NCBI GenBank assembly: GCA_028829895.1
Contig: JALGAQ010000009.1
Span: 2,790,001-2,854,000 of the forward strand
Source: Sinotaia quadrata
Lineage: Eukaryota; Mollusca; Gastropoda; Architaenioglossa; Viviparidae
Direction: 5' to 3'
Length of the DNA: 64,000 nt
In this document: piece by piece, positions 1 through 64,000 of the stretch
Numbering within the stretch: position 1 is the first letter of the stretch
Layout: each line of letters begins with the position of its first letter
Position numbers and translations under genes: made by a program
The notes under the pieces: model-generated
What the model saw: only the letters and a program-made list of their open reading frames with translations
What the model was told of the DNA's origin: nothing
Database searches by the model: none

Positions 1-529
1 TGATTCAAGTGATTGATCGACTGGTCAAAACCACTGATTATCTTGTGAAAGCTAACGATGAGTGGACAAGAAATGACGAGCGAGCCTTTCACCTATGCAC
101 TGGTAGCGATCTTAGGAAATGGTTCAGCGAAAGACTGAGAGTTATGGAGAACGGCTCTCAATCCTGTAGCTACCATGCTTCGCGAATCGTCCGCCTCCTT
201 GGATTCGGTGTTTAGTAAAGGTGCCAGTCAGTTACGAAGGTTCTACCTTGGGTACTTACCATCTACTGCTGCTTTTATTAGAATTCTTTGTTCTATACCT
301 GACAGCGGTCTGAAGATGTATAAGCGATTTAGAAATTGGATTTTCAATAGAATAGATTTCGATTCTCATTGTATGAATCTACTAGTGTCGCCTTTTAAGG
401 GGTCGTAGATTGAATGAAGGTAAGTTGGTCAAGATGCGAGTTTGGGTAGCTATATTTAAATGATGCTTAAATAAACTGACATGAGCAGGCCACCCAGGGG
501 AATAAAAATGGTGACCGATTTGGGGGAGG
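1..529. other. Unassigned flank ending in a BEL-type polypurine tract
   Basis: No gene is recognised. The last ~50 bases (AAAAATGGTGACCGATTT followed by GGGGGAGG) match the segment that precedes the 3' LTR in the BEL-A copies at 15100-15129 and 45940-45964. The end of this stretch is therefore the 3' untranslated end and polypurine tract of an older BEL element. Short open frames in 9-408 show no family resemblance. Confidence 0.5.
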
Positions 530-960
530 TGTAGAATAATAATAATTCATTCCCTGTTTGACCTCCAAATGCCCCAAACCTCGTGGTTAACCCGAATATT
601 CCTTCCTTGTTTTATCGTTCCCTTTTTACTTATAATTTACGGTGGCTATTACAAATGATCTTTCTTGACCGATCGGTGTTAAGACCCGCCCTCTTCTAAC
701 GTAAATATTTTTATGTTATTCTTTGTATTGACAATTCATTTATAGTGTATCTGCTCGTTGTGGACTTTTCTTGTTGTGACAAGTGTTTTGTGCCTTTTTG
801 TGCGAACCTTCGAGGTAATGTATATACCTTGTATTATTGTTTATTATTTAGAATTGCATACATAGTTCCGATAGAATGTTTGTATTCTTGTTGGCGGGAC
901 TTACGCATCTCTCCAGGTTCATTGGAATTCTGAGTCACTTATCAACGGATAGGAGTTACA
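530..960 (+). repeat. 3' LTR of an old BEL element, diverged from family A
   Basis: It begins TGTAGAAT right after a polypurine tract and ends GGATAGGAGTTACA, the ending used by family A LTRs. The right half (from about 806) is closely alignable with the A LTRs at 1645, 9063 and 45965, including TTGTATTATTGTTTATTATT and the TCTCCAGGTTCATTG segment. The left half is strongly diverged. Its position after a polypurine tract makes it a 3' LTR rather than a 5' one. Confidence 0.75.
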
Positions 961-1644
961 CGGTAGCCAATCAAATATTTTCTCGTCGGTCATATGAATA
1001 AAATATTCGAAATGGACTAGTTTGCTTCGTGTCATTGCGTGGTTACTGCGGTCGAGACTCTGCTATAGGTACAGTTTAGCGTCGAAGCTCAAAGACCATC
1101 TCCGAATAGGGATATTAACCGTACTGAAATGCAAAGAGCGAGATTGCAGTTACTGAAAACGGTACAAGAGAGTTCTTTCGCAGAGGACTTGCAGAACTTG
1201 AAGTTATCTGGTCGAGTTAAGAGCTCTAGTCGATTATAAGCTCAGTCCTGACATCATTTCCTGCACCATAGGGAAGAATCACAGGAACGCTCCCTTCGGT
1301 ACTCTCTCATCCCTGGTGGCTATTTCTAAGCGCAATCTTTTCACCAATCTCGTCATATCGTCTGCTCGCTGCTTTAGCTCGATTTGATGCTTATGTAGCG
1401 AGGTATTTGAACGTTGGTTTCAGCCACCATACACAATTCTGTCAGCCTCATTTACCCAACCAGTTTGAAGTTCATGGGGCGAAATTCTGACAATTGCCTC
1501 CAGAACGGGCACGGCATCTAAATCACTTAACTGATTCATTCTCTCTTATCTACGGCAATTTTCATGCGAACCCACAGTTACGAGAGCGAGCTGCCATCTC
1601 CGTATATCCTCTTAGCAGCAGCTAGCAAGTTTCGTGTTGACGTG
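961..1644. other. No firm gene; weak BEL pol-like trace at about 1105-1240
   Basis: One plus-strand frame (about 1105-1240) contains LQLLKTVQESSFAEDLQNLK, which resembles the stretch just upstream of BEL integrases; I treat this as weak. A minus-strand frame through 1260-1540 is open for a while but has no family I recognise. The segment ends where BEL-A copy 1 begins. Confidence 0.3.
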
Positions 1645-2080
1645 TGTAGAAGAATCGAAGATTCATTCCCATCCGTGCCACGACAAGCCCCAACCCTGTG
1701 ATACCCCCTGCCCCGATTATTGCCATCCCCACCCTTGTTTTTATGTTGCGTTACACCACCATTTTTGTTCACTTTGACCTCTATTACGGGACAGTTATAT
1801 CGAGAGTGTTCGCTCCGAGGTAATCTGTTTCTATTGTACTTATTTTATGGACAATTGCTTATAGACATAACGGTTTGAACGTTGACATTTACCTCTTTGC
1901 GTTGGTATTTACCTACTAACGTGAACCTTTGAGGTAATGTAAATATCTTGTATTATTGTTTATTATTTAGAATCGCATAAATAGTTCTGATAGAATAATT
2001 GTATTCTTGTTGACCGGGACTTGCGCATATCTCCAGGTTTACTGAAATTCTGAGGCTCTTATCAACGGATAAGAGTTACA
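1645..2080 (+). repeat. 5' LTR of BEL-A1 (436 bp)
   Basis: It begins TGTAGAAGAATCGAAG and ends GGATAAGAGTTACA, with the same 436-bp length as the LTRs at 17218-17653 and 45965-46400. The sequence is more diverged from the other A LTRs than those are from each other. It is immediately followed by ATTCTCAAAG, seen after other A and B 5' LTRs. Confidence 0.9.
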
Positions 2081-2181
2081 ATTCTCAAAGTAGTTCGAAT
2101 CCACAAGCCACTACCAACGTCAATACTTGGATTGACGAATTCTGAGCTGCTCAGAAACTTGGTCGACATCCAAAACTTGGT
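2081..2181 (+). promoter_or_regulatory. Leader with candidate primer-binding site ATTCTCAAAG
   Basis: ATTCTCAAAG lies directly 3' of the LTR here, at 9493 (A2) and at 16059 (B1), the place where minus-strand DNA synthesis is primed. It does not start with TGG, so it is not complementary to a mature tRNA CCA end. Its position and conservation are seen; priming is inferred. Confidence 0.45.
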
Positions 2182-4947
2182 TTGGATAAGAAATTTGGCT
2201 CCGAACAACCTTCGAAGACGATGTCAACGCCCAACAATTCTGGATCCGAGGAACGCGAGATGTCTGAGAAGACCCGGCAAGTCCTCGTTTCTATTCCCTC
2301 TGGTTCTATGGCTAGCTCGTGTCATAAGTTAGACAAGAATAGTGACGTTAATTCTCCTGGTAGTCTTCGCGGCTTAAGTAATGACGGTAGCTCGAGTGAC
2401 AGCGATATCGAAGTACGTAAATACCGTCGAGAAGACCGCGTTATAGTTCCGAAGCGAGAACAAAGGCAGCCGATCTCGGAATCGTCCGAAGACGATCTAA
2501 GCGAGAAGGAGGATGAAGCTCTGGTCTGGCTGCAGCAGCTACGGCTGAAGAAGAAAAAGCGGCTCGCAAAAAAGGAAAACCCAAGAACGGTTGTAAACGA
2601 GTGTGATCAGTCAAACGTCAAGGTGAACGACAAGCTGCGACACGTACAACGGTACGTAATTCAGTCGCCTACGCCCCCCAAAAACGACTACGCACCCACC
2701 CAGTATAGAGGTGACCTGCCCAGATTAGATTTCCCAAGGTTTGATGGAAACCCATGGCACTACTGGAAGTTCAAGCAACAGTTTCAATGCATGATCGAGC
2801 AGAGAGTACCAGATAGCGCGCAACGGTTGATGTACTTGGTTAATCAGTGCACGGGACGGGCTCGGGAAGCCATATCCGAATGTTTCGGTGGTGATCCGGA
2901 CGGCGACTACAAGATGGCGAAAGACATTCTCTGGGACGCCTATGGCAGGGACCATATGGTCACTACCGCCATAATAGACGACCTATTTAGAGGACTGAAG
3001 AAATCACACACCGACGCAGACACACTGAGTGAGTTGGCCATGCGAATGCGCAATTGCCAACTGGCGCTACGACAGAGTAGACGAGAGCGAGAGCTGGATA
3101 TAGCTGCTAACCTAGAACGCATTGTGTGCACACTACCCGATGATTCTAGGCGCAAGTGGGCGCGATTGGCAGCAAAAAAGGCAGACGCCAACGACGAAGT
3201 GAGTTTCTCGGATCTCTGCGCTTTCGTCAAGCAAGAGGCACGTGTACGGCGCGGAACGTTTGGTAGATTCATGGAATCCTCAAAGGCAACCGATAGACGG
3301 GACCCTGTTCAGACAAACATAAGACGTTTCGATACTAGGCCCAACAGAGCAGATGTGGAAGGAAGGCAGTTCTCGACAAGTGGGGGCACAGAGAGTATAG
3401 AGTGTTCGATGTGTTACAAACCTCATAGGTTAGAAAGCTGCGAAATATTTTCCCGATTACCCGTGCATCAGCGCTGGAAGGTTGTCCGCCGAAACAGTCT
3501 GTGCTTTATGTGTCTTAGGGACGGTCATCGGAGCGAGAGCTGCACGAGCAAAAGGGTCTGCGGCAAAGGCGGGTGCGAGAAGCAACATCACCACACTCTG
3601 CATTGGGAGACGACACCGAACCCCACCGATGCGAAGACAAACATATGCGGAGCGACGAACAGCCCAGCAGGTGGTTGTTTAGGAGTCATACCGTTGCGGA
3701 TACACGGCCCGAAGAAGTCACAAGTTGCGTATGCTCTCCTGGACAACGGGTCAGACATCACGCTTATAGAGGAAGACTTTGCTAGACAACTAGGTCTCGT
3801 AGGGTCCACCACTACGCTTAGCATCACCTCCGTTCACGGTTCTTCTAGCATACGGTCGAAGAAGTTCGCCATGAAAGTCGCTGCTATGGATGGTTCCGAT
3901 CATCTCGAGATCGATAATGCGTTCAGCGTACCTATGCTACCGATAGGTTCCGTAACCACGCCAGTTAGGGAGCACGCTAGCAACTGGAAACACCTAGCGG
4001 GGATTACCTTCGATCAAGCTTCGGACCACAAAATACGAATGTTAATCGGGACAGACGTGCCCGATGTCCAAATCCCCTTGGAATGCAAGACCGGCAAATC
4101 GAAGGAGCCATTCGCTATCCGTTCCCGACTAGGTTGGATCATGCTGGGCCCAGTGCGTCAAACTGGGGATAGTCATGGGAGAGTAAACGTCATTCAAGGT
4201 GAAGCCTGCGTTTACGATCAACTCAAGACCCTGTACGACACCGAATTCCAAGACACTGAGGGCAAGGAGCGAGAGTGTTCTGTAAAAGACAAGTTAGCAG
4301 TAGAACTGGTCTCAGAGTCGATCACGTTGAAAGAGGGACACTACGAACTAGCGCTGCCGTGGCGCACGAAACCGGCAGGACTACCTGACAACCGTCCATC
4401 CGCATATAGTAGGCTCAGGACCCTGCGACGCCGATTCCTCAGAGAAGAAGAATATTTCCGGATGTACTGTGAAAGCATGCGGAATAATATCGAAAAGGGA
4501 TATGCCGTTCCGGTGCCCAGAGAGCAACTGCAACTCGAATACTCAACACGATGGTATCTGCCCCATCACGGAGTGACGAACCCCAAGAAACCAAATAAAG
4601 TCAGGGTGGTACTGGACTGTGCAGCTAAATATAATGGTGTTTCTCTGAATAACTGCCTGTACCAAGGACCTGATACGACCGCCAGTCTGGTAGGTTTGCT
4701 TCTTCGCTTCCGAATAGGTACCATAGCCGTTGCCGCAGATATCGAAGAGATGTTCATGCAAGTACGGGTGCCCATCGACGACCGCGGAGCGTTAAGGTTC
4801 CTGTGGTGGGAAGGGGACGACCTGCAAAACGAACCGAAAGAATTCCAAATGCTGGCGCATCCTTTCGGCGCGACATCATCCCCCTTCTGCGCGAACTACG
4901 CACTTAGGCAGACTCTGCAAGACTGGGGGGGGCGACTCCATACCTGA
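2182..4947 (+). pseudogene. BEL-A1 Gag-protease-RT (first part of polyprotein)
   Basis: This open frame of 921 codons starts at an ATG at 2182 or 2221; the second aligns with the A2 start region. It has an acidic, charged N-terminus, then a DUF1759-like gag core from about residue 174 (RLDFPRFDGNPWHYWKF). Two zinc knuckles follow near residues 408 (C-x2-C-x3-H-x4-C) and 440 (CFMCLRDGHRSESC). An aspartic protease has LLDNGSDITLIEEDFA near residue 516. The RT fingers and palm include VAADIEEMFMQVRV near 850, which supplies the first catalytic Asp. The frame ends just before the FYVDD box because the G run at 4925-4932 has 8 Gs, where copy A3 has 7 and stays in frame. It normally supplies particle protein, maturation and reverse transcription; this copy cannot make a full Pol without a frame correction. 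Confidence 0.93.
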
Positions 4948-5739
4948 AGTGAGGACGCAGTGGCGCAGAACTTCTACGTAGACGATTGCCTGGCATCCTT
5001 CGAAGATGTGCGTTTAGCCTCCCAGTTCGCAACACAGCTAACCGCCACATTGGAAAAGGGAGGGTTCAAACTTCGAAAATGGATGGCTAGTCACCCCGAG
5101 GCCCTCACGGGAATCGCGATCGAGGACAGAGTACCTTCACCGGTGAGACCAATAGACTCGGACGTGTGCGGGCTAGAACGCACGCTGGGATTAGAATGGG
5201 ATTCTAAGTGTGACTGTTTCCAGTTCAAGCTCCTGTTTCCGGAATCTGCCAACACCAACAGAGGCATACTGTCGACCGTGTCTACCCTCTTTGACCCGCT
5301 AGGACTAGTTGCGCCCTTACTGTTACCAGCCAAGGCATTCCTACAAAAACTATGCAAGCAACGTTTAGAATGGGACGTAGCGATTAGTCAAGACGAACTT
5401 AAGGAGTGGAGGCTATGGTTATCCACTATGAAAGACTTAGGCACCCTTCGGATACCTAGGTGTCTAGGACGGGAAACCGGAGAAGCTGAGAAGACACAGC
5501 TGCACGTGTTCTGCGACGCGTCCGAGATTGGTTACGGGACGGCGCTATACGTCAGATACGAAAAGATGGATCGAATTCACTGTTCCCTGGTAATAGCGAA
5601 ATCGAGAGTAGCTCCCTTGAAGATCGTGACAATCCCTAGACTGGAGCTCAACGCGGCCAGGTTAGCCGTTCAGGTGGCCAATTTCGTACGTGAGGAGATG
5701 GAAACCACGATCCACGAAACGTTCTACTGGACCGATTAA
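4948..5739 (+). pseudogene. BEL-A1 RT palm/thumb and RNase H start
   Basis: This continues the Pol frame after the G-run shift. The catalytic box [10 protein letters not shown] is at about 4969-4998. The thumb region includes STLFDPLGLVAPLLLPAK. The RNase H region has LHVFCDASEIGYGTALYVR (first catalytic Asp) and the conserved IPRLELNAARLAVQVA. The frame stops at TAA 5737-5739, where A3 has TCA (Ser), so this is a point nonsense mutation. The next RNase H residues continue unbroken in the same frame after the stop. Confidence 0.9.
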
Positions 5740-7302
5740 ACGATAGTGTTGTATTACATCGAGAACACCAACGCGCGCTATAGCACCTTCGTGGCCAATC
5801 GCCTGGCCACCATTCACGAGCTGTCCAGACCTGATCAGTGGCTACACGTAAGATCGGAACAGAACCCTGCCGACTTAGCCTCTAGTGGGACGACCTCGCT
5901 TGAAGCTATGTCAGAATGGTTATGAGGTCCTGAGTTTCTGTTGCAAGACGTTGGGGACTGGCCCGCACTAGAACGCAGCAAAATGCTGGTAGGAGAGCCA
6001 GAATGGAAGACGAGGACCGCAGCGGTCAACGCTATAAGGAGCAGAACGGGTGTCGCACGTATCGCCGAGCATTACTCCGAATGGACAAAAGCGTTGAAGG
6101 CACTGGTATGGTACGCGCAATTCAAAACCTTTCTCAGAATGTCTGTATCCAAGGACCCAGACATGCGCATAAAGTTAGGTCTACCCGAGCTGAGCGAACT
6201 GAGAAGCGCCGAGATAGACCTCATATGGGAGGTACAGTCGCAGGAGTACGCGGAAGAAACATCCGTTCTCGCCTCAGGGGCAAGCATCGAAAACAAACGA
6301 GCACTTAAGAAGCTCAAGGGTCTGAGCCCAGTACTGATGGATGGCGTTCTGCGCGTCGGCGGTAGGTTGCAGTACGCCGACTACCCACTATCTCGGATCC
6401 ATCCGATAATCCTGCCGAAGGCACACCACGTGACCGAACTGATTATTCAGCACTATCACCTCATGGAAGGGCACTCCGGATGTGCGCAAGTGTTGGCAGC
6501 TATACGCAAACGCTACTGGATCGTCCAAGGCTATGCAGCCGTCAAACGGGTCATCGGATCCTGCTTCGTATGCCGTAGGCTACAGGCGTCGCCGTCCGAG
6601 GAAGTCATGGCACCGATACCGGCAGTTAGGGCTCAGAAGGGCTGGCATCCTTTCAAACTGGTAGGCGTGGACTATTTCGGACCGATGTTAGTGAAACTCG
6701 GTAGGTGTCTTGAGAAGAGATATGGTTGTCAATTCACTTGTCTTCAAACCCGCGCGCTTCATCTGGAAGTGGTCCAATCCCTGACCACGGACTCGTTCAT
6801 CATGGCGTTAACCCGATTCATCGCGCGACGGGGCACCCCCGACGAGATATTCAGCGACAACGGGAGCAACTTCATTGGTGCAGAAGCCGAGCTAAAGTCA
6901 GCCCTAGGGGAGTTCTCGCAGAAAAGGATCAATGACCACCTACTGACCTACCCAGTGCAGTGGCACTTTAATCACCCGCTTGCGAGCCATCGAGGTGGGA
7001 TATGGGAACGAGTGATCCGATCAGTTAAGTTAGTCATTAACTCGCTATCACGAGAGCAAACGATGAGCGACGAATTACTAATGACGGTGATTGCAGAAGC
7101 AGAACGTATCCTGAACAACAGACCGTTGGTTCCAGTGAAGTCGGACGTTAAGGATCTGATGGCGCTATCACCCAATGATCTGTTATTACTTCGCGTGAAC
7201 GCGACGTCCATTGTAACCGCCTACCATGACCGCACGTTACGCGAAGCGGTGGCACCAAGCAAACTATCTGACGGAGCTATTCTGACGCAGGTGGATAGAT
7301 GA
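5740..7302 (+). pseudogene. BEL-A1 RNase H end and integrase
   Basis: After the stop at 5739 the RNase H tail ([20 protein letters not shown]) continues in frame to a TGA at 5923-5925, where A3 reads AGA. Next come the linker and an integrase with an H-x4-H / C-x2-C zinc site (HYHLMEGH ... CFVCRRLQ). The catalytic core has the first Asp in VGVDYFGPM, the second in FSDNGSNF, and the Glu in HRGGIWERVIRS; all three are intact in this copy. A one-base insertion near 7212 moves the frame, and the shifted frame ends at 7302. Integrase inserts the cDNA in the nucleus with 5-bp target duplications, as seen for related insertions in this window. Confidence 0.9.
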
Positions 7303-7540
7303 GTACCTGCCCACGCTGATAGCGAGACAGAAGTGGGTGATGCAGAAAAGGAACCTCCGACCGGGCGACGTGGTACTGCTGATCAACGAACAAATGCCGC
7401 GCGACAAATGGCCGCTGGGTGTAGTGGATACCTGCGAGGTATCGAACGACGGGGCGGTTAGGAGGGTGGTAGTCAGAACCAGGGATGGCTGTCTGCGGCG
7501 GGACATAAGGAAGATATGTCTGATAGAAGGTTGCGAGTAG
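7303..7540 (+). pseudogene. BEL-A1 integrase C-terminal region
   Basis: This is the original Pol frame after the shift near 7212. It encodes the C-terminal domain common in BEL integrases (LRPGDVVLLINEQMPRDKWP), followed by VVVRTRDGCLRRDIRKICL, and ends at TAG 7538-7540. The same terminus (IEGCE) is seen in A2, A3 and A4, so this is the true Pol end. Only 26 bases of 3' untranslated sequence remain before the gap. Confidence 0.88.
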
Positions 7541-7566
7541 GTGGGTTGTAGTCGCTCGAATCTAAG

Positions 7567-7666
7567 NNNNNNNNNNNNNNNNNNNNNNNNNNNNNNNNNN
7601 NNNNNNNNNNNNNNNNNNNNNNNNNNNNNNNNNNNNNNNNNNNNNNNNNNNNNNNNNNNNNNNNNN
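7567..7666. other. Assembly gap (100 N)
   Basis: Exactly 100 N, the usual placeholder for a gap of unknown size. The left side is BEL-A1 3' untranslated sequence; the right side is an unrelated reverse LINE fragment. The missing part should contain at least the A1 3' LTR. Confidence 0.98.
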
Positions 7667-8617
7667 GGCTTCGGAAACTCCTTCATGAAGCCATGTCTCA
7701 GTAACTCCGAAGAAATTAGGCTTTTGCTGATTAAACCACTCCTCTAGTTCATCCATCTTCGGCAGGATGCTCCTGGCGTTGGTCATCCCTATCACTGAGG
7801 GGTGGAGTCCGTGGCTGATGAGGATATCACAAAGGGACGCTGCTTTCGGATATCGCGCTTCACTACCCGAAAATTTATCACGAGCAGGTCGACTTCGCCG
7901 TTCGTAGTTCTCCGTTTCATTTCGTTCACCGCATTTCGCTGCCTTAAACGATCCTCAAAAGTCAAGTCGGGTTTCATAGAGACTACTTGCCCCTTTACCC
8001 TGAAACCTTTCCCCAGTAAGTACTTGGCAGTATTGGCTGAGTCAAGAACAACCTTAATGGGGGGGCTTCACAGGATCCACTTGACCCACGCGGAAAATTT
8101 GTTCAACCGTGATGGACCTAGTTTCGTCGCTTAGAGTACGTACAATTGAAGTGACATCACAATGGTCATGTTCCAGTCGACTTAGAAGAGTGCCGTCGGC
8201 CTTCTCGGGAATACCATGCAAGATGATGCTTTGGTCCCTAGTCAGTGAGTCCTTCGAATCGGTTTTGGGAGAAGAGATGACGGTGGGTTTCCCGGATTTA
8301 GTATCGACGGGTATCCATTTCCCGGCCTCCGGCTCCAGATCTTTAGGGGTTTCTGAAGTCGTGGCCGAGTTATCGCCGATGAGTTTGTGGTGGATATAGC
8401 ACCTTAACACTGAGCACAGAGCACCACGCAACAGAGAGAACAAGGTGGCGTCCGAACGAAGTGAACTGACATGGTACATATAGGTACATGTACATGGTAC
8501 AATATAGGAAGGGGAAGAGTTACAACAGTTAACAAACGGTAATAATACGGGTGCTGTCACGTCCTTGTGTATGTCGACTTCCTCTCTGGACATAATGTCC
8601 TGCTGACTAGCTACCAT
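7667..8617 (-). pseudogene. CR1-like LINE: ORF1 C-terminal part and start of endonuclease
   Basis: Read on the minus strand, 8617-8058 encodes an ORF1-like stretch ending ITVEQIFRVGQVDPVKP. After a frame change it continues as KVVLDSANTAKYLLGKGFRV, then MKPDLTFEDRLRQRN, the order seen in CR1-clade ORF1 proteins. The break falls at a run of Gs near 8058-8064 on the plus strand. At 7795-7670 the next ORF starts with NARSILPKMDELEEWFNQQK followed by FFGVTETWLHEG. This is the N-terminus of an apurinic-type endonuclease, including the catalytic Glu in TETW. The rest of the endonuclease and RT would lie in the gap. A related copy in the plus orientation is at 38640. Confidence 0.8.
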
Positions 8618-8851
8618 CTGAAAGGGGAGAAAAAGGAAAGAGTGAATAACACAGAGTTGGAGGGTATTAATAGTTTGCCGTAATATGGAAAACTAGTTAA
8701 AACGCGCGCTTGTTTTGAACATTCATTAGATCAATGTGGTGAAATCTGTTCAGAACAGTGCTCATCCTTCAACGAATGATTATCGGTATTTTTGAGAACA
8801 TTATACACTCATATAAAACTGAACCTTTGATCAGTGACTAATCTCGAATTC
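8618..8851. other. No gene seen
   Basis: AT-rich sequence with stops in all frames. It may include the 5' untranslated part of the reverse CR1-like element to the left. Nothing more can be supported. Confidence 0.4.
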
Positions 8852-9062
8852 GGCTAATCAATTCCATCAGTAATTTATTTTTGGTAACCAAACGCAGTTT
8901 ACGTTCAGATTACATTAGGTTTGGTGTAAAGAAATTTCCCTGTGCATGCCTCAACTCCCGATCCTGCTACCCACTATCCCCCATGTTGACCTGACCTTTT
9001 TTATTTACTTTTCTACCGCTATGTTTGACTGCACTTTCGTATTGGTCGTTTAGCTGAGCAAG
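8852..9062 (+). repeat. Duplicated flank plus start of a B-type LTR, interrupted by A2
   Basis: Positions 8852-9062 match about 15565-15785 with scattered differences. The first ~73 bases are unique flank; from 8925 (TGTAAAGAAATTTCCCTGTG) they are the first ~138 bases of a B-type LTR. The A2 5' LTR begins at 9063, interrupting this B LTR. The same flank and a whole B LTR reappear directly after A2. Confidence 0.85.
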
Positions 9063-9492
9063 TGAAGAAGAATCCAAGATTCATTCCCGTCCGTACCATG
9101 ACAAGCCCCAACCCTGTGATACCCCCGCCCTGATTGTTGCTATCCCCACCTTTGTTTTTATGGTGGGCTACCATCTTTATTCACTTTGACTTTTATCGCG
9201 GGAAAGTTACATCAAGAGCGTTCTCTCCGAGGTAACCTGTTTCTATTTTACTTATTTTGTGGACAAATTGCTTATAGACAATAACGGTTTAAGTGTTGAC
9301 ATTTACTTCTTTGCGTTGGTGTTACCTACTAACGTGCACCTTTGAGGTAATGTACATACCTTGTATTATTGTTTATTATTTAGAATCGCATAAATAGTGC
9401 CGATAGAATATTTGTATTCTTGTTGGACGGGACTAGCGCATCTCTCCAGGTTCTCTGCAACTCTGAGGCTCCTCCAACGGATAGGAGATACA
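9063..9492 (+). repeat. 5' LTR of BEL-A2
   Basis: It starts TGAAGAAGAATCC (other copies TGTAGAAGAATCC) and ends GGATAGGAGATACA. It is slightly shorter than 436 bp because of small deletions. ATTCTCAAAG follows. Confidence 0.88.
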
Positions 9493-9607
9493 ATTCTCAA
9501 AGGAGTTAGAATCCACAAGCCACTACCGACGTCAATACTTGGATTGACGAATTCTGAGCTGCTCAGAAACTTGGTCGACATCCAAAACTTGGTTTGGATA
9601 AGAAAAT

Positions 9608-10837
9608 TTGGCTTCCGAACAACCCTCGAAGACGATGTCAACGCCCAACAAATCTGGATCCGAGGAACGCGAGACGTCCGAGAAGACCCGGCAAGTCCTC
9701 GTTTCTATCCCCTCTGGTTTTATGGCTAGTTCATGTCATAAGTTAGGTGAAGATAGTAACGTTATGACCCCAGGTAGTCTCGACGTTTCAAGTAACGACG
9801 GTGCCTCAAGTGATAGCTATGTTAGTGAACGCAATCGAAAGGACCGAGCAAAAGCCCCCAAGCAAAATAGAAGACAGCCTGCTGCAGAGTCGTCCGATGA
9901 TGAGCCGAGCGACGAGGAAGACAAACTCTTAGCCCGATTGCAGCAGCTGCGTCTAAAGAAGAAAAGGCATCAAGAGAGAAGAAAAACTGAGTCCCATGCA
10001 CGCAAGCTCTATAGAGAGACCGCCTCGCCCGAAGTTAAGGTGAACGACAAGTTGCAACACGTACAACGGTACGTGATCCACTCGCCTACACCTCCCCAAA
10101 ACGACTATGCCTCCATCCCGAACAGATTCGATGGAAACCCGCGGCATTACTGGAAGTTTATGCAGCAGTTTCAATGCTTGATCGAACAGAGAGTGCCCGA
10201 TAGTTCACAGAGGTTGATGCACCTAATTAACCAGTGCACAGGACAGGCGCGTGAAGCCATATCCGAATGCTTCGGTGGGGATCCGGACAGTGATTACGCG
10301 ATGGCCAAGGACATTCTGTGGGACACCTATGGCAGGGACCATATGGTTACCACCGCCATTATAGATGATCTATTTAGTGGTCTGAAAAGGGTGCACAACG
10401 ATGCTGAGTCGCTCAGCGGGTTGGCCATCAGGATGCGTAACTGCCAGCTGGCTCTACGACATAGTAGACGGGAGGTGGAACTGGACACAGTCGCTAACCT
10501 AGAACGCATTGTTCGCACCCTGCCCGACGACTGTAGGCGTAGTTGGGCGAAACTAGCCGCCAAGAAGGCGGAAGCGAACGAAGATGTGACATTCACCGAC
10601 CTGTGCGCATTCGTCAAAAAAGAAGCACGTGTGCGGCGCGGGGCCTTCGGGAAATTCGTGGAAGCCCCGAGAGTCACGGAAAGAAGAGACACCGCGCCAG
10701 GGAGTGCTAGACGGTCTGACACTAGACCCCTTAGGGCAGGACCAGAAGGAAGACATTTCGCCACGCGAGGTGACACGGAAAACATCGAATGCCCGTTGTG
10801 CAGCCTAAAACATGGGTTGAAACACTGCGACGCGTAA
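9608..10837 (+). pseudogene. BEL-A2 Gag
   Basis: This 409-codon frame covers a charged N-terminus, a basic coiled stretch (LQQLRLKKKRHQERR), the DUF1759-like core (RFDGNPRHYWKFMQQFQ; AKDILWDTYGRDHMV) and the first zinc knuckle (CPLCSLKHGLKHC). It ends at TAA 10835-10837, where A3 has TAC, so the stop is a point mutation rather than the natural end of Gag. A short in-frame deletion before RFDGNP removes residues present in A1. Confidence 0.9.
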
Positions 10838-12329
10838 TTGCTTCTGTCTCTACATCAACGTTGGAGGGTCGTTCGGCGCAACCGTCTATGTTTTCGGAAA
10901 AGGTCACCGAAGCGAAATCTGTTCGAGCGGTAACACATGCGGCAATAAAGGATGCGATAAGCCACACCATCACATTCTGCATTGCGAGACGACACCGAAC
11001 CCCACCGATGCGAAGACAAACATATGTGGAGCGACGAACAGCCCAGCAGGTGGTTGCTTAGGAGTCATACCTTTGCGGATACACGGGCCCAAGAAGTCAC
11101 AAGTAGCGTATGCCCTCCAAGACAACGGGTCAGACATCACTCTTATAGAGGAAGACTTTGCCATACAACTAGGCCTAGTAGGGTCCACCACTACGCTTAG
11201 CATCACCTCCGTTCACGGTTCTTCTGGCATACGGTCGAAGAAGTTCGCGATGAAGGTCGCTGCTATGGATGGTTCCGATCATCTCGAGATCGATAATGCG
11301 TTCAGCGTACCTATGCTACCGATAGGTTCCGTAACCACGCCAGTTAGGGAGCACGCCAGCAACTGGAAACACATAGCGGGGATTGCCTTCGATCAAGCTT
11401 CGGACCACAAAATACGAATGTTAATCGGGACAGATGTGCCCGACGTCCACATTCCCCTGGAATGCAAGACCGGCAAATCGAAGGAAACGTTCGCCATCCG
11501 TACCCGACTAGGTTGGATCATGCTGGGCCCAGCGCGTCGAGCCGGGGATAGTCATGGGAGAGTAAACGTCATTCAAGGTAAAGCTTGTGTTTGCGATCAA
11601 CTCAAGACCCTGTACGACGCCGAATTCCAAGACACTGAGGGCAAGGAGCGAGAGTGCTCTGTAGAAGACAAGTTAGCCGTAGAATTAGTCTCAGAGTCGA
11701 TCACGATGAAAGAGGGACACTACGAACTAGCGCTGCCGTGGCGGACGAAACCGGCAGGACTACCTGACAACCGTCCAGCCGCATATAGTAGGCTCAGGAC
11801 CCTACGACGCCGTTTCCTGAGAGAAGAAGAATATTTCCGGATGTACTGCGAAAGCATGCGGAATAACATTGAAAAGGGATATGCCGTGCCGGTGCCCGGA
11901 GAGCAACTGCAAATCGAATACTCACCACGATGGTATCTGCCCCATCATGGAGTGACGAACCCCAAGAAACCCAATAAAGTCAGGGTGGTGCTGGACTGTG
12001 CAGCTAAATATAATGGTGTTTCTCTGAATGACTGCCTGTACCAAGGACGCGATACGACCGCCAGCCTGGTGGGTGTGCTTCTACGCTTCCGAATAGGTAC
12101 CATAGCTGTCGCCGCGGATATCGAAGAGATGTTCATGCAAGTACGGGTACCTATCGACGACCGCGGTGCATTGAGGTTCCTGTGGTGGGAAGGGGACGAC
12201 CTGCAAACCGAACCGAAAGAATACCAAATGCTGGCGCATTCTTTCGGCGCGACATCATCTCCCTTCTGCGCGAACTACGCACTTAGGCAGACCCTGCAAG
12301 ACTGGGGGGCGACTCCATACCTGAAGTGA
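10838..12329 (+). pseudogene. BEL-A2 second zinc knuckle, protease and RT fingers/palm
   Basis: The second zinc knuckle has lost 8 bases near 10893 relative to A3 (the part coding the ICL residues of CFICLGKGHRSEVC), shifting the frame. The protease reads LQDNGSDITLIEEDFA, with Gln in place of the Leu found in A1 and A3. The RT keeps GYAVPVPGEQ and VAADIEEMFMQVRV. The frame ends after the 6-G run at 12304-12309, one G short of the in-frame copy A3. Confidence 0.88.
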
Positions 12330-13132
12330 GGAACGCAGTGACGCAGAACTTCTACGTAGACGATTGCCTGGCATCCTTCAAAGATGTGCGTTTAGCCTCC
12401 CAGTTCGCAACACAGTTAACCGCCACATTGGAAAAGGGAGGGTTCAAACTTCGAAAATGGATAGCTAGTCACCCCGAGGCTCTCACGGGAATCGCGATCG
12501 AGGACAGAGTACCTTCACCGGTGAGACCCATAGACTCGGATGTGTGCGGGCTAGAACGCACGCTGGGATTAGAATGGGATTCTAAGTGTGACTGTTTCCA
12601 GTTCAAGCTCCTGTTTCCGGAATCTGCCAACACCAGAAGAGGCATACTGTCGACCGTGTCTACCCTCTTTGACCCACTAGGACTAGTTGCGCCCTTACTG
12701 CTACCAGCCAAGGCATTCCTACAAAAACTATGCAAGCAACGTTTAGAATGGGACGCAGCGATTAGTCAAGAAGAACTTAAGGAGTGGAGACTATGGTTAT
12801 CCACTATGCAAGAGTTAGGCACCCTTCGGATACCTAGGTGTTTAGGACGGGAAACCGGAGAAGCTGAGAACACACAGTTGCACGTGTTCTGCGACGCGTC
12901 CGAGATCGGTTACGGGACGGCGCTATATGTCAGATACGAAACGATGGATCGAATTCATTGCTCCCTGTTAATAGCGAAATCGAGAGTAGGTCGCTTGAAG
13001 ATCGTGACAATCCCTAGATTGGAGCTCAACGCGGCCAGGTTAGCCGTTCAGGTAGCCAAGTTCGTACGTGAGGAGATGGACACCACGATCGACGAAATGT
13101 TCTACTGGACCGGTTCAACGATAATATTGTAG
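12326..13132 (+). pseudogene. BEL-A2 RT catalytic box to RNase H
   Basis: This encodes [20 protein letters not shown], the thumb region and RNase H (FCDASEIGYGTALYVRY; IPRLELNAARLAVQVA). It ends at TAG 13130-13132, where A1 and A3 read TAT (Tyr). The RT box itself is intact, so the loss of function comes from frame and stop changes. Confidence 0.88.
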
Positions 13133-14910
13133 TACATCGAGAACACCGATGCGCGCTATAGCACCTTTGTGGCAAATCGCCTAGCCTCCATTCACGAGCT
13201 GTCCAGGCCAGTTGCGACACGTAAGATCGGAACAGAACCCAGCCGACTTAGCCTCTATAGGGACGACTTCGCATGAAGCTATCTCAGAATGATTTATAGG
13301 TCCCGAGTTTCTGTGGCAAGACGTTAGTGACTGGCCCGCACTAGAACGCAGCAAGACGCCGGTAGTGGAGCTAGAGTGGAAGACGAGGACCGCAGCGGTC
13401 AACGCCATAGTGAGCAGCAGAGTGTCACACGTATTTCTCAGCATTACTCCGAATGGACAAGGGCACTAAAGGCGCTGGCTTGGTTTGCGCGATTCAAAAC
13501 CTTCCTCCGAATGTCCATATCCAAGGACCCAGACATGCGCCTAAAGTTAGGTCTACCCGAGCTAAGCGAACTGAGAAGCGCCGAGATAGACCTCATACGG
13601 GAGGTACAAGCGCGGGAGTACGCGGAAGAAATATCCGTTCTCGCCTCAGGGGCAAGCATCGAAAACAAACGGGCACTTAAGAAGCTCAAGGGTCTGAGCC
13701 CAGTACTGATGTATGGCGTTCTGCGCGTCGGCGGTAGGTTGCAGTACGCCGACTACCCACTATCTCGGATCCATCCGATAATCCTGCCGAAGGCACACCA
13801 CGTGACCGAACTGATTATCCGGCATTATCACCTTATGGAAGGGCACTCCGGATGTCGAAAGTGTTGGCAGCTATACGCAAACGCTACTGGATCTTCCAAG
13901 ACTATGCCGCCGTCAAACGAATCACCGGATCTTGCTTCGTATGCCGTAGGCTACAGGCGTCGCCGTCCGAGCAAGTCATGGCACCGATACCGGCAGTTAG
14001 GGCTCAGAAGGGTTGGCACCCTTTCAAACTGGTAGGCGTAGACTACTTCGGACCGATGTTAGTGAAACGCGGTAGGTGTCTTGAGAAGAGATATGGTTGT
14101 CTATTCACTTGTCTTCAAACCCTCGCGCTTCACCTGGAAGTGGTCCAATCCCTGACCACGGACTCGTTCATCATGGCGTTAACCCGATTCATTGCGCGAC
14201 GGGGCACCCCAGACGAGATATTCAGCGACAACCGAAGCAACTTCATAAATGCAGAAGCCGAGCTAAAGTTAGCCCTAGGGGAGTTCTCCCAGAAAGGGAT
14301 CAATGACCACCTACTGACCTACCCAGTGCAGTGGCACTTTAATCCTCCGCTTGCCGGTCATCGAGGTGGGATATGGGAACGAGTGATCCGATCAGTTAAG
14401 TTAGTCATTAACTCGCTGTCACGAGAGCAAACGATGAGCGACGAAGTACTAATGACGGTGATTGCAGAAGCAGAACGAATCCTGAACAACAGGCCGTTGG
14501 TTCCAGTGAAGTCCGACGTTAAGAATCTGATGGCGCTATCACCTAATGATCTGTTGTTACTTCGCGTGAACGCGACGTCCATTGAACCGCCGACCATGAC
14601 CGCACGTTACGCGAAGCGGTGGCACCAAGCAAACTATCTGACGGAGCTCTTCTGGCGCAGGTAGTTAGATGAGTACCTGCCCACGCTGATAGCGAGACAG
14701 AAGTGGGTGATGCAGAAAAGGAACCTCCGACCGGGCGACGTGGTACTGCTGATCAACGAACAAATGCCGCGTGACAAATGACCGCTGGGTGTAGTGGATA
14801 CCTGCGAGATATCGAACGACGGGGCGGTTAGGGGGGTGGTAGTCAGAACCAAGGATGGCTGTCTGCGGCGGGACATAAGGAAGATATGTCTGATAGAAGG
14901 CTGCGAGTAG
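13133..14910 (+). pseudogene. BEL-A2 RNase H end and integrase, several frame breaks
   Basis: The integrase zinc site and core can be followed through two overlapping frames (13376-14035 and 13852-14664), shifted by a small indel near 13855 (GGATGTCGAAAG versus GGATGTGCGCAAG in A3). The first Asp is kept (VGVDYFGPM) and the Glu is kept (HRGGIWERVIRS). Next to the second Asp, FSDNGSNF has become FSDNRSNF. The C-terminal domain contains two Trp-to-stop changes (14662-14664 and near 14779). Confidence 0.85.
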
Positions 14911-15129
14911 GTAGGTTGTTGTCGCTCGAGTCTCTAAGGGGCTGGCTCCCGCTGTTGTAGCGAGAGTTATAATTGTACTATTTCAGTGTGAGCCAGCGCA
15001 GAGCACAGCCGTAGGCGGTGGGCGGCGGCGACAACCCAGATGTTAGGGGGGCTGATAAGGGGCGCGAGTAGTCTAGCATGAGCTAGCCTGCCAGGGGGGA
15101 CTTTAAATCGTGACCGATTTGGGGGGCGG
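14911..15129 (+). promoter_or_regulatory. A2 3' untranslated region: conserved hairpin, acceptor-like motif, polypurine tract
   Basis: GCTGGCTC at 14941-14948 can pair with GAGCCAGC at 14990-14997, enclosing a small CGCT/AGCG stem. Just before the right arm is TACTATTTCAG (14976-14986), which looks like a 3' splice site. A G-rich run (GATTTGGGGGGCGG) abuts the 3' LTR and is the likely plus-strand primer. The hairpin is kept in A3, B1, B2, B3 and N. Confidence 0.65.
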
Positions 15130-15556
15130 TGTAGAAGAATCCAAGATTCATTCCCGTCCGTGCCACGACAAGCCCCAACCCTGTGATACCCCCCGCCCCG
15201 ATTGTTGCTATCCCCACTTTTGTTTTAATGGTGGGTTACACCACCATCTTTATTCACTTTGACTTTTATCGCGGGACAGTTACATCAAGAGCGTTCGCTC
15301 CGAGGTAACCTGTTTCTATTTTACTTATTTTGTGGACAAATTGCTTATAGACAATAACGGTTTAAGCGTTGACATTTACTTCTTTGCGTTGGTGTTACCT
15401 ACTAACGTGAACCTTTGAGGTAATGTACATACCTTGTATTATTGTTTATTATTTAGAATCGCATAAATAGTGCCGATAGAATATTTGTATTCTTGTTGGA
15501 CGGGACTAGCGCATCTCTCCAGGTTCTCTGCAACTCTGAGGCTCCTATCAACGGAG
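15130..15556 (+). repeat. 3' LTR of BEL-A2, end truncated
   Basis: It starts TGTAGAAGAATCCAAG after the polypurine tract and aligns with the 5' LTR to TATCAACGG, then changes to foreign sequence without the final ATAGGAGATACA. The junction is to the flank duplicated at 8852. Confidence 0.85.
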
Positions 15557-15637
15557 AGGATTTCGGCTAATCACTTCCATCAGTAATTTATTTTTGGTAA
15601 CCAAACTCAGTTTACGTTCAGATTACATTAGGTTTGG
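15557..15637 (+). repeat. Second copy of the duplicated flank
   Basis: GGCTAATCACTTCCATCAGT and following bases match 8852-8924, leading into a B-type LTR in both places. Confidence 0.8.
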
Positions 15638-16058
15638 TGTAAAGAAATTTCCCTGTGCATGCCTGAACTCCTGATCCTGCTACCCACTATCCCCCATGTT
15701 GACCTGACCTTTTATTTAATTTTCTACCGCTATGTTTGACTACACTTTCGTATTGGTCGTTTACCGGCGTGAGTGGGCATGTTGTCTTGAGCAAGTGTCC
15801 TGTTCTATTTTGTATTCTAATAACTCTTTATAGTTGTGTCTGTCATCAGAAACTATTCAACTTATTAGAGGTCTCGGAGGTGTAATCAAACCTTTGAGGT
15901 TTATATCCTTGTGTAATTATTATTTTTTTATCTTAGAATCGCATGAACCTTTCAGTCGAGAAACTTGGTTCTTGATTGTTATCCATTTGGCGCATATCTC
16001 CCGGCTTGCAATACCTGCTTGGCAGAGGAAACGTTTATGTGATTAAACTTTTTCTACA
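15638..16058 (+). repeat. 5' LTR of B1 (421 bp)
   Basis: It starts TGTAAAGAAATTTCCCTGTG and ends TTTTTCTACA, and is followed by ATTCTCAAAG. The same ends bound the 430-bp LTRs of B3. Confidence 0.85.
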
Positions 16059-16103
16059 ATTCTCAAAGTGTTGACCTCCCCAAAACTTGGTTTGTGAAAG
16101 AAC

Positions 16104-17212
16104 ATGGGAACCGAACACTCGTATGACGTAACGGCGTCACTTGATCGCCTGGATTTCCCTGATGGAGTACCAACGTTCATACAGAAGACTCGGCAATTCC
16201 CCATTTTAACTTTTTCTGTTGACAAACCTGGTTCATGTCCCACTATAAGACAACCTCACTTAGTTGGTAATAATCTTAGTAGTGGGTATGAGGCGAGGGA
16301 TACGACGAAGCTGGGTACTCGGGCCAAGCAAATTTTGATGCAGAAAGGGCCGAAAAACGATAAGGAAAACGTCGCCTTCTAGAGGAACTGGAGATTATGG
16401 ATCGGGATGACGCCATATTTCGAGCAAATTCCCGTTCCGAGACCTTCGGACTGAGCTGTGAAAGCCGCATGGAGCCAATGGTGAATGAGCAGTTGACCTA
16501 TGTGAAGAGGTACACCATAGAATCGCGGCAACTCTCTCTCCTCGATCGGCCTGAACGCGCTTAGGGCAAGTTTGCCTAGATTAGAAACGGTGGAGTCCTG
16601 CTCTTCTCCGCCCTTAAATGATCGCGCTCCTAACCTATTCAAACCGCACGTGCCCCAAGTAGTTCTTCCACAGTTCGACGGGAACCCCAAGCATTATTCG
16701 AAGTTTATGGAACAGTTGGTTGAGCAGAGAGTATTAGACAACGGGATTAGACAGGTGTATTTGATGAATCAATGCACAGGTTTAGCGCGAGAAGCTATAT
16801 CTACATGCTTTGGGAATGATCCCGGACGTGGCTAGGTCACTACGAAAGAGATTCTTAGCAACCTCTTTGATAGGGATCATATGGTGAGGAAGACCATAAT
16901 CCAGGATTTATACAGAGGGCTGCATAAAACTCACGACGATGCAGACTCATTGGCATTGCTAGCAATGTGTATGAGGAAATGCCAATTATCTCTACAGCAA
17001 AAGGGAGACGAGGCCGAAATGGACAGAATGACGCATTTGGAACGTATCGTGTGTACTCTACACGACGATGCTAGCCGCAGTTGGGCATGGATGGCCAACA
17101 GCAAGATGGACAATTGGGAGAATGTGACTTTCTTAGACCAATGTATATTTGTTGATAGGGAAGCTCAGATTAGACAGTGCGTATGTGGTAATGTTACTGA
17201 ACCAAGGATGTT
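16104..17212 (+). pseudogene. B1 Gag
   Basis: The N-terminus (LDFPDGVPTFIQKTRQFPIL, then SVDKPGSCPTIRQPHLVG) matches the B3 Gag N-terminus at 36658-37083 on the other strand. After stops and frame changes around 16380-16580 the core follows: LPQFDGNPKHYSKFMEQL, YLMNQCTGLAREAISTCFGN and RKCQLSLQQKGDEAEMDRM. This is the same fold region as the family A Gag. A TAG near 16833 and the N-terminal frameshifts make it non-coding today. Confidence 0.82.
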
Positions 17213-17217
17213 GGTGC

Positions 17218-17653
17218 TGTAGAAGAATCCAAGATTCATTCCCGTCCGTGCCACGACAAGCCCCAACCCTGTGATACCCCCGCCCTGATTGTTGCTATCC
17301 CCACCTTTGTTTTTATGGTGGGCTACACCACCATCTTTGTTCACTTTGACTTTTATTGCGGAAAAGTTACATCAAGAGCGTTCTCTCCGAGGTAACCTGT
17401 TTCTATTTTACTTATTTTGTGGACAAATTGCTTATAGACAATAACGGTTTAAGTGTTGACATTTACTTCTTTGCGTTGGTGTTACCTACTAACGTGAACC
17501 TTTGAGGTAATGTACATACCTTGTATTATTGTTTATTATTTAGAATCGCATGAATAGTGCCGATAGAATATTTGTATTCTTGTTGGACGGGACTAGCGCA
17601 TCTCTCCAGGTTCTCTGCAACTCTGAGGCTCCTATCAACGGATAGGAGATACA
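17218..17653 (+). repeat. Solo LTR of family A inserted in B1, target duplication GGTGC
   Basis: A complete 436-bp A LTR (TGTAGAAGAATCC to GGATAGGAGATACA) with GGTGC at both 17213-17217 and 17654-17658. Homologous B2 sequence lacks it at the same place (about 28886). The left and right halves of B1 rejoin across it. Confidence 0.93.
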
Positions 17654-17658
17654 GGTGC

Positions 17659-18464
17659 AACGAGGCCAGCCTCGCGAGAATGCGATAAGACATTTTGATA
17701 CGAGACCTTATTAGACAGGAGTAGAAGAACAGCCATTCATAGCAAAAGCGACGCTTGACGACGCTGCAGTCGAGGCTGAGTTGGACCCTGAGACCGAATT
17801 GGAGTTGATGCGTGAAGCAGGTGACAATGCTGTTTTGGCTCATATACCACTCTTATCGGTGGATTCGGTAGTTCCAGAGTCCCAGTATGAGGGTTTCGGG
17901 TATTCTGATTTCATTGTTTCCCCTCCAATTGTGCAACCTACGGAGGTTATATTGCCTTCTTTTCTGCCCGTAAAAGCAGATATGGTAACTGAGAATGATG
18001 TTAGCTCTTCGAACGACGTAGTTTATAATATTTTGTTGCATGACGAATCTCATTTTCATTGTTATTCTGCTGCGGGATTAGGCGACATCCCTAAACCGTT
18101 CGACTCTCATCACGCTGGGGCAACCGTTTTCTCGAGACCTCATTTCGATTATTTTGAACGGTTTTCTGCGGAATATATCTCTGGTGCTGTTCATGACTCA
18201 GATTTAATTCATACACATAAGGTGGCCTTTGAAGAATCTTTAAGAAATTCTTGGCGATCAGACGCTCTTATTGGTCGCGCAGTCGACGCCTCATGTCCCG
18301 AAGTGAATCACGCTGTGCTATCTCTCCAGGGTGCAACGAACGAGGAATGGCCGCGCCCAAATAATTCATCGCATTATGGAAAGGAACAATCGTTGGTGAA
18401 CTTCATTTGTGGTTAACGGGATATAATAAGAAGTACGTCTTTAACAGAAGGCTGCGAGTAGGAA
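17659..18464 (+). CDS. Domain X, copy X1 (unrecognised acidic, Ser-rich region of a BEL-like element)
   Basis: The long open part is 17781-18416 (211 codons), and the same frame continues to about 18464. It is entered from gag sequence (RHFDTRPY, then a TAG near 17713). Recognisable blocks shared with X2, X3 and X4 in order: HIPLLSVDSV; an ILPSFLPVKAD block; ENDVSSSNDVV; GDIPKPFDSH; a FDYFERFSAE block; HDSDLIHTHKVAFEESL; SDALIGRA; EWPRPNNSSHYGKE. The composition is acidic and serine-rich, with few cysteines, no signal peptide, no membrane segment and no zinc site. I do not recognise the family. It occupies the place of RT-RNase H-integrase. It could be a captured host exon or a structural extension of Gag. 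It still has few stops in this copy. Confidence 0.6.
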
Positions 18465-18777
18465 ATCGGTTGTAGTCGCTCACGTCTCTAAGGGGCTGGC
18501 TCCCGCTCTTGTAGCAAAAGTTATGATTATACTATTTCAGCTTGTACCAACGCAGTTCACAGCCGGGAGTCGGTTGTCGCCGCCCGAGTCCTTGGGGGAT
18601 TGGCCTATGCTGTTGTAGCAAGAGTTATAATCGTACTATTTCAGCTCAGCCAATGTAAGGAAAAGCCGTAGGTTCGGTGGGCGGTGGCATCAACCTTAAG
18701 TCTAGCTGGGGGATGATGTTTAGGGGACGTTGAACCAGGTCCACAGAGAGTTGAAATGTGGACGATTTGGTAAGCGG
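18465..18777 (+). promoter_or_regulatory. B1 3' untranslated region with tandem hairpin unit and polypurine tract
   Basis: Two tandem versions of the A-type hairpin region occur (about 18480-18560 and 18590-18690). In the second, ATTGGC at 18599-18604 pairs with GCCAAT at 18649-18654, where A copies have CTGGC/GCCAG-type arms. Both versions carry a TACTATTTCAG motif. A purine-rich stretch precedes the LTR at 18778. Confidence 0.6.
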
Positions 18778-18885
18778 TGTAAAGAAATTTCCTTGTGCAT
18801 GCCTCGACTCCCGATCCTGCTACCCACTATCCCCCATATTGACCTGACCTTTGTTTTATTTACTTTTCTACCGCTATGTTTGACT
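18778..18885 (+). repeat. 3' LTR of B1, truncated
   Basis: TGTAAAGAAATTTCCTTGTG and following match the first ~108 bases of B LTRs, then switch at about 18881-18886 to gypsy D integrase sequence on the other strand. The junction has only a few bases of shared sequence. Confidence 0.85.
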
Positions 18886-19283
18886 GGAATACCGTACAGT
18901 GATACCCATGATTCCATAAAAGCACGGGCGACGGGGTCTGCAGAGGTATCAGGTAGGGGGCAGGCCTGTGGCCATCTGTAGTATCTGTCGACACAAGTCA
19001 GGATATGTGAATATCCTCTGGATGGCGAGAGTGGTCTGACGAGGTTATTATGCACTTGACGGAACCGAGCGTCTGGTTATGGAAAAGTCGTTGGAGGATT
19101 AGTGGTATTACGGTGAATTTTACTCCGATGACAGGGAACACAGACTTTAGCCCAATGGCGAATGTCGATGTGCAACTTCGGCCACACGAAACGGTCCACA
19201 ATCAGCTTGCATGTTGACCGGATACTTGGGTGCGATAACGAATAGAAACGATCGTAAACTTTCCGTCGCAAAGATGTGGGCAC
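18886..19283 (-). pseudogene. D1 integrase, zinc domain and start of core, truncated
   Basis: The minus strand has the HHCC-type zinc region (SHPSIRSTCKLI ... VCVPCHRSKIHRNT) at 19283-19085. After a small frame break comes the catalytic core start with HILTCVDRYYRWPQACPLPD, holding the first catalytic Asp. The core ends at SLYGIPV, where the element is cut and joined to the B1 LTR. The second Asp, the Glu and the C-terminal region are missing here. Confidence 0.86.
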
Positions 19284-20169
19284 CCATGATCGGGGCCCGC
19301 CTGTCGAAACGTCCTACCAGATTTTTCCAGCATTAGTCAGCAAGGGTAGTTGTGAATTTGACAGCGAAGACAATTCGTCATCATTGAGCCGTTCTGCGGC
19401 AATTTCATCCAGGTTGAAAGCAGACACAGCAGTGATGTGCATCCGTGTAAGTGCATCAGCTAAAGTGTTGTCTGTTCCGGAGAGATAACGGATGTCAGAC
19501 GTGAACTGAGCGATGTAGTCGACTTGGCGTACATCACGGGGTGAATGCCTGTCGAGAGATTGCTGGAGGGCGTATGTTAGAGGCTTGTGATCAGTAATAA
19601 TGATGAATTCTTGTCCTCCTAAGAGATGTCGAAAGTGACGGACGGCGTAGTATGCAGCTAGTCGTTCGCGGCCAGACGTGCTATAACTTGTTTGAGCCGG
19701 AGTCTAACGCCGGGAGAAGGTCAAAGGCTTTAACTGCCTGCTGAAGAGCCGCTCCAACGGCATCACTAGAAGCGTCAGTTGAGAGAACAACCGTAGCCCT
19801 TGGATCAGCTGAGAGGTGCGTTAACGGTGTGATACTATCTAGGGCTTGCTTAGCCGCGTTGATGGCTTCCATAGCTTCGGCGTTCAATTCAAATTTACCT
19901 TTTTCTTTTCGAAGTAAGTCGGTTAAGGGTTGGAGAATTGAGGCGCAATATGGAATGAAGCGGTGGTAAAAGTTAATTAAGCCTAGAAATCGTCTGAGTT
20001 GGCGAAGTGATGTGGGAACTGGATAATCCTGGATGGAAGAGAGTTTAACACAAAGTGCATAAATTCCACCAGGAGATATGTGGTGTCCGAGAAGATCGAT
20101 GGAGGACGCTTCCAACTGACATTTATCCAGGTTAATCACTATGTCGTAGTCGAGTAACTGTTGTAGCAC
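19284..20169 (-). pseudogene. D1 RT thumb and RNase H
   Basis: 20169-19681 encodes the RT thumb (LGHHISPGGI; LRQLRRFLGLINFYHRFIPY) and the start of RNase H (VVLSTDASSDAVGAALQQ). From about 19690 to 19330 another frame carries on RNase H with RERLAAYYAVRHFRHLLGG, FIIITDHKPLTYALQQS and RYLSGTDNTLADALTR. These hold the catalytic Asp residues in TDASS and TDHKP and an Asp in ADALTR. The frame change lies near 19690. Confidence 0.86.
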
Positions 20170-20690
20170 TTGCCGCAGGTGGACTCAGTGTTCCTCGTGG
20201 CTTGTGCTTGCTATCAGGACGTCATCGATACATGGACAAAACTCAATCCGCGGACTTCATCCATAAACCTTTGACATTTTTGACCTGCATTACGTAGACC
20301 GAAAGGCATACGAACAAACTCGAACAATCCGAAAGGTGTCGTAATGGCAGTCTTCGCGATGTCTTCGGCAGCAACAGGTATTTGGTGATATGTTCGGACC
20401 AGGTCTAACTTTGAAAACACCTTCTTGCCACGCAGTGTCAGAGAAAAGTCGTAAATATGTGAGATGGGACACCTGTCCGTGATGGTTGAACGATTCAGTG
20501 CTCGGTAATCACCGTATGGACACCAGTCACCAACACTTTTTTTTTCTCCACCATATGAAGAGGTGCTGCACACAGCGAATTAGATGGATAGATGATACCT
20601 ATTTCCATCATGTGTTCGAACTCCTTTTTGGCAGCAGCTGATTTCTCCGGAGCGAGTCTACGTGGTCGTGAGAAGACTGGTGGACCACGA
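20170..20690 (-). pseudogene. D1 reverse transcriptase fingers and palm
   Basis: Motifs on the minus strand: [30 protein letters not shown] with the first catalytic Asp, and the [16 protein letters not shown] block. The catalytic YIDD-type box is broken by a small deletion: one frame reads FVHV and the next reads IDDVLIAS, so the shift falls right at the box (20215-20240). A TGA follows near 20185. This copy cannot make an active RT. Confidence 0.86.
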
Positions 20691-21380
20691 GTAGGAACGT
20701 GGTGCTGGATGGAGTGCTTAACTGTCAGAGTTGAGGAAATGGGATAAAAATTGCAGGGAAATGACGTAAGATGTCTCCGTAATGTGAGTCGACTGGTGGG
20801 ATAATAAACCGAATCGTGGAGGACAATGACTGTGGAGGTCGGCCTATAGTAAACAGATTTGTGATACGATGGACCAATCTTCTTTGAGACATATCAAACA
20901 TCAAGTGGTAATGGGACAGGAAATCTGCTCCCAATATTGGCACTTTGACATCTCCAACGATGAATATCGATCGAAACGTGCGGCGAAGACCGAGGTCGAG
21001 GGGTATCGAGCTCGTGCCGAGAGTTTTAATGGGGGTATTGTTCGGGGCCTGAAGTGTTGCTGATGGCGGATGTTGTCGCTCCTGGTTTGACGGAGGAACT
21101 ACGCTGACTTCGGCGCCAGTATCCACCAGGAAATGCAGATGGAAACTGTGATCAGCAATATAAAACAGGCAACTTGAACGACTCCCCGAAACAGCCGTCG
21201 TTACTGCTCGGAGGCGGAGTTTTCCTGTCGGAATTTCGCATATCACACACAAAACGGTTTGCAATTTCTGGCATCTGGACCAAACCGTTTGTGATAGATG
21301 CAAACACGAAATTGAACGTCGCTGATGGGTAGACTTATCTCGATTTCTTGATGGTTTAGGAGACTTACGGGGACGGTTTC
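20691..21380 (-). pseudogene. D1 Gag C-terminal part and protease
   Basis: The protease motif is LHFLVDTGAEVSVVPP followed by ILGADFLSHYHLMFD, typical of gypsy aspartic proteases. Upstream in a different frame is VCIYHKRFGPDARNCKPFC, the Cys/His segment of CsRn1-like gags. The right edge at 21380 is the left border of the C array; the target duplication GTTTC is 21376-21380. Confidence 0.85.
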
Positions 21381-21868
21381 TGTTGGGGATGTCAACATCC
21401 CCAGGAAACTGTGTAAGAAGTAACATTATTATTAATCTATAACGTGATTAATATCTGAACACTTTTACACGCTTCTCTTTCCCACGTGATGATGCCACCA
21501 TTTCATCATCTCTTCCCCATTGGTCAATGTCGTTTGGATAATAGTTCCTCTCATTGGTTCATGTCACCATATTATTACCTCCTTCTCCCATTGGCCAATC
21601 TTGTTTCCATAATGGTCTTTCTCATTGGCCAATATTTGCGTACGACATTGCTTAGTCAACCTGGTATAAATACTCTTTGTATTTTCCATTGAATTAAATT
21701 CGTCCTGAGTGTCCAGTCTTCTTTCTTGCTATTCCTGGGTGGGTTGCAGTCTTCACTGTTGTCTTGGCTGGGTTTCGAGTATCATATCATCGCGTAGTTC
21801 CGCGATTCGTTAGCTTCAGCTCAGAGCGCCTCTCAAGTTCCATTACTTTGACCACGCGGGTCATAACA
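21381..21868 (+). repeat. C array LTR 1
   Basis: It starts TGTTGGGGATGTCAACATCC and ends CACGCGGGTCATAACA. The first bases form an inverted repeat (21384-21403) with 9-bp arms TGGGGATGT and ACATCCCCA around CA. A Gag leader starting TTTCTGGCGACGGGG follows, the probable primer-binding site. Confidence 0.93.
21483..21672 (+). promoter_or_regulatory. C LTR promoter: E-box, repeated CCAAT boxes and TATA box
   Basis: CACGTG is at 21483-21488. ATTGG (CCAAT-box complement) occurs at 21519, 21553, 21590 and 21624, with CCAAT also at 21595 and 21629. TATAAATA is at 21665-21672. The same layout recurs in LTR2 (TATA at 23882) and LTR3 (26100). Elements are seen; promoter activity is inferred from their classic spacing. 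Confidence 0.65.
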
Positions 21869-21908
21869 TTTCTGGCGACGGGGTTATTGTTTCAATTTCA
21901 ACTGCATC

Positions 21909-23633
21909 ATGTTTCTTGATCCTGAGCTTAAACAGATGATGCAGACGCAAACGCGTTTGATGGAACTGCTGGCCGCTCAATTCGCCAACCTTAGTCAGTC
22001 CAAACAATCGGCTGATCCATTGTCCGTGGATCACATCGCAAGGAACATCTCCGATTTCCTGTATGATCCCCAAGCTGGTGTATCCTTTGAGTCCTGGTAC
22101 AAACGCTACGAAGACATTTTCACGGTGGAACTGGCTAACCGCGATGACGAAACGAAGGTGCGGTTGCTTTTGCGGAAACTTGGTCCGCAGGAGCACGTTC
22201 GATATACCAATTATATCCTTCCCGCAGAACCGCGAACACGGAGTTTTGAAGAAACTGTTGAGAAACTGAAGCAGATTTTTGGTGAGAATACGTCACTTTT
22301 CAATGCCCGTTTCCAGTGCCTGCAATTGGTGAAACGTGATACCGACGACTTTGTCACGTATGCTGGTCTGGTGAACCTTGAATGTGGTCGTTTCAAGCTT
22401 GGCTCGCTCACCGAAGACCAACTCAGATGCCTGGTGTTCACATGTGGCCTCCAGTCGCCGCATTACGCTGATCTCAGGACCCGGTTGCTGAACAAGATCG
22501 AACAGGAACCCAATCTGAAACTGGAACAGATCGTGGATGATTGCGAACGACTGATCAATTTGAAGCACGATTCGGCAATGATCCAGCAATCCGATAAAGT
22601 TCCCCGCCCGATCCAAACTCTCGCAGTGACCCATCCTCAAGCTCCTGTAGCACAAATCCAATCCAGTCCCCACCTAGCAAAGAAGCCGCCATCTCCCTGC
22701 CGATACTGTGGTGCTTGGCATTTCCATCGATTCTGCACCTTCCGGCAGCACCGTTGTTCGCGGTGCAACACAATCGGTCATAAAGATGGACACTGCCAGA
22801 CACGCCCACCTAGAACTGCGGCCCAAAGTCCGGGATCGAACTTCCGTGCAAAGCCACACTCCAAAACAGTTGGCAATTCCTGGAGATCACATGCTACTTT
22901 CCAGCTTAGCTCTCCTCAGAAACAAATGTATGTCACCCTCGCTATCAACGGCCAAGAAGCTCGCTTGCAGTTGGACACTGCTTCAGATATCACCGTGATA
23001 TCGCAGAAACTTTGGCGACGGCTTGGACAGCCTCCGGTTCAGTCAACCAACCAGGCTGCCTACAGTGCTTGCGGTGGTGAACTTCAGCTTTCCGGACAAT
23101 TCCAATGTTGTGTTTCGTTCCGTGAAGTTACAGTGAATACCACCTGCTACGTCACACCATTGAATATCAACCTACTTGGTGCCGATTGGGTTGATCAACT
23201 GGGGTTGACTAAGATGTCAATCGCCTCTATTTGCGCACAGACACACCGTCTACCTCCGCCACCAAAGCAGTCTGCCGCAATCATGCAGTTAAAAAGATGT
23301 GTCCAGCAAAGCACTTCTGCAGTGAATCCACCAGGCCGTAGCATGCCTCCGGGTACCACCTCAGTGTTCCGTCCGCTTCAGTACTCTTCCATGTCAGAAG
23401 TCGACGCTCGAACTCAGCTGGGGGAGGGGACGCCCGTCAAGACTTCACAATGTTTGCTCATCAATCACAGAGCAAACCGCTCACTGGCCATTACAAGATC
23501 ACATCCATGTCCTCCGGAACACGAGCATTCACTTCCGCGCAGATGGACAAAAAGAAGACGGAGACGCATGCACTTCGCTTCTTTCAAAAGGGGGAGATGT
23601 TGGGGATGTCAACATCCCCAGGAAACTGTGTAA
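21909..23633 (+). CDS. C element 1 Gag-protease, pol deleted
   Basis: This open frame of 574 codons starts at ATG 21909. Gag (DUF7083-like, as in K02A2.6-type gypsy proteins) has SFESWYKRYEDIFTVEL near residue 58 and LRTRLLNKIEQEPNLKLEQI. The zinc region near residue 257 has CRYCGAWHFHRFC and a second C-x2-C-x4-H-x4-C (CSRCNTIGHKDGHC). The protease has LQLDTASDITVISQKLWRR near 352 and LLGADWVDQLGL near 425. About 130 further residues correspond to no RT or integrase and run into the 3' LTR, so the normal ~2.5-3 kb of pol is gone. It is intact and could produce particle protein. Mobilisation would need RT and integrase in trans. Confidence 0.9.
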   Translation: MFLDPELKQMMQTQTRLMELLAAQFANLSQSKQSADPLSVDHIARNISDFLYDPQAGVSFESWYKRYEDIFTVELANRDDETKVRLLLRKLGPQEHVRYTNYILPAEPRTRSFEETVEKLKQIFGENTSLFNARFQCLQLVKRDTDDFVTYAGLVNLECGRFKLGSLTEDQLRCLVFTCGLQSPHYADLRTRLLNKIEQEPNLKLEQIVDDCERLINLKHDSAMIQQSDKVPRPIQTLAVTHPQAPVAQIQSSPHLAKKPPSPCRYCGAWHFHRFCTFRQHRCSRCNTIGHKDGHCQTRPPRTAAQSPGSNFRAKPHSKTVGNSWRSHATFQLSSPQKQMYVTLAINGQEARLQLDTASDITVISQKLWRRLGQPPVQSTNQAAYSACGGELQLSGQFQCCVSFREVTVNTTCYVTPLNINLLGADWVDQLGLTKMSIASICAQTHRLPPPPKQSAAIMQLKRCVQQSTSAVNPPGRSMPPGTTSVFRPLQYSSMSEVDARTQLGEGTPVKTSQCLLINHRANRSLAITRSHPCPPEHEHSLPRRWTKRRRRRMHFASFKRGRCWGCQHPQETV

Positions 23634-24085
23634 GAAGTAACATTATTATTAATCTATAACGTGATTAATATCTGAACACTTTTACACGCTTCTCTTTCCC
23701 ACGTGATGATGCCACCATTTCATCATCTCTTCCCCATTGGTCAATGTCGTTTGGATAATAGTTCCTCTCATTGGTTCATGTCACCATATTATTACCTCCT
23801 TCTCCCATTGGCCAATCTTGTTTCCATAATGGTCTTTCTCATTGGCCAATATTTGCGTACGACATTGCTTAGTCAACCTGGTATAAATACTCTTTGTATT
23901 TTCCATTGAATTAAATTCGTCCTGAGTGTCCAGTCTTCTTTCTTGCTATTCCTGGGTGGGTTGCAGTCTTCACTGTTGTCTTGGCTGGGTTTCGAGTATC
24001 ATATCATCGCGTAGTTCCGCGATTCGTTAGCTTCAGCTCAGAGCGCCTCTCAAGTTCCATTACTTTGACCACGCGGGTCATAACA
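23598..24085 (+). repeat. C array LTR 2 (shared middle LTR)
   Basis: It is the same length and, as far as I compared them, the same sequence as LTR1. It follows the polypurine tract CAAAAGGGGGAGA and serves as 3' LTR of body 1 and 5' LTR of body 2. Confidence 0.93.
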
Positions 24086-24125
24086 TTTCTGGCGACGGGG
24101 TTATTGTTTCAATTTCAACTGCATC

Positions 24126-25851
24126 ATGTTTCTTGATCCTGAGCTTAAACAGATGATGCAGACGCAAACGCGTTTGATGGAACTGCTGGCCGCTCAATTC
24201 GCCCAACCTTAGTCAGTCCAAACAATCGGCTGATCCATTGTCCGTGGATCACATCGCAAGGAACATCTCCGATTTCCTGTATGATCCCCAAGCTGGTGTA
24301 TCCTTTGAGTCCTGGTACAAACGCTACGAAGACATTTTCACGGTGGAACTGGCTAACTGCGATGACGAAACGAAGGTGCGGTTGCTTTTGCGGAAACTTG
24401 GTCCGCAGGAGCACGTTCGATATACCAATTATATCCTTCCCGCAGAACCGCGAACACGGAGTTTTGAAGAAACTGTTGAGAAACTGAAGCAGATTTTTGG
24501 TGAGAATACGTCACTTTTCAATGCCCGTTTCCAGTGCCTGCAATTGGTGAAACGTGATACCGACGACTTTGTCACGTATGCTGGTCTGGTGAACCTTGAA
24601 TGTGGTCGTTTCAAGCTTGGCTCGCTCACCGAAGACCAACTCAGATGCCTGGTGTTCACATGTGGCCTCCAGTCGCCGCATTACGCTGATCTCAGGACCC
24701 GGTTGCTGAACAAGATCGAACAGGAACCCAATCTGAAACTGGAACAGATCGTGGATGATTGCGAACGACTGATCAATTTGAAGCACGATTCGGCAATGAT
24801 CCAGCAATCCGATAAAGTTCCCCGCCCGATCCAAACACTCGCAGTGACCCATCCTCAAGCTCCTGTAGCACAAATCCAATCCAGTCCCCACCTAGCAAAG
24901 AAGCCGCCATCTCCCTGCCGATACTGTGGTGCTTGGCATTTCCATCGATTCTGCACCTTCCGGCAGCACCGTTGTTCGCGGTGCAACACAATCGGTCATA
25001 AAGATGGACACTGCCAGACACGCCCACCTAGAACTGCGGCCCAAAGTCCGGGATCGAACTTCCGTGCAAAGCCACACTCCAAAACAGTTGGCAATTCCTG
25101 GAGATCACATGCTACTTTCCAGCTTAGCTCTCCTCAGAAACAAATGTATGTCACCCTCGCTATCAACGGCCAAGAAGCTCGCTTGCAGTTGGACACTGCT
25201 TCAGATATCACCGTGATATCGCAGAAACTTTGGCGACGGCTTGGACAGCCTCCGGTTCAGTCAACCAACCAGGCTGCCTACAGTGCTTGCGGTGGTGAAC
25301 TTCAGCTTTCCGGACAATTCCAATGTTGTGTTTCGTTCCGTGAAGTTACAGTGAATACCACCTGCTACGTCACACCATTGAATATCAACCTACTTGGTGC
25401 CGATTGGGTTGATCAACTGGGGTTGACTAAGATGTCAATCGCCTCTATTTGCGCACAGACACACCGTCTACCTCCGCCACCAAAGCAGTCTGCCGCAATC
25501 ATGCAGTTAAAAAGATGTGTCCAGCAAAGCACTTCTGCAGTGAATCCACCAGGCCGTAGCATGCCTCCGGGTACCACCTCAGTGTTCCGTCCGCTTCAGT
25601 ACTCTTCCATGTCAGAAGTCGACGCTCGAACTCAGCTGGGGGAGGGGACGCCCGTCAAGACTTCACAATGTTTGCTCATCAATCACAGAGCAAACCGCTC
25701 ACTGGCCATTACAAGATCACATCCATGTCCTCCGGAACACGAGCATTCACTTCCGCGCAGATGGACAAAAAGAAGACGGAGACGCATGCACTTCGCTTCT
25801 TTCAAAAGGGGGAGATGTTGGGGATGTCAACATCCCCAGGAAACTGTGTAA
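24126..25851 (+). pseudogene. C element 2 Gag-protease with one-base insertion
   Basis: It is the same protein as body 1, but an extra C near 24202-24204 (TTCGCCCAACC versus TTCGCCAACC) breaks the frame soon after the ATG at 24126. The remaining frame is open from 24238 to 25851 (537 codons), starting near the body-1 residue 39. Other differences seen are GCTAACTGC for GCTAACCGC near 24357 and CCAAACACTC for CCAAACTCTC near 24834. Confidence 0.9.
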
Positions 25852-26303
25852 GAAGTAACATTATTATTAATCTATAACGTGATTAATATCTGAACACTTT
25901 TACACGCTTCTCTTTCCCACGTGATGATGCCACCATTTCATCATCTCTTCCCCATTGGTCAATGTCGTTTGGATAATAGTTCCTCTCATTGGTTCATGTC
26001 ACCATATTATTACCTCCTTCTCCCATTGGCCAATCTTGTTTCCATAATGGTCTTTCTCATTGGCCAATATTTGCGTACGACATTGCTTAGTCAACCTGGT
26101 ATAAATACTCTTTGTATTTTCCATTGAATTAAATTCGTCCTGAGTGTCCAGTCTTCTTTCTTGCTATTCCTGGGTGGGTTGCAGTCTTCACTGTTGTCTT
26201 GGCTGGGTTTCGAGTATCATATCATCGCGTAGTTCCGCGATTCGTTAGCTTCAGCTCAGAGCGCCTCTCAAGTTCCATTACTTTGACCACGCGGGTCATA
26301 ACA
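25816..26303 (+). repeat. C array LTR 3
   Basis: This 488-bp LTR has the same ends as LTR1 and LTR2. It is followed directly by GTTTC, the right target duplication, and by gypsy D gag on the minus strand. Confidence 0.93.
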
Positions 26304-26894
26304 GTTTCCACGGCCCGTAGCATTCACATGCAACCGAAGCTCTTCAAGTTTCGCAGATATCATTTTCATTACCGTAGCATCTGCGCTTACTTGGCTGATT
26401 GAAGTTTTTACTCCAGCTCCGAAGGATGAATGGACTTGGTCCGCTAATAGGGCCGGTTCATCTAAAGGGGTTTCTTTGTTGAGCACAGCAAGAATGGTAC
26501 GTATTTAGGCAGCTAGATTCTACAGCCAAAGCTCTTTGACAGCTGGTTCACCTAGGAGTTTGGGACCAATTAATTCCTTCATATTTCGCAGCAACTGGGA
26601 AGGCTGTCGATCTTCTATTTACATTCCTGTCAGCAGTTTCCACAAGTTTTGCTCATCAGAGGCGCTTAGTCGTTCGATTAATGCTTTCTTGATCGTGTCG
26701 TAGGGCGCTTCAGCAGGACATTCGTAAATGAAATCTGAAACGATTTTTGCAATGTCTGAAGGAAGATGCAACGCAACATAATTATATTTTACTAGCTTGG
26801 ACTTGATGTGATTGCAGGCGAATGTGTTTTCGACTTTCGCAAACCAAAGCTTTGGGCACGTTGGATCAAACGATGGGAGAGTTATGTGCAACAC
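26304..26894 (-). pseudogene. D1 Gag N-terminal part
   Basis: The minus strand begins ITLPSFDPTCPKLWFAKVEN and continues SDIAKIVSDFIYECPAEAPY and ERLSASDEQNLWKLLTG, the conserved core of CsRn1-like gags. A stop near 26618 and a frame change follow, then a segment with KLEELRLHVNATGRGN up to the C array. The frame at the array edge continues into 21375 after the array. Confidence 0.85.
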
Positions 26895-27049
26895 GCGTTC
26901 AGATGTATTATTTTCCGCGATAACAAAATATATGCATATAAATGCGTATAAATGTATTGATAAATAAAAGTCAAGATGGGCTAAGACACAATAAGTTGAA
27001 ATAAGTGGTCAGGATGTGATAGTTAAAAGTTTGAACGGGCTCACCAATA
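26895..27049 (-). promoter_or_regulatory. D1 leader with tRNA primer-binding site
   Basis: Immediately inside the LTR on the minus strand is TATTGGTGAGCCCGTTC. It contains TGG plus a GC-rich stretch, as expected for the complement of a tRNA 3' end (about 27033-27049). Confidence 0.65.
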
Positions 27050-27450
27050 TGTAGTGGAATATATCACAACAAATAACACAGAAATATTAGCAAAATGCTC
27101 ACTCACGAAAGTACGATGTACAGGGTTTAAAGTTACACAAGGTTACGTGACGTCTTGTATGGTCTGTGATAATTTTGGTTCCGCTACAATGTATCACCGA
27201 CCACTGATGTTGCTAGCGTGGGATCCTGAAAATACACCATGCAGAGTTAGTCTGCCTCTTTCCAACCGAAAACTGCGACACTCAGCACCAGCAGCAATCA
27301 AATTGAGAAGTTAGTCAACGCGTAGCAAACGGTGTTTATTTGAAACCGAAAGAGTGATTATTGAAATGTACATGAAAAGTCTAATAGTAGAAACAAGTGA
27401 AGAGAGCAAAAATCAACTCAAGTTATGCACAATATTAGAACACTAGAACA
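27050..27450 (-). repeat. D LTR (401 bp), shared between D1 and D2
   Basis: On the minus strand it runs TGTTCTAGTGTTCTAA to TCCACTACA. It is preceded by the purine tract TAGGGGAGAG (27460-27451) and followed by the primer-binding site, so it works as both a 3' and a 5' LTR. Confidence 0.8.
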
Positions 27451-28020
27451 CTCTCCCCTAGAGCGTTCGTAGAAGGGAGAACGCCCGATATATCAGGTCA
27501 GGTAGGTAAACAGCTAAAAGTTTGGGAAAATGAACTGTCCGACCGGACCGAGTCTGTTTTCAGGGTGGTGCGGGAGGGGGATCAGTTTGTGCAGGTGTGG
27601 GCGTTGTGATGGTTCGTTGAGGAGAAAGGGTTTCAGCTTTAGCGTCTTTAAGCTTTTCGGTAAAACCAGGTTTCAGTCTGTCAATGCTGACGGTATCATG
27701 GGTACCATTCTTTTCGATGACGAAGAATTTAGGTTCGCGGGATATTACACAGTAAGGACCGTCATATGGAGGCTGCAGAGGTCGTCGGTCTGCATCAACA
27801 CGGAGGAAGGCATATCGGCATGTGGATAAATCCGGATGTACATGCAGCGGCTTATTCGCCTTGCGTGTGAATGCTGGTTTGAGAGTTTGCGTGTAAGATT
27901 TCAAACGACTGACATACAACGTAGGATCAAGCGCGCCGGAAAATCTTGCATATTCCCCATTATTTCGTTACCCGCGTATGCTATGATAAGTGGAGGATGG
28001 AGGATTATACTTTTGCTATC
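27451..28020 (-). pseudogene. Gypsy D copy 2 (D2), integrase C-terminal end
   Basis: The minus strand has LDPTLYVSRLKSYTQTLKP, then a chromodomain-free C-terminal region with RRPLQPPYDGPYCVISREPK and HDTVSIDRLKPGFTEK. This is the usual end of CsRn1-like integrases. It stops about 100 bp before the LTR. Upstream, IIAYAGNEIMGN is the remains of the AELVYG-type motif in a shifted frame, and recognisable sequence ends near 28020. Confidence 0.82.
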
Positions 28021-28256
28021 TCACCTAGTTAGTCATGGTCACGAGGACCCCACTGACCTGAGGCTTGAAAACTAGGACACGAATTTTGAAGAATAAGGGA
28101 TGAAAAGTGTAGAATTTTATACAGATTGGAGTGTGCCGAACGGATCGATTTGATGAGACGAGTGGAGATGTGTTCTGAAGTTTCACAGCCAAGCTCAGCC
28201 AATTGAAGCCGGGAGGAAGTCAAGATAACGAGAGTCTGAACAATTTTAAACGTCAC
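28021..28256. other. No gene recognised
   Basis: A minus-strand frame is open over 28029-28256, but I recognise no family. It lies between the D2 tail and the B2 start. Confidence 0.35.
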
Positions 28257-28872
28257 GGGTTCAACTCCCTCTGCCCTTCTTAGATGATTATTGTCCTACC
28301 CAATTCAAACCGCACCTGCCTCAAGCATATTTTCCACGGTTCGACGGGAACCCCATTCATTATTGTAAGCTTATTGAACAGTTCGAATAATTGTTTGAAC
28401 ACAGAGTATTGGACAACGGGCTAAAACTGGTGTATTTGACGAATCAGTGTACAGGTTTAACGCGATAAGCTATCTCCGAATGCTTTAGGAATGATCCCGA
28501 ACGTGATTACGCCACGGCGAAGGAGATCTTTAGGAATGGGTTTGATAGGGATTATATAGTGACGAAGGCCATAATCCGGGATTTTTACAGAGCGCTGAAG
28601 AAAACTCAGGAAGACGCAGACTCCTTGGCAATGCAATGTTTATGCGGAAATGCCAATTGGCTCTCCAGCAAAAGGGTTGCGAGGCCGAAATGAACACGAT
28701 GACGAATTCGGAACGTATCGTGTGTACTATACCCGATGACGCCAGGTGCAATTGGGCATGGATGGCCAACGGCAAGATAGACGAAGGTGACGAGGTGACC
28801 TTCATTGACCTGCGTATATTTGTGAGCAAGCAAGCTTGGATTAGACGGCGCGTCTGTGGTGAAGTTATTTAA
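28257..28872 (+). pseudogene. B2 Gag core
   Basis: It aligns with B1 16600-17190. The block IPDDARCNWAWMANGKIDEG and RKCQLALQQKGCEAEMNTM are in one frame (28636-28872). Upstream parts (FDGNP, NQCTGL) are in other frames with stops. The end VCGEVI is followed by TAA at 28870-28872. Confidence 0.78.
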
Positions 28873-29668
28873 CCATCGGAAATGTTGGAACGATGAGATT
28901 AGCATCGCGAAAACTCGATAAGACTTTTTGATACGAGATCTTATCAAACAGGAGTAGAAGAACGACTGTTTACAGCTAAAGCAACTCTGGAGACTGATTT
29001 TGAGTGGACCCTTGAAGCTGCTATGCTGTTTTGTCTCATGTGCCACTCTTATCAGAAGATTTAGTCGCTCCACGGTTCCAGTATGGCGGGTTCGTATCTT
29101 TCGATTTCATTGCGTTCCCGCCAGTTTTGCAAACCACAAGGGTTAAATTGCCTTCCTTTCTCTCTGTCAAAGCGGATACTATGCCTGAGGATGATATTAA
29201 CTTTTCGTGATTGCCAACGTTTCGTTGCAGAAAGAATCTCATTTTTCTTGTGATTCTAACGCGGGATTAGGCTATATTTCAAGCCGTTCGACTCTCATTG
29301 TTTGGGGTAACCGGTTTCGCGGGATTGTATTTCGATAATTTGGAACAGTATTCTCCGGAAAGTGGCTCTGGTGCTGCTCTGGACTCAGATTTACTTTCTG
29401 CTCATAAAGTTGTGGCTATGACCTTGGAATTATATTCAATAAATTCGCAGCTATCAGACACTTTCATTGATCGAGCGTTCGAAGTTTGAGGTTCAGATAT
29501 GAATTAGTCGGCGCTCCCACGTCATGTTGGAATGATCAAGGAATTGCCACGTCCAAATATCTCACCGTATTATGGCAAGTAACAAACGTCGAGGTTTGAT
29601 GTTGTTGATCTTCATTTGGGGGTTAATGGGATTAAATAACAAAGAGGTATATAATAGAAGGGCGCGAG
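28873..29668 (+). pseudogene. Domain X, copy X2
   Basis: Blocks matching X1, X3 and X4: SHVPLLSEDLV, FPPVLQTTRVKLPSFLSVKA, DTMPEDDINFS, FDNLEQYSPESGSGAALDSD (29331-29390), LLSAHKV and ELPRPNISPYYGK near 29550. It ends with DVVDLHLGVNG. Several stops and frame changes interrupt it. It is the most decayed X copy, yet the blocks remain readable. Confidence 0.7.
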
Positions 29669-29868
29669 CAGCACGTCGGTTGGCTCTGAAAGCGGCTGGC
29701 TCTCGCTATTATAGCAAGACATTATAGTTGTACTATTTCAGTGTGAGCCAGTGCAAGGCACAGCCGTAGGTCAGGGTGTGGCGATGACAACCAGGAAGCT
29801 AGTCGGGGATAGTGGGAACATTGAACTGGACCACAGGGAGTTGAAATCGTGGCCGATTTGGTGGGCGG
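29669..29868 (+). promoter_or_regulatory. B2 3' untranslated hairpin region and polypurine tract
   Basis: GCTGGCTC at 29695-29702 pairs with GAGCCAGT at 29745-29752 (one G-U). TACTATTTCAG stands just before the right arm. A G-rich tract (GATTTGGTGGGCGG) precedes the LTR. Confidence 0.6.
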
Positions 29869-30215
29869 TTTAGAAGAATTTCCCTTGTGCAATCTCAATT
29901 GCCTTTACTTGCATGCTCAAACATCCCCTGTTGATCTGAACTACCGTTTATAACCTTGTTTTTGTTTTATAAACTTTGTGACCTTGATAACTTTTGTTTT
30001 GGTGATAGCGTGCCGGTTGTGCTGGTGTATCTCGCAAGTGTTCCCTCTTTTTCGATTAACTTTAATAACTTTGAAAATTTATATTTCAATTAGGATCACG
30101 TGCACATAAATGTCTTCTGAGGAATTTGGTTCTTGATTTATATTCATTGGAGGTACGAATTTCACTTGAGGACGCTTGAGACAACCTGCTTGCTCGGACA
30201 GCATTCTGCTTCCAA
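29869..30215 (+). repeat. 3' LTR of B2, diverged and incomplete
   Basis: It begins TTTAGAAGAATTTCCCTTGTG (B1 TGTAAAGAAATTTCC) and keeps GGTTCTTGATT and CAACCTGCTTG of the B LTR. It has no clear TTTCTACA end. Confidence 0.65.
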
Positions 30216-31380
30216 ATAGCGTATGTGAAAACGTATTTTTGGGAAATATGTAAAATGCTATTGGAATTTTCTCAAAAATGACCTATTTTTGCTTATCGCC
30301 TGATATATGTTCCGGTTTCTGTGATATGTACATATATACATGATCATCTCCGTCTTCAATTATGGTAGCGTTCATTTCACGTGGTTTTAGTCGGCCTCAA
30401 ACCCAGAATAGATTACTTATATTGTTCACTATTTTGATATCTTCATCGATTATTTGACACGCTCCTTTCATCGTTCGATCACTTCTCTTATTCTCCTACA
30501 AAATGTTACACGTGAAGTTGTGTTGCTTCGTGTTATATCGCTCGCAAGCTTTCAGATTTTCCTTTGATATCTTGTTACACAGGTCTAGCATTTTGGTGGT
30601 AATCCAGGGGTTCGCTCAATTAGAACTGGATGATGGATATTTTTGGATATTTTATCACACAATTGGGGATAATATACATGCGATTTGGATTGTTAGATAA
30701 AATCAGCAGACTCCGCTGTTTTGTGGGGTAGATTTTTTTTAATAAAGTCTCCGGGTGGGGTTTTCTAACTCAACCTCTTTGTTCCGCTTTGGCAGTCTGG
30801 AAATATCACGCCCTCCTGCAACAAAAAACATACAGAATTATCATATTTTAAGTACGAAAGCACGATGACAAACATAATCCCTTCCGCTTTCCTTTTTCCT
30901 TTTTTATCACAATGAGATATGTCACTGACTTCGACAGTGTACACTCTGCTACTGTTATAAACTCAATTATGTCACAGATTTCATATGATAAACAACCTTC
31001 TCCACCCTCCGACATATTCTCCCGTCCACAAGTGCCGTTTATTTCGGCAACAAGCTGCTGTTATCTATCCTTAACATCGGTATATGCTTTTTTTGGGAAA
31101 CACGTACGCATGACTCCAGTACAGCACAAAAACTCCGGCTGTTTATCGCTTGTACCTCTCGCGGGAGACAGCAGCTTCAGTTGCAAGTATAGCAGGTTTT
31201 GGTATCGCGCTCCGTCAACGGGGTGAAGCAGCAATTATCAAGTGGATCTAAGCGCTGTAAGACTTAGAAGTTCATCCAGAGTTGGTAAGAATCTACTTAA
31301 AAATGGAGCCCGATTCGTTGTCTCCACGTAATCACCCACTGAACTTAAGACCAAATCATTCAAAATGAATTGAATACCCA
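30216..31380. other. No gene recognised; AT-rich
   Basis: Open frames of 65 and 104 codons (30503-30700, 30912-31226) show no motif or family and no shared copy in the window. From about 31260 onward the sequence may be the decayed upstream part of the LINE that starts being readable at 31440. Confidence 0.35.
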
Positions 31381-31634
31381 GTGAGATGTCCTATCATTAC
31401 CATTTTCAGAACTGAAAGAACTTCAAACAATCAAAATAATAAAACCGATGAAGCAGCAGACCAAGACAAACTCCGAGTGGGGCGATTCGAATTTGGTAAT
31501 GAAACACTCGGGGAAGAACTAGCTGCCTTGCCTTATGAAATATGGGAGCAAGAGAATATTCCGTCCTCAACGTCAGAATCCATCGTGATTCCCGTCTTTA
31601 AACAAAGATTACGTACTGTGCGTAGTAACCACCG
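31381..31634 (+). pseudogene. LINE reverse transcriptase, first part (split by B3)
   Basis: It encodes EELAALPYEIWEQENIPSST, then ESIVIPVFKQRLRT and SNH. This is the RT segment that in many LINEs reads IW...E..P..W..SIVIP.FKKG...SNHRGISL. The B3 element with its CACCG duplication interrupts the codons right after SNH. The frame resumes at 37607. Confidence 0.82.
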
Positions 31635-32064
31635 TGTAGAAAGCGTTTAACCAGATAAACGATTCTTCTACCAAGCAGGTACTGCAAGCCGGGAGATATG
31701 CGCCAAATCGATATCAATCAAGAACCAAGTATCTCGACTGAAAGGGTTTATGCGATTCTATGAGATAAAATAATAATAACTGTACAAAAATACAAACCTC
31801 AAAGGTTTGAACACACACTCCGAGACCTCTTGTAAGTTGGATTGTTTACTGATCACAGATACAACTGTAAACAGTTAGTAAAATACAATATTCAACGGGC
31901 CAGTTGCTCAGGACAGCAATGCTCATTAACGCCTGTAAACGACCAATACAAAAATGCAGTTGAACATGGCGGTAGAACATCAAAATAAACAAGGGATCAG
32001 GTCAATTTAGGGGGTAGGAGGTACAGCATAGGGAGTTGTGGCTTTCACATGGGAATTCTTTACA
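31635..32064 (-). repeat. 3' LTR of B3 (430 bp)
   Basis: On the minus strand it starts TGTAAAGAATTCCC after the purine tract and ends TTTCTACA. It is nearly identical to the 5' LTR at 37177. Confidence 0.9.
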
Positions 32065-32298
32065 CCACCCACCAAATGGGTCACGATTTTAACTCTCTGT
32101 GGACTTCGTTCGATGTCCCCCTAAACCTCACCCTCGAGCTGGACTTAAGGTTATCTCCACCGCCCACCGAACCTAGGGCTGCCCCTTACATTGGTTCAGC
32201 TGAAATAGTAGAAATATAACTCTTGCTACAACAGCATAGGCCAATCCCCTAAGGACTCGGATGGCGATAACCGACCTTCCCCCTTACAACAGCGAGAG
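32065..32298 (-). promoter_or_regulatory. B3 3' untranslated hairpin region and polypurine tract
   Basis: On the plus strand ATTGG at 32190-32194 and CCAAT at 32241-32245 form the hairpin arms, the same variant as in B1. The minus strand reads TACTATTTCAG beside the arm. A second, degraded hairpin unit follows toward 32300. Confidence 0.58.
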
Positions 32299-33138
32299 TC
32301 AGCATCTTAGAGAATCCAGCGACCACAACCAACATATATCTCGCAGCCTTCTGTTAAGCACATCCTTCTTTCTGCCTCGCGTTAACCCCAAATAAAGATC
32401 AACAGCATCACATCTTGATAAATTTACTTTGCCATAATACGGTGAGGCATGTGGGCGTGGCGATTCCTCGCGGGATCCAACATGTCGAGGTAGCTCAGAC
32501 TGAATTACATCGGGACCTGAAACGTTGGACGTGTAATAAACGAGAGCGTCTGAGAGTAGCGAATTTATGGAAGATTCTTCAAAGGTCACAGCCTCAACAT
32601 TATGTTTAGAAAGTAAATCCGAGCCGAGAGCAACACAAGAGCTACATTCCGGAGAAAATTGTCTCAAAGGATCGAAATAAAGTCGCGTGGTACCGGTTGT
32701 CTCAACGCGATTAGTGTCGAACGGCTTAGAAATATTGGTTAATCCCGCGGTAGATTCACCATAAAAATTATATTCTTCTTGTAACCCAACGTTGGCAATC
32801 ACGTCCTTCGAAGAGCTAACCTCATCTACAGGCATAGTATTTGCTTTGACAGGTAGAAAGGAAGGCACTTTAACCCTTGAGGATTGCACAAATGAAGACT
32901 AGCAACCTTCCTTCTGGGACCGTTGAACGATCAAGTCCTCCGATAAAGGTAGTATATGAGACAAAACAACACAATCACCAGCTTCAAGAGTCAAATCAAA
33001 ATCAGTATCAGTTTCAAATGCTTCACCTGCGATTTCAGCAAGAGTCACTTCAGAACCAGTTAATAACTCTCGTTCGTGTTTACGCAAAGATGCCTTTTCA
33101 AGTGCCCCTTCCTCCAAACCTTCAGACTCGCGTGTGAC
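32299..33138 (-). CDS. Domain X, copy X3
   Basis: Two long frames (33117-32899 and 32889-32299) are separated by a single break near 32900. Order of blocks: EEGALEKASLRKHERELLTG, VTLAEIAGEA, LSHILPLSEDLIVQRSQ, then VKVPSFLPVKANTMP, DEVSSSKDVIANVGLQEE, ISKPFDTNR, YFDPLRQFSPECSS, VALGSDLLSKHNVEAVTFEE, LPRHVGSREESPRP, PYYGK and DVLNRRLRDI. It is in frame with the protease except for a TAA near 33124, so the ancestor was a Gag-PR-X polyprotein. The X region is about 270 residues, acidic and serine-rich, without a known domain. It stands exactly where RT begins in family A (after DTEG). Confidence 0.65.
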
Positions 33139-33717
33139 TTACGACTCAGCCCCTGCGCCTTCTGTATCTTCAAAGTCCGCCTCATTCAATACTTTCAGAT
33201 GCCGTTGAATAGATGAGTCGGACTGAATGGCGTTCACCCTACGGTCACTGGCATTCGAGGGACCCATTGGCCCTAACAAAATCCAACCCAGCCTTGTACG
33301 AACGGCATAAAGCTCCTTCCGTTTCCCCGACCGGCATTCCAAGGGTCTGTGGGCGTCTGGTACATCTGATCCAATCAGGATTTTGATGTTCGATTCTGCT
33401 AGTTTCTGGAGATCAACATGTTTTAAATGTTTCCACCTGCTGGAGTAGTCGACAGTCGGGTTAGACGTGCATCCTATCGGCAACTTAGACACTCTAAATG
33501 CGTTAGGGATGTCCACCCTACCTTTACCGTTTGTCGAAGTTACTTTCAAGCTGCATTTGGTAGAGTTGAGGGAAGTCGAGCCTGCGGCCGTTGAGATATT
33601 CAGAGACGTCTTGACTCCATTGACAACAAGGGCTCGGACTATCTCCTCATCGATCAACGTAACGTCGGAGCCATTATCTAAAATCGCGTTGACCACCAGC
33701 GTCTTCTTGCGACCCAC
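33139..33717 (-). pseudogene. B3 aspartic protease (BEL DUF1758-like)
   Basis: The minus strand has NAILDNGSDVTLIDEEIV, IPNAFRVSKLPIGC, IKILIGSDVPDAHRPLEC and VRTRLGWILLGPMGP, block for block the family A protease (about 45% identical by eye). The active-site motif is DNGSD in both. It ends at LNEADFEDTEGAGAES, then a stop, then X. The frame is open for 192 codons and looks well kept. Confidence 0.85.
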
Positions 33718-34638
33718 AATGCAAACCGCAACATACCTGAGGAGACCTTACTATGCTTGCCCAATCCGGTCGAATCACACATGATAGCTGTATAGCTGAC
33801 ATCTTCTTGTTTGACACTATGCAGCAGGCGATGGTGATGCGCCTTTCATCCGCCTACTTCGCAGTATTTATCCACAGAGCATACTTCGCTCCTGTGACCG
33901 TTCTTAACACATACGAAGCAGACCCGATAGTGTCCCACCAAGGACCATCGTTGAGTTAAACTGATCTTGAGAAAAGCGTAGCAGGAATCCAATTCATGAG
34001 GCTTTCGACAGAGCACGCACCGCTCTTCTTTTCCCTCTGTGGAGAACTGTCCTCACCCGAAACGAACCTGAGTCGCTCGGTCTAGGTGTCTCCTTTCCTG
34101 GCTGCGGCTCTCGCCATACTGGAACCGGCGCCTGGAAAACCGATCAAACCTCCCCTGCATAACTTGCGACTCTTCCTCAACAAACTTGCATAGATCCATG
34201 AAGTTGACATCGCTCTTCATTCGGGACCTTTCGTGGACAAATCTGGCCCAACCTCTTCTGGCATCATCGGGGAGTGTTTCCACGATCTTCTCTAGAGTCG
34301 CCAAGGCGTCCAGCTCTCCGGAACGATTTCTTTCCTGCAAGGCGATGTAGCAATCACGCATTCGGTTAGCCAAACACGACAGTGATTCGGAACTGTCATG
34401 TTGCTTCGTGAGATCCTTTAATAGGACTTCTACGATCGCATCAGCGACCAACTGATCCCTACCGCACAGATTCTCAAGCAGCTCACACGCCAGTGCCTAA
34501 CCATGGGGCGCATCTCGAACCTGAATCCCTGAGATGGCTTCCTTCGCTTGCACGACGCAATAGTGTTTGAGGTATTGCAGTCTCGTGCCATCATCGGTTA
34601 CGCAATGTTCAACAAAGTACCGAAACTGGCTGACGAAC
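33718..34638 (-). pseudogene. B3 Gag core and zinc knuckles
   Basis: The minus strand from 34638 has YFVEHCVTDDGTRLQYLKHY and AKEAISG. After a break, 34451-34053 has a core including KIVETLPDDARRGWARFVHE and VNFMDLCKFVEEESQVMQGR. At 34040-33840 the zinc region reads CVLCRKPHELDSC and CFVCVKNGHRSEVC, two intact knuckles. A Cys-to-stop change (TGA) follows in VGG*. The family A counterpart is at 2950-3560. Confidence 0.82.
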
Positions 34639-35074
34639 TGTATCTCCTATCCGTTGATAGGAGCCTCAGAGTTGCAGAGAACCTGGAGAGATGCGCTAGT
34701 CCCGTCCAACAAGAATACAAATATTCTATCGCCACTATTTATGCGATTCTAAATAATAAACAATAATCCAAGGTATGTACATTACCTCAAAGGTTCACGT
34801 TAGTAGGTAACACCAACGCAAAGAAGTAAATGCCAACGCTTAAACCGTTATTGTCTATAAGCAATTTGTCCACAAAATAAGTAAAATAGAAACAGGTTAC
34901 CTCGGAGCGAATGCTCTTGATGTAACTGTCCCGCGATAAAAGTCAAAGTGAACAAAGATGGTGGTGTAGCCCACCATTAAAACAAAGGTGGGGATAGCAA
35001 CAATCAGGGCAAGGGTATCACAGGGTTGGGGCTTGTCGTGGCACGGATGTGAATGAATCTTGGATTCTTCTACA
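34639..35074 (-). repeat. 3' LTR of N (A type, 436 bp)
   Basis: On the minus strand TGTAGAAGAATCCAAG to GATAGGAGATACA. It is next to the polypurine tract at 35075-35095 and the target duplication at 34634-34638. Confidence 0.92.
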
Positions 35075-35282
35075 CCGCCCCCCAAATCGGTCACGATTTC
35101 AAGTCCCCCCTGGTAGGCTAGCTCATGCTAGACTACTCGCGCCCCTTATCAGCCCCCCTAACTTCTGGGTTGTCGCCGCCGCCCACCGCCTACGGCTGTG
35201 CCCTACGCTGGCTCACACTTAAATAGTACAATTATAACTCTCGCTACAACAGCGGGAGCCAGCCCCTTAGAGATTCGAGCGA
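35075..35282 (-). promoter_or_regulatory. N 3' untranslated hairpin region and polypurine tract
   Basis: The plus strand has GCTGGCTC at 35207-35214 and GAGCCAGC at 35256-35263, the A-type arms. The acceptor-like motif is changed here to CTATTTAAG. The rest matches A2 14911-15129 closely. Confidence 0.6.
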
Positions 35283-36112
35283 CTACATCCCACCTACTCG
35301 CAGCCTTCTGTTAAACACGTCTTTCTTATCGCATCCCGTCAGCTCCAAATGAAGATCAACCACATCGTATCTTGATGATTGTTCTTTGCCATTAAACAGT
35401 GATATATTCGGGCGTGGCAATTCCTCACTCCGTCTCAAATGACGAAGTAGCGCGGACTGATTTACATCGGGGCCTGAAACGTTAAACGTCCAATCGAAGA
35501 TAGCATCTGCAAATGGCGAATTCATTGAAGATTCTTCAAAGGCCACAGCCTCAACCTTACGTGTAGAAAGTAAGTCTGAGTCAAAAGCAGCACTAGAGCT
35601 GCGTTCCGGAGAAAAACTGTTCCAAATGATCGAAATAAAATCCCGTGGAACCAGTTGCCTCAAAACGATGAGAGTCTAACGGCTTAGAAATATTGCCTGT
35701 TCCCGCCGCAGAATCATAAGAAAAACGAGAATTTCCCTGTAGCCATACGTTGGCTACCGCATCCTTCGAAGAGCTAACGTCATCTTCAGGTATAGCACCT
35801 GCATTGATAGGCGAAGAAGAGCATTTCTCAACTGATGACACAACACCCGCATCCCGAGACCGTGAAACGATCAAGTTCTCCGATAGTGGTGGCACATGAG
35901 ATGAAGTAACATACTCACTGGCTTTAAGCGTCGAATCACAATCAATCTCAGTCTTCCAATCAGCCTCGGTTCTACATGCCTCATCTGCAATCTCAGCAAG
36001 GGTCACGTCGGAATCAGTTAATAGCTCAGTTTCGGATTCACGCAAAGATGCCTTGTCAGGTGCACCTTCCTCTACAACTTCGGCCTCGCAAGGCACCAAC
36101 GACTCAGCCCTG
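35283..36112 (-). CDS. Domain X, copy X4
   Basis: Two overlapping frames cover it, 36099-35593 and 35663-35283, offset by one indel near 35620. Blocks: EVVEEGAPDKASLRESE, VTLAEIADEA, SSHVPPLSENLIVSRSRD, EDDVSSSKDAVANVWLQ, ISKPLDSHRFEATGSTGFYF, FSPERSSSAAFDSDLLST, KVEAVAFEESSMNS, FNVSGPDVNQSALLRHLR, EELPRPNISLFNGKE, DVVDLHLELTGCDKKDVFNR. This is the longest readable version and includes two segments (after DEA and after SRSRD) that X3 lacks. No known domain is recognised. Confidence 0.68.
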
Positions 36113-36232
36113 AACCTTCTGTATCTTCGAAGTCCGTCTCGAGTAATAACTTCGAAGGCCGTTGAACAGAGGGCTCGGACAGAATGGCGTTCACCCTACG
36201 GTTACTAACAGTCGAGGGACCCACTGGCCCTA
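36113..36232 (-). pseudogene. N protease C-terminal remnant
   Basis: The minus strand reads LIGPVGPSTVSNRRVNAILS and TDFEDTEGSG, the end of the BEL protease region as in B3. A one-base deletion relative to B3 follows near 36108, then X begins. The left side is joined abruptly to the truncated LTR. Confidence 0.75.
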
Positions 36233-36620
36233 TCAGATGCGCTAGTCCCGTCCAACAAGAATACAAATATTCTATCGCCACTATTTATGCGATTCTAAAT
36301 AATAAAAAATAATCCAAGGTATGTACATTACCTCAAAGGTTCACGTTAGTAGGTAACACCAACGCAAAGAAGTAAATGCCAACGCTTAAACCGTTATTGT
36401 CTATAAGCAATTTGTCCACAAAATAAGTAAAATAGAAACAGGTTACCTCGGAGCGAATGCTCTTGATGTAACTGTCCCGCGATAAAAGTCAAAGTGAACA
36501 AAGATGGTGGTGTAGCGCACCATTAAAACAAAGGTGGGGATAGCAACAATCAGGGCGGGGGTATCACAGGGTTGGGGCTTGTCGTGGCACGGATGTGAAT
36601 GAATCTTGGATTCTTCTACA
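36233..36620 (-). repeat. 5' LTR of N, last ~48 bp deleted
   Basis: The minus strand starts TGTAGAAGAATCC at 36620 and stops at GACTAGCGCATC, before TCTCCAGG. It is nearly identical to the N 3' LTR over the shared length. Confidence 0.9.
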
Positions 36621-36625
36621 CGAAC

Positions 36626-37176
36626 TACCAGTACTTGCGTGGGTGCCCGTCGAAGGACTACACCGTTTCTAATCGAGGTAAGTTGGCCCTAATCGCCGTC
36701 AGGTCAATCGAGGAGGAGGGGATTTGCGGTGAGTTTATGGTGTACCGATTCACATGACGCAACCGATCATTGATTCGAATCGGCTCCAATCGGTCCGCTG
36801 ATCTGAGTTCTACTCCTCCAGAGCAGGGGCTAGCACGCTCTATCGCTTCTTCTTGCTCAATGCTTGATAGACGCGCTAGAAGTCGCCGTTTTTCTGCTTG
36901 CCGATCTTCCGCACTCTTGACCGGGAAATTCCTCGGGTCGCTATGTTCGAAGTCATCAATCTTCGGATAGTTGGAATTACGAAATCTAAGGCTATCGTAC
37001 TGGTGAGGCCAACTAATTATAGGACATGAACCAGGGTTGTCAACAGAAGAGGTTAAAAAGGGGACTTGCCGTACCTTCTGCATGAACCTGGGTTATCCGT
37101 CAGGGAAGTCCAAACAATCCAACGACAAAGTCATGTCTCGGCTCCAAAGATCTTTCCCAAACCAAGTTTTGGGAAT
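36626..37176 (-). pseudogene. B3 Gag N-terminal part and leader
   Basis: The minus frame 37083-36658 reads MQKVRQVPFLTSSVDNPGSC, KRRLLARLSSIEQEEAIERA, RINDRLRHVNRYTINSPQIP and ANLPRLETV, then a TAG and SFDGHPRKYW up to N. It matches the B1 Gag start. The leader between LTR and ATG contains ATTCCCAAAACTTGG in the primer-binding position. Confidence 0.8.
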
Positions 37177-37606
37177 TGTAGAAAGCGTTTAACCAGATAA
37201 ACGATTCTTCTGCCAAGCAGGTACTGCAAGCCGGGAGATATGCGCCAAATCGATATCAATCAAGAACCAAGTATCTCGACTGAAAGGGTTTATGCGATTC
37301 TATGAGATAAAATAATAATAACTGTACAAAAATACAAACCTCAAAGGTTTGAACACACACTCCGAGACCTCTTGTAAGTTGGATTGTTTACTGATCACAG
37401 ATACAACTGTAAACAGTTAGTAAAATACAATATTCAACGGGCCACTTGCTCAGGACAGCAATGCTCACCAACGCCTGTAAACGACCAATACAAAAATGCA
37501 GTTGAACATGGCGGTAAAACATCAAAATAAACAAGGGGTCAGGTCAATTTAGGGGGTAGGAGGTACAGCATAGGGAGTTGGGGCATTCACAGGGAACTTC
37601 TTTACA
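37177..37606 (-). repeat. 5' LTR of B3 (430 bp)
   Basis: The minus strand runs TGTAAAGAAGTTCCC to GCTTTCTACA. It differs from the 3' LTR at only a few positions. The right target duplication CACCG is 37607-37611. Confidence 0.9.
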
Positions 37607-37611
37607 CACCG

Positions 37612-38420
37612 TGAAATAAGTCTAATAACAATGGCATCAAAATTACTTGTCTCCATCGTTCTTCGTAGATTGTCTTCTGTACGCAATGTCCAATCTGGTG
37701 ATGAACAAGCTGACTTTGAGTTATTAATATCTGTGTAGATTACGTTTTCGCCCTCCATTAGTTATCAGAACAACGGCATGTGTATCAGAGACTTAAGATA
37801 ATCATTTTTCTGAACTTTCGTGGAGCATGCGGTTCTATCAATAGACCTTCCCCGATAGATTGTTTGCTTAAGAATGGGGTACCCCAAAATATATACACGA
37901 AGTACCGCAAGAATACGTGCATATGGCTCACTATCGAAATAATCCTTAGCATAGTTTGAGGTGCTCCAGGATTTATGTATCTCATCATTCATTTTCAAAT
38001 TCATCATGGACGACGTTAACAATTCAGTTCTTACAGAGAATGATTGATTTGTTATCGGGTAAAGAATTATGAATATGCCTTGATTATGCCGAAGACATTT
38101 CTTTATTGGGAGATGACCTAGCACACATCTAGAATTATATGGAAGGCCTAGCCACCGAAGCAAAGAGATTTGGTATGCACTTCGCTCTCGCAAGCTGCAA
38201 AGTGCAATTGCAAGACTGGCAGGGTACCATACCTACACTCATTTTGTCAGAGTACTGACTAGAAATGGTCGATAGTTTTACTTACTTTACTTAACATGGT
38301 AATGTGATCAATGCAGGTAGAGGGGTTAAAAATAGATCTCCACTCGCATAATTCAAGTGGAAGGTTTGAATATCTCTCAGCGTCCCAAGAATTAGGAAGA
38401 ATCTTCGTTCATGTGACTGA
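37612..38420 (+). pseudogene. LINE reverse transcriptase, second part
   Basis: The frame left at 31634 resumes with ISLITMASKLLVSIVLRRLS and SGDEQADF. Further on, in several frames, GACGSIDRPSPIDCLLKNGV, then FIFKFIMDD and WYALRSRKLQSAIARLAG match RT motifs of LINEs common in helminths. Many stops interrupt it. The YADD box is not clearly present. Recognisable sequence fades near 38420. Confidence 0.72.
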
Positions 38421-38639
38421 ACTTATCGCAATGCCAACCCCAAAAGACTATTGCTATACTTGTGTATTATTAGTTTAAAAGAAGGCCAAGACTTTTCAGT
38501 GTAAATCGTGTAAGAAGTGGAAATATGTGTTCTGCTCCGCGACGCACGTGGAATTATAAAGCATGCTGTTCTTCACCCCAGCCTCAATATGATTTATATC
38601 TGATCTTCCTGCGCTGCATCGTTAGATCTTGACGCCAAA
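38421..38639. other. No gene seen
   Basis: Stops in all frames and no repeat copy elsewhere in the window. It may be LINE 3' or CR1 5' untranslated sequence. Confidence 0.3.
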
Positions 38640-39434
38640 GAGAGTCCTAAGCCGGCACAAAAGATGACAGATAAGTATAAACTGTTTCAGACCAACAACG
38701 TCCCTGTTGTAACAAGCAATTTAACAGATAGCGAAACGCCCTCCGAACGAGCCTTAGATCAGGAAACAAGGTGATGGTTCAACCAGAACCTCAGGTTCCC
38801 CTCAACGACGCAGTCCGAAAAACTAAAGGACAGACAAAAAACGCCAAAATCGTTAGGTCGTTAGCTAACAGAACAAGCAAGCGTCAAGATACAGAAGAGG
38901 GTCCCCAAATTTAAGGTCACAAAATGAATGAAGGACGCACGTACCAGTCGAAAACTGAGAAGGTATCTTAAACTGAAAGTAAAGTTTACGATCCACGCAT
39001 AAATGCGATACTCGTCCCTTCACACAATCGGTGCCTGATCATCGCCAATGCCGCTGAGTCTGATAATCATTGATCTGCATGACCAAAGCTACCTACAAGA
39101 CATGGTAGCCAAACTTTTCGGAAAAGGTGAAGCGGTTATTACGGTGAATTCAGCCTTCCGTCCAGGACGTCGGCCAGAGAACAAGACCACTTGAAGGTAC
39201 CTCGAGGTTGTAGTTGATCATGAGGAAGGATGACAACGTGTTCTACGGAGGATACACAAGCTCAAGGAGGAGAAGTATTTTGTTCTGCCCGACCTGTCCC
39301 CCGAGGATCGGATTAGGATGCGCAAATGGTGAAGAAAGCCTGAAGATTGTGGATTTTCAGGTAGTCAAACTGTAAACTCGACCACACTGTAGGCCGGTTG
39401 TTCTTCATCCGCTACTCTAGTAAAGAAAAAGGGG
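38640..39434 (+). pseudogene. CR1-like LINE ORF1 remnant
   Basis: Scattered frames. The clearest block is at 39245-39340: ILHKLKEEKYFVLPDLSPED followed by RIRMRKW, the conserved C-terminal motif of CR1-clade ORF1 proteins. Upstream basic stretches (about 38810-38900) fit the Lys/Arg-rich ORF1 middle. Stops are frequent. Confidence 0.65.
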
Positions 39435-40124
39435 ATGTGCATTATGTCTGGAAATATACGCAGCCTTCGCTCCAAGATGGATGAACTTCAGCTCCTCGCC
39501 GCGCATCGTCGTCCGGATGTGCTGATATTAACGGAGTCCTGGCCCTCTAACGATATAATCGACGCTGAGGTTAGCCTACCCGGTTGTATGCTCGCCAGAG
39601 CCGACCACCCGTGCGAACACATTGGAGGTGGAGTCACCATCTACAGGAGAGAACATCTTAAGTTCCATTTGCTAGATATAGTATACGATACCGAAGTTGG
39701 ATATAAATCTGTGCGGTGCCGCATCAAGGACGGTCAAAAGTCGGTAATCATTAGATCAGTCTATAGAGCGCCTATGACTTCTGGAGTTGGTTTACTAGAA
39801 GTGATCATAAAATACAGTGCAGGTAAGGACTGTCTGATTGTTCGTGATTTTAACGTGTCGGGGATTGAGCGGGAAAACCTCTTCTGTCCATTTCCAAACT
39901 CAGCATTTGATTCACGACTGCTGGTAACAGCCGTATACTGTTTCCTGTGGCAGCACGTGTCATTTTCGACCCGTTCAGTTCCTGGACAGGCATTCAATAC
40001 GCTGGACTTGATGCTGTCTAACAATCCCACCGACATCCTGAACCTAAGCCCTTTAACCCCGATTGGGAAAAGAAATCACTGCACTCTTTCGTTTCGATGG
40101 ACTGGGAGTGCCGAAGCCTATTAA
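39435..40124 (+). pseudogene. CR1-like LINE endonuclease
   Basis: This open frame of 229 codons has SGNIRSLRSKMDELQLLAAH (with the catalytic Asn), DVLILTESWPSND (catalytic Glu) and GGGVTIYRREHLKFHLLDIV. DCLIVRDFNVSGI stands where GDFN is expected (G to R). The terminal SDH motif is altered to GKRNHCTLSF. The changed GDFN and SDH motifs suggest it is inactive. It resembles the reverse fragment at 7667-7795. Confidence 0.82.
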
Positions 40125-41453
40125 GGGACTGAGATTCGTCGCAACTACTGCAGGATGGACTTAGTCCGTCGAAAAGAAGAAGCGAGGGACACCAATTAGA
40201 CCTTCTTATTACGCTGACTTTGATGACGCTCTATCCTATATCTGCATCAGGATAGATGCACTAATTTGCATAACGTTTCCATTTATCAGAAGCGCTCACT
40301 CTCCAAAGATCCCATGGATTTACATGGAGCTGCGAACGATGATGGAGACGCAAACTCTGGAATCTCGCTCCCTATGGACTATAACATCTACAAGCTCGGT
40401 GTACTCAAGCGAAAACAGACAAGTGTGTGGAATTCTAGAAGTAACCCTAAACAGCTACATGGGTATCTACGAAGGAGTATCAAGGCAGTTACTGGTAGAC
40501 CTACTCTCCTCCCATGAACAACCGTCGATTTACTCCAAGAGGACGACGCCAAAGCCAATGCTCTCGCGGGGCAGTATGCCTTTGTTTACGAGGACGGAAT
40601 TACCCCCAAAGACACAGCAGACCTGGAGCAGTGGTCTTACTCAGGCCCTCTTCTTAAAGATATTGTTTTCGATCACAACAATATAAGTAATCTGCTTCAG
40701 AGACTACCTTTCGACACCTCTCCTGGCCCAGACGGAATGCACTCAGTAATACTAAAGACAGTAGCTCAATACATCGCTGTGCCTGTAAGCTGCATCTTTC
40801 TGATCTCCCTTGATGCAGGATGTCTACCATCAGCCTGGAAGGTAGGATATGTCAAACCATTTTTAAGAGCAGAGATCTCAAAGACCCTGCCAATTACAAA
40901 CCTATATGTCTATCCCCGATCTTAGGCAAGATCACAGAGAATGCGATCAAGAGTGCCATTCAAGTACACCTGGAAAAGCTCGGGTCCATGACTGTTTGTC
41001 AACATTGTTTCCGGAAAAAACCATCATCCACTTCGAATTTTCTAGTTGCCAGAGAGAAATGGGCCAAGGCAGTAGATTCTGTTTGGACGTGGTCTACGCG
41101 GACTTCAGCAAAGCATTTAATAAAGTTCCTCATCATCTACTTCTTTTCAAGCTACGTGGATATGGGATAAGGGGTAACCTACACTCCTGGATCGCTGACT
41201 TCCTAATCGATTGATCCATGCGAGTCAGGGTGAATGATGCTCTCTCCGCATCAGTCTCAGTGACCAGTGGAGCACCGCAGGGGTCCATTCTCGGCCCAGA
41301 GTTATTTAAATTTTTCATTAAGATCTTCCGCTTGCTTTGGATGCCGGATGCTTACTGTATGCCGACGACCTCAAGACCTGGTCAGAAGTGGCCAGCACTG
41401 AAGACGTCAATAATGTGCAAAGCATTTTCGATGTGCTGGAGGATTGGTCAATT
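40125..41453 (+). pseudogene. CR1-like LINE reverse transcriptase, cut by gap
   Basis: The RT is spread over frames: FDTSPGPDGMHSVILKTVAQ at 40708, YADFSKAFNKVPHHLLLFKL at 41096 (first catalytic Asp), SGAPQGSILGPELFKFFI at 41272, and CLLYADDLKTWSEVASTEDV at 41349 with an intact YADD. The final readable residues are VLEDWSI at 41453. The matching 3' end lies at 48845. Confidence 0.83.
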
Positions 41454-41553
41454 NNNNNNNNNNNNNNNNNNNNNNNNNNNNNNNNNNNNNNNNNNNNNNN
41501 NNNNNNNNNNNNNNNNNNNNNNNNNNNNNNNNNNNNNNNNNNNNNNNNNNNNN
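41454..41553. other. Assembly gap (100 N)
   Basis: A 100-N placeholder. The left is CR1 RT; the right starts inside A3 Gag (RAGPEGRHFATRGDTENIEY). Confidence 0.98.
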
Positions 41554-42675
41554 TAGGGCAGGACCAGAAGGAAGACATTTCGCCACGCGTGGTGACACGG
41601 AAAACATCGAATACCCGTTGTACAGCCTAAAACATGGGTTGAAACACTGCGACGCGTACTTGCTTTTGTCGCTACATCAACGTTGGAGGGTCGTTCGGCG
41701 CAACCGTCTGTGTTTTATATGCCTCGGTAAAGGTCACCGAAGCGAAGTCTGTCCGAGCGGTAACACATGCGGCAATAAAGGATGCGATAAGCCACACCAC
41801 CACACTGCGTTGCGAGACGACACCGAAACCCATCGATGCGAAGACAAACATATGAAGAGCGACGAACAGCCCAGCAGGTGGTTGCTTAGGAGTTATACCG
41901 TTGCGGATACACGGGCCCAAGAAGTCACAAGTAGCGTATGCCCTCCTGGACAACGGGTCAGACATCACTCTTATAGAGGAAGACTTTGCCAGACAACTAG
42001 GCCTAGTAGGGTCCACCACTACGCTTAGCATCACCTCCGTTCACGGTTCTTCTAGCATACGGTCGAAGAAGTTCGCGATGAAAGTCGCTGCTATGGATGG
42101 TTCCGATCATCTCGAGATCGATAATGCGTTCAGCGTACCTATGCTACCTAGGTTCCGTAACCACGCCAGTTAGGGAGCACTCCAGCAACTGGAAACACCA
42201 AGCGGGGATTGCCTTCGATCAAGCTTCGGACCACAAAATACGAATGTTAATCGGGACAGATGTGCCCGACGTCCACATTCCCCTGGAATGCAAAACCGGC
42301 AAATCGAAGGAACTGTTCGCCATCCGTACCCGACTAGGTTGGATCATGCTGGACCCAGCGCGTCGAGCCGGGGATAGTCATAGGAGAGTAAACGTCATTC
42401 AAGGTGAAGCTTGTGTTTGCGATCAACTCAAGACCCTGTACAACGCCGAATTCCAAGACACAGAGGGCAAGGAGCGAGAGTGTTCTGTAGAAGACAATTT
42501 AGCCGTAGAATTAGTCTCAGAGTCGATCACAATGAAAGAGGGACACTACGAACTAGCGCTGCCGTGGCGGACGAAACCGGCAGGACTACCTCACAACCCT
42601 CAATCAGCATATAGTAGGCTCAGGACCCTACGACGCCGTTTTCTCAGAGAAGAAGAATATTTCCGGATGTACTGA
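41554..42675 (+). pseudogene. A3 Gag end, zinc knuckles, protease, RT start
   Basis: CFICLGKGHRSEVC is complete here, unlike A2. The protease has LLDNGSDITLIEEDFARQLG. A 2-bp deletion near 42150 (ATGCTACCTAGG versus ATGCTACCGATAGG) shifts the frame, and the second frame (42097-42675) continues to FREEEYFRMY and stops at TGA, where A2 has TGC. Confidence 0.88.
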
Positions 42676-43296
42676 GAAATCATGCGGAATAACATTGAAA
42701 AGGGATATGCCGTGCCGGTGCCCGGAGAGCAACTGCAAATCTAATACTCACCACGATGGTATCTGCCCCATCATGGAGTGACGAACCCCAAGAAACCCAA
42801 TAAAGTCAGGGTGGTACTGGACTGTGCAGCTAAATATAATGGTGTTTCTCTGAATGACTGCCTGTACCAAGGACCCGATACGACCGCCAGCCTGGTGGGT
42901 GTGCTTCTACGCTTCCGAATAAGTACCATAGCTGTCGCCGCGGATATCGAAGAGATATTCATGCAAGTACGGGTACCTATCGAAGACCGCGGTGCATTGA
43001 GGTTCCTGTGGTGGGAAGGGGACGACCTGCAAACCGATCCGAAAGAATACCATATGCTGGCGCATCCTTTCGGCGCGACATCATCTCCCTTCTGCGCGAA
43101 CTACCCACTTAGGCAGACCCTGCAAGACTGGGGGGGCGATTCCATACCTGAAGTGAGGAACGCAGTGACGCAGAACTTCTACGTAGACGATTGCCTGGCA
43201 CACTTCAAAGACGTGCGTTTAGCCTCCCAGTTCGCAACACAGTTAACCGCCACATTGGAAAAGGGAAGGGTTCAAACTTCGAAAATGGATAGCTAG
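42676..43296 (+). pseudogene. A3 RT palm with in-frame FYVDD
   Basis: From 42778 the frame runs [50 protein letters not shown] and [16 protein letters not shown]. This copy shows the intended reading across the G run. The frame ends after an extra base near 43265 (GGGAAGGGTTC). Confidence 0.88.
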
Positions 43297-44514
43297 TCAC
43301 CCCGAGGCTCTCACCGGAATCGCGATCAAGGACAGAGTACCTTCACCGGTGAGACCCATAGACTCGGATGTGTGCGGGCTAGAACGCACGCTGGGATTAG
43401 AATGGGATTCTAAGTGTGATTGTTTCCAGTTCAAGCTCCTGTTTCCGGAATCTGCCAACACCAGAAGAGGCATACTGTCGACCGTGTCTACCCTTTTTGA
43501 CCCACTATGACTAGTTGCGCCCTTACTGCTACCAGCCAAAGCATTCCTACAAAAACTATGCAAGCAACGTTTAGAATGGGACGCAGCGATTAGTCAAGAC
43601 GAACTTAAGGAGTGGAGACTATGGTTATCCACTATGCAAGAATTAGGCACCCTTCGGATACCTAGGTGTTTAGGACGGGAAACCGGAGAAGCTGAGAACA
43701 CACAGTTGCACGTGTTCTGCGACGCGTCCGAGATTGGTTAAGGGAGGGCGCTATATGTCAGATACGAAACGATGGATCGAATTCATTGCTCCCTGGTGAT
43801 AGCGAAATCGAGAGTAGCTCCCTTGAAGATCGTGACAATCCCTAGATTGGAGCTCAACCCGGCCAGGTTAGCCGTTCAGGTAGCCAAGTTCGTACGTGAG
43901 GAAATGGACACCACCATCAACGAAACGATCTACTGGACCGATTCAACGATAGTGTTGTATTACATCGAGAACACAGATGCACGCTATAGCACATTCGTGG
44001 CAACTCGCCTTGCCACCATTCACGAGCTGTCCAGACCCGATCAGTGGCGACACGTATGATCGAAACAGAACCCCGCCGACTTCGCGTCTAGAGGGACGAC
44101 TTCGTTTGAAGCTATGTCAGAATGGTTGAGAGGTCCTGAGTTTCTGTGGCAACACGTTCGGGACTGGTCCGCACTAGAACGCAGCAAGATGCCAGTAGGA
44201 GAGCCAGAATGGAAGACGAGGACCGCAGCGGTCAACGCCATAAGGAGCAGCACGGGTGTCGCACGTATTGCCGAGCATTACTCCGAATGGACAAGGGCGT
44301 TAAAGGCCCTGGTATGGTTCGCGCGATTCAAAACCTTCCTCCGAATGTCCGTATCCAAGGACCCAGACATGCGCCTAAAGTTAGGTCTACCCGAGCTGAG
44401 CGAACTGAGAAGCGCCGAGATAGACCTCATACGGGAGGTACAAGCGGGGGAGTATACGGAAGAAATATCCGCTCTCGCCTCAGGGGCAAGCATTTAAAAC
44501 AAACAGGCACTTAA
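43297..44514 (+). pseudogene. A3 RT thumb, RNase H and linker
   Basis: The thumb and RNase H are readable, but with GGA to TGA in PLGL near 43507, TAC to TAA in IGYG near 43740, and a stop near 44495. The RNase H keeps VFCDASEIG and [34 protein letters not shown] is intact. Confidence 0.85.
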
Positions 44515-44542
44515 GAAGCTCAAGGGTCTGAGCCCAGTACTG

Positions 44543-45745
44543 GTGGATGGCGTTCGGCGCGTCGGCGGTAGGTTGCAGTACGCCGACTACCCACTATCTC
44601 GGATCCATCCGATAATCCTGCCGAAGGCACACCACGTGACCAAACTGATTATCCGGCATTATCACCTTATGGAAGGGCACTCCGGATGTGCGCAAGTGTT
44701 GGCAGCTATACGCAAACGCTACTGGATCGTCCAAGGTTATGCCGCCGTAAAACGAATCATCGGATCTTGCTTCGAATGCCGTAGGCTACAGGCGTCGCCG
44801 TTTGAACAAGTCATGACACAGATACCAGCGGTTAGGGCTCAGAAGGGTTGGCATCCATTCAAATTGGTAGGCGTAGTCTACTTCGGACCGATGTTAGTGA
44901 AACGTAGTAAGTGTCTTGAGAAGAGATATGGTTGTCTATTCACTTGTCTTCAAACCCGCGCGGTTCACCTGGAAGTGGCCCAATCCCTGACCACGGACTC
45001 ATTCATCATGGCGTTAACCCGATTCATCGCGCGACGGGGCACTCCCGACGAGATATTCAGCGACAATGGAAGCAAATTCATCGGTGCAGAAGCCGAGCTA
45101 AAGTTAGCCTTAGTGGACTTCTCGCAGAAAAGTATCAATGACCACCTACTGACCTACCCAGTGCAGTGGCACTTTAATCCTCCGCTTGCGAGTCATCGAG
45201 GTGGGATATGGGAACGAGTGATCCGATCAGTTAAGTTAGTCATTAACTCGCTATCACGAGAGCAAACGATGAGCAACGAAATACTAATGACGGTGATTAC
45301 CGAAGCAGAACGAATCCTGAACAACAGGCCGTTGGTTCCAGTGAAGTCCGACGTTAAGGATCTGATAGCGCCATCACCTAATGATCTGTTGTTACTTCGC
45401 GTGAACACGTCGTCCATTTTACCGCCGACCATGACCGCACGTTACGCGAAGAGGTGGCACCAAGCAAACTATCTGACGGAGCTCTTCTGGCGCAGGTGGA
45501 TGGATGAGTACCTGCCCACGCTGATAGCGAGACAGAAGTGGGTGCTGCAGCAAAGGAACCTCCGACCGGGCGACGTGGTACTGCTGATCAACGAACAAAT
45601 GCCGCGCGACAAATGGCCGCTGGGTGTAATGGATACCTGCCAGGTATCGAACGACGGGGCGGTTAGGGGGGTGGTAGTCAGAACCAGGGATGGCTGTCTG
45701 CGGCGGGACATAAGGAAGATATGTCTGATAGAAGGCTGCGAGTAG
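44543..45745 (+). pseudogene. A3 integrase, full-length frame with catalytic Asp changed to Val
   Basis: This open frame of 400 codons runs to the natural Pol end (IEGCE, stop 45743-45745). The zinc site is HYHLMEGH ... CFECRRLQ. The first catalytic Asp is lost: A1 and A2 read VGVDYFGPM, A3 reads VGVVYFGPM. The second Asp (DNGSKF) and the Glu (GGIWERVIRS) remain. The C-terminal LRPGDVVLLINEQMPRDKWP is intact. The same D-to-V change occurs in A4. It would make a full-length protein that is not expected to catalyse integration. Confidence 0.9.
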
Positions 45746-45964
45746 GTGGGTTGTAGTCGCTCGAATCTCTAAGGGGCTGGCTCCCGCTGTTGTAGCGAGA
45801 GTTATAATTGTACTATTTCAGTGTGAGCCAGCGCAGGGCACAGCCGTAGGCGGTGGGCGGCGGCGACAACCCAGAAGTTAGGGGGGCTGATAAGGGGGCG
45901 CGAGTAGTCTGACATTAGCTAGCCTGCCAGGGGGACTTGAAATCGTGACCGATTTGGGGGGCGG
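45746..45964 (+). promoter_or_regulatory. A3 3' untranslated hairpin region and polypurine tract
   Basis: GCTGGCTC at 45776-45783 pairs with GAGCCAGC at 45825-45832. TACTATTTCAG lies between them. GCGAGTAG occurs twice (about 45738-45745 and 45900-45907); A4 has lost everything between the two. GATTTGGGGGGCGG precedes the LTR. Confidence 0.65.
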
Positions 45965-46400
45965 TGTAGAAGAATCCAAGATTCATTCCCGTCCGTGCCA
46001 CGACAAGTCCCAACACTGTGATACCCCCCGTCCTGATTGTTGCTATCCCCACCTTTGTTTTAATGGTGGGCTACACCACCATCTTTGTTCACTTTGACTT
46101 TTATCGCCGGAAAGTTACATCAAGAGCGTTCGCTCCAAAGTTACCTGTTTCTATTTTACTTATTTTGTGGACAAATTGTTTATAGACAATAACGGTTTAA
46201 GTGTTGACATTTACTTCTTTGCGTTGGTGTTACCTACTAACGTGAACCTTTGAGGTAATGTACATACCTTGTATTATTGTTTATTATTTAGAATCGCATA
46301 CATAGTTCCGATAGAATATTTGTATTCTTGTTGGCCGGGAATTGCGCATCTCTCCAGGTTCATTGCAACTCTGAGGCTCCTATCAACGGTAGGAGATACA
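45965..46400 (+). repeat. 3' LTR of A3 (436 bp)
   Basis: It runs TGTAGAAGAATCC to GGTAGGAGATACA. The next base begins repeat F. Confidence 0.92.
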
Positions 46401-47290
46401 AAGCATTACAATACATTTGGCATCAGTTTAATTGCAGGAGTTGCCGAAAGAAAGATAGAGTCTATCTTCCAGTCGCCTGAGGGACTCCACTCCCGATTTT
46501 CTGTCTGGATTTACTTCCATAGCCTTTACTTCTCCCGAAGCAATCTTCAAGGCAGCAGAGCTGAAACCCATCAGCACGAGAGCATTTTATTTCGGACTTG
46601 CTCTTGTCCTAGATAGACTTGCCTGAAGAGGTTAACGGACTCTATCTGTCCGGGATAGTGTGTAAGCAAGAAGGAACTAAGACAAATGCGAAGACACAAC
46701 AGCCAGCGTCGACAATGAGCTTCCGCACCCGTTTGTCCTATATCAGCATCACAACGAAAGAGTCTCGGGGTATTGTTAATGTGCTTAATGGGCATAAAGT
46801 TTGGAATTCTGGTCCGAAAATATACAGATATTGAATCGACGCATGCAGGCAGCTTGGAAATTTGTTTTATCGGTGCAGATCTTCGTCTTTCTATGTTGAA
46901 TCCGAGCCGTTAGGTTCCAATCAGAAGTTCATAAATAGAATACGCTGATAGCTGCAGACACGCGCCCAAAAGATAGACAAGATGTTGCTCTATGCAACGA
47001 GCGCACATTCAGCAAGCAGTTTTGAACCGCAATCAAAATAATAAACCTTTCAAACAAGACTAAAACGCCATTTTTAAGTTATTTGTCAACATGATTCGTA
47101 ATAAAATCAATAGTTAATCGTTATCAAGACTAGGAAATAATTATTCTTACATTGAGATTAAGGAAAAGCGCTATTTTCTAAACAATAACTTACTGAGGTA
47201 TTAGACAAATGAAACGTTGTTAATAAAGTTGTAATTGAAGCAAGATCAGTAACAGCGGTGCAGTGATATATATTCGATATAAAGGAAGTG
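46401..47290. repeat. Repeat F, copy 1 (unknown, possibly protein-coding origin on minus strand)
   Basis: It matches 57950-58915 over most of its length. The minus strand of 46430-46590 reads VLMGFSSAALKIASGEVKAM and EVNPDRKSGVESLRRLED; the second copy keeps the same residues with only K/Q and K/R changes. A neighbouring block reads GQIESVNLFRQVYLGQEQVR. The AT-rich part (47040-47250) is also shared. No family recognised. Confidence 0.6.
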
Positions 47291-47325
47291 ATATAATCCA
47301 TTGGTTGCTGGTCACATGAAAATAA

Positions 47326-48375
47326 AATGTGGCTCTTCTGAAAATCGTTACCATACCAAGGATGGAGTTAAATGCGACCGCTATCCGCAAACCGTATTCG
47401 ATCGTACAAGGTAATGCCACAGTCAAACTAGTCATGGGAGCCTGTTTCGTGTATCGCAGGTTGCAAGGCCGCCATCAGAGCAAATTTGGCGCCGTTTACG
47501 TCGGCGACAACGCAGAGAGGATGGCGTATGGTCTAATTCATCTCGAATGCAATAAAACTCCGTAGAAGCCTAGAAATGCGATACCGATGTTTGTTTACGT
47601 GCCCACAAACGCTAGTGGTAAAATTGGAAGTGGCCCACTCGCTAACCACTATAATGGCGCTCACGAAATTCATCGCACGGTGGGGTTCACCTGAAGAAAT
47701 GTTTATTGACAATGACAGTATTTCGCGGGCGCAGAAGCTAAACTCATATCCACCCTAAGTGGTCTCTCATGACCATCTCTTAGTATATCCAGTGCAATAT
47801 TATTTTAATCCCCAACTCGTGAGTCATCGAAGTGGGATATGGGAGGGAGTTATCTAATCAGTGAAGCTGGTTATCTATTCGCTGTTCCTTAAGCAGGCTG
47901 TTAGTGACCAAGTGTTGATGACCGTAATTATCGAAGCCAAGCGTAGCCTCAACAACCGACCGCTGGTCACAGTAAAGTCCGACGTGAAGGATCTGATAGC
48001 TATATCGCTTATGACCGACTGCTTCTCCGCGCGAACGGTACATCTATTGTGCCTCCAACTATGGCCACACGTTACGCGAAATGGTGGCATCAGGGGAACT
48101 ACTTGACGAAGTTATTCTGCTGACCGTGAATCATTGAATACGTGCCTACATTGAAAGTGAGACATAAATGGATACTGAAGCAGAGAAACCTTCGTCCATG
48201 AGATGTGGTGCCGCTGTTCAATGATCAAAAGCCACGCTATAAATGACCGCTGGGTGCGGTGGAGATTTGCGAAGTATCGAGTGACGACGCGGTAAGGGGG
48301 GCGGTAGTTCGCACGAAGGACAGTAGTCTAAGACACGACATAAGAAAATGGTGTTTTATAGAACTGTCTGGATAA
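47326..48375 (+). pseudogene. BEL-E integrase remnant
   Basis: KIVTIPRMELNA (RNase H) jumps directly to KPYSIVQGNATVKLVMGACF, an internal deletion. Then come RCLFTCPQTLVVKLEVAHSL, IMALTKFIARWGSPEEMFID, VLMTVIIEAKRSLNNRPLVT and VKSDVKDLIA, and the C-terminus VVRTKDSSLRHDIRKWC. Most blocks are in different frames with stops. No catalytic set is complete. Confidence 0.8.
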
Positions 48376-48419
48376 ACTGAACTGGCTTCCCAGCTCAGTC
48401 GTAACCGATTTTGGGGAGG

Positions 48420-48844
48420 TGTAATAGGATCCTGATTCATTTCTATCCTTTCTACCACAAGTAGCATCCATGTGATAGCCATTGACCACGAACCCTTGTT
48501 TTAATGTTGGTTTACATCGTCTTACTTTGCTATTGTTTAATTGTACAGTATGACTTACGGGTGTTAAGATCGTTTGCACCGACGAAACTCGCTTCACGGT
48601 AATTATTCGTTGACAATTGTTTTATAGCCAATAACTGTTTTGCTGTAGACATATTTCCTTTGCGTTAGTTGTTTTACCAGGTTTGCGTGAACCTCCGAGG
48701 TAAAGTACATATATTTATCATTGGTTATCACTTAGAATCGCATAACCAGTTCCGATCGAAAAACGCATTCTTCTTGAGCGGGACTTGTGCATCTCTCCAG
48801 ATTCATTGAAATTCTGAGACTCATATTATTGGATAAGAGTTACA
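48420..48844 (+). repeat. BEL-E 3' LTR (425 bp)
   Basis: It runs TGTAATAGGATCCTGATTC to GGATAAGAGTTACA. The right third aligns with A LTRs (TTAGAATCGCATAA, GTGCATCTCTCCAG). Confidence 0.8.
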
Positions 48845-49440
48845 TCTGCGTTTTTCTAATTAGGTCCAAAGTTCCATTTGAGACCCATCGTATTAGGGGA
48901 TACATTCTGAGAAACTCCATTGCTGAAAATGGCATAGGAGTCGTGGTCTGGCCTGACCTCAAGTCTATTTCCGACACCACCAGAAAAGTTACTTCCGCCC
49001 ACAGGATATTCCGCCTAATCAAGAAATCGTTTGTTGAAATGACCTCAAAATTATTCAGACTCCTGTCTACCACTCATACTTGTCTCATTCTCGATTATGG
49101 ACAACCTGCCACTTATCCACAATCAGAACTAGTGTGACTTAATTGATAAGTTACAAAGGGAGATGTTCTAAGACTGTCCAGGCCTATCAGAGATATACCG
49201 TACGACGTTCGTCTTCAGCGCCTGGGTGAATTTTGCATGGACTACCAAGGGGACCTGATTTTCACTAGAGGAATACTCAACGGTGAACTCACAGGAACTC
49301 ATGTGAACTCATGTCTGTATTCAAGAAAGAATGCTCCACCAAGGCGCTTTGTGAATGACTGGATCCTATTCGCTGCTCATAACAAAGAAATCCAGGCCTC
49401 ACAACCATATGGAAGAACTTAGACAAATAATGATCCAAAC
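48845..49440 (+). pseudogene. CR1-like LINE RT C-terminal part
   Basis: GIGVVVWPDLKSISDTTRKV, TSAHRIFRLIKKSFVEMTSK and LILDYGQPATYPQSELV lie in the frame 48787-49137, followed in other frames by LRLGEF-like and GDLIFTRGILNGELTG (49240-49280). This is the C-terminal RT region of CR1-type LINEs. Upstream CVFLIRSKVPFETHRI continues directly from the LTR border, and the RT before it fits the part ending at 41453. Confidence 0.78.
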
Positions 49441-49559
49441 TCGTAATTTTATTGGAAATTAATCTTCACAGTCTATAACACAGTTTATTTCAATGAGGTT
49501 GTTCGGGTTATCTGAATAGAAATTTCGTCAATACTCATAACGTCCTTGCGGGAAGTCAC

Positions 49560-50300
49560 ACTAAGCTGTTTAAAGCGGTCTGTCTGCTGCATGGTTTAAC
49601 TGTTTAACCGCATTCAAGATTACTATAGACTTATTTGCACTTATTTGCATCTTATGCGGTACATACGTCTCCCCCAAACATTTCGATGTCATCTCTAAAA
49701 TAGAGGTTGCATAAGGGCTTTCAGTCAATGGAAAAAGCCAAATGATGCCCTTCAAAACAATCTTGTATCATTCCATCCAAAAACAAGTATAAACGGTAAG
49801 TAAGAGCCTTGTTTAACACCCACATTTATACAAAGGTCACTCACATGATTGTTTAGTAAGACAGCGCACTCTCGTAGATCGATTGCATCATGTTCATCAT
49901 AGTGAATTCTTTATGAAATCCTCTAAGTATAAGCCAGAGCCTATCTTGTCTTAGCCGGCGATAAGCCTTCTTAAAGTTTAAAATGTTCTGGTATGTGTCC
50001 CTTGGGTGTTATAGGACCTTTTCAAATAGCATTCGACAGTTAAATATTTGCTTAACGATTACTTTACAAGGCCTGAGTTCAGCTAGTACTCCAGACTCAA
50101 GTACCTCCGTTTGGATTTTGTAAAGTTCAGAATGACACATACATAACCTTGTTTGAATGGTCAATAAGACTGATGGTTCACCACTTTCGTAAGTTCCCTT
50201 ATTTCTAAGATTAAAATAATCAGTGATTGTGCCCATTCTTCTGGCTATCGATAACTTCTTCAAATATTTTGTACAATATTGTTAACGCTTTAACGGTTTA
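49560..50300 (-). pseudogene. LINE reverse transcriptase fragment
   Basis: The minus strand has blocks IFNCRMLFEKVL followed, after a stop, by HPRDTYQ and NFKKAYRRLRQDRLW (the F.DFKKAFDRV motif decayed), then INVGVKQGSYLPFILVFG (GV.QGC). Upstream EWAQSLIILILEIREL fits the W...IV.PI.KKG segment. Frames change several times. It is a different LINE type from the CR1 copies. Confidence 0.65.
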
Positions 50301-50339
50301 TTTAAACGTGGCTTTCAAGAGCTGAGCAGGAATTTTTTC

Positions 50340-51225
50340 TATTGTTTGTGGTTCTCCAAGTTTCGATCTTCGCAGAGATTATCAACACCTCATTTCCCAA
50401 AACTGGTTGCGTCTTCCGGAACAGAGGTGAGGATGTTGTACCTGAAGACGAACATTTGGAATATTTGGTCCATTATTTCATAGGCCCTGCAAAGAAGGCT
50501 ACCTTCGGTTGCTTGTTAAATCATCTTGCTAAAAGGTACATGCGAACGAGAGAGATGCTCCATGATCTCTATGGTTATGCGTTCATTATTAGACAAGGTG
50601 GGAAAGCCCGGGCTGATATGTACACAGCCTAACGAGTTGAAGGCTTATGCTAATGACTTGGTAACTTGTGCATACACCATTGGGTATATGGACTCAGTAT
50701 TCACCGTAGGGAAAGTGCTTTCCAAGTGGTCAAGGAACATGATCGTAGAGTTAGTGAAGCGAGCCAATGAGATCGATTGGCGAGATCGGAAGACCACCTT
50801 TCGGAACGTGTATGGATTTGTATTGGCTAATTTCGCTTCAGGGAGAGGAATGAGATGCTCAGGGGAATATAAGCAGGTAATTGAGATAGTGTCCACCTCG
50901 ATCGTATCTGAAGAGCGATACTATGAAACAGCGCTCCTGTGGCGAATGTAGCCGACAGTGTTGTGTGAGAACAAGTCAGCTGCCTATGGTAGGTTAGAGA
51001 CCTCACGACGAAACTTCTTCGAAGACGGAAGATACTTGCGAATATACTCCACAACCATGCAGAGCAACTTTGAATAAGGCTACGTCATTCCTGTGCCGGA
51101 TTAGCAACTGCTTTGTGAATTCCCATCATGGGGTGGTAAGACAGAAAAAAGCCAGACGAAGTTAGAGTATTCTTAGATTGTGCAAATGAATTCGATAATG
51201 TTTCTCTGAATAACTGCCTGTACTG
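50340..51225 (+). pseudogene. BEL-G remnant: Gag joined to RT start
   Basis: The Gag-like part is HYFIGPAKKATFGCLLNHLA and TREMLHDLYGYAFI (GRDHMV region decayed); LKAYANDLVTCAYTIGYM and NEIDWRDRKTTFRNVYGFV then follow in another frame. After a deletion, the BEL pre-RT region follows: VSEERYYETALLWRM, SAAYGRLETSRRNFFEDGRY and GYVIPVP. Zinc knuckles and protease are missing. Stops at 50630 and 50949. Confidence 0.68.
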
Positions 51226-51258
51226 AGATTCTTATCAATTGATGGGAGTTACCCATAT
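51226..51258 (+). repeat. BEL LTR end fragment
   Basis: CTGAGATTCTTATCAATTGA followed by TGGGAGTTAC matches the last ~30 bases of A/E LTRs. Confidence 0.55.
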
Positions 51259-51830
51259 TGCATATGCAGGAATGTTTGTTGTGTGGCACTAAATTTCATT
51301 ACGTGGACATTGTCTTGTGTACATTCCACTATTGACTATGTTTGCACCCTCATTCCATCCATTCTGACCTGAAATATTTTTAATACCCCTTTTTCGTTTG
51401 GTCATTTTGGTGAATATGTTGTTCGCTACCGCTTGACTGATTCATTAGCGTGAAGCTCAGTTAAGCATCGTTTGTTGAATATTCATAATAACTTTACAAT
51501 CGTCTATTTACGACAGCAAGCTAGTCGTAAGTGTATTATTAGAATCTATATTCAAACTATTGAGGATGATGTTTCGCCCACTTACCACATTTTTGTTCAA
51601 AAACATCTAAATTATTATTTCGTGATGATTGATTCATGATTGATAATTAGCATGCGCAGGACTTTCCGTTTGGGTTTACCTGATACGGCAGAAGAAATAT
51701 TAATGGGTTAAATTTCTCAGAATTCTCAAAATGTCTCCACGAAACGTGGCTTCTGAAAAACCATTTGGGTCGAACACACTGAAGACACGACGGTGCCAGT
51801 GGCTCGCGTGGACTTTTCTGACCTTTTCAC
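51259..51830 (+). repeat. Divergent BEL LTR and leader
   Basis: The stretch ends near 51718 with TTTCTCAG and is followed by AATTCTCAAAATG, the primer-site sequence of this group, then a Gag start-like segment (51730-51800). Internal bits (TTGACTATGTTTGCACCC; ATAATAACTTTAC; GCGCAGGACTT) are B-LTR-like. Its start is unclear. Confidence 0.45.
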
Positions 51831-52560
51831 AATAATGTCCAAAGTTATAAGAAAATCATAAACCAAATTAATAATTTTGTAGAATGCGAAAGGCGTGTTC
51901 AGTGTTATTCAGTTTGCCACTGACGCGAAAAAAGCGGTTTTGATGTATTTAATTCAAACCATTCAGCATTAGGAGCGTGTGTCCGTTATTTTAATAAGCA
52001 CGCAATGAGAGGATAACCATTTTTATGGATACAACTGCATTTGTACTCCGCGTATTAACTCCGTCTCTGCGCGCTTCTTCTGATCTTGACTTGAATAAGC
52101 TACCTCCTACACTGATTTTCGCTTCCGAATAAGTCATTCTGAGAAACTTCTTGTTAAGCTTACAAGCGTCTTGAGCTTATTTGCTGAGTCGGAGGAATGC
52201 TCTGTCAATCTCGGGATACTAGGCTTATCAATTATGACGTTTACCGAAACGACGAGGATGTACTTTATATCATGACCTAGAGAGTGACCTTGAATTCGCT
52301 TGTAGGCAATCGTGCTGTTAAAGTAGTCCATCTGGTTATTCTTCTTATAGGTAGTCCAGAATCACAATCAAAATAACGTCTTAGCAAACAGTGTAAAACA
52401 GAAGATCAATAATAATAAATGAAAATTTTATTAACACATACATTTCACAATAGTAAAAAACGTAAAAGAAACCTTGATGGTTTAAAAACAAGTAAAACGG
52501 GATATCTGTCAGAAATGTGAGTCAAAATGTCAAAGTATTTGAAATCGAACTTAGTTCTTT
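51831..52560. other. No gene recognised
   Basis: Possible decayed BEL gag just after 51831; otherwise stops in all frames. A minus frame (52134-52331) has no motif. The Merlin transposon end may lie between 52360 and 52560. Confidence 0.35.
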
Positions 52561-53432
52561 ATTATTGGAAAATTATTTCATCCAAGCAAGACCATCTTCA
52601 TGTAGGAGAAGACCCATTCACTTTGTTCATGCCGCGCCGGATCCTACTCCAAAAAGATTAATTATGATTCGTATGTATCCCAGGCCCTGAGTCCTTGAAC
52701 AACTTTTCATGGCGTACATTACAATGAACGTAGCCTGCCAAAAGAACCTGGAGGTATGGCTTCCAATCGCTGGAATGAATGATACTACCAGATAGCAACG
52801 ATTGTGAGATAATGGGTATCAGAGTTTTTACTTTATGATCATGAACATGCTCACAAACATCCCATTTTCTTTTCATTTCGTACATCCCGAATAACCAAAA
52901 TTGAGGTGCAGATCGTCCACGAGCGTATTTTTTTCTGTGCAGTAAGCTTTCATCTACTTGAACAATAACACCCTTTCCTCTAATTCTGGTATCGGTTTGC
53001 AACATTTTCCATGATCAAATGTCACGACTATATGCATACCACTGAATAGAAGTCTTTTTCCTTATTCCTAGATCCACTGACACGAAAGTCAACGGTAAGT
53101 CCATTCCAGAACTCTAAAATTAATTCAAACATAACATCTAGCTTTAATTTTGAATTTTCAAAAAATCTTCCTTTTCGCAAAGATCACATGGTGTTGCTGG
53201 GATGAAAAAGAAAAACAGCTCCATTTACACATTTGCTTAACTTCTGCAGCTTCATATGCCATCCGCAAAAACATCGCACTTGGTTTGCTTTTATCCGATG
53301 CCACTGGCAGGAGGCAAACGCACGATTATTAGAGAACATACTCATAATGCCGTAGAAACAGAAAGCTGCCATCTCGCGTGTTAAATTTGAATAAGTGAGG
53401 TAGCGCACTCGTAAACAAAATGATGCGAACAA
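52561..53432 (-). pseudogene. Merlin / ISXO2-like DNA transposase, inactivated
   Basis: The minus strand from 53432 has an N-terminal region with CFCGWHMKLQKLSKCVNGAV, the degenerate zinc-ribbon-like start of Merlin proteins. From 53005: GVIVQVDESLLHRKKYARGR (first catalytic Asp), PQFWLFGMYEMKRKWDV, TLIPIISQSLLSGSIIHSSD with WKPY (second Asp), and GPGIHTNHN. The next codon, where the catalytic Glu of HTN-x-x-E stands in the family, is TAA. After it FWSRIRRGMNKV and LDEIIF continue the family pattern. This DDE transposase family (IS1595/ISXO2 in bacteria, Merlin in animals) cuts and pastes DNA. I could not place terminal inverted repeats. Confidence 0.82.
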
Positions 53433-53589
53433 AAAAGTTTTAAACTTGTAGAAAAATTATGTCCCCTTTAGAAAAAGGTCACCATTTCATGGAGTATGAT
53501 ACTCCTTTTTCCTGGAAAAAATGTAAAATTAAATGCGGGCAAACCAGTGCTGTCAGTAAATGTGGCCGACATTTCTTGCTGCAGGTATT

Positions 53590-53990
53590 ACTTTCTACTC
53601 TAGGTCTGCTGCGACTGTCTAGCCACCTTTAAGTTCATGTTCTATGTTTTTGAACCATTTAGCGATTAACTGAATAAGGAGAGGTTCATCTTAAAACTAG
53701 ATCCACCGGATTTTGTTCCATCGCACATGTCACCACTAACCTGCATATCTTCAGTACAGTGGCTAAGTGATTGGGGATGAAAGTGCTGCAGTGCGGGGTC
53801 GTGATCTCGATAAAGTACATCATAATCGTTGAGCTTGTCCAAGAGGTTGGCCTATCGATCGGAAGTCGCATTTTATTCAAAACTAATTTAGCTAACTCAG
53901 CGGCTATCCTAGCTGCATTTAAGTCCTTCCTTGATTTTCTGACGTTCTGGTGAAGGATTACCATTGAATTGGATTTCACCATCGAACATC
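53590..53990 (-). pseudogene. BEL RNase H fragment
   Basis: The minus strand has LNAARIAAELAKLVLNKMRL, then SWTSSTIMMYFIEITTPHCS and FIPNHLATVLKI, followed by EQNPVDLVLR. These correspond to [31 protein letters not shown] and [10 protein letters not shown] of family A. The catalytic TDST has become TSST. EWFKNIEHEL near 53660 continues the pattern. Confidence 0.75.
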
Positions 53991-54403
53991 AGATTCGGAT
54001 CGACCTTTGTAACGAATATATATATGGTTGGTTGGCGACCGTCAGTCTCGAGAGAATATGGTATTTGTCACTTCGCTTTACCTTAGCGAATATTCTTCTC
54101 ATTTTGTATAATATTGTGGTAATTTTCTAACTTAGTTTATTCCCGTTTCTGCTGGTCCGATTTTTTTATTTCTTCTTCATAGCTACTTTTAAATTTAATT
54201 TCTTGTATATGATATTGTGGGTAATAATAGTTATGCTTATCGGTTCATTTATATTCTGTTAATTGTGTTTTTATCTTTAATATCGTTAACATTAATTTGA
54301 TCAGTACTTTTTGTCATTATTGTTATTCCTTTATTATTACTGCTGTTGTCATCTGAAATTTTTTATTTCATTTACGATTTTTTACATACAGTATTTTGTC
54401 TAA
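53991..54403. other. AT-rich sequence without gene
   Basis: Very T-rich on the plus strand. It adjoins the 3' end of the reverse RTE-like LINE, and part may be its A-rich tail region read in reverse. Confidence 0.4.
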
Positions 54404-54406
54404 CTT

Positions 54407-54988
54407 TTATATCCTTTTAACACAACATCGTCTGTGACTGTAGAGGCCTACACTAGACAAGCACATTTTACCACAGCCACTACAGACAACGGGCGTTCTG
54501 CTTTCAGAACGCATGTTTTTTTCGATTTTTTTCTTATCCCGCGACTTCTTGTGGTCTTGGTCTATTCTTTGAGCTGCTGCCCTTATGTCGCTCCGCCAGC
54601 TGCTGCGATCCGCTGCGCGCTTTTCCCAGTTCAACAGGTCGATTTCTCCGCATTTGATGTCACGCTTGACTATGTCCTTGTAGCGTGGGTTCGGTCTTCC
54701 GACTGATCTGGAACCAACGGCAAGTTCACCGTAGAGCATGGTCTTTGGAATGCGGTGTTCCTCCATTCGTGCTACATGTCCAATCCAACGTAGACGTCTA
54801 TGAGCCAGGATTGCGAACATACTTTGGAGTCCGGCTCGTCGAAGGACGACGTTGTTTGAGATGTGATCTTGCCATTGTATCTGTAGTATTTTCCGAAGAT
54901 TGCGTAAGTGGAACACATTTAGTTTGTGTTGCTGGTGTGAATGTAGCGTCCATGTTTCGCCCCGTAGAGCAGAGTGTTCAACACGCAA
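54407..54988 (-). pseudogene. RTE-like LINE C-terminal region with zinc finger
   Basis: TWTLHSHQQHKLNVFHLRNL, then LAHRRLRWIGHVARMEEHRI and KTMLYGELAVGSRSVGRPNP, the post-RT region typical of RTE-type LINEs. It ends in VCSGCGKMCLSSVGLYSHRR, a C-x2-C-x12-H-type finger, and a stop at 54407. It is offset from the RT frame by a one-base deletion near 54958 in the LYGAETW motif. Confidence 0.85.
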
Positions 54989-56298
54989 GACCTGTAAATC
55001 TGCATTTTTGTATTGATGGTCAGCTTCGGGTTTCTCCAGACGCGTATATTGAGCCGCGACATCATTGTTGCTGCTTTGCCAATACGCTTGCTTATTTCGG
55101 AATCAAGGGAGGGGTTACTGGAGATAGTGGATCCCAGATAGGGGAATTCATTTACTACCTCTAGTGTGCGGCCTTCAATCGAAATTTCCGGCGCACTATT
55201 AACCCCTTGGCCAATGACTTTGGTTTTGTTTAAACTGATTGTTAGGCCGAATTCCTTGCAAGCACTGGCGAAACAGCTTATTAGCCGCTGTACTCCTTCA
55301 GAATGGGCTGTCAAGGCGAACAGCAGCTTCCTCAAAAATACTTTTTGAATTTTAGTTTTCGCCCGAAATCGCGCAGGGTTGAATAATCCGCCGTCTCTCC
55401 TGTAGGCGTATTCGAGCAGCATTGAAAAGAAAATGCCGAACAATGTTAGTGCAGGCACACAACCTTGCTTTACTACATTCTTGATCGGGAATGTGCTTGA
55501 AGTTGAGCTATCGCATTGCACCGTGCGTTGCATATCTTCGTGGAAGGCGACAATCATTTGATGCAATTTTGGAGGGCAGCCGATCTTCTTCAGGAGTCTA
55601 TATAATCCAGTTCGACTGACCATGTCAAATGCATTTCTGAGGTCAACAAAGTCTACATAAAGTGGCTTGTTTTGTTCATGACATTTTTCTTGCAGTTGAC
55701 GGAGGGAAAATATCATATCGATGGTTGATCTTCCAGTGCGGAATCCACATTGATTTTCTGGATACACTCCTTCAGCTAGAATTTGCAGCCTTTTGAGAAC
55801 GACGCGAGCAAAGACTTTGCCGACGACGCTGAGAAGGGAGATTCCACGGTAGTTTGAGCAGTCGCTTCGGTCTCCTTTGTTCTTGTACAATGTAATTAAT
55901 TTTGCGTCGCGCAGTTCTTGTGGAACAGTTCCTTCCTCCCAGCATTGACGTAATAATTGATGCAGTTGCAAAATTAGAGAAGTTTGAAGCCCAGCTTTCA
56001 GGATCTCAGCCGTGATGCCATCTTGACCAGCGGCTTTCCCATTTTTCATTTTTATCAGAGCATCTTCCAGTTCTCCAAGCGTCGGTTGATTATCCAATGT
56101 AGTCATTTCCGGCAGGTTTGGGATGACGTTCATCGCAGAATCTGATACTGTAGTTGGATTGGAGTATAGTCCTTTGTAATATTCAGCCAACCTCTCTATC
56201 TTCTTTTGTTGGTCTGTAATGATGATTCCATTTGCTGATTTCAGTGGAGTCGTATAGATAATTTGCGGGCCGAGGGCTTTATTTATGCCCTCATACAT
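54919..56298 (-). pseudogene. RTE-like LINE reverse transcriptase lacking the active-site box
   Basis: A minus frame of 459 codons. Motifs: LIKMKNGKAAGQDGITAEIL, LYKNKGDRSDCSNYRGISLL, ENQCGFRTGRSTIDMIFSLR, VDFVDLRNAFDMVSRTGLYR (first catalytic Asp), NVVKQGCVPALTLFGIFFS. Where relatives read LLFADDAALTAHS, this copy reads LLFALTAHS: the two catalytic Asp residues are missing by an in-frame deletion of about 12 bases near 55325. The rest is collinear. RT activity is not expected. Confidence 0.88.
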
Positions 56299-57038
56299 GC
56301 CGCGGATGTTGCCGAAATCGGCGGCAAGCTGAATATCTTGGCATATGTCTAGCCAGTAGTTGTTTGCACATCGTCGTGAAGTCCGCTGGGCCTCTCGTCT
56401 GTATTTTCGAAGATTTTCAAGGGTTGTTTTTTAGAGGTTATTTTTGTATTGTAGGAGTGCAGTGCGTTTTGCTGCAAATATTGGCTCTAGTTCTGCGATG
56501 CTGGCTGTGAACCAATCCAAGTTTCGTCTGTCCTGTTTGCCGAAGACAGTGAAAGCAGTGCTCTTTATTGGATCGCTTATTTGTTGCCATCTGCTTTCGA
56601 CGTCATTTGTAGAGCAGGTGTTTAATTTATTTTCAATGGCAGCTGCAAAGCAATCACGTAATTCTTGGACGGCTACCCTACTGCTGTTAATGCGGGGATG
56701 TCTTTTCATTCTTTGGTAGTTGATACGTTTAGGTTGCACACGCAATTTGCTCCCAACGAGAGAATGGTCTGTGTCGCAATCTGCACTGTGGTAGCTGCGG
56801 GTTTTCAACACCGTGTTCAGTAGTCTTCTGCGAGTGATGTTGAGATCAAGTTGGTGCTAATGGTGGCTTCCCGGTGTTCCCAAGAGACGCGGTGATGTGG
56901 TTTCGTCGAGAAGAATGTGTTTGTCACACAAAGGTCATGATGAACGCAGAATTCCAGAAGGGGTTGCCCGTTTTCATTTAGATTGCCGACGCCAAAGTAG
57001 CCGAGGCATCTTGGCCAAGATTCGTTGTCTGATCCAAC
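56299..57038 (-). pseudogene. RTE-like LINE endonuclease C-terminal part and linker
   Basis: After GDFNA a TGA (57036-57038, Arg codon expected) interrupts, then VGSDNESWPRCLGYFGVGNL, LLEFCVHHDLCVTNTFFSTK and, in the frame 56811-56431, TRSYHSADCDTDHSLVGSKL with the catalytic D-x2-DH (SDH-type) end. The linker runs to DICQDIQLAADFGNIRGMYE. A TAA lies near 56432. Confidence 0.8.
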
Positions 57039-57385
57039 TCACGCATTAAAATCTCCAAATAGATAAAGATGGTCTGAAGCTGGGATTCGCTGAATCAAAC
57101 TGTCCAATTCTTCGGAGAAATGATCTTTTTCTTCCACTGTCGCCGAGAGCGTTGGTGCATAAACACTTATTAGGTGAACGGGTCCGGCGAATGCGTTGAG
57201 ATTCAACGTGAAAATTCGAGGTGTATTTTTTCCACATATTTCGACGGATGATAGAAGTGTGTTTCTCACGGCGAAGCCTACACCATGTTGACGAGGCTCG
57301 TTGAGCTCCTTTCCTTGCCAGTAGAATGTGTAGTTCCTTTCGCGGAGGATGCCATATTCTGGTAATCTGGACTCATGTAGCGTAG

Positions 57386-57427
<42 letters not shown>

Positions 57428-57590
57428 TCAGTCGCGTGAGCTCAAGGTCAACTACAGCTGTTTTCCTCACAGTGTCCAGACCACAGTCGCTCGCCATGTT
57501 GAGAGGACCTAATGTGCGAACATTCCAGCTCGCAAACGATAGATTTGGCTGTTTATTGGTTTTATATGTGTTAGCGGGTGAGTTTGTTTA
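57039..57590 (-). pseudogene. RTE-like LINE endonuclease N-terminal part with AT repeat in frame
   Basis: The minus strand has SWNVRTLGPLNMASDCGLDT (catalytic Asn in WNVRT), RKTAVVDLELTRLK, then about 13 codons of alternating Ile/Tyr from a microsatellite, then ATLHESRLPEYGILRERNYT (catalytic Glu), HGVGFAVRNTLL and LYLFGDFNA. The repeat replaces the short VDI-type link of relatives without breaking the frame. Confidence 0.85.
57388..57425. repeat. (AT)19 microsatellite
   Basis: 38 bases of perfect AT dinucleotide inside the endonuclease frame. With the following base it makes 39 nucleotides, a whole number of codons. Confidence 0.95.
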
Positions 57591-57830
57591 GCGTCTGCTT
57601 TTCGGTGTTTCTCCTAGCTCCAAGCACCCCCTTGAAGCAGGCAGACCTGGCGGGTCAGCATCTTATTGGCTGGGGGCTGCCCAGCTTGAGGCGGGCGATA
57701 GCTGACCAGTAGAGCGCAATGGCCCTTCCAACCGTTAGTGGCAGCCCGTGGCGTCGAAAATGCTTACGCCAATCAGCTTCGACTTATAACCCGTATCTGC
57801 TTGCCACCCTTTGTACCTACAAGTAATTTA

Positions 57831-57949
57831 TTTTAGGAGGTTTGATTTTTGTATGTGTGATGTTTACAAAGTGACTGCCGGGGCAATGTATATGAAAAAC
57901 CTGGGGTGCCCCAAAACGCCAGGATCCCCCTCTCGGTCTCACTGATGAA
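57831..57949. other. No gene seen
   Basis: A short stretch between the 5' edge of the RTE-like LINE and repeat F copy 2. Confidence 0.4.
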
Positions 57950-59075
57950 ATCCAAAGGAATGCATTGCAATACATTTGGCATCAGTTTGACTGCAGGAGT
58001 TGCCGAAAGAAAGATAGAGTTTATCTTCCAGTCGCCTGAGGGACTCCACTCCCGATTTTCTGTCTGGATTTACTTCCATAGCCTTTACTTCTCCCGAAGC
58101 AATCTGCAAGGCAGCAGAGCTGAAACCCATCAGCACGGGAGCATTTTATTTCGGACTTGCTTTTGTCATTGATAGACATGCCTGAAGAGGCTAACGGGTT
58201 CTATCTGCCCGGAAAGGTTGTAAGCATTTTGCGGCCTGTAACAGCTGCGAAGACGCAGGTGCTGGTAGTGACCATGAGCTTTCGCAGTATTATGTCGCAT
58301 ATCAAACGCCACAGCATGAGAGTCGGTGAGGAATAGGCAGTCCTCAGAAATGTCCTGATTCTCTGAAGTTCAATCAGTAAGCCATTCATGATTTTCAGCT
58401 CAGGGGTACGCCGCGTCGAAGAGAGACTTATACTTTATTACATACCAAAGCATTTTAACAACCATACCTTTTCGACAATTTGAGCTATGCTGCTCTATAT
58501 AGACTCAAAAGATACATCAGATCATTCTCTATTCAACAAGCTTACTTAGTTTTGAAAATCTGATTAAAATAATTAGTTTTTAGCAGGATGATATTTCTCC
58601 TCTACAGATTTATATAGTAGGTACGACTGAGGCGCAATTTATAACTTATCATGAAAAAAGTTGAGTAAGAAAATGACTAGAGCAAATAATTCTGAAAAAA
58701 TACAGCTTTGTATACAAGACATGCCATATTTTAAAGCTATTTTTCAGTACCATTTCGTGATAAAATCAATAGTTACTCGTTAACAAGACTAGGCTATAAT
58801 TATTCTTAAAATGAGACGAAGAAAGAGCGCTACTTTCTAAACAATAATTTACTGAGGTAATAATACAAATGAAACGTTCTTAATCAAGTTGTAAATGAAG
58901 CAAAAGCGGAAACAAGAATGACTTAATAAAATAAATAGTTTCTCGCTAAAAAGACTAGGAAATAATTGTTCTTACTATGAGATTAAGATTTTCTAAACAA
59001 TAACTTGCTGAGGTTTTTAACAAATGAACACGTTCCTAATCAAGTTATAACTGAAGTAGGAGCAGAAACAGAGAC
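57950..59075. repeat. Repeat F, copy 2, with internal tandem duplication
   Basis: It aligns with 46401-47290. The minus strand of 58136-57960 reads LMGFSSAALQIASGEVKAME, VNPDRKSGVESLRRLEDKLY and LSFGNSC, the frame also kept in copy 1. About 58770-58920 is repeated imperfectly at 58921-59075 (AAGACTAGG...AATAATT; AAACAATAA; TGAGGT; AAATGAA; TAATCAAGTT). No protein family is recognised. Confidence 0.6.
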
Positions 59076-59766
59076 CTACTCAAACTTGCTCAAACTTTGC
59101 AAACCATAACATCCCAACATTCACGTGTTTTTTGACTAATCAGGTTTTTCCAATGCAGGCGTTACTTATACAGGCTTGTAGAAATGCTTTTATAGACTCG
59201 AGAACAGGCGCCATGGGGCCAAGCGAGTTGAACAGATTTGCGAAATTCCAAGTTTTTGGAGAGAAGAAGCTTCAAACGGGAACAATCATTCCTAGTGTCT
59301 CACCTAACCATGAATTTAGCTCAATTTTGTGTTTTAAAAATCTGCAGGTTTAACCTATCAAAAGAATTGTTTTTATGCCCAACTCCATTCAGCCCCTCCG
59401 AGTTACATGCTATCAATTTTCAGAACTCGAAGCCTCATTTTTCAGTATGGCCTTCAGGAGCGTTGCAAACTGGAACGCAAACTGCATGTTTGTTATTGAC
59501 GCTTGGCAAAATTCCACATAAAAGTTTTGTAGCACATTATTTTGCACCGTTTAGTCTCTATGCTCCCATAGTTTTCACTTTGCTGTCATATTGTGAAAAA
59601 TAGAAAAGTTAATACATTTAGATAAAAAAACTTCTGGCACTGCTGTATATATACTCGGGAGTATACTTAACCGTACGCCAACCTATCTGGAAGGGAAGAA
59701 ATCGGAAATTCGACATTCGTCATTCTGTTTTCATTCTCTGTTTCGAAAATCGTTTGTCAGAAATTG
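59076..59766. other. No gene recognised
   Basis: Overlapping open frames of 73 and 121 codons (59132-59603) have no recognisable motif, and their composition is not distinctive. TATATATAC at about 59645 is AT-rich sequence, not assigned. Confidence 0.35.
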
Positions 59767-60206
59767 TGTTACTCTTAACCGTTGATAAGAGCCTCAGAAT
59801 TTCGATAAACCTGGGGATATGCGCAAGTCCCGGCCAACAAGAATACAATTATTCTATCAAAACTCTTTATGCGATTCTAAATAATAAACAATAATGCAAG
59901 ACATGTACATTACCTCAAAGGTTCACGTTAGTAAGTAAACACCAACACAAAGAAGTGAATGTCAACGATTAAACCGTTATTGTCTATAAGCGATTCGTCC
60001 ACAAAATAAGTAAAATAAAACAGGTTACCTCGGAGCGAACGCTCTTGGGACAGTACTGTCACGCGGTGAAAGTCAAAGTGAAGAAAACATGGTGGTGTAA
60101 TCCACCATTAAAACAAAGGTGGGGAAAGCAACAATCAGTGCAGAGGGTATCACAGGGTTAGGGCTTGTCATGGCACAGACGGGAATAAAACTTGGATTCT
60201 TCTACA
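59767..60206 (-). repeat. 3' LTR of A4 (440 bp)
   Basis: On the minus strand TGTAGAAGAATCC to GATAAGAGTAACA. The end (AAGAG) is closer to the A1 LTR than to A2 or A3. Confidence 0.88.
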
Positions 60207-60265
60207 CCGCCACCCAAATCGGTCACTATTTCAAGTCCCCCCCTGGCAGGCCAGCTCATGTCATA

Positions 60266-61396
60266 CTACTCGCACCCTTCTATCAGACATATCTTCCTTA
60301 TTTCCCGCCGCAGACAGCCATCCCTGGTTCTGACTACCGACCCTCTAACGACCCCGTCGTTCGATACCTCGCAGGTATCCACTACACACAGTGGCCATTT
60401 TTCGCGTGGTATTTGTTCATTGATCAGCAGTACCACGTCACCCGATTGGAGGTTTCTTTGCTGCAGCACCCACTTCTGTCTCGCTATCAGCGTGGGCAGG
60501 TACTCTTCTATTCACTTGCGCCAGAAGAGCTCCGTCAGATAGTTTACTTGATGCCACCGCTTCGCGTAACGTGCGGTCATGGTCGGCGGTACAATGGAGG
60601 TAGCGTTCACGCGAAGTAACAACAGATCATTAGGTGATAGCGCCATCAGATCCTTAACGTCGGACTTCACTGGAACCAACGGCCTGTTGTTCGGGATTCG
60701 TTCTGCTTCTGCAATCACTGTCACTAGTATTTCGTCGCTCATCGTTTGCTCTCGTGACAGCGAGTTAATGACTAACTTAACTGATCGGATCACTCGGTCC
60801 CATATCCCACCTCGATGACTCGCAAGCGGAGGATTAAAGTGCCACTGCACTGGGTAGGTCAGTAGGTGGTCATTGATACTTTTCTGCGAGAAGTCCACTA
60901 GGGCTAACTTTAGCTCGGCTTCTGCACCGATGAAGTTGCTTCCGTTGTCGCTGAATATCTCGTCGGGAGTGCCCCGTCGCGCGATGAATCGGGTTAACGC
61001 CATGATGAACGAGTCCGTGGTCAGGGATTGGGCCACTTCCAGGTGAACCGCGCGGGTTTGAAGACAAGTGAATAGACAACCATATCTCTTCTCAAGACAC
61101 TTACTGCGTTTCACTAACATCGGTCCGAAGTAGACTACGCCTACCAATTTGAATGGATGCCAACCCTTCTGAGCCCTAACCGCTGGTATCTGTGTCATGA
61201 CTTGTTCAAACGGCAACGCCTGTAGCCTACGGCATTCGAAGCAGGATCCGATGACTCGTTTGACGGCGGCATACCCTTGGACGATCCAGTAGCGTTTGCG
61301 TAAAGCTGCCAATACTTGCGCACATCTGAAGTGCCCTTCCATCAGGTGATAGTGCCGACGCGCAGAACGCCATCCATCAGTACTGGGCTCAGACAC
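60266..61396 (-). pseudogene. A4 integrase with catalytic Asp-to-Val and Glu-to-Asp changes
   Basis: The main frame is 61396-60512. The zinc site is HYHLMEGH ... CFECRRLQ. The first catalytic Asp is Val (VGVVYFGPM), as in A3. The Glu in GGIWERVIRS is Asp (GGIWDRVIRS), in this copy only. The second Asp (DNGSNF) is kept. A Trp-to-stop change (60509-60511) separates the C-terminal part 60469-60266, which ends with the family IEGCE. A deletion at 61352 removed the segment after GVLRVG and shifted the frame. Confidence 0.88.
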
Positions 61397-62274
61397 TTGA
61401 GCTTCCTAACTGCCCGTTTGTTTTCGATGCTTGCCCCTGAGGCGAGGACGGATGTTTCTTCCGTATACTCCTGCGCTTGTAAATCCCGTATGAGGTCTAT
61501 CTCAACGCTTCTCAGTTCGCTCAGCTCGGGTAGACCTAACTTTAGGCGCATGTCTGGGCCCTTGGATACGGACATTCGGAGGAAGGTTTTGAATCGCGCG
61601 AACCATACCAGCTCCTTTAACGCCCTTGTCCATTCGGAGTAGTGCTCGGCAATACGTGCGACACCCGTGCTGCTCCTTATGGCGTTGACCGCTGCGGTCC
61701 CCGTCTTCCATTCTGGCTCCCCCACCAGCGTATTGCTGCGTTCTATTGCAAGCCAGTCTCCGACATCTTGCCACAGAAAGTCAGGACCTCTCAACCAGTC
61801 TGACATAGCTTCAAGCGAAGTCCTCCCTCTAGAATCTAAGTCGGCCGTGATCTGTTCCGATCTTACGTGTCGCCACTGATCGGGTCTGGACAGATCGTGA
61901 ATAATGGCCAGGCGATTTGTCACGAAGTTGCTATAGCGCGCATCGGTGTTGTCGATGTAATACAACACTATCGTTGAATCGGTCCGGAAGAACCTTTCAT
62001 CGATCGTGATGTCCATCTCTTCACGTACGAACTTAGCCACCTGAACGTCTAACCTGGCTACGTTGAGTTCCAGTCTGGGGAATGTCACGGTTTTTAAAGG
62101 GGCTACACTCGATTTTGCTATTATCAGTCAACAGTGAATTCGATCCGCCGTTTCGTATCTGACGTATAGTGCCATCCCGTAACCAGTCTCGGACGCGTCG
62201 CAGAACACGAGCAGCTGTGTCTTCTCGGCGTCTTCAGTTTCCCGTCCTAAACACCTAGTTATTCGAAGGGTGCC
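61342..62274 (-). pseudogene. A4 RNase H and linker
   Basis: Minus frame 62088-61342: FPRLELNVARLDVQVAKFVR, FFRTDSTIVLYYIDNTDARY, LSRPDQWRHVRSEQITADLD (usual EQNPADLA changed), then the linker to GVLRVG. Between 62274 and 62089 the RNase H start (CDASETGYGMALYVRYE) is readable with a stop and a frame change. Confidence 0.85.
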
Positions 62275-62756
62275 TTAGCTCTGCATAATGGACAGCCATA
62301 GTCTCCACTCCTTAAGTTCATCTTGGCTGATCGCTGCGTCCCATTCTAAACGTTGCTTGCATAATTTTTGGAGGAATGTCTTGGCTGGTAGTAGTGAGGG
62401 CGCAACTAGTTCTAGCGTGTCAAAGAGGGTAGATATGCTCGACAGTATGCCTCTCCTGGTGTTGGCTGATTCCGGAAACAGGAGCTTGAACTGGAAACAA
62501 TCACATTTAGAGTCCCATTCTAACCCCAGCGAGCGTTCGAGCCCGCACACGTCCGAGTCTATGGGCCTAACCGACGAGGGTACTCTGTCCTCGGTCGCAA
62601 TTCCCGTGAGGGCCTCGGGGTGACTAGCAATCCATTTTCGAAGTTTGAACCCTCCCTTTGCGATGCGGTGGTTAACTGCGTTGCGAACTGGGATGCTAAA
62701 CACACATCTTTGAAGGATGCGAGGCAATCGTCTACGTAGAAGTTTCGAATGATTCT
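62275..62756 (-). pseudogene. A4 RT from FYVDD to thumb
   Basis: From the deletion junction: SFETST in one frame and [11 protein letters not shown] in the other (62750-62700). Then comes [20 protein letters not shown] and LFPESANTRRGILSSISTLF. The fingers and the first catalytic Asp of RT are deleted. Confidence 0.86.
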
Positions 62757-63283
62757 CTTCCATGACTATCCCCGGCTCGATGCGCTGGTCCGAGCATGAT
62801 CCAACCTAGTCGGGTACGGTTAGCGAATGGCTCCTTCGATTTGCTGGTCTTGCATTCCAGGGGGATGTGGGCATCGGGGACATCTGTCGCGATTAACATT
62901 CGTATTTTGTGGTCCGCAGCTTGATCGAAGGCAATCCCCGCTTGGTGTTTCCAGTTGCTGGCGTGCTCCCTAACTGGCGTGGTTACGGAACCTATCGGTA
63001 GCTTAGGTACGCTGAACGCATTATCGATCTCGATATGATCGGAACCATCCATAGCAGCGACCTTCATCGCGGACTTCTTTGGACGTATGCTAGAATAATC
63101 GTGAACGTAGGTGATGCTTAGCGTAGTGGTGGACCCTACTAGGCCTAGTTGTCTGGCAAAGTCTTCCTCTATAAAGTTAATGTCTGACCCGTTGTCCAGG
63201 ATGGCATACGCAACTTGTGTCTTCTTGGGGCCGTGTATCCGCACCGGTATAACTCCTAAGCAACCACCTGCTGGGCTGTTCAT
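62757..63283 (-). pseudogene. A4 protease
   Basis: The minus strand has VAYAILDNGSDINFIEEDFA, IEIDNAFSVPKLPIGSVTTP, IRMLIATDVPDAHIPLECKT and LGWIMLGPAHRAGDSHGR, then the deletion. The open frame is well kept; T to N and L to F occur next to the active site compared with A1. Confidence 0.87.
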
Positions 63284-64000
63284 CGCTCCACATATGTTTG
63301 TCTTCTCATCGTTGTGGTTCGGTGTCGTCTCGCAATGCAGTGTGGTGGTGTGGCTTATCGCATCCTTTATTACCGCGGAGGTTACCGCTCGTGCAGACTT
63401 CGCTTTGGTGAACTATTCCGAGGCATATTAAAATAGACGATTGCGCCGAACAACCCTCCAACGTTGATGTAGAGACAGACGCGAGTACCCGTCGCAGCGT
63501 TCCAACCCATGTTTTAGGCTGCACAACGGGCATTCGATGTTTTCCGTGTCACCACGCGTGGCGAAATGTCTTCCTTCTGGTCCTGCCTTAAGGGGTCTAG
63601 TGTCAGACCGTCTAGCACTCCCTGGCGCGGTGTCTCTTCTTTCCGTGACTCTCGGGGCTTCCATGAATTTCCCGAAGGCCCCGCGCCGTACACGCGCTTC
63701 TTTCTTGACGAATGCGCACAGGTCGGAGAATGTCACATCTTCGTTCGCTTCCGCCTTCTTGGCGGCTAGTTTCGCCCAACTACGCCTATAGTCGTCGGGC
63801 AGGGTGCGCACAATGCGTTCTAGGTTAGCGACTGTGTCCTGCTCCACCTCCCGTCTACTATGTCCTAGAGCCAGCTGTCAGTTACGCATCCTTATGGCCA
63901 ACACACTGAGCGACTCCGCATCGTTGTGCGCCTTTTACAGCCCACTAAATAGATCATCTATAATTGCGGTGGTGACCCGTAGGTGTCCCACAGAATGTCC
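63284..64000 (-). pseudogene. A4 Gag C-terminal part and zinc knuckles
   Basis: Minus 63847-63428: RIVRTLPDDYRRSWAKLAAK, VTFSDLCAFVKKEARVRRGA and CPLCSLKHGLERC. The second knuckle is damaged near 63420 (LFILICLG). Toward the edge, 64000-63850 covers the AKDILWD/GRDHMV region with a frame break near 63935. The N-terminus lies beyond the window. Confidence 0.86.

Follow-up and report, generated by a model that had tools for sequence, protein, structure and literature searches.

An acidic region occupies the place of reverse transcriptase, RNase H and integrase in a group of BEL/Pao retrotransposons on one contig of the Sinotaia quadrata assembly

The 64-kb stretch of DNA analysed here (hereafter the window) is part of contig C26 (6.16 Mb) of a 984 Mb assembly. 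It contains several copies of a BEL retrotransposon, with frames for Gag–protease–RT, RNase H and integrase, along with a related region, X, which occurs four times; this raises the question of what X is and why it is found where reverse transcriptase (RT) would be expected. The initial annotation had described X as an acidic region without a recognisable domain that replaces RT, RNase H and integrase in a BEL-like element group. Our analysis indicates that X is probably the C-terminal part of a Gag–protease–X or Gag–X polyprotein, made by non-autonomous BEL/Pao retrotransposons whose enzymes would be supplied in trans.

Pairwise DNA alignment bore out the presence of four homologous copies: X1 (17659–18464) and X2 (28873–29668) on the plus strand, and X3 (32299–33138) and X4 (35283–36112) on the minus strand. 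X3 was 74% identical to X4 over about 1 kb, 69% identical to X1 and 73% identical to X2, and X1 and X2 shared 68% identity. The ordered blocks that had been named for X were seen in these alignments. When the copies were compared with X3, 1–4 stop-containing codon pairs were present in the X frame, as against 18–37 in the other two frames.

X had been reported to begin directly behind the protease, where RT would begin, with one stop or indel per copy at the junction. The position held for X3 and X4; X1 and X2 are instead fused straight to the end of Gag, and the zinc-knuckle and the protease are absent. The number of frame breaks was an undercount, because X3 has two in-frame stops (one at the protease–X junction and one at about 32,899), X4 has lost 1 nt at the junction and gained 1 nt at about 35,605, and X2 has several breaks.

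X3 and X4 belong to two nested elements on the minus strand: the X4 element has inserted into the Gag of the element that carries X3. In the outer element, X3 follows the reading frame of the protease (33139–33747), which contains an LDNGSD motif and gave a weak match to Asp_protease_2 (E 0.011, below the cut-off). The Gag frame is split by the inner element into a first part at 36658–37092 and a second part at 34053–34496. The 5′ and 3′ LTRs of the outer element (37177–37606 and 31635–32064, both of family A) are 97.4% identical over 431 nt and are flanked by the target site duplication (TSD) CGGTG at 37607–37611 and 31630–31634. The inner element has a shortened 5′ LTR of family B at 36236–36620 and a 3′ LTR of the same family at 34639–35074, which are 99.0% identical over 387 nt and flanked by the TSD GTTCG at 36621–36625 and 34634–34638. 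It has suffered a deletion from inside the 5′ LTR to the end of the protease, which has removed its Gag and the greater part of its protease.

The other two X elements lie on the plus strand. The X1 element has a 5′ LTR of family A (15636–16067), Gag (16613–17204) and the incomplete start of a family-A 3′ LTR (18776–18886), and a solo LTR of family B (17218–17654) has inserted between Gag and X1. The X2 element has Gag at 28279–28872. Elsewhere in the window, between 21381 and 26115, a 300-nt unit occurs three times and a further unit twice, at 100% identity and a spacing of 2217–2218 nt; either a stretch resembling Gag/protease has been duplicated in tandem, or the duplication was made in assembly. 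Two blocks of exactly 100 N, at 7567–7666 and 41454–41553, are probably assembly gaps, and an Rfam search of the window gave no match.

Two autonomous-type BEL copies are present on the plus strand. The first (2146–7302) has a Gag–PR–RT frame at 2146–4947 followed by frames for RNase H and integrase, and its family is the likely enzyme donor for the X elements; the second (9063–15560) carries LTRs of family B at both ends. Matches to the Pao peptidase (PF05380) at C26:2795254 and 2802632 fall within these two copies. Sinbad and other BEL/Pao elements have an LTR, a Gag with Cys-His boxes, a protease and then pol (PMC554778, in part). The autonomous-type copies show the same order with pol at the same place, whereas the X elements are without RT, RNase H and integrase and have X there instead.

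When X3 was searched against the entire assembly, 90 matches were obtained, all on contig C26 (99 of 99 candidates scored); one copy can yield more than one match. Classification covered 40 fetched stretches and the window, which together gave 49 X stretches. Upstream of X, we found the protease in 30 of the 49 stretches, the Gag capsid block directly in 14 and no usable block in 5, with the two tandem X copies of L013 taken as a single stretch. There are therefore two architectures, Gag–protease–X and Gag–X. Of the 30 stretches behind a protease, 22 begin 24–26 nt behind one common protease block. Downstream of X, as surveyed by tblastn with RT, RNase H and integrase and by listing the features that lie beyond a point 120 nt short of the end of X, there was a 3′ UTR in 45 stretches, an LTR in one, no feature in two and RNase H–integrase remnants in one. 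Thus, 46 of the 49 X stretches lead straight into the 3′ end of the element (3′ UTR or LTR), which agrees with the proposal that X stands in place of RT–RNase H–integrase. The statement that X is never followed by pol was dropped after a wider check gave the one exception, at L015:796–1602 (within the stretch L015:38–1602), where remnants of RNase H and integrase lie immediately behind X, with no RT between. X and part of pol can therefore share one stretch, and this copy may be a recombinant or the relic of an earlier stage.

Copies with X open in frame do exist in the genome, in L009 and L015. L009 has a single frame of 682 aa running from Gag through the end of X, between LTRs that are 99.05% identical. 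In L015, a frame of 690 aa opens in the capsid region, takes in zinc-knuckle and protease and reaches the end of X; the start of Gag lies in an overlapping frame of 309 aa. Open frames of 557 and 556 aa were present in L014 and L016, respectively, the former exiting X before its end. In L014, X begins where the autonomous ORF begins RT: CSVEDKMAKALVAES precedes X, and CSVKDKLAVELVSES precedes the autonomous RT. Two rearranged loci were also observed. In L013:2742–4541, an X-containing stretch is tandemly duplicated (89.6% over 904 nt), and L025 has two oppositely oriented X copies, each with a 170-aa Gag frame of like start, which looks like an inverted duplication.

These counts bear on the idea that X is an artefact of the assembly or of translating decayed noncoding DNA. 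Several C26 loci do contain 100-N gaps, and the composition of C26 is unlike that of the rest of the assembly, but the occurrence of X in 49 stretches, most of the protease-linked ones at the same distance behind the same block, the TSDs and near-identical LTRs, and the number of separate insertions make an artefact barely credible.

The X elements are derived from BEL elements but are not complete ones, as in 46 of the 49 stretches X gives way to the 3′ UTR or an LTR where RT, RNase H and integrase would be expected. Capsid and protease blocks of BEL-type Gag and aspartic protease were found beside X by tblastn; Gag and protease align with those of the autonomous copy, with the LDNGSD motif in both. 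What is gone extends from the start of RT to the last 11–13 codons of pol. Towards the 3′ end, the elements become homologous to the autonomous element at window position 14875 or 45703–45710, about 11–13 codons before the pol stop; the terminal ~90 nt of X thus correspond to the end of autonomous pol, read in a different frame.

The elements nevertheless retain LTRs, a primer site and a polypurine tract, and they have made 5-bp target duplications. Some of the loci inspected, though not all, yielded a pair of LTRs. The TSDs matched at 5 of 5 bases in L010, L011, L012, X3 and X4 and at 4 of 5 in L009; in L013, a check for a TSD found none. The primer site starts with ATTCTCAA in the family-B elements and in L009–L013, and with ATTCCCAA in X3. 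Some of the insertions are recent, as seen from the identity of their LTR pairs (99.05% in L009, 99.3% in L010 and 100% in L012). Recent insertion of elements without pol implies that the enzymes came from elsewhere, and X elements probably borrow them from intact relatives. L012, with its identical LTRs and broken Gag–X frame, fits proteins acting in trans.

For the X4-type elements, the ends point to a particular partner. All four hybrids of this type (L015, L016, L018 and L022) match the autonomous copy at 9063–15560 up to position 10759 and again from 14875, at 88–96% identity, and carry a foreign zinc-knuckle–protease–X between these two junctions. The LTR, the 5′ part of Gag and the 3′ end of the subfamily are thus all those of the neighbouring autonomous BEL family, and trans-mobilisation is therefore the best explanation. 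Judged from these common ends, that family would be the obvious donor of the enzymes by which the partner is inferred to mobilise the X4-type elements. For elements with family-A LTRs, no autonomous owner of that LTR came up in the present comparisons. According to the mechanism that we propose, X-element RNA would be packaged and then copied with RT and integrase from the autonomous family, and template switching between co-packaged RNAs could give rise to hybrids and spread X among protease backbones.

Exchange of this kind is consistent with a comparison of distances in X and in the protease, for which we used 26 of the 49 stretches (X span of at least 600 nt and adjoining protease span above 420 nt). 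The two sets of distances were partially correlated only (Spearman 0.55, 26 copies). Between L014 and L028, the distance was 0.07 in X but 0.44 in the protease, and between X3 and L014 it was 0.11 in X and 0.43 in the protease. These clashes show that X was carried onto diverged backbones, or that backbones were exchanged under X.

We then asked what kind of protein X would be. The acidic character was confirmed, with net charges of −18 to −28 in L009, L014, L015, L019 and X1; the X3 slice, which is truncated, came out at −1. X also lacks a membrane segment, since the maximum 19-residue hydropathy reached only 1.24 in six slices; by the same value, it does not look like a third ORF of the Env type, which is marked by such a segment. 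In profile searches, no Pfam family reached the cut-off, in agreement with the claim that X has no known domain; DUF7344 (E 0.05–0.08) and Phage_lysozyme (0.022) were far below it and were treated as chance matches. A search of the PDB with X gave no match. No relative was found in a set of 5.8 billion proteins, which is uninformative because a search with the canonical BEL ORF drew a blank as well, and the 42 pattern stretches in viral contigs included no relative. It is therefore very unlikely that X represents a known retroelement domain, such as Env, integrase or RNase H, in diverged form: its place at the C-terminal end of the polyprotein would suit such a domain, but it has neither a membrane segment nor a profile match, and the pol matches reported by tblastn at the loci searched fall behind X and not within it. 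An AlphaFold model of X had a mean pLDDT of 39.6, which is no proof of disorder because the alignment consisted of only four pieces.

Conservation of blocks between diverged copies had been read as a sign of past selection on the protein. This reading was poorly supported. By pairwise GY94 analysis, dN/dS of X was 0.56–0.87 in nine pairs, below 1 at p < 0.05 in three of them and not distinguishable from 1 in the other six or in any of ten fits to closer pairs (0.67–2.02). Block conservation as proof of protein selection was rejected after dN/dS had been estimated with a transition–transversion model. The two wrong frames of X gave 1.27–1.56 (six fits from three pairs; p 0.06–0.35, none distinguishable from 1). 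For the protease, seven of ten fits lay at 0.05–0.27, two closer pairs gave 0.34 and 0.47 and one fit was saturated; for Gag, four of six lay at 0.06–0.09 and two were saturated. Together, 11 of these 16 Gag and protease fits fell at 0.05–0.27. Among the closer pairs, the protease gave 0.39–0.75 (six fits, three at p < 0.05) and Gag 0.37–0.90 (four fits, none at p < 0.05). A counting method, which ignores transition bias, gave 0.39–1.85 for X and, for the window copies, 0.64–0.89 in the X frame and 0.67–0.97 in the wrong frames. IQ-TREE codon runs in the X frame showed small log-likelihood gains over a run meant to fix omega at 1 (1.5 with 14 copies, 2.1 with 8 open copies) and were set aside.

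A different signal came from the openness of the frame. In copies picked as open, no stop was seen in the X frame where neutral simulation predicted 3.7–7.2 (four comparisons), and the internal indels, of 9, 15, 18, 39 and 81 nt, were all in threes; because the copies had been chosen for an open X, this supports but does not prove a selected frame. Openness of X is preserved better than its sequence, which is weakly constrained. X looks to be translated, probably as a disordered acidic tail in which length and frame would count for more than the residues.

The same data must be weighed for the view that X is a non-functional leftover or filler, open by descent, with any role being as RNA, in packaging or spacing. 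The ratios near 1, the broken Gag–X frame of L012 between identical LTRs and the origin of the terminal ~90 nt as an out-of-frame pol tail would all suit a filler. Against this, stops are absent and indels in phase, with the bias noted above, dN/dS is below 1 only in the X frame, and the frame is open through X in both architectures, so that we consider a filler rather unlikely.

As to where X came from, our guess is that pol was replaced by a captured foreign sequence. There are defective retroviruses in which host sequence takes the place of pol behind Gag, and by analogy X might be a captured piece of a host gene. The sharp replacement of pol, the in-frame fusion of X to Gag or protease in open copies and the restriction of homology with the autonomous element to the last ~90 nt are as expected from such an event. 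However, no source gene was found, as all 90 matches in the assembly are on C26 and the 49 stretches inspected were element copies or parts of them, nor was there a Pfam or PDB match for X. Capture of a host gene is thus possible but doubtful.

The origin of C26 itself bears on this question. That confinement to one contig is due to X was rejected, as other sequences behave alike: all 68 matches to PF05380 were on C26 (84 of 84 candidates scored), as were, among the matches listed, 58 of 58 for the BEL ORF (49 of 450 candidates scored) and 105 of 105 for another retroelement ORF (85 of 3601 candidates scored), which we take to be RTE-like. Actin matches were on C1, C2, C4, C5, C6 and C7, with none on C26. 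The CpG observed/expected ratio on C26 ranged from 0.93 in 6 kb of sampled sequence to 0.99 in the window, compared with 0.62 in the eight large contigs (10.5 kb of samples), where actin loci reached 0.84. The contig looks foreign to the assembly: it may come from a second animal present in the sample, or else represent a sex-limited chromosome, and this uncertainty restricts what can be said of the host and of where X originated. The actin search also showed a cluster of about a dozen actin genes at C2:101.69–102.25 Mb, for which match ends suggest a common intron near codon 41–42.

Among known non-autonomous LTR elements, some contain noncoding filler and others encode only Gag. The TR-GAG elements of plants are LTR elements that encode Gag and no pol; the X elements likewise have Gag without pol, but often retain the protease, share a common extra domain fused to it and are of the BEL/Pao type. 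Du et al. (2010) reportedly described LTR swapping between autonomous and nonautonomous elements in soybean, and, judged by the title, those elements resemble the X elements in exchanging LTRs with an autonomous family. The grass centromeric retrotransposons noaCR5-Sb and CR2-Sb-B belong to Ty3/gypsy. They are non-autonomous, with many recombinants (PMC4079200, in part), and are like the X elements in that they lack RT and integrase or have them truncated (CR2-Sb-B) and in that prolific hybrids arose as relatives recombined. They differ in coming from plants and from another superfamily, and the part of PMC4079200 drawn on here does not mention an unrelated in-frame domain replacing pol. Bdelloid LTR-retrotransposons have captured ORF3s that are modular and common to diverse retroelements (PMC5408684, in part); there, the ORF3 is added to gag and pol, whereas X replaces pol. 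A literature search, itself weak, found no published BEL/Pao element of the X kind.

Here, at least two architectures have one extra in-frame domain in common where pol would be, and have retained it despite loss of the protease, exchange of LTRs and swaps of backbone. X could be a selected, fast-evolving accessory domain that enables the pol-less Gag or Gag–protease to co-assemble with, or compete for, the particles of the autonomous element, with X and not the backbone as the heritable unit that spreads between backbones by recombination. We regard this as unlikely; if it were true, the X elements would be the parasite of a parasite. The results also carry a warning that block conservation between element copies is by itself no evidence of protein function. 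With X as the probable C-terminal part of a polyprotein of non-autonomous elements, the elements form a natural series in which to study which functions a retroelement mobilised in trans still has to encode itself, and whether a tail can be selected for openness and not for sequence.
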